A DNA stretch of 31,029 nucleotides from a virus (IMGVR_UViG_3300045973_000444:1-31029), one strand, 5' to 3'. Shown: positions 1 to 31,029, counted from the stretch's first letter. Notes: generated by a model from the letters alone, not told the origin. Numbers and translations: made by a program.

Positions 1-2
1 TC

Positions 3-218
3 TTGATAAGCATTGCTTCTCCCGTCTCGGACTTGATCGTTTCTCGCAAAAACAATCTTACCCATTACGGAGAGGCAATGCCCTTATTTTTTCGGACCTC
101 TAACCACAGATTCTGCGGAGGAGGCATAAAAGAAGGCCCTTTCGATCCAGAGCACTTCGATCCTAAAGAGATTAAGTTTGAAGACTTTAAGCTAAGATTC
201 AAGGAGTGTTTCGACTAA
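3..218 (+). CDS. 3' end of an unrecognised gene (partial)
   Basis: The reading frame is open from the left edge and ends with TAA, giving 71 visible residues, so this is probably the C-terminus of a longer gene. The tail is rich in charged and aromatic residues (FDPEHFDPKEIKFED) and reads like real coding sequence. I do not recognise the family, and no catalytic motif or membrane segment is visible. It is the only plus-strand gene besides the integrase and lies outside the minus-strand phage block, so it may be a host gene next to the integration site. That placement is inference. Confidence 0.5.
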   Translation: MISIASPVSDLIVSRKNNLTHYGEAMPLFFRTSNHRFCGGGIKEGPFDPEHFDPKEIKFEDFKLRFKECFD

Positions 219-321
219 CCAGTTACAAATTGCGACGACATAAATACATGCTTATCTACAGGGTATGGGGGCTAACAACTTCATGCCCTTTCACTTCTCC
301 TGCCATAAAAAACACCACCCA

Positions 322-438
322 GAAGTAAGACCGTACTAGGCATTAATTAAAACCCATACAACCCCTTCACCAACAGCTTTTAACGCCCTACAGAGCTAAT
401 ATAGAAGCCTGACGTTACATTTATTCTTACCAATAGTA
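322..438. repeat. Direct repeat copy A (about 117 bp)
   Basis: This stretch starts GAAGTAAGACC and ends CTTACCAATAGTA. It recurs with scattered substitutions at 1208-1325 in the same orientation. The shared cores include TTAATTAAAACCCATA, ACCCCTTCACC, TTTTAACGCC and ACAGAGCTAATAT. No reading frame is shared convincingly by both copies. The two copies bracket the small membrane-protein gene. Copy B lies directly before the integrase leader, so copy A may be a remnant of a duplicated integrase-upstream region. Confidence 0.85.
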
Positions 439-804
439 CGACTCATACTGCTCGTTCGTTAGGTGCAATATAAACATCTCATGGTCGAGATCAACATCCA
501 TATTTAAAGGTCTACTCGCCTATAAGACACAAGCAAGAGATTCATATAAAGGGCAACCACTACACAAACAGAAAGGCCGACTATAATCAGCCGACCTTCC
601 CTTTAAGACGTGCCTTCATTTGATCTTGTCGATTATTCCACAACAGGTTCGGCTCACAATCGTTGGACTAAACTAAATAGCCAATTGTGGCCTTGGAGGC
701 ACGCACTGAATTTCTTTCTATGACTTGATGCTAGTCCTTCGAGTTTGAAAACACAACATAAATAAAAATATCAGCTGTTCTAATTTGATACATTAGTATT
801 CTTA
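439..804. other. AT-rich stretch without a gene
   Basis: I see no convincing coding sequence on either strand. Two imperfect stem-loops are visible. One is at 573-598: AAGGCCGACT pairs with AGCCGACCTT with two mismatches and is followed by CCCTTT. The other has CACAA (655-659) and TTGG (663-666) pairing with CCAATTGTG (681-689) around a three-base bulge. Neither has a good T-run, so I do not call terminators. The stretch lies between copy A of the repeat and the stop codon of the membrane-protein gene. Confidence 0.5.
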
Positions 805-1071
805 TTAATATCGGTATTTGTTACCTGCAGCACGATAAGTATTATGATTGCGCTGGTGGTGGACTGCATGAGCAAGTGAGAACCGGTAGTACGGATGATG
901 CAGCTGCTTTACCATGTCATGGAATTTACTTTTCAGACTTATCCAGTTAATCCGCATAGTATTTTTTACTAAACCAACACATCCAGAACACATAGATTTC
1001 ATATCAACCCACGTATCATATCCGCCATATATTACCATTCCCAGCAGCACTGCCAAAAATATGTATTCCAT
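805..1071 (-). CDS. Small membrane-anchored protein, unknown function
   Basis: The protein has 88 residues. The N-terminus (about residues 2-18, EYIFLAVLLGMVIYGG) is a hydrophobic segment that could span or anchor in the inner membrane. The remainder is basic and rich in His, Lys and Arg, with one CSGC pair near residue 30. CGAGG lies seven bases before the ATG. A good sigma-70-type promoter lies upstream (-35 TAGACA, 17-base spacer, -10 TATAGT), which makes expression credible. It is transcribed away from the integrase and sits between the two copies of the direct repeat, so it may be a cassette that can be lost or gained as a unit. I do not recognise the family. Confidence 0.6.
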   Translation of the reverse strand: MEYIFLAVLLGMVIYGGYDTWVDMKSMCSGCVGLVKNTMRINWISLKSKFHDMVKQLHHPYYRFSLAHAVHHQRNHNTYRAAGNKYRY

Positions 1072-1118
1072 AATAACCTCGTATCAAAGTGTAAATGTAT
1101 AACCTGCATGTGATGGCC

Positions 1119-1147
1119 ACTATAACTTTAATTAAAATAGTTGTCTA
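1119..1147 (-). promoter_or_regulatory. Sigma-70-like promoter for the small membrane protein
   Basis: On the minus strand, TAGACA (1142-1147) and TATAGT (1119-1124) are separated by exactly 17 bases. Each hexamer differs from consensus at one position. Transcription would start near 1112, giving a leader of about 40 bases before the ATG at 1071. Confidence 0.6.
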
Positions 1148-1158
1148 CCAAAATAGTC

Positions 1159-1186
1159 TTGTTTATCTTGTTGTGATTACTAATAT
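1159..1186 (+). promoter_or_regulatory. Candidate integrase promoter
   Basis: On the plus strand, TTGTTT (1159-1164) and TAATAT (1181-1186) are separated by 16 bases. It points towards the integrase and diverges from the membrane-protein promoter next to it. A transcript would run through repeat copy B and the G-free leader before reaching the hairpin at 1385-1408. The match is moderate and unproven. Confidence 0.4.
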
Positions 1187-1207
1187 AGGTAAGCGACTCA
1201 TCTCGTT

Positions 1208-1325
1208 GAAGTAAGACCATACCTACCCTTAATTAAAACCCATACCAACCCCTTCACCTACTACTTTTAACGCCTTACAGAGCTAATATGGAAGCCTGAC
1301 ACTGTATTTAATCTTACCAATAGTA
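1208..1325. repeat. Direct repeat copy B (about 117 bp)
   Basis: This is the second copy of the repeat at 322-438, in the same orientation and 886 bases downstream. It begins GAAGTAAGACC and ends CTTACCAATAGTA. It differs from copy A by single-base changes and a few small length differences. It lies between the candidate integrase promoter and the integrase leader, so it would be transcribed as 5' untranslated RNA. Confidence 0.85.
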
Positions 1326-1328
1326 GTG

Positions 1329-1377
1329 CCTACCCAACTAAACCAACCACAACAAATCCAACAACATAACAACATCA
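1329..1377 (+). promoter_or_regulatory. G-free, C/A-rich integrase leader
   Basis: Forty-nine consecutive bases contain no G and consist mainly of CAA, CCAA and AACA runs. Such unstructured C-rich RNA is the kind of sequence bound by Rho, and it is also used as a ribosome standby or translation-enhancing leader. It lies directly before a terminator-like hairpin and the integrase ribosome binding site. A role in setting integrase expression is inferred. Confidence 0.45.
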
Positions 1378-1384
1378 GGACAGC

Positions 1385-1408
1385 AAGGGGCTATATGCCT
1401 CTTTTTTT
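1385..1408 (+). terminator. Terminator-like hairpin in the integrase leader
   Basis: AAGGGGC (1385-1391) pairs with GCCTCTT (1397-1403), with one G-T wobble, around the loop TATAT. The T-run extends to 1408. The form is that of an intrinsic terminator, yet it sits 29 bases before the integrase ATG on the same strand. It therefore either stops upstream transcripts or attenuates the integrase message. Confidence 0.6.
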
Positions 1409-1436
1409 GTGCCTGAAATCCAAGGAGGAACAACCC

Positions 1437-2438
1437 ATGGCAGTGTACAAGCGAGGAGATAAACAGGTCTTCTACATGAATTTCACAGTAGACGGAGTTC
1501 GTGTAACCAGGAGCACTGGTAAATTTACCAAGAAGGAAGCCAAGTTAGTCGAGGCAGTAGAGAAGAAACGTATGATGGTAGATGGAGCACTATCACCCCG
1601 AGAGAAAGCAGCACGTATGTTACTGAGCAAAGCAATCCAGAAAGTCTATGACGAACGCTGGAAAGACAATAAGGATGGACTTAAATCACAGCGTATCGCT
1701 GAAAGGTTGATGGAGATTACTGGTGATATCCCGATTAGCAAGATAGACGAGGATGTAATTAAACGGTTAATCAATAAGTTGGAGGAGTCCGGTATCAAGG
1801 GAGCCACGGTCAACAGGTATCTTGCCACCATCAAGACATTGTTACGACACCATCGGCAACCATGGGAACATATCAAGCTGAAAAAGGAGAGCAAGGGCAG
1901 AATCAGGGTCATAGCCAATGATGAAATGAATACGATAATGGAACTGTTACGAGGGGCAGAACATTTTGGCAAGAAGTCGTACTATTCTGAAGCTGCAGAT
2001 CTTGTTGGAGTATTAGTAGATACCGGCATGAGATTGTCCGAGCTACTAAACCTGAAATATGAGGATGTGAATTTTGATAGTAACCTTATCAGCATATGGG
2101 TCAACAAAGGGGATCTTCCAAGGTCGATACCGATGACAAAACGTACCAGGGTCATATTGGAAGAGAGGAAGCAGATATCAGTAGTGAAACCATTTACTAT
2201 AAGCATTCATGAAGCAGAGAGGGCTTGGCAGTGGGTGCGTGCAGAAATGGGGCTAGTTGGAGATAGTGAGTTTGTTATCCATAGTTTGCGGCATACGTGC
2301 GCAAGTAGGTTGGTTAATGCACGTGTTGACTTGTATGTGGTCAAGGAGTGGCTTGGTCATAGTAGTATTCAGATTACAGAAAGGTATTCACACCTGAGTC
2401 CTGATAAATTGGTACACGCTGTTGAGGTGTTAGAGTGA
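1437..2438 (+). CDS. int: Tyrosine recombinase / phage integrase
   Basis: The protein has 333 residues. It catalyses site-specific recombination between phage and host attachment sites through a covalent 3'-phosphotyrosine intermediate. The N-terminus (about 1-55) resembles an arm-binding domain, residues 60-145 a core-binding SAM-like domain, and residues 155-333 the catalytic domain. The catalytic set is complete: R199 in DTGMRLSEL, K224 in NKGDLPR, H282 and R285 in HSLRH, H308 in WLGHSS, and Y317 in ERYSHLS. I chose the ATG at 1437 because AAGGAGG lies a few bases upstream. The frame stays open to a GTG at 1326, but those 37 residues are encoded by the G-free leader and hairpin. It is transcribed opposite to the rest of the prophage, as is usual for an integrase at one end. 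No recognisable excisionase lies beside it. Confidence 0.95.
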   Translation: MAVYKRGDKQVFYMNFTVDGVRVTRSTGKFTKKEAKLVEAVEKKRMMVDGALSPREKAARMLLSKAIQKVYDERWKDNKDGLKSQRIAERLMEITGDIPISKIDEDVIKRLINKLEESGIKGATVNRYLATIKTLLRHHRQPWEHIKLKKESKGRIRVIANDEMNTIMELLRGAEHFGKKSYYSEAADLVGVLVDTGMRLSELLNLKYEDVNFDSNLISIWVNKGDLPRSIPMTKRTRVILEERKQISVVKPFTISIHEAERAWQWVRAEMGLVGDSEFVIHSLRHTCASRLVNARVDLYVVKEWLGHSSIQITERYSHLSPDKLVHAVEVLE

Positions 2439-2441
2439 TAA

Positions 2442-2521
2442 TTATCAGTTGTATTCCTAAAATGGGAATCGACGTTTTACAATAACTAACTGTTTTTAGT
2501 AAGTATTTATTTTATCAGTTG
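2442..2521. repeat. Two copies of TTATCAGTTG after the integrase
   Basis: The decamer TTATCAGTTG occurs at 2442-2451 and again at 2512-2521. They flank an AT-rich stretch in the 111-base gap between the convergent integrase and DUF1353 genes. Short direct repeats beside an integrase can be arm-type integrase sites, but two copies are too few to decide. A small TTCC/GGAA stem lies between them. I see no strong terminator for either gene in this gap. Confidence 0.4.
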
Positions 2522-2549
2522 AAACAAAATACCCCCAATCGTGCCACCG

Positions 2550-2963
2550 TCACGGGGCCTCCAGTATCAAGTCGGGACAACGTTCAGCGCAACTACCACC
2601 GAAACCCCGAACCGCCAGATACACCCACCATGCGCGAATCTTCCACATGCCATCCTCTATGCAGATTCGCTGAAGTTCTTTATCGGCCTGTTCCCGCCAC
2701 CTTTCCGAAATCAAACCCTCACGCATAAGCTGGTACAGAGCGTCGTGGACAAGTGACCCTCTCATGAAGTTCTTTGTGTCGATTGTGGGACCGCTGGGAC
2801 CGTCCCAGGCATACCCCTTGTTGATGATGAGAACACCATCCATGCTCAGAACGATAAAGTCGGTAACTACAATATGTTCTCTTGGAATTATTGATACCTG
2901 CTCGCTATGACCTGCTGACAACTGGTATTTGTATCCGTCACGATATCGTATTTTTTTAGGCAT
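2550..2963 (-). CDS. DUF1353 family phage protein
   Basis: The protein has 137 residues. The central stretch NKGYAWDGPSGP followed by GSLVHDALYQLMREG is the signature I associate with DUF1353, a family common in phages and found near lysis and tail genes. Its molecular role is unknown to me. The conserved acidic and histidine residues (D in AWDG, HD in VHDALYQ) hint at a metal- or substrate-binding site. The ATG at 2963 is favoured because AGGAGGGG lies just upstream. An earlier in-frame start at 3032 has no such signal. It is the last minus-strand gene before the integrase, follows the endolysin by 69 AT-rich bases, and is probably read from the same late transcript. Confidence 0.8.
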   Translation of the reverse strand: MPKKIRYRDGYKYQLSAGHSEQVSIIPREHIVVTDFIVLSMDGVLIINKGYAWDGPSGPTIDTKNFMRGSLVHDALYQLMREGLISERWREQADKELQRICIEDGMWKIRAWWVYLAVRGFGGSCAERCPDLILEAP

Positions 2964-3032
2964 AGGACCCCTCCTATCATAGAGAAATATTCTAACTAAA
3001 TTAACCGATGGTAGTAGAAACTCAAGACACAA

Positions 3033-3482
3033 TTAATCAACAAAGCCTGTTTTGTATACGGTGCGAGTCCCCTGTTTTGTCGCTGTCAATATCTCCCCGC
3101 GTGGATTGCCGCTGAGTCCGACATGTACCCATCCAGTCGGGCCAAACTCATAAATGATCTGATCAAATTTACCAGCCATATTCTGAGCAATCCAGCGGCA
3201 CACATCAATGTTCGGGACTCCCGACACCTCAAAGTCTGCGGCATGGGCGAAACGGTGAGCAGACGTTGCTGATCCACCTACTGCCGCATTGACGGCGGGA
3301 GAGCGGAAACAGCTGGTGACGTGGATCGATGCTTTAAAATGTGCGCGTACTGTTTCCAAAAACTCAGCCACCTGCTGCATATTTACAAGCAGATGTTTAG
3401 GGCATACGTTCGGCAAGCCAAGTCGTATTGCTGTTGATGATCTTTCCATTTCTTCGCGGGTAAAGTGTTCGGTAAGTTTCAT
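3033..3482 (-). CDS. M15A-type peptidase endolysin
   Basis: The protein has 149 residues, the usual size for single-domain phage peptidases of the D-Ala-D-Ala carboxypeptidase / L-alanyl-D-glutamate endopeptidase group (M15A). The zinc ligands are visible as H76 and D83 in SAHRFAHAADFEV and H120 in WVHVGLS. The stretch FDQIIYEFG that precedes the last histidine is also characteristic. It would cleave peptidoglycan cross-links to release progeny. No signal peptide is seen, so it would need a holin. The ATG at 3482 follows GGAGG. The earlier in-frame start at 3521 lies inside the tail fibre gene. The start codon overlaps no other gene but comes only two bases after the fibre stop. A virion-borne role is possible but less likely. 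Confidence 0.88.
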   Translation of the reverse strand: MKLTEHFTREEMERSSTAIRLGLPNVCPKHLLVNMQQVAEFLETVRAHFKASIHVTSCFRSPAVNAAVGGSATSAHRFAHAADFEVSGVPNIDVCRWIAQNMAGKFDQIIYEFGPTGWVHVGLSGNPRGEILTATKQGTRTVYKTGFVD

Positions 3483-3484
3483 AA

Positions 3485-6400
3485 TTAAACCTCCTGACCT
3501 TTCAGAAAATAATAGTAACAATCCGCAATCTGATAATAGCCCACCGTGTCGGGGTGAACACCGTTATGTTGCCGGGTTGTGGTCATTGTCGTGCGGCTGT
3601 TCCAGGTTGCTGATGCGGAAAACGGCATATTATGCAGCGTATCCAGGCAGGTAATCAGCGGCACCAGATAGACGTTATCAACACCGGTACGAGCTTTGAA
3701 TTGATCGATAACCTTGCGGGCCAGAATAGTATAGTTGCGTTTTACCCGCCACCGTGGCTGACCGCACTGGTAATCATCGCCGAACGCGTCCTGAGAGTAT
3801 GAAACCGGAGTTGTTACGCAGATACCTATTTTAATGGCGGCATTGTAGGCCCGGATGTTGGTTATCATTGCCTCGATCTTCGTGCTGAATGTTGTCCATG
3901 CTGTGTTAACCGCTGAATCTGAGGTGTGATTGAAAAAGTCATTTATGCCGAGGTTGATAAATACGTAATCAACTCCTGCGTAACCGTGGGTGCTCATGTA
4001 CGTTGAGAAATTGAATGCACCGCTGAACACAAACGGGCTGGTAACATCGGTGTAAAACAGGTTCGCGGTCCAGCCGCTGATTCCCTCATGTAGGTTTCCG
4101 GCGGTGCCTTTGGTGCCGAGGCAGGTAATGTCCATGGCATCAGCACCAAACAGGGTGTTGAGTTCCGTTACCATGATGCCGTTGGCTGTAGTGCTGTCAC
4201 CGATGATCAATATTTTTCGGTTGGCTCCGGTTCCAACTGATGCCGCTTTTATTACCAGAGAGGCCGTTGCTGTTGCCAGAGCGGTTTCGGAGTTCTTAAG
4301 ATACGCTTCCAGTTGCAGTGTGGTTGTGGCCGCCGCTCCCGGAGTTGCTGTCCAGCGTTCATCCTGCTGCTGCCCTACCGTACAGGTAGCATTCCAATTG
4401 AAGTCAGTGGCATTGCGGTTGATGAGGTTGTCAAAATAGACGCTGCACTCCTTGCCGACCAGACCGTAAAGCGTGGGGGGGAGGACAATATCCGGAGTAT
4501 CGGCGGCGGCGTTGATGTGAGACTGTACCAGCGGATCAATCAGAGCCAGCGGCAGGAACAGGCCGTAATCAGTGTATGCTGTCGAGACGGTATTCTGTTC
4601 GACCTGTGCCGCTCCAAGATTGGCGTCAGGTATTGATACCCTCACGTATGCAGCGTTGGCCGGGCTGACGGTACCGGCAGGGAATGTTGATGCACCGGAA
4701 ATAAAAACCTTTGCCGCCGTGTAGAACGCATAGTGACTGCCGACGTTGTACGAATAGGCGGTGCTGGGTAATATGGAGATGTAGTCTGAAGCGCTGTAAC
4801 TCCCACTTTCAGACAGTGCCCCGGTTATCCAGTTAACATAATAATAAGTTGTGAGCGTTGCCGGATTGAGCAGGTTTTTAGTGAACGAGAAAGCGTCTAT
4901 TTTTGCTTTCTGAATGGCAGAATCAGCTCCGGCGTTTACATTGCTTGCCGCCGCCCCTGCTGCCATCTTTGCCGATGTGACGGCAAGATTTTTTATCGAC
5001 CCTGTATCAAGGCCAAAGGTATAGGGCACGTAGCCGGTGTTGGCGCTGCCGGTTTCTACCTGTGCGGAGGCTCTGCTCGCCTGGGTAAACGATACCCGCA
5101 GATAGGCGGCATTGGCAGGACTGGTAACAGCTCCGGGACCGGTACCGCCGGAGATATACACCTTTGCCGCAGTATACCAGGCATATCTATAATCAGTAGC
5201 GTTGTAATACGCAGTAGAGGGTGAAAAAGCAATCCAGTCCGATGCCTCATAAACAGGACCGCTAAACAAGGCTCCTGTAACATGGTAGACATAATAGCCA
5301 AGCGTGTCAGTGGTTATATTCAGTTTATTTTTGCCGATGGTGAAAGCGTCAATTTTAGCCTGCTGGATCAGAGCATCAGTACCGGCGTTGATGTTGGTTG
5401 CCGAAGCACCCAGCGCCATTTTCCCGCCGGTAATTGAGGAGTCACGGTATTCCGTTGTTGCCGTCCCAAAAGTATAAGCCTCGAAAGCAGTTGCGGAGCT
5501 CCCCTGCTCAAACTGTACGGTGCTGTAACCTGCGGCCAGTACGGTGATGCGGATATATGCGGCGTTAGCAGGACTGGTGATTGCTGCGCCCCCCCCAGCA
5601 GCACCGGAGATAAACACCTTTGCCGCCGTGTACCACGCATAATAGAGGTTTGGGGCATTGTAATAGGCGGTGGACGCTGCTACTGCAATCCAGTCCGAGG
5701 CGCAATACGACCCGCTGTCAGAAAGTGCTCCTGTGGTTTGATTGACAAATTTAATGGTAGTTACTGTTGCCAAATTGAACAGGTTTTTGCCAATTGTTTT
5801 GCGTGCGGCGGCGGCTTCTATAACGGCTACCCTGTCAAACGGAGACTGTATCCATCCGCCCGATCCGTTGGGGTAGTAGTTCCCGTTTAAAGCAGGGCTT
5901 GGGTCCCCGCCCACATAGCCCACCTTGTTTGGGGAGCTGGATATCGCACTAAGAGCAGCATAAGTTGATACCCCGATTTGAGCGGAAGATTGCCCGACCT
6001 CTACTGCACCCATCCTGGCATTAAGATTGTTGTATTGGGGTTGGAGACTGGCGGCGGTATTGCTTGAATCTGTTGCGCTGGAAGATGCTGCAGCTGCGAA
6101 ATTACCAGCTGATGTAGCGCTGTTTTCTGCTGCATTTTTTGCCGCAGTTGCACCAGATTCAGATGCAGCACTAGCAAAAGCACTTGCAGCAGCACTATCT
6201 TTCAAAATTACCACCTGTGACGTTACGCTCTCCAACGCATCAAGCTGCTGTCTGCTTTCCAGATCGTTTATCTTGTTGTCATTGTCCTGTGAGATCATTG
6301 TCAAGCGGTCAAATACATCCTCATGAACCTCCGGCAGAAAGTTACTGCCCTGATTTCTGATCGATACCTTCTGAGTCGCTACCGTTGCCCGTTGAATCAA

Positions 6401-6655
6401 CAGGTCTTCCCCGGTTGCAAGCGCAGTTGATAGCGTCAGTGAACCCCCTGCATACGTTGCCGCCCCGCTGATGGTGTAATCGTCACCTTCCGCCAGCAAC
6501 AGGCGAATCTCTCCGGCAGGGTTTAGTTCATCCGGTAACGGGATACGATAGACCTTCATGTCCGTATTCGCCATAAATCGGAATGTCCATGTGAACGGGC
6601 CTGTGCTGTTTGAACCATGGAAACGCTTGCTGTTGTCTGTTGCTGATACTGTCAT
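3485..6655 (-). CDS. Tail fibre with three repeated modules and a C-terminal SGNH hydrolase
   Basis: The protein has 1056 residues. Residues 1-120 match the T7 gp17-type N-terminal domain that anchors fibres to a podovirus tail (TVSATDNSKRFHG..., then IQRATVATQKV). Residues 120-215 are a coiled coil and an Ala/Ser-rich stalk. Three related modules of about 107 residues follow at about 290-398, 442-548 and 593-699. Each has a start like KNLFN, then ASDWI, YTAAKVFISG, SPANAAY and a closing Y.FG element, and they are joined by linkers with AKMALGA and IDAF. The C-terminal part (about 812-1056) is an SGNH/GDSL esterase-like domain with GDS (S821), LGIND (N905) and NGVHP (H1034). This probably deacetylates or cleaves a surface polysaccharide during adsorption. 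Asn1031 stands where the classical Asp of the DxxH block is expected. The start follows AAAGGGGGG. Confidence 0.88.
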   Translation of the reverse strand: MTVSATDNSKRFHGSNSTGPFTWTFRFMANTDMKVYRIPLPDELNPAGEIRLLLAEGDDYTISGAATYAGGSLTLSTALATGEDLLIQRATVATQKVSIRNQGSNFLPEVHEDVFDRLTMISQDNDNKINDLESRQQLDALESVTSQVVILKDSAAASAFASAASESGATAAKNAAENSATSAGNFAAAASSSATDSSNTAASLQPQYNNLNARMGAVEVGQSSAQIGVSTYAALSAISSSPNKVGYVGGDPSPALNGNYYPNGSGGWIQSPFDRVAVIEAAAARKTIGKNLFNLATVTTIKFVNQTTGALSDSGSYCASDWIAVAASTAYYNAPNLYYAWYTAAKVFISGAAGGGAAITSPANAAYIRITVLAAGYSTVQFEQGSSATAFEAYTFGTATTEYRDSSITGGKMALGASATNINAGTDALIQQAKIDAFTIGKNKLNITTDTLGYYVYHVTGALFSGPVYEASDWIAFSPSTAYYNATDYRYAWYTAAKVYISGGTGPGAVTSPANAAYLRVSFTQASRASAQVETGSANTGYVPYTFGLDTGSIKNLAVTSAKMAAGAAASNVNAGADSAIQKAKIDAFSFTKNLLNPATLTTYYYVNWITGALSESGSYSASDYISILPSTAYSYNVGSHYAFYTAAKVFISGASTFPAGTVSPANAAYVRVSIPDANLGAAQVEQNTVSTAYTDYGLFLPLALIDPLVQSHINAAADTPDIVLPPTLYGLVGKECSVYFDNLINRNATDFNWNATCTVGQQQDERWTATPGAAATTTLQLEAYLKNSETALATATASLVIKAASVGTGANRKILIIGDSTTANGIMVTELNTLFGADAMDITCLGTKGTAGNLHEGISGWTANLFYTDVTSPFVFSGAFNFSTYMSTHGYAGVDYVFINLGINDFFNHTSDSAVNTAWTTFSTKIEAMITNIRAYNAAIKIGICVTTPVSYSQDAFGDDYQCGQPRWRVKRNYTILARKVIDQFKARTGVDNVYLVPLITCLDTLHNMPFSASATWNSRTTMTTTRQHNGVHPDTVGYYQIADCYYYFLKGQEV

Positions 6656-6669
6656 CGTTTACCCCCCTT

Positions 6670-9600
6670 TTAATTTTTCTTCGGTTTCCCGAACAACAAC
6701 GACAGCAGATTGCCCCGGCCGTCGCTCAACTCTTTCATACCCTCAACCGTCCGCTGAACCTGCGTTGCCGGATAGTGGAACAGGATACCGCCCAAACCGT
6801 TACCAGCTTTAATCAATGCCTCGTCAATCTCTCCCTGACCTACTTGCTTAAAGAACTTGATTATCGAAGAATATACCCTAGCACCGGCAGGCCCTTCATA
6901 GCCCTGAAAACCTGAAAACATCGAACCGAGTTCACGGAATCCGATAAATCCGCCCGACAGATAGCCCAACTGTTCCCCGGCCAGCTTCAAAAGCAGTTTT
7001 TCATCATCAGGATCACCCCCGCCTATTGCCCGTTGAATCGATTCTTTCAATGCCACCGTCAGGACTACAGGCACGGTGTAGAGCATGAGCATGTCAACCA
7101 TGAACCGCCCGACCTCTGCCGGATTCTTGAAATGCGTTCTACCGGCAGACTCAGCCGCCAGATTGTAGGTTGTGGAAAAGAACGAATAGAACGTGGTGAA
7201 CATCTTTTTCATCGGTCCCCCGCGCTGGATACGCGCAAGGTCTTTCATCTGCCCCGATGCTTGCGAGTCGATAACGGCCTGATCCGCTTCGGCCACCGCA
7301 TCCGCTTCGTTGCCGTGTTCGGCCATGCTCTTTTCGTACTGTCCAAGCCACGTTGGAATATCAACCACTTTCTGGCATTGCTGGATGAGGTAGAAAAACG
7401 AATCACGTACCGAATTTGGGATAACCCCCACGGTCATCTGATTTTGAATTTCAGCAATCTCCCTGTTTTGTGTCATGGCCCGTGTCTTCATGAAGTCAGA
7501 CTGTGAATAAATCCAATCGGCTGTTTCAATCATCCGTTTCGGGGATCCTATCCACCGGCCTATTCCCTTCCCTACCCATTGCGGCCCGATCCTGACAATC
7601 GACTGAGTGAGTCCAAGAGGCTGCATCATGGACGTAATCAGGTTGTATCCGAGGCCAGCAGTTGAGATACCAACCCTCGTATATGCCATGAACTTTTCAA
7701 AAGCTTCTTGCGCCGGGATATCGCCCACGGCCACGTCGCGCACTCCGTCAGTGAATACCCGGTACGCTTCCATTCCGTAGTTGTCCCTGATTGCTTCCTG
7801 AAGCTCCGTTGTTCCCAGTAGCCGGTTTACATCGACAAGCATTTCATGGTGCGTCAGGTCGTGAATAACCTGGTTGAAGTGCTGGAAAATCGTATCGATT
7901 GAAAGCGACAAAGGCCGATTGACCGCTTCAAGCCGCGCCTCTGTGTGACCGTGCCGCGTGGTTGCCTTTGTAAAGGCTCCACCCATCATCTGTTTGTAAA
8001 CCTCTGCCTCTTCCTGTCCTCCGGTTTTGGCCGTCTCTTCCCGGTCGTATTTGATAGGGAAGTATCCACCCTGGATGGTGCCGAACTTTGTTACAACCGG
8101 CATGGTCTCGACCTTCTTAGGAGCCACCCCGTTGACGCGCTTTTCCTTCGCTTCAATCTCCGGCCAATAACTTTCAAGCATTCCCCATATATTCTCAACA
8201 AACTGCCAATCCCTTTGATCGAGTGTCGAAACAATGGCTTCTACTTCTGTTGTAGAATACATGGACGCAAGTCTCTGACGGTTGCCCTCGTTCCCCATAT
8301 TGAGAGCAACCATGATGCGGCCCCATTTGGAAATAGAATTGTTGATTTCGGGAATGAACTCCCTTCTGTGCATCTTGGTACGTTCAAGCCCTGAGTAAAC
8401 GCGGAATATCTCATTCAGCTTCGTAGCCGCTTCCGCCCTCATCATCGCTTCACGATCCCCGGCAACATTCATCGGCCTGATGAGCATGTTCCAGATTGCC
8501 CCACCGTCCTGTCCGCCGTCCATCTGCCGCGCCAGTGACGACATTTTACGGTGCGATGCAAAGTAGTTCTCCATGTACTTCCCGGGAAGATCCTGAGGAA
8601 GAGTTTTTTCCGGCTTGCGTGGTTTCCGCCCTTTGCTGTTTAAATCAATACTTGCCGCGCCCTCTTCGGCCACCTCTATGATGTCCCGCTTCAATTCATC
8701 CTGAAGGAGTTTACCTTCTGTTCTGGCAAGGTGAACGATAGCTTCAACGGTATCCTTTACGTCCACCAGCTCGCCAAAGGTCAACGAGCGATAGTTGACC
8801 TGCTTCGCCTCTTCCATAACTGATGGTGCCACCGGTGGAGCGTACCCGTGCGCCTTCTCATAACGGTCCATACAATCGAGTAGACTTTCCCGCGCGTCCA
8901 GCTCTGCGCCGGTCTTCCGCCTGAATTCGTACTTGTCCAGCAAGGCGTTGACCTGATCAAGGTAATCCTGCCCCGCCTTTCCGATCCGCTGTTGTACCTT
9001 GCCAGCTTCCAGACCGCGCATGTATGACGATATCTTGTCGGCTTCTGCCCGCGCTTCGGTTGCTTCACGGTATAGGAAGTGATTAAGCAATTGCCGTTGC
9101 TTCGCCTGTGACGCCTCTGCAAACTGGCCCTTTCCGTTCAGTTCAAAGGCTTCTTTACCGGCCTTTGCCTCAGCCCTGCCGAACTTACCGGGGAGTATTT
9201 CCGATACTTTCAGGCCAGCAATGTGGCGCCGTGCAGCTTCCTTGAAAAACTCAATGGGAGGGATGGACTCAGCGGCCATCTTCTTTGCCGCCCGTGCGCG
9301 ATCCTTGTCCGCCCTGATGCTTTCTTTCAGGTCGTCAATCTCTGCCTGTTTCGCGCCCCTCTCAATGGCAACGGCAAGCTTCCTTTCCGCTTCCATCCAG
9401 CGACGTTCATACTCCCGCTCTGCTTTCTCCCGATCAACCGCCGCATTTACTCCCGCCTGGACGAACGGCTTGACCTCTTTCACCTTGCGCCGAATCGCCT
9501 TCAACTCTTCGCGCAAAAGCTTTGCCTGCTCTTCGTTATGAACAGCGTTGATTGCTTCATCTGCAATCTCTGCCGTGTTCATAGTGCCGTACTGCTCATT

Positions 9601-12600
9601 CATGCGCCGTTCAGTCTCTTGCTTGACGTATTCCTTGAGCTTCGGAACTTCCATCATCTTCTTGATCATTTCATCGACAGAGGAAAACCCGAACATCTCA
9701 GCGACAACGTGAGGGGAAATACCGCCTTCATTCCGGTACACATCACCAAGGCGCTTTCTCATCCCCTTGACCGTGGCGGCATCGTACATCTTGACCAACT
9801 CGGAACCGGAGAACTTGAACGATTGACCTTCAAAAGTGGATCCATCAAAGAGCTTTCCGGTATAAAGGAAGTTCAGTACTTCATAAACCGGCTCTTGTTT
9901 CGCTTCGGCCTCGACCTCTTCAGCCATCTTTGCCCGTGCTTCTTTCCACCATGCCTGATGAGTACGCTTGACCTCTTTCAGCTTTGCCCGTTCGAGCCGG
10001 TCCTTTGCATCTTCGTGCGCCTGTTCCGCAAGTTTACGGTAAGCGTCAAAAACGCTCTGTGACATGCCTGCCTCTTCAGCCGTGGCAAAGATACTCTTCA
10101 CGTTCTGTTCACCCTCTGCCGCCTTGATTTCATCGTCAGTGGCAAGCAAACGATCAAACACCCCGCGCACATCGTCGGAAAGTTCTACGTTCAGGGATTT
10201 CAGGGAGGAATAAACCGCCTTCAGCCATGTCTTGAATCTCTGGAACACGCCGCGCAATTCCTGAGACGGTGCATTCCCCTCGTAAAGATACGCTTCAAAG
10301 CCCCGTGCAAACTTCTCCGACTGTTCAACCGTCAAGGATTGCTTGTCAGTTGCGCCGAGCCATGAAAGGATTGTTTGATAATCGCGCTTGAGCGTTTCCG
10401 GTGCGTTTTCGTGCGTTGCCAACCTGCCTAAAACTTCATGGTAGTAATGACCGAGTTCGTGAATGAAGGTCGAAGCGTCAGCATCTTTCAGAAGAGCTAT
10501 TTCAAAACCGGGTACGTTATCGCCGAACTTGATGTATCCGCGCTTCACGTCCTTTTTTGATTGAAATGATTGATTCATCACTTTGCCAGCGTCGGCAAAC
10601 CGATCCACACTCTGCTGCATCATCTCCATGATCTTGCTGTTATCGGTCTGCGCCAAGTCCACGCCCATCATATCCAGCCATTGCGCCAGTTCATCATGGA
10701 TCTGTTTCTGGTCTATCAAGACATGGTTGGTAAACTCTGGTGAATACTTCGCCTGTCCGCGCATCTCGTTTGCCAGAGCATCAAGCAAGTCCTCAGTTGT
10801 GGCCCCTTCCGGCAAATACTTCTGATCAACAGCCAATTGCCGCGCCTTGTCCAGAGAAAGCCCGTTTTCACGCAGCATCTTTTTCTTGAACTTCAAACCC
10901 TTATCGACATCCATTGCCGACAGATCGCCCCGGTCATCCTTCACACCTTTTTCTCTCAGCAGTTCACCAAGGGAAGGACCGAACATCTCCGACTCTTTGA
11001 CCTGCTTACCTGATCGAAGCGTATCAAGCATCTCCGCAAGTTTTGCCGTCTGCTGCTGTTCGGTGAAGGAAGGTTGACGCTGAAGAGCAGCCGGGAGTTC
11101 CCCCCGCGTCACGCTGATAGGAAATTGAGCCATTAGAGTGTCAGCATCATAGCCGTACCTTTGCGCCAGTGTAGCAAGCCCTTTTGCCCTCAGTGTCGCA
11201 TTCGCCTGCGCTTCTGATGGATTCTGATTGACACCGATCAACTGACCGTAGGTATCATCATAAATCCGCTGATAAGCGTCCTGATACTTGGCATCTTCAA
11301 CCGGTGGCACGGTTTCGGAAATAGTCTGAAGAAGATCGTTCACGGTCTTTTCGTGATCCTGTCCAAACGCTTCCGCCTCCCGTGCCGTCATGCCGGTCAA
11401 TGATGTACGCGCATCCTTTGCCAGTTCCCCATAAAACGGGGCATCTGCCAGCCGCGCAAACTCTTCCAGAGGGATAGCGACATCTCCCCCGGTAGCCTGC
11501 GCCTCGTAGAATCGTTTTGGATCCGATAATATCTGCTCTGCAGCCTGTCGTGGATCCATCCCTTGTGACTGAAAAAGCTCGGTGAACTTATCCACCGGGA
11601 CATAGATGTCTTGTACTGAACCATCCTGTTTTATCTGTTTTACGATTTCCTGCAAAGCAGACGGCAACCGTGCAAATACCTTTGAAGCCTTTACCGAATC
11701 ACCCAAAGCAATAAGGAAGTCTGATTCCTCTTTTGCCGCTTGATACTTTTCTACAGAAGAACCTATCTTTTCAAGTCCCTTCGCCGTTGCTACCATGCCG
11801 CCAGTGCCTATGATCGTAGCAATGAACGTCTGAGCCGCTGCCGATGGTCTTTCTTCCAGATATGACGAAAATGGCTTGTCAGGATTCGTTACCGCCCATT
11901 CGTTCAGGTCTTGTGAAAGAGTTGCTACCTGCTCACCTAATACGTCAGGGCCAAGCACGTTCTTTAATGCTTTGGCAAGCGTCGTCTTTCCTTTCATTGC
12001 ATCGACAAAACGTAAAGCAGGTATCATTTCAGTTGCGTATTCAATCGCGCCCTGAGAAGCCCCGAACAGCGAAGAAGCAAGTACACTATGTCCCGAGTCC
12101 CTCGCTTCTCCATATGACTGACCACCTTGGCTTGCTGACATACCCAAAAGCATAGGTGTTGCACTGCCTGACAATAAAGTCGCTGGCATCATAAGTAGGT
12201 TTTGGCCTAACGACTCTATCCCCGAATAAATGCCTGTTTCAACCAGACCTGCCCCTTCACGCTTGCCTCGCAGATACTTTGCCGTCTCTCCCGCGCCCTT
12301 CTGTTGTTCAGTTGAATATTGCGCCAGCTTACCGCCAACGTCTGGTAATCCGGTTATCTCTGAGAGTGGCTTTGTAAGAGTTTGAAGAAGATCCCCCACC
12401 ACGCGGGGAGCTGACCATAAGCCCTGAGACGTTGACCATGGGACAGCCGCCAAAGATCCGGCACCATTTCTGAACTTTGATATTACCGTTTCAATGGTGG
12501 AAAGTTCTTTGATATCGTCATGGGCAATCTTGGCATTCTCAGGGTTCGACAACCATTCAGCGGTGCGGGGATAATGAGAGGGGAGCATCTGCATTTGCTC

Positions 12601-12804
12601 TACGGTTGCCCTCCGTTTCGCCTCTTGACCGTTGTCAGCCCGTAGCGCTTCAGTCGGCATCCCGACACGTCGCGCCAGAGTACGCAAGTTCGCTTCCTGA
12701 TCTGGATTGACATCAGCTGACAGGTAAGCAGCCCGACCAAGGCGACTTGAAGTCTGATTGTCCAGATCGTCAATTATCGAATCGTACTCGTTGACTCCCG
12801 GCAT
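6670..12804 (-). CDS. Giant polyvalent internal virion / DNA ejection protein
   Basis: The protein has 2044 residues, far longer than T7 gp16 (about 1318), whose position it occupies between the core proteins and the fibre. Residues about 100-330 are rich in small and hydrophobic residues with amphipathic helices. Residues 778-792 (ASTFIHELGHYYHEV) contain a zinc metallopeptidase motif, HELGH at 782-786. Residues about 880-1330 are charged and coiled-coil-like. The C-terminal third (about 1690-2044: FFSTTYN, a hydrophobic helix near 1895-1915, GYLSGGFIGFRELG) resembles the domain called large polyvalent protein-associated domain 38. Such proteins are packaged in the head and ejected to build the path through the envelope. 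The peptidase-like site could process the virion or cut host wall or proteins, which is inference. The ATG overlaps the previous stop as TAATG, with AAGGGGG before it. Confidence 0.8.
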   Translation of the reverse strand: MPGVNEYDSIIDDLDNQTSSRLGRAAYLSADVNPDQEANLRTLARRVGMPTEALRADNGQEAKRRATVEQMQMLPSHYPRTAEWLSNPENAKIAHDDIKELSTIETVISKFRNGAGSLAAVPWSTSQGLWSAPRVVGDLLQTLTKPLSEITGLPDVGGKLAQYSTEQQKGAGETAKYLRGKREGAGLVETGIYSGIESLGQNLLMMPATLLSGSATPMLLGMSASQGGQSYGEARDSGHSVLASSLFGASQGAIEYATEMIPALRFVDAMKGKTTLAKALKNVLGPDVLGEQVATLSQDLNEWAVTNPDKPFSSYLEERPSAAAQTFIATIIGTGGMVATAKGLEKIGSSVEKYQAAKEESDFLIALGDSVKASKVFARLPSALQEIVKQIKQDGSVQDIYVPVDKFTELFQSQGMDPRQAAEQILSDPKRFYEAQATGGDVAIPLEEFARLADAPFYGELAKDARTSLTGMTAREAEAFGQDHEKTVNDLLQTISETVPPVEDAKYQDAYQRIYDDTYGQLIGVNQNPSEAQANATLRAKGLATLAQRYGYDADTLMAQFPISVTRGELPAALQRQPSFTEQQQTAKLAEMLDTLRSGKQVKESEMFGPSLGELLREKGVKDDRGDLSAMDVDKGLKFKKKMLRENGLSLDKARQLAVDQKYLPEGATTEDLLDALANEMRGQAKYSPEFTNHVLIDQKQIHDELAQWLDMMGVDLAQTDNSKIMEMMQQSVDRFADAGKVMNQSFQSKKDVKRGYIKFGDNVPGFEIALLKDADASTFIHELGHYYHEVLGRLATHENAPETLKRDYQTILSWLGATDKQSLTVEQSEKFARGFEAYLYEGNAPSQELRGVFQRFKTWLKAVYSSLKSLNVELSDDVRGVFDRLLATDDEIKAAEGEQNVKSIFATAEEAGMSQSVFDAYRKLAEQAHEDAKDRLERAKLKEVKRTHQAWWKEARAKMAEEVEAEAKQEPVYEVLNFLYTGKLFDGSTFEGQSFKFSGSELVKMYDAATVKGMRKRLGDVYRNEGGISPHVVAEMFGFSSVDEMIKKMMEVPKLKEYVKQETERRMNEQYGTMNTAEIADEAINAVHNEEQAKLLREELKAIRRKVKEVKPFVQAGVNAAVDREKAEREYERRWMEAERKLAVAIERGAKQAEIDDLKESIRADKDRARAAKKMAAESIPPIEFFKEAARRHIAGLKVSEILPGKFGRAEAKAGKEAFELNGKGQFAEASQAKQRQLLNHFLYREATEARAEADKISSYMRGLEAGKVQQRIGKAGQDYLDQVNALLDKYEFRRKTGAELDARESLLDCMDRYEKAHGYAPPVAPSVMEEAKQVNYRSLTFGELVDVKDTVEAIVHLARTEGKLLQDELKRDIIEVAEEGAASIDLNSKGRKPRKPEKTLPQDLPGKYMENYFASHRKMSSLARQMDGGQDGGAIWNMLIRPMNVAGDREAMMRAEAATKLNEIFRVYSGLERTKMHRREFIPEINNSISKWGRIMVALNMGNEGNRQRLASMYSTTEVEAIVSTLDQRDWQFVENIWGMLESYWPEIEAKEKRVNGVAPKKVETMPVVTKFGTIQGGYFPIKYDREETAKTGGQEEAEVYKQMMGGAFTKATTRHGHTEARLEAVNRPLSLSIDTIFQHFNQVIHDLTHHEMLVDVNRLLGTTELQEAIRDNYGMEAYRVFTDGVRDVAVGDIPAQEAFEKFMAYTRVGISTAGLGYNLITSMMQPLGLTQSIVRIGPQWVGKGIGRWIGSPKRMIETADWIYSQSDFMKTRAMTQNREIAEIQNQMTVGVIPNSVRDSFFYLIQQCQKVVDIPTWLGQYEKSMAEHGNEADAVAEADQAVIDSQASGQMKDLARIQRGGPMKKMFTTFYSFFSTTYNLAAESAGRTHFKNPAEVGRFMVDMLMLYTVPVVLTVALKESIQRAIGGGDPDDEKLLLKLAGEQLGYLSGGFIGFRELGSMFSGFQGYEGPAGARVYSSIIKFFKQVGQGEIDEALIKAGNGLGGILFHYPATQVQRTVEGMKELSDGRGNLLSLLFGKPKKN

Positions 12805-14591
12805 TATTTCGCCCCCTTACTCTGCTTCTTGACATAGACCTGAATAATCGCCGCGTCACTTGAAGATCTACCTCTGCCAGATAGCGCCTTCCTGATTTTA
12901 TCCGCTTCAACTTTCGGTACATCGGCGAGAGTCATTTTGTAAGCCGACTTGTCAAATCCCCACGGTATATCCACTTCCATCAGAGCTTCACGCGCAAACT
13001 GTGTCACATGTTCAGGAGATGGTTTCTCTTTTGACAGAAAGATTCTATCGGCGACAAACTTCTTGACGGCCTTCTCCTCGTCGCTTTCTGGCTTGATATT
13101 TGCTGCTTTAATGACTTTATCGACTCCCTTTGCTTCAGCTAGGATATGATCCGGGTCGTAACTCTTCTGCCGTGTCTCCAACTTCTTACCATCTTCAGGG
13201 GATAGCGCACCCATCGCCACCATGCCTTCAAGGTCAGCATCAACCAGAGCTGCAGGATTGCCCCATAGACCGGAATAGTTTCCGTCCTGTTTCTTCTTCA
13301 ATGCCAATCGTTCAGCCTTTGCCGTTTCGCGCTCCTTGCGGTATTCGTCACGGTCCTGCTTCGCTTCCGCCCGGTCAATCTTTGCCTGCTTACGATCCAG
13401 CGCCGTACGTGATTCAGACTGAATACTTCGGAGAATATCGTCGGCTTTATCAGGATCGGTATCAACCAGGTTCGTCCAATCTTTATTGTCGAAATCAGAG
13501 AGAGAAGGTATTCTCCCTTCCCGCCGAGCGTTCGCCATTGCCTTACTGATCGGTCGTGATGCTTCCTGCCGTGCTATCCTGATACCTTTTTCGCGCATTG
13601 CGGCCATTTGGCTAATCTGTGCTTCGGCAATATTCAGAGCGTCCGGATTGTCCTTGAGATCCGCCTGAGCTTTGTAAAGAGCGGATTCAACAAGACCGTC
13701 AAGTTCGTTTGGATCTTTGACCCCGGCAAACGTGGCACCTAGAGCAAGTGCGGTATTCATGCCTACCTGTTTCGTCACCAGCTGTTTCATAGAATGCTCA
13801 ATTTTAATTGCATCCATGCCGAGCATCTTGTCTTTGTTGGCCTCAAAATATGTTTTGGCCTTAAGCGGATTATCAACGGACATCTTCTCAATTACGGCCT
13901 TGTGAACCATTGATTCCCAGGTGTCCACCTTTGCCTTGACCGCTTGAGGGGGCATACCTTTGTTTTCGGTGTCGGTCATGATCACTCCCAGACCGTACTT
14001 CCGCTCCTGTTCGATACGATCCGGATCTTGAAAGTGCATGACGATATTGTTTAACGTTGATTCGAGGCTCGCACGATTGGCAGTCTCGGCGTAACTCTTC
14101 AATTCTCCGCTTACATGCCGTTCCAGCTGCTTGTCTATTTCCACTCTCCGCTGTTGGGCAAACAGCTTGAACGTATTCTTCGCATCCGGTGAAGCAATAC
14201 CGTTTTCAATCTCAAGCGCAGATTCGTCAAAAGCCTTAAGAGTCGGTTCTGTTATGGTGAATGCCTCCTTGCCCCGCTTGCCGATAACCCCGTTCTCCGG
14301 ATGGTACAGAAGATCAACCTCTTTCTGGTCGAGCTTTGTTCTGGCTTCAATCGCCATGGTACGGATAGCCTTTTGATGCTCTTCCGTAGCATATGCCATC
14401 ATCTCGCCACCGGCCTTTTGCATTCCCGCCCCAAGTCCTGCCCCGAACGCTTCAGCGCCAAGACCTTGAGCACGGGGAGCATTGATACCTTGAGTAGGCG
14501 TAACCGCTGTCGGGTCCATGCGCGGCACCCGGGGAGAGGTCATGATTGCGGTACCGGTTATTACGTTGAGCCTGGAACGGTTCACTCTCAT
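12804..14591 (-). CDS. Internal virion protein, helical (T7 gp15-like position)
   Basis: The protein has 595 residues, is almost wholly predicted helix, and is rich in Lys, Glu, Ala and Arg. A Pro/Gly-rich N-terminus is followed by long amphipathic helices. Residues about 400-440 are extremely charged and coiled-coil-like (RAEAKQDRDEYRKERETAKA). It lies between the gp14-like and giant proteins, exactly where T7-like phages place their middle ejection protein, so I call it a core protein by position and character rather than by a specific motif. It overlaps the upstream gene by ATGA at 14588-14591 and the downstream one by TAATG, so translation is probably coupled. A later start at residue 17 (MTSPRVPRM) is possible but has no better ribosome binding site. 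Confidence 0.7.
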   Translation of the reverse strand: MRVNRSRLNVITGTAIMTSPRVPRMDPTAVTPTQGINAPRAQGLGAEAFGAGLGAGMQKAGGEMMAYATEEHQKAIRTMAIEARTKLDQKEVDLLYHPENGVIGKRGKEAFTITEPTLKAFDESALEIENGIASPDAKNTFKLFAQQRRVEIDKQLERHVSGELKSYAETANRASLESTLNNIVMHFQDPDRIEQERKYGLGVIMTDTENKGMPPQAVKAKVDTWESMVHKAVIEKMSVDNPLKAKTYFEANKDKMLGMDAIKIEHSMKQLVTKQVGMNTALALGATFAGVKDPNELDGLVESALYKAQADLKDNPDALNIAEAQISQMAAMREKGIRIARQEASRPISKAMANARREGRIPSLSDFDNKDWTNLVDTDPDKADDILRSIQSESRTALDRKQAKIDRAEAKQDRDEYRKERETAKAERLALKKKQDGNYSGLWGNPAALVDADLEGMVAMGALSPEDGKKLETRQKSYDPDHILAEAKGVDKVIKAANIKPESDEEKAVKKFVADRIFLSKEKPSPEHVTQFAREALMEVDIPWGFDKSAYKMTLADVPKVEADKIRKALSGRGRSSSDAAIIQVYVKKQSKGAK

Positions 14592-15097
14592 CTTGTACCC
14601 GCCTTGTACCCGTAGTATGAGTTTGAAGCCCCTCCCAGAAATGTACCGGCAGCGTTCAAATATCCGGTTCGTTGCGCAGCTGCACCCTGAAACTCATCAA
14701 GCGTCGATTGGGCCTTGTACCCCCAGGCTTCCCGGTGAGCATTGTTGACCGTTCTCAGCGCGTCCAACTCTCCCAGTCCTGCGGTTTCAGTCAGCAACGC
14801 CAGCGGTGTACCGGTGCTGATCGACACACCTGACATTGCCGCCCCTTCCGCCTGTGCAGATGCAACCTGCCGCGCCTTGTCACGCTTCAACGCCGCCTCA
14901 CTTGCGCCCCGCTGCAAAGCATCCTGAGCCTTCATCCTGCCCATTTCTGCATTGTAGTTTGCGGCGTCCTTCTGGCTTTCTCCCGCCTGTACTTGAGCGT
15001 ATGTGGATACTCCAGCCGCAGCAACTGAAGCTATTGCTGCTATGGTAGCCGGTTCGCATGTGCTGATTGCTCTGGCATGGATGATTGTGAGTTTCAT
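14588..15097 (-). CDS. T7 gp14-like internal virion protein with N-terminal leader
   Basis: The protein has 169 residues. The body has the pattern of podovirus gp14-like core proteins: CEPATIAAIASVAAAGVS, then SGVSISTGTPLALLTETAGLGELDA and NNAHREAWGYKAQ. In the infecting virion such proteins form part of the ejection conduit in the outer membrane. The family usually begins Met-Cys-Glu-Pro, to my knowledge. Here 13 residues (MKLTIIHARAIST) precede the Cys, and GAGGAG lies eight bases before this ATG, so the leader is translated. A similar leader occurs on the small protein at 25553-25771 and related ones on the capsid and cement proteins. It starts one base after the gp13-like gene and its stop overlaps the next start by ATGA. 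Confidence 0.82.
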   Translation of the reverse strand: MKLTIIHARAISTCEPATIAAIASVAAAGVSTYAQVQAGESQKDAANYNAEMGRMKAQDALQRGASEAALKRDKARQVASAQAEGAAMSGVSISTGTPLALLTETAGLGELDALRTVNNAHREAWGYKAQSTLDEFQGAAAQRTGYLNAAGTFLGGASNSYYGYKAGTR

Positions 15098-15098
15098 G

Positions 15099-15572
15099 CT
15101 ATCTCCTCAGTGTGAAGTGGTAAAACGGGACGTTGCGTATACCGGCAGGAACGGGAGTATCAGATACGGTGAAGCCGATCCACCGGAGCCATTCGATTGC
15201 TTTGACGTTGGAAGCCGCCACATAGTTTGACAGTACCGGATACAGCTCAAGCATCTCTGCAATCTTTGGTCGGTTACGCCGCAAGAACATGACGGCAACA
15301 AGAGGATCATCAAGTAACTTGGTGCCGACCATCCACGGTCGGCCATGGCCAGACAGCATCACGCCTATCGGAGCCACCCCGAACATGCACACAGGCTCAT
15401 CATCAACCATTCCAGTCCAGGACACGGTGGATAGCCTGAGAGCCTGTTCCAGCACCTGCCGAGCAGTCCGGTAGTTAGCTGCAAACTCCAGACGGTCGGC
15501 ATCTCTCACATTGGCGGCAACCATAGCGATATGCTCCGGTTGTGCCGGTATGATTGTCGCCTTACGCCCCAC
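15099..15572 (-). CDS. T7 gp13-like / GNAT-fold protein
   Basis: The protein has 157 residues if it starts at the GTG at 15572. It contains LEFAANYRTARQVLEQALRL, ...VCMFGVAPIG and a C-terminal SNVKAIEWLRWIGFTVSD. This resembles a degenerate GCN5-type acetyltransferase and matches the family of T7 gp13, a protein needed for assembly of the internal core. The characteristic acetyl-CoA loop is not convincing, so enzymatic activity is doubtful. The GTG has TGAGG nine bases upstream, within the last codons of the nozzle gene. The longer frame begins with a TTG at 15581 that touches that motif directly, so I prefer the GTG. It overlaps the nozzle gene by 11 bases and is followed one base later by the gp14-like gene. 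Confidence 0.75.
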   Translation of the reverse strand: MGRKATIIPAQPEHIAMVAANVRDADRLEFAANYRTARQVLEQALRLSTVSWTGMVDDEPVCMFGVAPIGVMLSGHGRPWMVGTKLLDDPLVAVMFLRRNRPKIAEMLELYPVLSNYVAASNVKAIEWLRWIGFTVSDTPVPAGIRNVPFYHFTLRR

Positions 15573-18261
15573 CGATTGCAACCTCAGGTATCGCCGCTAG
15601 GATAGTTGCCGGTAATGGATTGGACTGACGCACAAACACCCTGCCACCCTCTGACCAGTCGGATATGATGTTTGCTTTGATGGTGCCTGTTTCCGATGAC
15701 ACCGGAGTCCCGTACTGACCTGACATCATCGGCATGATTCCGAGCAGATGGTCCGCATCCGGTCCCGCTTGCAAGCCGCGAGTGTCTTCCACAATCAAGG
15801 TCACGCTGCGTACGTTCTTCACCTTGTCCTGCATCGACTGACCCTGGACATTGAGATCAAGTGTTTCAAAGTCGGAGTCATACGGCAGGCCCACGTGTAC
15901 CACCGTTGCGGGGGATTCAAGAGTAATGGATCCATCGGTTACTACCTGCTGCGCCTGGACGTTGCCATCAGCCATCACTGCTACCGTTTTACCTTCCAGA
16001 TGTGCCAGCCCTCCAAAAGTGTTTCGGGCAAACTGAATGCCGGTGACCGTGCCGCGCAGTTCAACGGGTACGGTCTTGGATGGTTGCACCTTCACCACCG
16101 TAGCAGATACATACTCAGTGATCGTGAGGCGCAGCAACGTTCCGTCGGCAGCAGTGGCAATCATCACGTCATTAACATCACCACTGCCGGTAAAAAGATT
16201 AGTGTCTGAAATGAAGCCCATCGTTTCCGTGTACAGCCAGTCTACAGCGCCGGACAAATGCCACTGAACCGCAGTCAGATCAATATCGACACTGGCTATG
16301 GTTACGGTGCCTCTGCCGTCATAGGTCAGGCCGCTATCCACAAAGAAAGCGTCCTTGATATCGGCAAAGAACCTGCTGGAAAACCGCTCGATGTATCGCT
16401 TGGTCTGACCGCCTATTGTCCGCTTCACTACCGCATACACGGAGTCTTCGTTCCCTTCCGGAATAGAGCATATTGACTCAAAGAGACCGTCGGTGTCATG
16501 CCGGTGCCAGCCCACAACGTCATGCTCAGGCATATAGGTAAGTCCCAGTAACCCGCCGTCATCCATCACGATCCAGACCGTTGAAAATGGAACTTCCTGA
16601 AATGCCCACTCTCGGACTGTCTTATTGAACAGCAGATGAGAACCGGTCATGGTAAGGTCTTTACCTTCGTACGAATCAGACTCGAAGAAATACCCCATGG
16701 AACGGATGGAACCGCCCTTTTCCATCACAAATAGCGCCTTTTGCCCCACCACTACAGGCGGCACATGCGAAGCCCCACCCTTCCCCTGAAAGTCCACCAG
16801 TGGCACGGGACTATTCTGATCCTTCTTGATTACCCATGCTCCCTCATTTGTCAGAGCCACCAGTTCCCGCAGCCCGACAAAGTGACGTATTTCGTTTGCG
16901 CGGCGTGAGTTGAGATCAAAGGTTATTGCATCATCATCGAGGATCGGGTTTGATTGCCCGAAGTCGGCAAAACCGGCTGTGCGGGATTCCCACACCGTTT
17001 GTGGCCGTGCAGTACTCCCACCGAATACCTGCCGCTGCTGATGATATATTGCCGCCGCTGGATAGCCCTGTTCTCCTCCCCACGCTTCGAATGCCCATTT
17101 ATATGACGCGGTTGCAGAGAGTGTCTTCGCCGCTGTACCTCCGCTGGTATACGTTTGGTCGGTATTTATAGTCACTCTGAAGTAATTTGCGTCAACTACA
17201 GTTATTGTCCATGTAGCATTCAACGTGGTCAGACCAGACACACCGCTGATTGTGACCGTGTTACCGGTTGCAAAATCATGAGCCTCACAATGCACAATCA
17301 CGTAAGCATCGACTGGTGGATCGAACCCACTGTAACCATATGCAACCGCACCGGTTATGGACTTTGAAAATGTCACGTTCACCAGCGTATCGGGTATCAA
17401 TGACAGTACCGTGACAACAGCATGCCGCGCATCAGTCACTGACGTTATTCTGGCTATGCCGTAGCCGGAATGCTGGTACTGCCAAGGGACTCCAGGGTCA
17501 CCGTCATATTCCAAACCATCCAGGGTAGACGGCCTTACTGTGCCGGTTGTACCGTTTGCTAGCGCCTTGTAATAACTGGTACCGCCTCTCCGTATCTCAT
17601 TGACGGTTATTTCTTTCTGTACTTCCCATCTCCGTACGCTCTCAGATTGCACGTTCGAATCAGCTTCGAGATACAGCAATCGCCCTACCGCATCTGCCGT
17701 GAAAATGTCCCAGTTTGATACCAGAGTGACCGTACCAACTTGTCCGCCTGTGACGGACATGGTTTTCCCGGTATCAACATTAATGTCAAGGAACGGGCCG
17801 CTGGTATTGCTGAATTCTGATAGCGTCCATGAAGTAGCAGAAAGCCTGCTCAACTGGCGCTGTTTGTAACCGCTGTGGCAGATAGTCATCACGTCCAGAG
17901 ACTGAACGTAATTGAGTACGGCAAGATCGTTTTCCAGATATGGCGTAACAACCTCAACAGGGATATCGTCAACTGATACATAGGCGCCGTTCTGGATGAA
18001 CCGTATATATCCCTCTCCCACTTCCAGCACATACGCCTGAGATGATGAAAAGATGAAGTCTATCAGCCTGACCCGTTTTGCCGAGTTCTTGATCTCTGTG
18101 CAAAAACGAGTACCCGGTCGATTGGTAACGCCGCCATACGGCCTGACTATGAAGTTACGGCACGTCTTAAGAGCGGTGTAATATCGGGCAAGATCAACCC
18201 TCGCATATAACGACGGGGCAAACTCTCCGGATGTGAAGCTTGGTTGTGCGATTGCTGCCAT
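15562..18261 (-). CDS. Tail tubular protein B / nozzle (T7 gp12-like)
   Basis: The protein has 899 residues, in the usual size range for podovirus nozzle proteins. The N-terminus is diagnostic: SFTSGEFAPSLYARVDLARY, then LKTCRNFIVRPYGGVTNRPG and SSSQAYVLEVG. The middle contains beta-rich insertions (for example about residues 300-385, with Thr/Val-rich VSGLTTLNATW) and then FGGSTARPQTVWESRTAGF, another family hallmark. Six copies form the distal tail tube through which DNA and ejection proteins pass. It follows the adaptor gene after nine bases and overlaps the gp13-like gene. The ATG is preceded by AAGGGG. I noticed no frameshift or missing section. Confidence 0.92.
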   Translation of the reverse strand: MAAIAQPSFTSGEFAPSLYARVDLARYYTALKTCRNFIVRPYGGVTNRPGTRFCTEIKNSAKRVRLIDFIFSSSQAYVLEVGEGYIRFIQNGAYVSVDDIPVEVVTPYLENDLAVLNYVQSLDVMTICHSGYKQRQLSRLSATSWTLSEFSNTSGPFLDINVDTGKTMSVTGGQVGTVTLVSNWDIFTADAVGRLLYLEADSNVQSESVRRWEVQKEITVNEIRRGGTSYYKALANGTTGTVRPSTLDGLEYDGDPGVPWQYQHSGYGIARITSVTDARHAVVTVLSLIPDTLVNVTFSKSITGAVAYGYSGFDPPVDAYVIVHCEAHDFATGNTVTISGVSGLTTLNATWTITVVDANYFRVTINTDQTYTSGGTAAKTLSATASYKWAFEAWGGEQGYPAAAIYHQQRQVFGGSTARPQTVWESRTAGFADFGQSNPILDDDAITFDLNSRRANEIRHFVGLRELVALTNEGAWVIKKDQNSPVPLVDFQGKGGASHVPPVVVGQKALFVMEKGGSIRSMGYFFESDSYEGKDLTMTGSHLLFNKTVREWAFQEVPFSTVWIVMDDGGLLGLTYMPEHDVVGWHRHDTDGLFESICSIPEGNEDSVYAVVKRTIGGQTKRYIERFSSRFFADIKDAFFVDSGLTYDGRGTVTIASVDIDLTAVQWHLSGAVDWLYTETMGFISDTNLFTGSGDVNDVMIATAADGTLLRLTITEYVSATVVKVQPSKTVPVELRGTVTGIQFARNTFGGLAHLEGKTVAVMADGNVQAQQVVTDGSITLESPATVVHVGLPYDSDFETLDLNVQGQSMQDKVKNVRSVTLIVEDTRGLQAGPDADHLLGIMPMMSGQYGTPVSSETGTIKANIISDWSEGGRVFVRQSNPLPATILAAIPEVAIGGA

Positions 18262-18270
18262 GTGGTCCCC

Positions 18271-18903
18271 TTACATTCTCGCCCGTACGAACTCTGACTC
18301 TGGTTGAACATCCGCCTGTTCTTCGTTGAGAGCCTGCGCCGTAGCTTCTGCAATCTCTTTTTCATAGGCAGCAGCAGCATTGCGCGAATGGTCGATAGTC
18401 TTTGCCAGCGGAAGGGCTACTTCAGCAGACAAGGCCCATGCGAACGCGCTTCTGAACTTGGAGTTATACAGGCGAGGATTTGTGACAAGTTTGGTGTACT
18501 CGATAACTGCCTGATCCTGCCCGGTGCAGATCGTCAAAGCGTCGGTATCATCAAGCGCCAACTCGAACGGAACTTTGTTAGTTATCGTCCATTCTCGGAA
18601 CGTGTCTGCCGTCATCCCTGATTGATAAGGAGGATACAACGCCCTGATTGCCACACAGTCATTCGGATACTCGTAGCGGTACGGCCATTTGAAAGGAGTT
18701 GAACCGCTCTGCTGCAAGGTCACAATCTTTCGGGCAAACGGCCATGGAGCCGCCGCAAGTACCCGCTCACGCACCTCGTCAAACACCGCTATCAGTTCGA
18801 TAGCTTCTTTGGTCCGAGCCGGAGGAGAAAGAGAATCAATCTTCATGGTTATGCCAATACGGGCAAGCGCAAGGTTTGCAATGGAAACATCATCTACTGC
18901 CAT
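18271..18903 (-). CDS. Tail tubular protein A / adaptor (T7 gp11-like)
   Basis: The protein has 210 residues. The N-terminal helix motif VSIANLALARIGI and the later ERVLAAAPWPFARK are typical of the T7 gp11 family, followed by YRYEYPNDCVAIRALYP and AFAWALSAEVALPL. Twelve copies form the ring between portal and nozzle and carry fibre attachment points. The GGAG-type signal AAAGGAGT lies ahead of the ATG. It is directly upstream of the nozzle gene, as in nearly all podoviruses. Confidence 0.9.
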   Translation of the reverse strand: MAVDDVSIANLALARIGITMKIDSLSPPARTKEAIELIAVFDEVRERVLAAAPWPFARKIVTLQQSGSTPFKWPYRYEYPNDCVAIRALYPPYQSGMTADTFREWTITNKVPFELALDDTDALTICTGQDQAVIEYTKLVTNPRLYNSKFRSAFAWALSAEVALPLAKTIDHSRNAAAAYEKEIAEATAQALNEEQADVQPESEFVRARM

Positions 18904-18921
18904 TTTTGTTACTCCTTTCCG

Positions 18922-19617
18922 TTATACGCATATCCCGTTGTTGATTAGTGCGGTGCGAAGCTGGTTGACCAGTGTCAGTGCTGTAGCAAGGTCAGTAGCA
19001 GCGGCACGGACTGTGGCTTTACCTTGTGGTGTGGATCCGTTGCAACCGAACTGCCCTGATACTTGAAGGTATGGGGCGGTAACGTCCATGCCTGCGGCGG
19101 TGAGGGTGATAGTGTTGCTGCTGGTTTCGTCAGATGCATAAAATCCAGTGACCGCATCCAGATATAAAAACGAACCCCCTCCACTAAACGAAAAACCCGC
19201 AACAGAAGCAAATGTCCCATAGGCGTCGCACTGAGCGTTGAACTGACCGATACCAACTGCCAACGAAGCGTTGCCGTTTACCGCATCTACACTGGTTAAC
19301 CCCGCAACAGTGGTATCTATAACAATCTGTTGAAAAGTGGTTGCGCTGTTCGAACTCCTCAGATTAACCGGCCCCACTCCGGTCACTCCGACGTTATCCA
19401 GCGCCAGGGTTTTTAATCCGTCGGGGGAGGTTTTATTGAGGTATCCGCTTAAATCCTGATCCCCGGTATTGTTGCCAGATACTGCATTCAATGCGGTACG
19501 GTTACTGTGTGCAATGTTGGAGTGGATAAACGAGCCCTCATGGGTTGTCACCGCCCCAGCAGCTCCCTTAATGCCACGAAGGATCGTGTTATTCAGTTGT
19601 TGCTGATCTGTCGCCAT
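18922..19617 (-). CDS. Fibre- or spike-like structural protein
   Basis: The protein has 231 residues, is low in charge, and is rich in Ser, Thr, Gly, Asn and Val. The segment VSGNNTGDQDLSGYLNKT is a motif I associate with phage fibres and appendages. The C-terminal FGCNGSTPQGKATVRAA leading to NQLRTALINNGICV resembles a short conserved tail on head fibres and minor tail proteins. The middle (TTVAGLTSVDAVNGNASLAVG) looks like a beta-helix or beta-sandwich. Its place between capsid accessory genes and the tail adaptor would suit a head fibre, a tail needle or a second receptor-binding protein. I cannot choose among these. It is not accompanied by the reverse transcriptase and template repeat that diversify the BPP-1 tropism determinant. 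Confidence 0.6.
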   Translation of the reverse strand: MATDQQQLNNTILRGIKGAAGAVTTHEGSFIHSNIAHSNRTALNAVSGNNTGDQDLSGYLNKTSPDGLKTLALDNVGVTGVGPVNLRSSNSATTFQQIVIDTTVAGLTSVDAVNGNASLAVGIGQFNAQCDAYGTFASVAGFSFSGGGSFLYLDAVTGFYASDETSSNTITLTAAGMDVTAPYLQVSGQFGCNGSTPQGKATVRAAATDLATALTLVNQLRTALINNGICV

Positions 19618-19622
19618 GAGGT

Positions 19623-19985
19623 TTAGTCCTCTCCAGAGCCGTATAATGATTTTGCAATAGCAGCCTTGTCCATCGGTTCGCGCTTCTTTGCCGCAGCTTC
19701 AAGGCCGAGTTCGGTGATTTGCAGAGACATTCTCATTTCCGGCTCTTCGCCCTGGCATTCCTCTTCGCTGCAACTGGTGACCTTGACAACAGCCTGAAGC
19801 GTCATTGTGTCGCCTACCTTTGGCAGTCCCGATATGCCAAGCGCCTTCAATTGCTCGTTCTGCAAGGTGAGTTGCAAGCCCCACGGGTAGCGTGGTTTAT
19901 CGCTGTCACACGAACAAGGGGAACAACAACAGCAGCCTTCCGATTTACCCTCTGATTTTTCCATTGCCATACTGACCATTGTCAT
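19623..19985 (-). CDS. Capsid staple/decoration-like protein with a cysteine cluster
   Basis: The protein has 120 residues from the ATG at 19985, which follows the G-rich signal CGGGGGTGG. The core, YPWGLQLTLQNEQLKALGI ... LPKVGDTMTLQAVVKV ... EMRMSLQITELGL, matches small phage proteins annotated as capsid staple or decoration proteins that clamp capsomers on the inside or outside of the shell. Before this core is a striking run, CCCCSPCSC (19908-19934), and a further CSEEEC pair lies in the middle. No other virion gene here has such a run. Metal binding or disulphide cross-linking of the shell is conceivable. A longer frame reaches back to 20069 but overlaps a separate small gene. The family call is from memory of the pattern and only moderately sure. 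Confidence 0.6.
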   Translation of the reverse strand: MTMVSMAMEKSEGKSEGCCCCSPCSCDSDKPRYPWGLQLTLQNEQLKALGISGLPKVGDTMTLQAVVKVTSCSEEECQGEEPEMRMSLQITELGLEAAAKKREPMDKAAIAKSLYGSGED

Positions 19986-19998
19986 GTTCCACCCCCGT

Positions 19999-20112
19999 TT
20001 ATTTGTTGCGTCTGAATCCACCTGTTTTTGCCACCTGCCGTCTTTCGGTTCTGTTTGAAGGTTCAGCAAACGTCAGCCATACATTTAACAAGAATCCAGT
20101 TGAAAGCTTCAT
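19999..20112 (-). CDS. Possible 37-residue protein
   Basis: This small frame begins MKLSTGFLLNVWLTFA, a basic then hydrophobic N-terminus, and ends in a basic tail (TGGFRRNK). Its ATG is preceded by ACGGGGGCGAGTT. Almost the same sequence, ACGGGGGTGGAAC, precedes the next gene, so the two share a duplicated initiation signal. It fills the gap between the membrane-protein gene and the staple-like gene without overlap. I do not recognise it. It could be a tiny membrane protein or simply a leader. Confidence 0.4.
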   Translation of the reverse strand: MKLSTGFLLNVWLTFAEPSNRTERRQVAKTGGFRRNK

Positions 20113-20125
20113 AACTCGCCCCCGT

Positions 20126-20500
20126 TTATTGTTTTGCAGCACTGGTGAATATCGCTTTCCAGAAACTTGAATCCAGCACGTTCAGCACTTTCTGACCGAT
20201 GTACACCAGGCTTGCCATCACCGCTGTACCTATCAGTGCCAGAATACGCCGCCGCTCTTTCACTATGTTTGCCAGGCTACGCAATGTTTCCGGCTCCATT
20301 TCCTGTAACGCAGAAGCCTGTTGCTCACTCAGGCCCCGGTTACAACCGCCACTCTCTGTAATTAGGAGCATCATGTTTGCCATCCAACGGGCATCAAGCT
20401 TTGACAGGGTATGACTTCTGCGGCTGTCTCCCGGTACCGGTTCCGGAAGCTCGGCAATCATGTTGTTAATCTTTGTATGAATATCCAGCTTCTCAGTCAT
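20126..20500 (-). CDS. Single-helix membrane protein, possibly holin-like
   Basis: The protein has 124 residues. The first 80 are soluble and mixed-charge (KLDARWMANMMLLITESGG, LSEQQASALQEMEPETLRSLANI). A basic patch KERRR precedes one hydrophobic helix (about residues 87-108, LALIGTAVMASLVYIG). The C-terminus is short. The layout of positive patch plus C-terminal helix would fit a protein anchored in the inner membrane. A holin function is only a guess, since the gene lies among capsid genes far from the endolysin. GAGGGGG lies a few bases before the ATG. Confidence 0.55.
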   Translation of the reverse strand: MTEKLDIHTKINNMIAELPEPVPGDSRRSHTLSKLDARWMANMMLLITESGGCNRGLSEQQASALQEMEPETLRSLANIVKERRRILALIGTAVMASLVYIGQKVLNVLDSSFWKAIFTSAAKQ

Positions 20501-20543
20501 GTGGCCCCCTCATATTGCATTAAAGTCTATCGGCTCAATGAAA

Positions 20544-20567
20544 CGCCGGAACCGTCAAGCTCCGGCG
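20544..20567 (-). terminator. Stem-loop after the capsid gene block
   Basis: CGCCGGA (20544-20550) and TCCGGCG (20561-20567) form a 7-bp GC-rich stem with a 10-base loop. On the minus strand it is followed by TTTCATT. It lies 21 bases downstream of the stop of the gene at 20588-20983. The tract is short, so it may be a leaky terminator or a barrier that protects the capsid message from 3' decay. Confidence 0.5.
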
Positions 20568-20587
20568 CTCTATCAGCAGACAGCGGT

Positions 20588-20983
20588 TCAGATTACATCC
20601 TGATTACCTACACCTTTTGAATGATCTACTTCGGGTGAATTCTCATCATCAGACATGCCGGATGGTCCGGTTTCGTCTGTTGAGGATCCATCCTGATGCA
20701 GACGTATCAACTCCGCCAGATGCACCGCGCCATGTGTGGCTTTAAACTGGATACCGAGGCGCTTGCATTCCGCCCTGAGATCATCCCGGCCTTGTCCGGA
20801 GTTCTTGGCTGTACCCTGCCGAACATCTCTTGGAGCATCAGGCAACGTTTCACCGGCAATCGGGTTGCCTTTCTGATCACACGGGACCATCCACGAACCG
20901 CGCTTGCCTTCAAACCGGAATATCTCCCCGACCTGCCGTATCTGCCTGCCATCCCACCCTTCTTTAGTTGCTCGCACTAACAT
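20588..20983 (-). CDS. Conserved-looking phage head-cluster protein, unknown role
   Basis: The protein has 131 residues. The N-terminus MLVRATKEGWDGRQIRQVGE then FRFEG resembles a short domain that I associate with a phage protein encoded next to the cement protein. The middle (ECKRLGIQFKATHGAVHLAELIRLH) looks like a small helix-extended-loop-helix module. The C-terminal third is acidic and disordered, rich in Ser, Asp, Glu and Gly. Function is not known to me. It is read directly after the cement gene, and AGGGAGGTGATAACAG lies before the ATG. Confidence 0.6.
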   Translation of the reverse strand: MLVRATKEGWDGRQIRQVGEIFRFEGKRGSWMVPCDQKGNPIAGETLPDAPRDVRQGTAKNSGQGRDDLRAECKRLGIQFKATHGAVHLAELIRLHQDGSSTDETGPSGMSDDENSPEVDHSKGVGNQDVI

Positions 20984-21011
20984 CTGTTATCACCTCCCTT
21001 TTCAATGTGTA

Positions 21012-21494
21012 TTAAACGGTGTACCCAGATGCATACGTGCGAGTCTTGGCACTCTGCAGGTCTTTTGTCAGGAACGCAGAGAATGCTCCGGCAGTCAGGT
21101 CGGCTGTTGCAACCGTGTAAATAACTCCGACATAGCGTTTGCTGTTTGCCGGAATTTTCATCTTGAGCGCCTGATACCCTGCAATCAGAGTCGCCTTACC
21201 AACGGCCCCTGTTGACGCCAGAGTGGTAGGAGTACCAAGATCGGCAGTGTCGGATTCAACGTACTTGAAATCAACGGTCGCCGAACCGAGTGATGTAACA
21301 GCGGTATCAACCTGAATGACAAGATACGTGTCCTCACCAGTGCCGATATCTGCGCCTTTGGTGTCAAATGAATATGTGGAGGTAGTGCTCCCAGTTGTGG
21401 GGGCCTGTGCATCAGAGAATTCATTGAACTTGTCAATGTAGGTTGTGAGCAATGCTGCGACCAGCATCAGGTTAAGTTTCATTTTTGCAATCAT
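21012..21494 (-). CDS. Capsid cement protein (Bbp16-like) with N-terminal leader
   Basis: The protein has 160 residues. The body, from YIDKFNEFSDAQ through DTYLVIQVDTAVT, KATLIAGYQALKMKIPANSKRYVGVIYTV to FLTKDLQSA, matches the beta-sandwich cement proteins that lock the BPP-1-type capsid, encoded right after the major capsid gene. The family normally begins Met-Tyr-Ile-Asp-Lys, as I recall. Here 18 residues (MIAKMKLNLMLVAALLTT) precede that point. GAGGAG sits seven bases before the ATG at 21494, supporting translation of the leader. An alternative start at MKLNL has no better signal. The leader is close in sequence to that of the major capsid protein. Confidence 0.82.
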   Translation of the reverse strand: MIAKMKLNLMLVAALLTTYIDKFNEFSDAQAPTTGSTTSTYSFDTKGADIGTGEDTYLVIQVDTAVTSLGSATVDFKYVESDTADLGTPTTLASTGAVGKATLIAGYQALKMKIPANSKRYVGVIYTVATADLTAGAFSAFLTKDLQSAKTRTYASGYTV

Positions 21495-21530
21495 GTGAAT
21501 CTCCTCTCTGTTTTTAAGGTGGATTGATGA

Positions 21531-21557
21531 CAGACCGCCCCATTACAGAGCGGTCTG
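21531..21557 (-). other. Stem-loop between capsid and cement genes
   Basis: CAGACCGC (21531-21538) and GCGGTCTG (21550-21557) pair perfectly around an 11-base loop. It lies 12 bases after the major capsid stop and before the cement gene. There is no T-run, so it is more likely an RNA stability or processing element than a terminator. That would fit a highly expressed capsid message. Confidence 0.55.
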
Positions 21558-21569
21558 ACTATGGTCAAA

Positions 21570-22610
21570 TTACACTACCTGCGCTTCTGTCAAGAGCAAC
21601 TTATCTACAATTCTCACAGGAATTCCGTTCCACATGGTGACGCGTTTGCCTGCTACTTTCTCTTCAGTAAGAGTTGCCGGAGCAATCTTCTCGATAATGG
21701 CCTTACGCATAGCAGCCCGAACGGTACGATTGCAGTAAATGGCAACATTTCCGCTGTTGAGATCCTGAATACGCTCTTCAGCGTCGATCATAAAAGTGAG
21801 CAGGTTCTTCATAGCGGTCACATCGGTTCTAATGTTAGAGACATCGATGTTGCAGATACGGGATACATATCTCCAGTCCTTGACGCACATGCCCATGTCC
21901 CATTCCCAAAGGTCCATCAGCGCACGGTAACGGTTACCGACTGCATCAAATGCATCGCCCTCGCCAAGGTCTTTATGCTGAAGACCGGCCATGGAACCTT
22001 TGGGGAACATACCGAAAGCCGTTTCCTCGCCCCATGAGACAAACCAGATGGAGGTGTTATCGGAACCGGTACCGCCACCATCGATGATGTTCATTGAGTT
22101 AGCCGGTGATCCGGAACCGATATCCGAGAAACGCGGAGTAAGGCCTAGGAATTTTTCAGGGTCAACGTCGGTATCACCATACATGACTGCAGCGGCCATT
22201 TCCTGATTCATGGCCTCAATGAATGCAGAGTTTTCCGACAGGCGGAATGCGGCAGAGTTGCCGTTCAGAGCTGCAAGCTTCACGTCAATCTGTCCACGTG
22301 CCGAGAGCATCCCGCAGGTATCGTCTACCGTAACGGTGGAGCTTTTCGACTGTGGCACACCGTAATTCAGCTTGCGCCATGCAGCAGAGGGCAGGCCGGT
22401 ACGGATGCTGGTCCGGTTACCGGTAGGAAGATTGCCCTCGATAAAAAGCATGTCTTCAAGGATCTCATTCTTCTGTGACAGCATCTCAACGATCTTCGGA
22501 ACGTTGCCCTGAGGATCAAGACGCTTTGCCCAGTCTGCGAGAGTAAGTGCTGTGGAGCCGACGGCGGTTGTAGTCAGGATTGCCGCTCCCATGACGAGTT
22601 TAAGTTTCAT
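21570..22610 (-). CDS. Major capsid protein (BPP-1-like) with N-terminal leader
   Basis: The protein has 346 residues. From residue 21, ALTLADWAKRLDPQG, then EGNLPTGNRTSIRTGLPSAAWRKLNYGV, SENSAFIEAMNQEMA and IYCNRTVRAAMRKAI are hallmarks of the major capsid family that includes BPP-1-type phages, whose shell has an HK97-like fold. The ATG at 22610 follows AAAGGAG. The longer frame to 22709 runs through another small gene. The first 20 residues (MKLKLVMGAAILTT and six more) have no counterpart in the family as I know it, where the protein begins at about ALTL. They resemble a short signal-like leader, and the cement protein carries a near relative. The scaffold lies upstream and the cement gene downstream. 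Confidence 0.88.
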   Translation of the reverse strand: MKLKLVMGAAILTTTAVGSTALTLADWAKRLDPQGNVPKIVEMLSQKNEILEDMLFIEGNLPTGNRTSIRTGLPSAAWRKLNYGVPQSKSSTVTVDDTCGMLSARGQIDVKLAALNGNSAAFRLSENSAFIEAMNQEMAAAVMYGDTDVDPEKFLGLTPRFSDIGSGSPANSMNIIDGGGTGSDNTSIWFVSWGEETAFGMFPKGSMAGLQHKDLGEGDAFDAVGNRYRALMDLWEWDMGMCVKDWRYVSRICNIDVSNIRTDVTAMKNLLTFMIDAEERIQDLNSGNVAIYCNRTVRAAMRKAIIEKIAPATLTEEKVAGKRVTMWNGIPVRIVDKLLLTEAQVV

Positions 22611-22644
22611 TGTGTTGCTCCTTTCTGTGTTAAATGGTTTCGGT

Positions 22645-22767
22645 TTATCCGACATTGCAACCAATGGCCGCGCCTGTTTCTTCGATAAGTGTAGAAGCAT
22701 CAGACGCAAAGCCGCCCCGTTTCCGTTTTACCTCCTTTCCTAAAATGATTATTTCATATCCGGCCAT
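22645..22767 (-). CDS. Possible 40-residue protein between scaffold and capsid genes
   Basis: The frame reads MAGYEIIILGKEVKRKRGG, then FASDASTLIEETGAAIGCNVG and TAA. It overlaps the last 19 bases of the scaffold gene. It fills the otherwise unexplained gap before the major capsid gene with a well-formed sequence: a beta-like start, a basic patch, then an amphipathic segment. A strong AAAGGAGG lies within it rather than before the ATG, so the upstream signal is weak. I do not recognise the family. A small capsid accessory role is inferred from position alone. Confidence 0.5.
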   Translation of the reverse strand: MAGYEIIILGKEVKRKRGGFASDASTLIEETGAAIGCNVG

Positions 22768-23582
22768 AATGACTTTGCCGTTGAAACTGTTGAAGCACCG
22801 CCTCCGGTCCCCTGGCTTTCAAAGCCATCCTCTCTCATCCTCATGCCGATCCGATACATTACCCTTATGAATTCGGGATGATTGCCAATACCAATCTCAT
22901 CTACCATCTGCTTCAGCCCTGGAGCACCTGCCGCCAATGTATTGAATGCGCGAAGGGCTACAGAATCGGCTGATGATTGAGGATTTGCAGGGTCCCACTT
23001 TTTGACATCCGCTCCTATTTCGGGATCATTCTTCGCCGCTTCCAGCCATGATGTTTTGCGCTCTTCGTGGGCAGTAAAGATGCCGTCCATGACACGCTGG
23101 ACTGTTTTGGAAGCAATATCCACCAGACCCTGCGCGTCGGCTTGCGTGTACCCTTTCTCTTTTGCCAGCGCCTTGAACTCGTTAACTATCTCCGAATCAA
23201 GCACAACACCTTCAGGTGCGGTGAATTCTGCATACTCTGCCGGTGCCTGATTCTTTTCCGCTTCCCCTGCCTTTACCTTGTCCTCTTCGGTTCGCTGTTC
23301 CTCAGTCATTGTGGCGCGTCTGGTATCTTCCGCCTGATTAGCCGAGACACGTTCCCGCTGTGCGGTGATTTCCTCAGGTGTGAACAGAGTAGAGATATCG
23401 CCGGTATCGGGTACATTGCCGCTACCATCGACACCGGAGCCGGAAGCATCGCCTGCGCCTTCCCCCTCCCCGCCCGTGCCGCTATCTGCTCCAATCCCCT
23501 CCGTTGTCCTCACTGCCGAAACTGTCACCAGATTCAGTATCCTTCTTGCTCCGTTCAAGCTCGGTCTGTCTTTTGCGTTCAT
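22749..23582 (-). CDS. Capsid scaffolding protein
   Basis: The protein has 277 residues and is strongly acidic. Residues about 28-60 are Gly/Ser/Asp-rich and disordered. Next comes a charged helical section, then AEYAEFTAPEGVVLDSEIV and FKALAKEKGYTQADAQGLVDI, a block I know from scaffolding proteins of podo- and siphophages encoded between portal and capsid. The C-terminus (EFIRVMYRIGMRMRED...) is helical and probably contacts the capsid protein. AAGGAGG lies 10 bases before the ATG. This start makes it overlap the Bbp19-like gene by 101 bases. A GTG at 23513 would shorten the overlap to 32 bases but lacks a binding site. Confidence 0.8.
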   Translation of the reverse strand: MNAKDRPSLNGARRILNLVTVSAVRTTEGIGADSGTGGEGEGAGDASGSGVDGSGNVPDTGDISTLFTPEEITAQRERVSANQAEDTRRATMTEEQRTEEDKVKAGEAEKNQAPAEYAEFTAPEGVVLDSEIVNEFKALAKEKGYTQADAQGLVDIASKTVQRVMDGIFTAHEERKTSWLEAAKNDPEIGADVKKWDPANPQSSADSVALRAFNTLAAGAPGLKQMVDEIGIGNHPEFIRVMYRIGMRMREDGFESQGTGGGASTVSTAKSLWPDMK

Positions 23583-23850
23583 CTTGTATCGCCTCCTTTT
23601 GCATAAGTAGAAAACTCTCCGGCAACTGGGACATGATATCCGCCAACAGGATCAATCCGAAGTTGCGTGAGCCTTCGTTGAATGAGGTTACATCTACCGC
23701 CCCTGCCACAAATGACGACCGGAATACTCCTGACGCTCCAAGCACCCTGTGCCATACAAACCGCCGTCCTGATGGTGTATCAAGCACACTTTGCAGATCC
23801 TCGCGCTCCTGTTCAATGCGAACAAACTCTCTGGTCTCTTTGAGATCCAT
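23482..23850 (-). CDS. Bbp19-like phage head-cluster protein
   Basis: The protein has 122 residues. The pattern VLDTPSGRRFVWHRVLGASGVFRSSF, then SFNEGSRNFGLILLADIM, is distinctive of a small family found between portal and scaffold genes in BPP-1-like and related phages (Bbp19-like). Its function is not known to me. The C-terminus is charged and disordered (KKDTESGDSFGSEDNGG) and is encoded by the stretch that also codes for the scaffold N-terminus. The ATG overlaps the portal stop as TAATG, so it is probably translated by ribosomes finishing the portal gene. Confidence 0.78.
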   Translation of the reverse strand: MDLKETREFVRIEQEREDLQSVLDTPSGRRFVWHRVLGASGVFRSSFVAGAVDVTSFNEGSRNFGLILLADIMSQLPESFLLMQKEAIQDERKRQTELERSKKDTESGDSFGSEDNGGDWSR

Positions 23851-25544
23851 TATGCGACACCCCCGCCCAGTCCTGTCATCAGTCTGGTCAAGGCGTTAAC
23901 GCCTGATACGTCGGTTTCACTCAGAGACTTTGCCGCATTTGCCCCTTGTGCCATTGCTGGCATGGCCGCTGCCATCTGTTGCGCCTGTGCCGCTTTGGAC
24001 CGCGCGTCTCTGTTTGCCTGTACCACATCATCAGGAATAACTATCTTCGCCGGTACTCCGGTCATTTCCCCGTACTCATCGACAATCTGATCATAATCTA
24101 CCTTGTCATGCACGTCAGGGCGGAACGTGCCTATCTGTCCGACGAATCCAACAAACCGCTCAATCGAAGCTACACCTATCAGCTTCTGGGCCTGCGCCAT
24201 GATGGACACATACTCCACGCGCAAAGGTTGCCCTTCCAACTCTTTTGGAGGAGTCGGAAACATGCCCCGGCGGAACATGATGTTGAAGGTACGGTCAATC
24301 AGCGGATCGAACAGATCATCATTCGATTGCTCCATCATCGGGCCAAGTACCAACAGCTTCTCACTATGACGCTCTTCAACCTCTCGTGCGGTCATTTGCG
24401 AATTGTCGGACGTTGCCAGCATCAACATCAGGTCTTCATAGAAACAACGCCGGATACGGTACTCAACCTCTTTGATATCCTGACCCAGTACTGTGAATAT
24501 GTTCGGGTCAATGGTCTCAATCTTGCGTATGCCAGGATTCGGAGAGTTACCCATACCGGCGCGCCAGACCACACCACCAGGGAGAAGGTCAACACCGGAG
24601 TTTCTCAGCGTTGCATCAGCCTCAACGGCTCCATTGACGAACTTGTCAAGGGCTTGCAGCTTGCGCCGCTCCTCAAGCTGCAACTGCTTTACCGCTCCCA
24701 GTGCTGTCATGCCCGGGCAGTTGGTCCCGTACACATCCTCCCCGTTAACATACCAGCGCGATGCAATCCCCGGGAACTCGTCATATCCTGAAACTCTCAA
24801 GGGCTTGTCACGTTCCTTGCCCTCTTCGTAGTAGACCGAGATAAAAGCCTTGTCCCGGCTTTCCATGGTCCCCTTACTGGAGAAGTTCGGTTCAATGGCA
24901 TGTATTACGTTTACCCAAGCATTGTATGAAGCTTTGTCCCACAGGTTGCGGACAGTGGTTGACACGTTATCAATACCGAACTTCGTCACCACCTGACGAA
25001 CCGTCATTGAATATTCCCGGTACAGGCAATCCACATTCATCCGGTCGTTGCAGTCGATCATGTATGAGCCAATCGGGAACGGGTATGCCCTGATAACTTC
25101 CTGATCATCCTCCAGCAGTCCGAATGACTGCGTACCGTAAGCGCCAAGTGATCCGTAGGCTTTCGGCAGCACCGAGTACAGATTGCTTCTGGTGTATACC
25201 TCCCGCATCATTCTGGTAACGGTGTCGATCCATTCTTTGACCGGTCCATACTCCTTCATTCCCGGGTCAGGAGGACCAAGAATGAACCACGGACGGGCCG
25301 GTGAAGACATGCCAGCCATCAGCCCTGATTCGAGAGTCCGGTGCGCCAGTGTGGCAGTCTCGTTGATGATGTTCTGATTGACTTTTTCTCCCCGGTTGCG
25401 CTCAGTTCTCAAGTAACGGGCAGTACGCGGCGAAATGTAGGAAGAAATATCCTGCCAATGGCTAATGAAAGAAGATCGTTCCGTTCTCATGGAAACAATC
25501 CTCTGATTGGCGCGTTCGAGTATCAGCTGGTCTTCTGTCTTCAT
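23850..25544 (-). CDS. Portal protein (head-to-tail connector)
   Basis: The protein has 564 residues, standard for podovirus portals. ILERANQRIVSMRTERSSF, HWQDISSYISPRTARY, then RTLESGLMAGMSSPARPWF and YGSLGAYGTQSFGLLED are characteristic of the head-tail connecting protein family, and MTAREVEERHSEKLLVLGP lies in the C-terminal half. Twelve copies form the vertex channel used for DNA packaging and ejection. The tail end (QAQQMAAAMPAMAQ) is Ala/Met/Gln-rich and probably forms the barrel helix into the capsid. GGGGGCGGA precedes the ATG. It is eight bases from the upstream small gene and overlaps the downstream Bbp19-like gene. Confidence 0.93.
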   Translation of the reverse strand: MKTEDQLILERANQRIVSMRTERSSFISHWQDISSYISPRTARYLRTERNRGEKVNQNIINETATLAHRTLESGLMAGMSSPARPWFILGPPDPGMKEYGPVKEWIDTVTRMMREVYTRSNLYSVLPKAYGSLGAYGTQSFGLLEDDQEVIRAYPFPIGSYMIDCNDRMNVDCLYREYSMTVRQVVTKFGIDNVSTTVRNLWDKASYNAWVNVIHAIEPNFSSKGTMESRDKAFISVYYEEGKERDKPLRVSGYDEFPGIASRWYVNGEDVYGTNCPGMTALGAVKQLQLEERRKLQALDKFVNGAVEADATLRNSGVDLLPGGVVWRAGMGNSPNPGIRKIETIDPNIFTVLGQDIKEVEYRIRRCFYEDLMLMLATSDNSQMTAREVEERHSEKLLVLGPMMEQSNDDLFDPLIDRTFNIMFRRGMFPTPPKELEGQPLRVEYVSIMAQAQKLIGVASIERFVGFVGQIGTFRPDVHDKVDYDQIVDEYGEMTGVPAKIVIPDDVVQANRDARSKAAQAQQMAAAMPAMAQGANAAKSLSETDVSGVNALTRLMTGLGGGVA

Positions 25545-25552
25545 TCCGCCCC

Positions 25553-25771
25553 CTATTGGCCGAGCAATGTTTTGCCGCCAGTGATAGGCGCGATGTTCTG
25601 ACCTTGCGTCAGGAATGTATTACTTGCCGATGCTCTCCTCCGTCGCCGTTCATTGTCCCGTGCTGCTACAACTCCAGAGTCCTGCATTTCAGGAGCAGGA
25701 GTGGGAGGCGTGGGGGCTGTAGGGCTGGAACCTCCGCAGGTTGATATGGCTGTCACAAGGGTGATTTTCAT
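25553..25771 (-). CDS. Small CGGSS protein with N-terminal leader
   Basis: The protein has 72 residues. From residue 12 it reads CGGSSPTAPTPPTPAPEMQ, then a basic DNERRRRRASASN and ITGGKTLLGQ. This resembles the short proteins of many phages that begin Met-Cys-Gly-Gly and end in a GGKTLLGQ-like tail, usually encoded near terminase and portal. Their role is unclear to me. Here 11 residues (MKITLVTAIST) precede the Cys. The leader and its junction AISTC are strikingly like those of the gp14-like protein (MKLTIIHARAIST, then Cys). GGGAG lies within the terminase end, and the ATG comes two bases after the terminase stop. The AIST-C junction is only loosely like a lipoprotein cleavage site. Confidence 0.7.
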   Translation of the reverse strand: MKITLVTAISTCGGSSPTAPTPPTPAPEMQDSGVVAARDNERRRRRASASNTFLTQGQNIAPITGGKTLLGQ

Positions 25772-25773
25772 GG

Positions 25774-27282
25774 CTATGCTCTCCCGGTAAAAGGGTTGTA
25801 ATCGTGGTCATTGGAGCTTGTGCGCATCTTGTCGGCTGCTCTTCCGATAGGGTCATATTCCCCTGATGCACCAATATGAATGTTTGCAGGGATCTTCTGC
25901 TTTGGCATGATCGGGTAAGCAAACGTCACCGCCCCGCCGTCCACGTAGTCTGTTGAACAGCCTATACGCTTCTTGATGATCTCTTTCGGCTCCACTATTA
26001 ACTTGTCACCCTGATAGCTGTAGGTGATAGCCGTGAACTCTTTTATCAACTGGGGGAGATACGGAAGCGCCCCGCCCTTCTTTACCCACTCGGCAAAGGT
26101 GAACAGGATATATGCTCGCATGTTGGCAAACTTAGGATCGGGAGACTTCCCGGAAAACTGGCAGTCATACCAAGTGCGCCCCATCGTAGTACCGAAGTCT
26201 ATCACTCCTGAACCATAGCCGCCCGTACCGTCCACAATCACCCCGTCTGCCTCCCATTTATCCTCTGATGCGGCAAGCGATGTCGCCAGCTCGTTGCTTT
26301 TGGCATTGCGGAATGCGCGAGGTTTGAACATCACCAGACCTTGACGCGGGAAGAATATTGACGGGTCCGCACCGTCTCGCGCTACGTCCACACCGATGAT
26401 CTTTGCGGCATGTTCGTAATCTGCAGGCCGATAGTGACGATTCATGGCCGTTTCGATATCTTCCAGGCCAATAAGCTTATTGAAGCCAGTCGCGGGGAAT
26501 AATCCCAGAATCGTTGCCATAATCCACGGGTTATCTCTCCCGTAAAGCTCAATCTGGTCACGAGCAAACTTGGCATCTACTCTGGGAGTGCGGTTCTTGT
26601 CATCAGGATCCGCGGTGACGGTAACAATGTTCCAGTTCTTGCGGAGGTGTGTGCATATCTCGTACAGCAGACCGTCTGTGCTTGTCGGGTTGCCTGCCGC
26701 TATGATTGCCGCATCAACTGGGGAACCGGTGAATATCTGGTCGGCTTTCTTCCCTACCGCTTGAGGCATGTCTCCAATCTCGTCCAGGAGTATGAACGGG
26801 AAAGGACCGTGCAGGCCTGACAGAGTGTTTCCGATTGCTGTTTCATCAGCATCTTTGGCGAAAGAACGGGCGGACAGGAACCATGTTTCGGCGTGGTCAT
26901 TGGCGTATATCCGCTCTTTCGTTGCAGTGAATGCGGTCTTGAGATAATCGCTTTTGAGTTGGAGGCCTATTAGCTCCGGCCACAGGTTATCTTTGAGATT
27001 GTCCTTGGTAATAGATAGCGCCGCGCCCTTCGGATGCTGATTCTTGCCGCCAAAGCATGAAATACGGTGCCAACCCATCCACCCCAGCACACGAGTCTTA
27101 CCGGGACCTGTGCAGGCTCTCAAACCCACACGCCTGATAGGGTTGTAACCACTCCCCAGATAGTTGAGTGCGTCAACCTGCCAGGCATCAGGCGAATCCC
27201 CGAAATTGTCATGTACGAACTGAGCGGGATACTCACGCCAAGCGCGAGTTTGAGCATGCATTCGTGCCAATACTCCGCTCAT
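25774..27282 (-). CDS. terL: Terminase large subunit
   Basis: The protein has 502 residues. The N-terminal ATPase has a Walker A-type loop, CTGPGKTR (GPGKT at 59-63), and a Walker B segment FPFILLDEIGDM. The C-terminal nuclease has the RNase H-like start IIGVDVARDGADPSIFF and a second block VIVDGTGGYGSGVIDF. It packages DNA through the portal and cuts it at headful or specific ends. The start overlaps the small-subunit stop by ATGA at 27279-27282, so the two are coupled. The gene is intact. Confidence 0.93.
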   Translation of the reverse strand: MSGVLARMHAQTRAWREYPAQFVHDNFGDSPDAWQVDALNYLGSGYNPIRRVGLRACTGPGKTRVLGWMGWHRISCFGGKNQHPKGAALSITKDNLKDNLWPELIGLQLKSDYLKTAFTATKERIYANDHAETWFLSARSFAKDADETAIGNTLSGLHGPFPFILLDEIGDMPQAVGKKADQIFTGSPVDAAIIAAGNPTSTDGLLYEICTHLRKNWNIVTVTADPDDKNRTPRVDAKFARDQIELYGRDNPWIMATILGLFPATGFNKLIGLEDIETAMNRHYRPADYEHAAKIIGVDVARDGADPSIFFPRQGLVMFKPRAFRNAKSNELATSLAASEDKWEADGVIVDGTGGYGSGVIDFGTTMGRTWYDCQFSGKSPDPKFANMRAYILFTFAEWVKKGGALPYLPQLIKEFTAITYSYQGDKLIVEPKEIIKKRIGCSTDYVDGGAVTFAYPIMPKQKIPANIHIGASGEYDPIGRAADKMRTSSNDHDYNPFTGRA

Positions 27283-27896
27283 TGCTGGACCTCATCGTCT
27301 TCAGGTCCACCGAGTATCTCCTCCAGCGAGAACTTGTGCTCATGTACAATGCGGTCTGTAAACAGCTTGTGATGTTTGCCAAGCATCTCGTATGCAGCCC
27401 GTTTGCTGATCATGTGGATCTTGTATGACTGGCCGATGTTCCGCTTTTCTTTACCCTCACCGATGGTGATTTCATCTACCTCGACGCGCTCAATGCACAT
27501 CCTCACTTCGGGCGGCAGGTCTTTGATAGGTATGAGAGTACCGTCAGGGCTGTACAGGTCGGCAGGGTCAAAGGTACGGGCCATCTCCAGGCCTCGCAAA
27601 ATGTCATCAGAGGAGGATTTAAGGCGTACTTGCTGTTCTTCCTTCAAATGCTCGATACGGGCCTGTATGCCATCAATTGCCATTAATCGGCAGGAGTTAC
27701 CACGGGCTGAGTTATACGACGCATCAGGGAATGCGAGTTGGTAGGCGCGGCAGAGCGGTTTTCGGTTCATTACCTCAAGACAGAATCGCTCATGGTTCGC
27801 GTTTTCAAGCGGTACGGATGGATCAAAAGAGAAAGCGGCACCATCATCTGAGGCCGCTTCTTTATCTACACTATGTTGTGCGTCATCCGTTTTCAT
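27279..27896 (-). CDS. terS: Terminase small subunit
   Basis: The protein has 205 residues from the ATG at 27896. It contains the DNA-recognition region ERFCLEVMNRKPLCRAYQLAFPDAS, then SARGNSCRLMAIDGIQARIEHL, typical of the Terminase_2 small-subunit family. The middle includes PADLYSPDGTLIPIKDLPPEV. The C-terminus (ISKRAAYEMLGKHHKLF, then acidic) probably contacts the large subunit. A longer frame starts with TTG at 27932. Neither start has a clear ribosome binding site, so initiation may be weak or leaderless. It is the first gene of the packaging and structural block on the minus strand, and 66 AT-rich bases separate it from the early genes. Confidence 0.85.
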   Translation of the reverse strand: MKTDDAQHSVDKEAASDDGAAFSFDPSVPLENANHERFCLEVMNRKPLCRAYQLAFPDASYNSARGNSCRLMAIDGIQARIEHLKEEQQVRLKSSSDDILRGLEMARTFDPADLYSPDGTLIPIKDLPPEVRMCIERVEVDEITIGEGKEKRNIGQSYKIHMISKRAAYEMLGKHHKLFTDRIVHEHKFSLEEILGGPEDDEVQQ

Positions 27897-27962
27897 GGAA
27901 CGGAATGAAACATAATAAATAAATTTGTTCAAACTACAGTTTAACAGTATGTTTTTACATTA

Positions 27963-28100
27963 CTATTGACTTTTTATCGAACCCGGCAAACAACCACACT
28001 TGTCACACTCCCACACGCCAGATATGGCACTTAATTTGATATTACCGTCGCATACTTCACACGGGAATGATTGCTTCGTAATTAAACCGACACTGGACAC
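27963..28100 (-). CDS. Zinc-ribbon fragment, probably the shifted 3' part of its neighbour
   Basis: This frame reads CEVCDGNIKLSAISGVWE, then CDKCGCLPG, with two CxxC pairs 14 residues apart, a clear small zinc ribbon. It has no ATG. The only start is a GTG at 28100 without a binding site. The frame lies one base out of step with the small gene at 28057-28200. That gene stops (TGA at 28057) just after CCC, where removing one C would read straight into CEVC. I therefore think it is either the second half of a frameshifted gene or a product of +1 frameshifting, rather than an independent gene. Confidence 0.5.
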   Translation of the reverse strand: MSSVGLITKQSFPCEVCDGNIKLSAISGVWECDKCGCLPGSIKSQ

Positions 28101-28200
28101 TGTGAACCGGGCAATCTACATCTTCATTCAGATTAAGCAAACATTCACTGCATTGATCCTCAAGCACATCACCATCAGTGGAGTTAGAAAAATAAGCCAT
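28057..28200 (-). CDS. Small Cys-rich protein, likely truncated by a frameshift
   Basis: The protein has 47 residues, starting MAYFSNSTDGDVLED. It has a CSEC pair, then CPVH and a further Cys, suggesting one zinc site. GGAGG lies eight bases before the ATG, so the start is firm. The stop falls abruptly after NYEAIIPV. In the next frame the sequence continues as CEVC...CDKC, which would give a 78-residue protein with two zinc sites. It follows the gene at 28202 after one base, so the two are probably co-translated. The family is not recognised. Confidence 0.6.
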   Translation of the reverse strand: MAYFSNSTDGDVLEDQCSECLLNLNEDVDCPVHSVQCRFNYEAIIPV

Positions 28201-28201
28201 T

Positions 28202-28702
28202 TCATCGCCTCCCGAAACTAGGAGCCAGAATGATACCACTCGGCTCAGGCTGTTCCTGTTTGGCGCTAGCCAGCAATGCTACCAGCCTTAACAGACTATC
28301 CCTGCCGAGCTCGGTAATCGGCACACCTGAGAAAGTCGTGTCTAATACCATCTTTACAGGCACCTCTTGCCCCAACATTGCGACGATGCTTTTTCCCTCT
28401 GCTGATAAATGAGGCGGGACCATCGACAAATTCAACAAACGCAATTTCTCAGTTTCTATATCGTCACGGGTAAACCTGAATGCAGGTCCGTGGCCTTCTG
28501 CCAACTCCTGTACCTCACCATCAGAGTCTACAATCGCATACTCCACCTGGTGATACAGTCCGCAGTCGCAGCATGCATGTCCAAAAGGATTATCCGCGAA
28601 CTTGTACCATCCCTGATCTGCATCCAGTATGCTCCCATCCGCAGCACGTATCATACCCTCAGATGATGCCCCTACATCGCTACCACAGTTATTGCACTTC
28701 AT
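28202..28702 (-). CDS. Hypothetical protein with N-terminal zinc ribbon
   Basis: The protein has 166 residues. MKCNNCGSD at the start and HACCDCGLYHQ near residue 46 give two CxxC pairs that can bind one zinc. Between them is GWYKFADNPFG. The middle (residues about 75-100) is charged. A later helical part, GRDSLLRLVALLASAKQEQP, follows. A nucleic-acid or protein contact role is plausible but not shown. AAGGAG lies before the ATG, and a stem-loop sits 31 bases further upstream. I do not recognise the family. Confidence 0.65.
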   Translation of the reverse strand: MKCNNCGSDVGASSEGMIRAADGSILDADQGWYKFADNPFGHACCDCGLYHQVEYAIVDSDGEVQELAEGHGPAFRFTRDDIETEKLRLLNLSMVPPHLSAEGKSIVAMLGQEVPVKMVLDTTFSGVPITELGRDSLLRLVALLASAKQEQPEPSGIILAPSFGRR

Positions 28703-28732
28703 TTATTGTCTCCTTTTTTATAACTCCAGTAC

Positions 28733-28749
28733 GAGCGGACAAGCCGCTC
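28733..28749 (-). other. Stem-loop upstream of the zinc-ribbon gene
   Basis: GAGCGG (28733-28738) pairs with CCGCTC (28744-28749) around a 5-base loop, in the 56-base gap between two small genes. No T-run follows on the minus strand. It is one of four such structures in this cluster. Confidence 0.5.
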
Positions 28750-28758
28750 AACTCATTG

Positions 28759-29040
28759 TTATAATCCTAATGCACTTTTGATTATGTTTTGAACTTTCCG
28801 TTTCGCCCCGTCTTCAATCAATTCGTGCATGTACTCCGATCCACACCAGTGCGTTGAAAGGTAATATGCCAACGGTTTCGGAAACGGTATTTTCACCCTA
28901 TCCAAGCAATCGGGGTCTGATATTTCGATGTAAGGCTCCGCCACATCGAAGTAAGCCCCGCAGACGAACCACCCGACAGGAATTTCTATTGCGCCGCCCA
29001 CTTCCTGCCATTCAGGGGTTTTACATGATGTATGCTTCAT
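28759..29040 (-). CDS. Hypothetical early-region protein
   Basis: The protein has 93 residues. It begins MKHTSCKTPEWQEVGG and continues GWFVCGAYFDVAEPYIEI, PFPKPLAYYLSTHWCGSEY, ending in a basic helix (GAKRKVQNIIKSAL). It has several Cys, Trp and Tyr but no classical zinc spacing. GTAGGAGG lies close before the ATG, so it is likely expressed. No family is recognised. Confidence 0.6.
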   Translation of the reverse strand: MKHTSCKTPEWQEVGGAIEIPVGWFVCGAYFDVAEPYIEISDPDCLDRVKIPFPKPLAYYLSTHWCGSEYMHELIEDGAKRKVQNIIKSALGL

Positions 29041-29066
29041 TCAATCCTCCTACGGATTATAACAAG

Positions 29067-29092
29067 CCGCCCGACACCGACCCTTCGGGCGG
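29067..29092 (-). other. GC-rich stem-loop
   Basis: CCGCCCGA (29067-29074) and TCGGGCGG (29085-29092) form a perfect 8-bp stem with a 10-base loop in the 65-base gap before the gene at 28759-29040. The following minus-strand bases CTTGTTATAA are not a clean T-run. A transcript-stability or partial terminator role is possible. Confidence 0.55.
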
Positions 29093-29105
29093 GTCAGCTT
29101 GATCG

Positions 29106-29282
29106 TTATCCATGAAGTGTGCTTTGTTCAAACTCATAGTCTTTTCCGCCGATAATCCCATTGCAAATTTCGTCAAATGTGCCGGAAACTGCCGCCTGAT
29201 TTACATAGCAAACGAGTTCGCCATTCCAGTAAAATTCCTCGACTTTGGTGTCACCAATTGTTTTTGTACGTTCCGCTTTCAT
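29106..29282 (-). CDS. Small hypothetical protein
   Basis: The protein has 58 residues from the ATG at 29282, which has AAAGGAG about six bases upstream. The earlier in-frame start at 29306 lies inside a stem-loop. It reads KTIGDTKVEEFYWNGELVCYV, then a helical SGTFDEICNGIIGG, suggesting a small beta-beta-alpha fold. Family unknown. Confidence 0.55.
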   Translation of the reverse strand: MKAERTKTIGDTKVEEFYWNGELVCYVNQAAVSGTFDEICNGIIGGKDYEFEQSTLHG

Positions 29283-29296
29283 GAAGGCTCCTTTCC

Positions 29297-29326
29297 CCGC
29301 TGGCATCCAAAGTGGATAACCAGCGG
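29297..29326 (-). other. Two-part stem-loop upstream of a small gene
   Basis: CCGCTGG (29297-29303) pairs with CCAGCGG (29320-29326). Inside, ATCC (29305-29308) pairs with GGAT (29314-29317). The structure ends 15 bases from the next ATG, just outside its ribosome binding site, so folding could affect translation or decay. Confidence 0.55.
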
Positions 29327-29356
29327 ATTCCCCGTCTTCAACGGAGATCCTTGTCG

Positions 29357-29602
29357 TTATGCGTCAAAATTTGGAACATCTATCTCCGTCAGTTTTTCGG
29401 GAGTAAACGCGGATTTCATAACCTCGACAGCCTCCCGCTCTGTTTGGTATCCCTCAGTTGTGGAGAGTTTCAGCAACGGCCTGTCACATCCGCTCGGAGT
29501 TGGACAATTTCTGTAAAACATCCCATGCCAGAGTTTTGTTTCTCTGTGTTGACCTGCTACAATGTAATCTCTCAATGGTTCCTCCGATCCGCTCGAACGC
29601 AT
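29357..29602 (-). CDS. Small hypothetical protein
   Basis: The protein has 81 residues from the second Met of the frame (29602); two earlier Met codons differ by only two residues. It contains RETKLWHGMFYRNCPTPSG, then LKLSTTEGYQTEREAVEVM and FTPEKLTEID. The layout looks like a small beta-sheet followed by a helix. There is no clear ribosome binding site. It starts nine bases after the upstream zinc-ribbon gene, so it may rely on coupling. Not recognised. Confidence 0.5.
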   Translation of the reverse strand: MRSSGSEEPLRDYIVAGQHRETKLWHGMFYRNCPTPSGCDRPLLKLSTTEGYQTEREAVEVMKSAFTPEKLTEIDVPNFDA

Positions 29603-29611
29603 AATCATATG

Positions 29612-29791
29612 TTATGCCCAGAACCCTAATGGGTAGTTTCTTTTGCGTGAATAGCCAATTGTTTTTGGAAGTGTTACGCTTTGGGCTACTCCGCAATGTT
29701 GGCAGACGAAGGATTTTACCGGAGTTTCAAAATCGTGATACTTACCACAACACGCGCAATCCGCCTCGCTAATACCCTTCGCTTTGCTCAT
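29612..29791 (-). CDS. Small zinc-ribbon protein
   Basis: The protein has 59 residues from the ATG at 29791. Two pairs, CACCGKYHDF and FVCQHCGVAQ, are spaced as in a classical zinc ribbon, followed by a basic YSRKRNY. It could bind nucleic acid or a host enzyme, but that is a guess. The start is chosen because ATGA at 29788-29791 overlaps the stop of the preceding gene, a clear sign of coupling. The longer frame to 29803 is less likely. Confidence 0.6.
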   Translation of the reverse strand: MSKAKGISEADCACCGKYHDFETPVKSFVCQHCGVAQSVTLPKTIGYSRKRNYPLGFWA

Positions 29792-29982
29792 GCCGACATC
29801 CACATATGTTCAGAACTGATCGCAGTTTCACACCAAAACGCTTTGAAGTTGTCGGCATCTTCTTTACGGGCAAAGCGGAGCGCCCTGTTCGGGTCAGTTG
29901 TCCACTCTGGCTTTCCGTCCACGAAACCTGCCCACTTCGCCCCGTTGTCCTGTAATTCTACCAACCATGCTGTTTCATCCAT
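29788..29982 (-). CDS. Small hypothetical protein
   Basis: The protein has 64 residues from the ATG at 29982, preceded by AAAGGAGATAATCAG. It reads ETAWLVELQDNGAKWAGFVDG, then TTDPNRALRFARKEDADNFKAF. This is a pattern I have seen in small phage and plasmid proteins: a short sheet followed by a helix that reads like 'row of a table with residue context'. No function can be assigned. The longer frame to 30018 would start inside a stem-loop. Its stop overlaps the next gene. Confidence 0.55.
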   Translation of the reverse strand: MDETAWLVELQDNGAKWAGFVDGKPEWTTDPNRALRFARKEDADNFKAFWCETAISSEHMWMSA

Positions 29983-30001
29983 CTGATTATCTCCTTTCAT
30001 G

Positions 30002-30047
30002 GCACCAGAGACGGGCATAACCCGCCGCTGGTGCGGTCAGGCCGCAC
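30002..30047 (-). other. Two overlapping, mutually exclusive stem-loops
   Basis: GCACCAG (30002-30008) pairs with CTGGTGC (30028-30034), with an inner CGGG/CCCG stem (30012-30015 and 30021-30024). GTGCGG (30031-30036) also pairs with CCGCAC (42-47 of that line, 30042-30047). The two share 30031-30034, so they cannot both form fully. The pair lies just upstream of the ribosome binding site of the gene at 29788-29982. Confidence 0.55.
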
Positions 30048-30059
30048 ACCGGCAACCCG

Positions 30060-30500
30060 TTATTCTTCCACATGAAATATTTTAAGGTCCTCTTTCAAAC
30101 ACAATGGAATCAGCCAGGACAGGTTTTTAACCGTATCAACGTTACTGATATCAGCCAGATTCACCAGATGAATGCTGCCCTCTTCTGAAGCGGTAAGCTT
30201 CAAGCGGTACTCATCAATGAACGCACGGAATACGATCACCTCATATTCCACATAGCGCCCAAATTTACCGCACCATTCCCATTCATAAGGCGCTATGAAC
30301 ACGTTTGATTCTTCCAAAAACTCGCGTGACATAGCCTGAAACGGTCCTTCATTATCGATCTTTCCGCCAAGACCGTTGCATTTCCCGATCATCCATTCAA
30401 AACCTGACCGGGAACGTTCCTTCTTGATTAAAACAACTTTTTCCCGGTCTCTGGTGAAAACGAATCCAACGACGTACCGCTTTAGTATTCCTTTTCCCAC
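30060..30500 (-). CDS. Nudix hydrolase
   Basis: The protein has 146 residues, typical for a single-domain Nudix enzyme. The Nudix box is nearly complete: GGKIDNE, seven residues, then REFLEESNV, giving G-x5-E-x7-REUxEE, with Asn in place of the usual last Gly. It would hydrolyse a nucleoside diphosphate linked to another group, such as a damaged nucleotide, dinucleotide or NAD-type substrate; which one cannot be read from the sequence. The N-terminus KRYVVGFVFTRDREKVVLIKK resembles the 8-oxo-dGTPase-like branch. Translation probably starts at the GTG at 30500, after GGGGGTATCAG. It overlaps the end of the upstream gene by 19 bases. Confidence 0.85.
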   Translation of the reverse strand: MGKGILKRYVVGFVFTRDREKVVLIKKERSRSGFEWMIGKCNGLGGKIDNEGPFQAMSREFLEESNVFIAPYEWEWCGKFGRYVEYEVIVFRAFIDEYRLKLTASEEGSIHLVNLADISNVDTVKNLSWLIPLCLKEDLKIFHVEE

Positions 30501-30823
30501 CTGATACCCCCTTCACAACTTGAGCATTCTACTTCGTCCCATCCACCGCAACAGGGGTTTTCAAGAAGATTGTGCAACGACTTGCCAGAGCATCTTGGAC
30601 AGGGTATTGTCACTTGACCATCACCGTCGCACTCCTCGCATTTCCACCCGATTTCCCACCCGCTTAACAGCAGTTCCGATGACATCAGCACCAATCCCAT
30701 GCTCCCAGATTTTAGGTCTTCATAACTGATCGTTTTGCCAAGGACGAAATTACGGATAGCAACCAACCGGTCATATTCAGATAGCATGTATCCCAGAGCA
30801 TCCAGACCGTTTATTCCGCTCAT
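30482..30823 (-). CDS. DnaJ-type cysteine-rich zinc-finger protein without a J domain
   Basis: The protein has 113 residues from the ATG at 30823. The N-terminal half is helical (LDALGYMLSEYDRLVAIRNFV). The C-terminal half contains CEECDGDGQV, CPRCSGK, NPCCGGWDE and CSSCEGG. These are repeats of the CxxCxGxG kind that bind two zinc ions in DnaJ, but the J domain and HPD tripeptide are absent. It may bind host proteins or nucleic acid, a guess based on the fold. The start is set by an ATGA overlap with the previous small gene at 30820-30823. The longer frame runs through that gene. Confidence 0.65.
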   Translation of the reverse strand: MSGINGLDALGYMLSEYDRLVAIRNFVLGKTISYEDLKSGSMGLVLMSSELLLSGWEIGWKCEECDGDGQVTIPCPRCSGKSLHNLLENPCCGGWDEVECSSCEGGIRWEKEY

Positions 30824-30912
30824 ATCGAAACTCTTTCTTCGATGGTTGTAGAAGCGCAAGTCACAAAAATATCGTCGGTGTTGTTCATAAGATCAAATAA
30901 ATTCGGCATCAT
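30820..30912 (-). CDS. Possible 30-residue protein
   Basis: This short frame, MMPNLFDLMNNTDDIFVTC then ASTTIEERVSI, starts inside the end of the upstream gene after AAAAGGG and ends with an ATGA overlap into the DnaJ-type gene. The coupling at both ends supports translation. A longer frame to 31005 is a shadow of the upstream gene. No function is apparent. Confidence 0.45.
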   Translation of the reverse strand: MMPNLFDLMNNTDDIFVTCASTTIEERVSI

Positions 30913-31027
30913 CAAGCCCTTTTGCGGCAAGCCGCTCCGCACGGACCGGGAAAGCGGGAGAATACGCAACGGGTACCGTGCGGTCTGCTTTGCTTTTGGC
31001 GGCAACGGGAGCGGGGATTACTTTGAC
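30893..31027 (-). CDS. C-terminal end of a gene that begins beyond the window
   Basis: The frame is open from the right edge to a TGA at 30893, giving 45 residues: VKVIPAPVAAKSKADRTVP, then AFPVRAERLAAKGLDDAEFI. The Ala/Pro/Lys-rich linker and helical end look like the tail of a larger phage protein. The family is not recognisable from the tail. It is followed immediately by the 30-residue frame that overlaps its last codons. Confidence 0.55.
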   Translation of the reverse strand, partial: VKVIPAPVAAKSKADRTVPVAYSPAFPVRAERLAAKGLDDAEFI

Positions 31028-31029
31028 GG

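Follow-up and report, generated by a model that had tools for sequence, protein, structure and literature searches.

A shared N-terminal leader on six virion proteins of an epsilon15/BPP-1-like podophage as a candidate head-assembly signal

Here we report that six virion proteins encoded in a viral sequence of 31,029 nucleotides (IMGVR_UViG_3300045973_000444, hereafter the window) carry short N-terminal leaders that end in one junction motif, A-[VIL]-x-T-[STC]. These are the scaffold, the major capsid protein, a Bbp16-type cement protein, the gp14-like and gp15-like proteins and a small CGGSS protein. With a probability of about 0.5, we read the six leaders as one shared N-terminal head-assembly signal, probably a propeptide that would be cleaved off. 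Judged from its sequence, the phage is an epsilon15/BPP-1-like podophage, and its structural module is syntenic with that type (GP7 capsid, Bbp16, Head-tail_con portal and Bbp19 in order). No shared assembly leader was found for the epsilon15/BPP-1 group in the isolates and literature examined, and the capsid proteins of BPP-1 are reported to be uncleaved. Such a motif, present on six proteins with unrelated folds, would uncover an assembly or maturation step common to them all, and the leader could serve as a simple tag by which foreign proteins are loaded into particles. The identity of the factor that reads it would become directly testable.

Leaders and junction motif

The leaders, their genes and the equivalent leaders of two relatives, G1 and G2, are as follows.

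25739..25771, minus strand: leader of the CGGSS protein, MKITLVTAIST before CGGSSPTA, motif AIST then C (ORF table and sequence); in the relatives MKYFSGAAVVT or MKYFSGVAVVT, then CSSS
25553..25771, minus strand: CGGSS protein gene, PHROG 831, homolog of epsilon15 gp3, between terL and portal
23482-23850: Bbp19-like ORF, Pfam Phage_Bbp19, whose 3' end overlaps the scaffold leader in another frame (overlap 23482-23582)
23502..23582, minus strand: scaffold leader MNAKDRPSLNGARRILNLVTVSAVRTT, motif AVRTT, inside the overlap with the upstream Bbp19-like ORF; it ends ILNLVTVSAVRTT, then EGIG, and in the relatives GRRLIFLLATAVLTT, then PGEG
22749..23582, minus strand: scaffold-like gene, PHROG 458 (labelled 'protease'), predicted all-helical
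22569..22610, minus strand: major capsid protein leader MKLKLVMGAAILTT, motif AILTT, with T14 aligned to Met1 of the BPP-1 and epsilon15 capsids; in the relatives MKRKFVMGAAILTT, then TAAG
21570..22610, minus strand: major capsid protein gene, Pfam GP7
21441..21494, minus strand: Bbp16-type cement protein leader MIAKMKLNLMLVAALLTT, motif ALLTT; in the relatives MLRKLKLFLAGAIITT, then IIDKF
21012..21494, minus strand: cement protein gene, Pfam Bbp16
15059..15097, minus strand: leader of the gp14-like internal virion protein, MKLTIIHARAIST before CEPATI, motif AIST then C; in the relatives MKKFICG(P/T)AVMT, then CEP
14588..15097, minus strand: gp14-like internal virion protein gene, PHROG 418
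14538..14591, minus strand: leader of the gp15-like protein, MRVNRSRLNVITGTAIMT before SPRVP, motif AIMTS; in the relatives MKRIFFKYGAAVLT and MKRISFKYGAAVLT, each then TPQVP, summarised as MKRI(S/F)FKYGAAVLT
12804..14591, minus strand: gp15-like internal virion/ejection protein gene, PHROG 1044 N-terminal match

A first-pass annotation of the window had described leaders on four genes. Those of the gp14-like and CGGSS genes lie in the ORF table and the raw sequence just where it had placed them, and capsid and cement also stand; the count rises to six with the scaffold and gp15 leaders, which it had missed. Portal, nozzle, adaptor and both terminase genes lacked a leader, as it had said, and so did the gp13-like GNAT and gp16 genes. 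The window has two cement genes, an epsilon15 gp10-like one (19623-20069) and the Bbp16-type one (21012-21494), and only the latter has a leader.

Comparison with the nearest IMG/VR relatives (L002-L005) revealed leaders on the same six genes in G1 (record G001, 45.5 kb) and G2 (record G002, 27.8 kb), which are the only two well-covered close relatives of the window phage and share 80-81% capsid identity with it. The leader clade is one clade of three genomes, two of them from the same metagenome. All 18 leaders of these genomes had A-[VIL]-x-T-[STC] at the junction. The shared MK(L/I)T start proposed earlier is not the common feature; the conserved portion is the leader end, and conservation was strongest there, eight or more codons past the start. 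When the first 32 residues of predicted genes were scanned with the pattern A[VILA]xT[STC], exactly the six leadered genes were picked out in each genome (6/32 genes in the window, 6/58 in G1 and 6/22 in G2) against a background of 14/1271 genes of other, more distant phages; motif and register were defined post hoc, with the leaders already seen, and these genome-wide counts and the background are the fairer measure of specificity. The fifth motif residue was always S, T or C: T or S in scaffold, capsid, cement and gp15, and the protein's own Cys in gp14 and CGGSS, where the body begins with Cys and the leader stops at T. The Cys junction, present in only two of the six genes, is a special case of the T-[STC] junction.

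The leaders were basic-hydrophobic and 11-18 residues long (27 in the scaffold), and most had a good SD ahead of the starting M and a basic residue close behind it. Their hydrophobic runs reached only about 7-10 residues, with charged residues interrupting the core in gp14 of the window (His and Arg) and in gp15 of both relatives (Lys). Phe occurred in 12/12 leaders of G1 and G2 and in 0/6 of the window, a pattern which, seen post hoc, is suggestive of leaders changing together by lineage. Leader identity between the window and G1 was lower than body identity in five of the six genes.

A DNA pattern for the GAA[VI]LTT leader, run on the whole collection, retrieved capsid and gp15 of known relatives only, plus two chance matches. 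Profile scans with gp14, scaffold and gp15 found no further leadered phage, and the cement scan beyond known relatives found leaderless phages only. A host search with capsid queries in 395 genomes in each of two largely overlapping phylum draws gave matches of at most 50% identity, none of which reached the leader. In searches of the open-access literature, the listed titles and abstracts made no mention of podophage capsid proteins with a shared leader or a signal peptide.

Start positions and peptide-level constraint

The junction coincided with the site of the start Met in leaderless epsilon15, BPP-1 and YA3 and in the nearest cement-bearing outgroups (L200-L205). Met1 of the solved BPP-1 capsid protein aligned with T14 of the window protein, a position extrapolated from residue 5, which matched residue 18. 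Capsid, cement, gp14 and CGGSS no longer have a start codon at the junction. An SD-like GGAG was present upstream of the MK start in the gp14-like and CGGSS genes; near the Cys of these genes there was neither a rival start with its own SD nor a start codon at the Cys itself. The earlier statement that both families usually begin Met-Cys proved too strong, since only 7/43 gp14 relatives and 3/31 CGGSS relatives of our sample do so, although it holds for epsilon15 gp14 and gp3.

With the junction as register, the leaders aligned far better than composition-preserving shuffles, by about 5 s.d. in the window and by about 8 s.d. in G1. When capsid and cement were left out and the final T was fixed, the shuffle test gave p = 0.007 for the window and 0.0004 for G1. 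The leaders are constrained as peptides: of the changes that separate those of G1 from those of G2, 12 were synonymous and 6 nonsynonymous (neutral p = 3e-4). Because the leaders looked conserved at silent sites too, starts of non-leader genes were run as a control. The synonymous rate was 0.178 in leaders and 0.141 in these starts, and on this similarity a nucleotide-level start element was rejected.

A candidate head-assembly signal

One junction motif on six proteins of unrelated fold points to one reader. In the proposed mechanism, one and the same factor would act on the leaders of all six proteins while the particle assembles. The leader would gather the six proteins at the assembling prohead and would then be removed by a cut at, or directly behind, the T|[STC] bond, which would restore roughly the N-terminus of ordinary relatives. 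We infer recognition in trans and, more weakly, cleavage and its exact bond; recognition is the better supported of the two. The distribution of Phe is expected if the leaders follow one lineage-specific reader. In the capsid model the leader was unordered ahead of the HK97 fold (residues 1-18 with pLDDT < 50), and this, together with the motif shared across six proteins, favours a head-assembly propeptide. The first-pass annotation had proposed that some of the virion proteins undergo a process in common. This general idea is upheld: the motif sits on six starts and recurs in two relatives with about 80% capsid identity, the remaining genes of these genomes lack it, and the leaders are constrained at the peptide level. 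The interpretation given there is, as a whole, partly supported. A single role in the prohead interior does not fit easily, as the N-terminus of the BPP-1 capsid protein and the cement protein are external whereas scaffold, gp14 and gp15 are internal. The capsid and cement proteins of BPP-1, both leaderless, are uncleaved (PMC3863775).

We hold only tentatively a more specific version, with a single enzyme or an autocatalytic step that would cleave all six proteins at A-[VIL]-x-T|[STC] and in each case expose an N-terminal Thr, Ser or Cys. If it were true, capsid, cement, scaffold and ejection proteins would be licensed together by a previously unrecognised maturation step. Pfam and PHROG scans of the tested unassigned proteins of G1 and of the window, which is about 14 kb shorter than G1, detected no protease. 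The scaffold 'protease' is not supported as the processing enzyme, given an all-helical model, no significant PDB match and no sequence match. The 'protease' label is shared by PHROG 458, epsilon15 gp6 and BPP-1 bbp18; the AlphaFold model of the window protein (22749-23582) is all-helical and scaffold-like.

The closest parallel in form is phage T4, where N-terminal propeptides sit on core, internal and capsid proteins (10-20 residues long on the internal ones) and are cut by gp21 while the portal remains uncut (PMC5694885). As with the T4 capsid-targeting and gp21 propeptides (internal proteins, Alt, gp23, gp24 and core proteins), a short N-terminal peptide is found here on several head proteins, capsid and core proteins being tagged and the portal untagged; in T4 the peptides of the internal proteins and Alt have 10-20 residues. 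The T4 sites, however, have Glu as their last residue (x-x-E, such as ITE or LTE), while the junction here is A-[VIL]-x-T-[STC] and Glu preceded 0/18 junctions. No gp21-type protease was found among the proteins tested here, the phage group is different, and the leader also occurs on the cement protein and on the gp3-like small protein. With the Glu-ending motif absent and no protease found among the tested proteins, we place the leader system outside the T4 kind. Phages epsilon15, BPP-1 and vB_PaeP_YA3 share the gene order and families with the window (gp3-like, portal, gp5/Bbp19, scaffold, GP7 capsid, Bbp16, adaptor, nozzle, GNAT, gp14 and gp15) but are without leaders and have Met at the junction. 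In P1 DarB the first 30 residues are enough for packaging (PMC9024508), so that in this protein an N-terminal segment is sufficient for capsid targeting; DarB, however, is a single protein, and no shared motif is reported among Dar proteins.

Competing explanations

The second-ranked explanation is that the leaders direct proteins to the membrane: as very short Sec/SRP-type signals they would bring virion proteins to the inner membrane for head assembly, with cleavage by host signal peptidase optional. The basic N-terminus and hydrophobic core agree with it, and [VIL]-x-T, with Thr at position -1, would be a poor but conceivable signal peptidase site. Support also comes from the capsids of cousin phages. 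Among 120 distinct capsid relatives, 25 had an N-terminal extension of at least 9 residues; three of these were the leader clade, and 22 had long extensions of 38-53 residues, most of which combined a signal-peptide-like segment with a second hydrophobic segment and ended where other capsids start with Met. The extra peptide of these cousins (such as L046, L063, L079 and L006) thus ends at the same capsid position as the short leader. Signal peptides also occur on fibre or spike genes of G1 and G2, and release of the T4 prohead from the host membrane (PMC5694885) was counted for this explanation as well. On the other hand, the hydrophobic runs of the leaders are short and are broken by charges in window gp14 and the relatives' gp15, the tightest constraint lies at the junction, outside the hydrophobic core, and capsid or scaffold with a true export signal would be lost from the cytoplasm. 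The cousin extensions are longer, were absent from gp15 and scaffold in the sample and have no A-x-x-T-[STC] junction. Because of this missing junction and the weak cores of the short leaders, we consider membrane direction unlikely, although it ranks second; export, one of the options put forward earlier, is possible but weak, given the short hydrophobic cores and the charges within them in window gp14 and the relatives' gp15.

The long extensions in the cousins raise the question of membrane involvement in podophage head assembly in their own right. Extended capsid genes, about one in six of the capsid relatives in the sampled metagenomic podophages, include those of L046, L049, L063, L069, L072, L075, L079, L081, L127, L130, L135, L140, L146, L153 and L160. 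Most of the long extensions look translated and loosely constrained, with dN/dS in several pairs of about 0.3-0.7 against about 0.1-0.35 for the body; the L006/L017 pair exceeded 1. Signal-peptide-like non-capsid genes numbered 8 of about 93 in phages with extended capsids, as compared to 10/636 in phages without. In L006 both capsid (2530-3666) and cement (3710-4279) have similar N-terminal extensions with two hydrophobic segments.

Rather unlikely, too, and placed third, is a retained structural tail, that is, a leader never removed and serving as a permanent contact element in the particle. The predicted flexibility of the leader is compatible with such a tail, and the model is kept alive by BPP-1, where the uncleaved N-terminus of the capsid protein augments the cement sheet on the outer surface (PMC3863775). 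One contact is nevertheless hard to fit to a motif on unrelated folds both internal (gp14, gp15 and scaffold) and external (cement), and a tail does not require exact placement over the start Met.

A translation-start or DNA cassette, with one start segment copied to several genes or conserved for initiation, is improbable. The starts are similar, most of them having M and a nearby basic residue after a good SD, and repeated acquisition of one start cassette had been suggested earlier. However, codon sharing at identical residues of paralogous leaders was 16/51 against 13.9 expected and 16/61 against 20.1 expected, no higher than codon usage predicts, which disfavours a copied cassette. The synonymous rate matched that of non-leader starts and conservation peaked at the leader end. 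The scaffold leader lies wholly within the overlap with the Bbp19-like ORF, and this overprinting makes a simple inserted cassette impossible there.

Lipoprotein-type modification at the junction Cys, also proposed earlier, is very improbable: gp14 and CGGSS do have aliphatic-x-T-Cys at the junction, but four of the six junctions are without Cys and the leaders of these two proteins (11-13 residues) are too short. The usual lipobox residue at -1 is G, A or S; with Thr there throughout and Cys in 2/6 genes, the junctions do not match the lipobox [LVI][ASTVI][GAS]C. Misassigned starts are hardly credible, for although relatives begin at the junction, an SD precedes the leader and none the junction, the junction start codon is lost in four genes, the leaders are kept in G1 and G2 as well as in the window, and selection acts on the peptide.

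Signal peptides were also seen away from the capsid. Phages with a signal-like capsid have signal-peptide accessory genes upstream of the scaffold (L046:4791-5908, L081:666-2915 and L153:6710-8922), and fibre-like genes of G001 (22200 and 22631) and G002 (3995) start with signal peptides. When the spike-like loci G001:37448-39265 (in L112) and G002:24744-26405 (in L114) were compared, only one of the two relatives had a signal peptide on this spike-like protein, and that peptide bore a lipobox-like LVGC.
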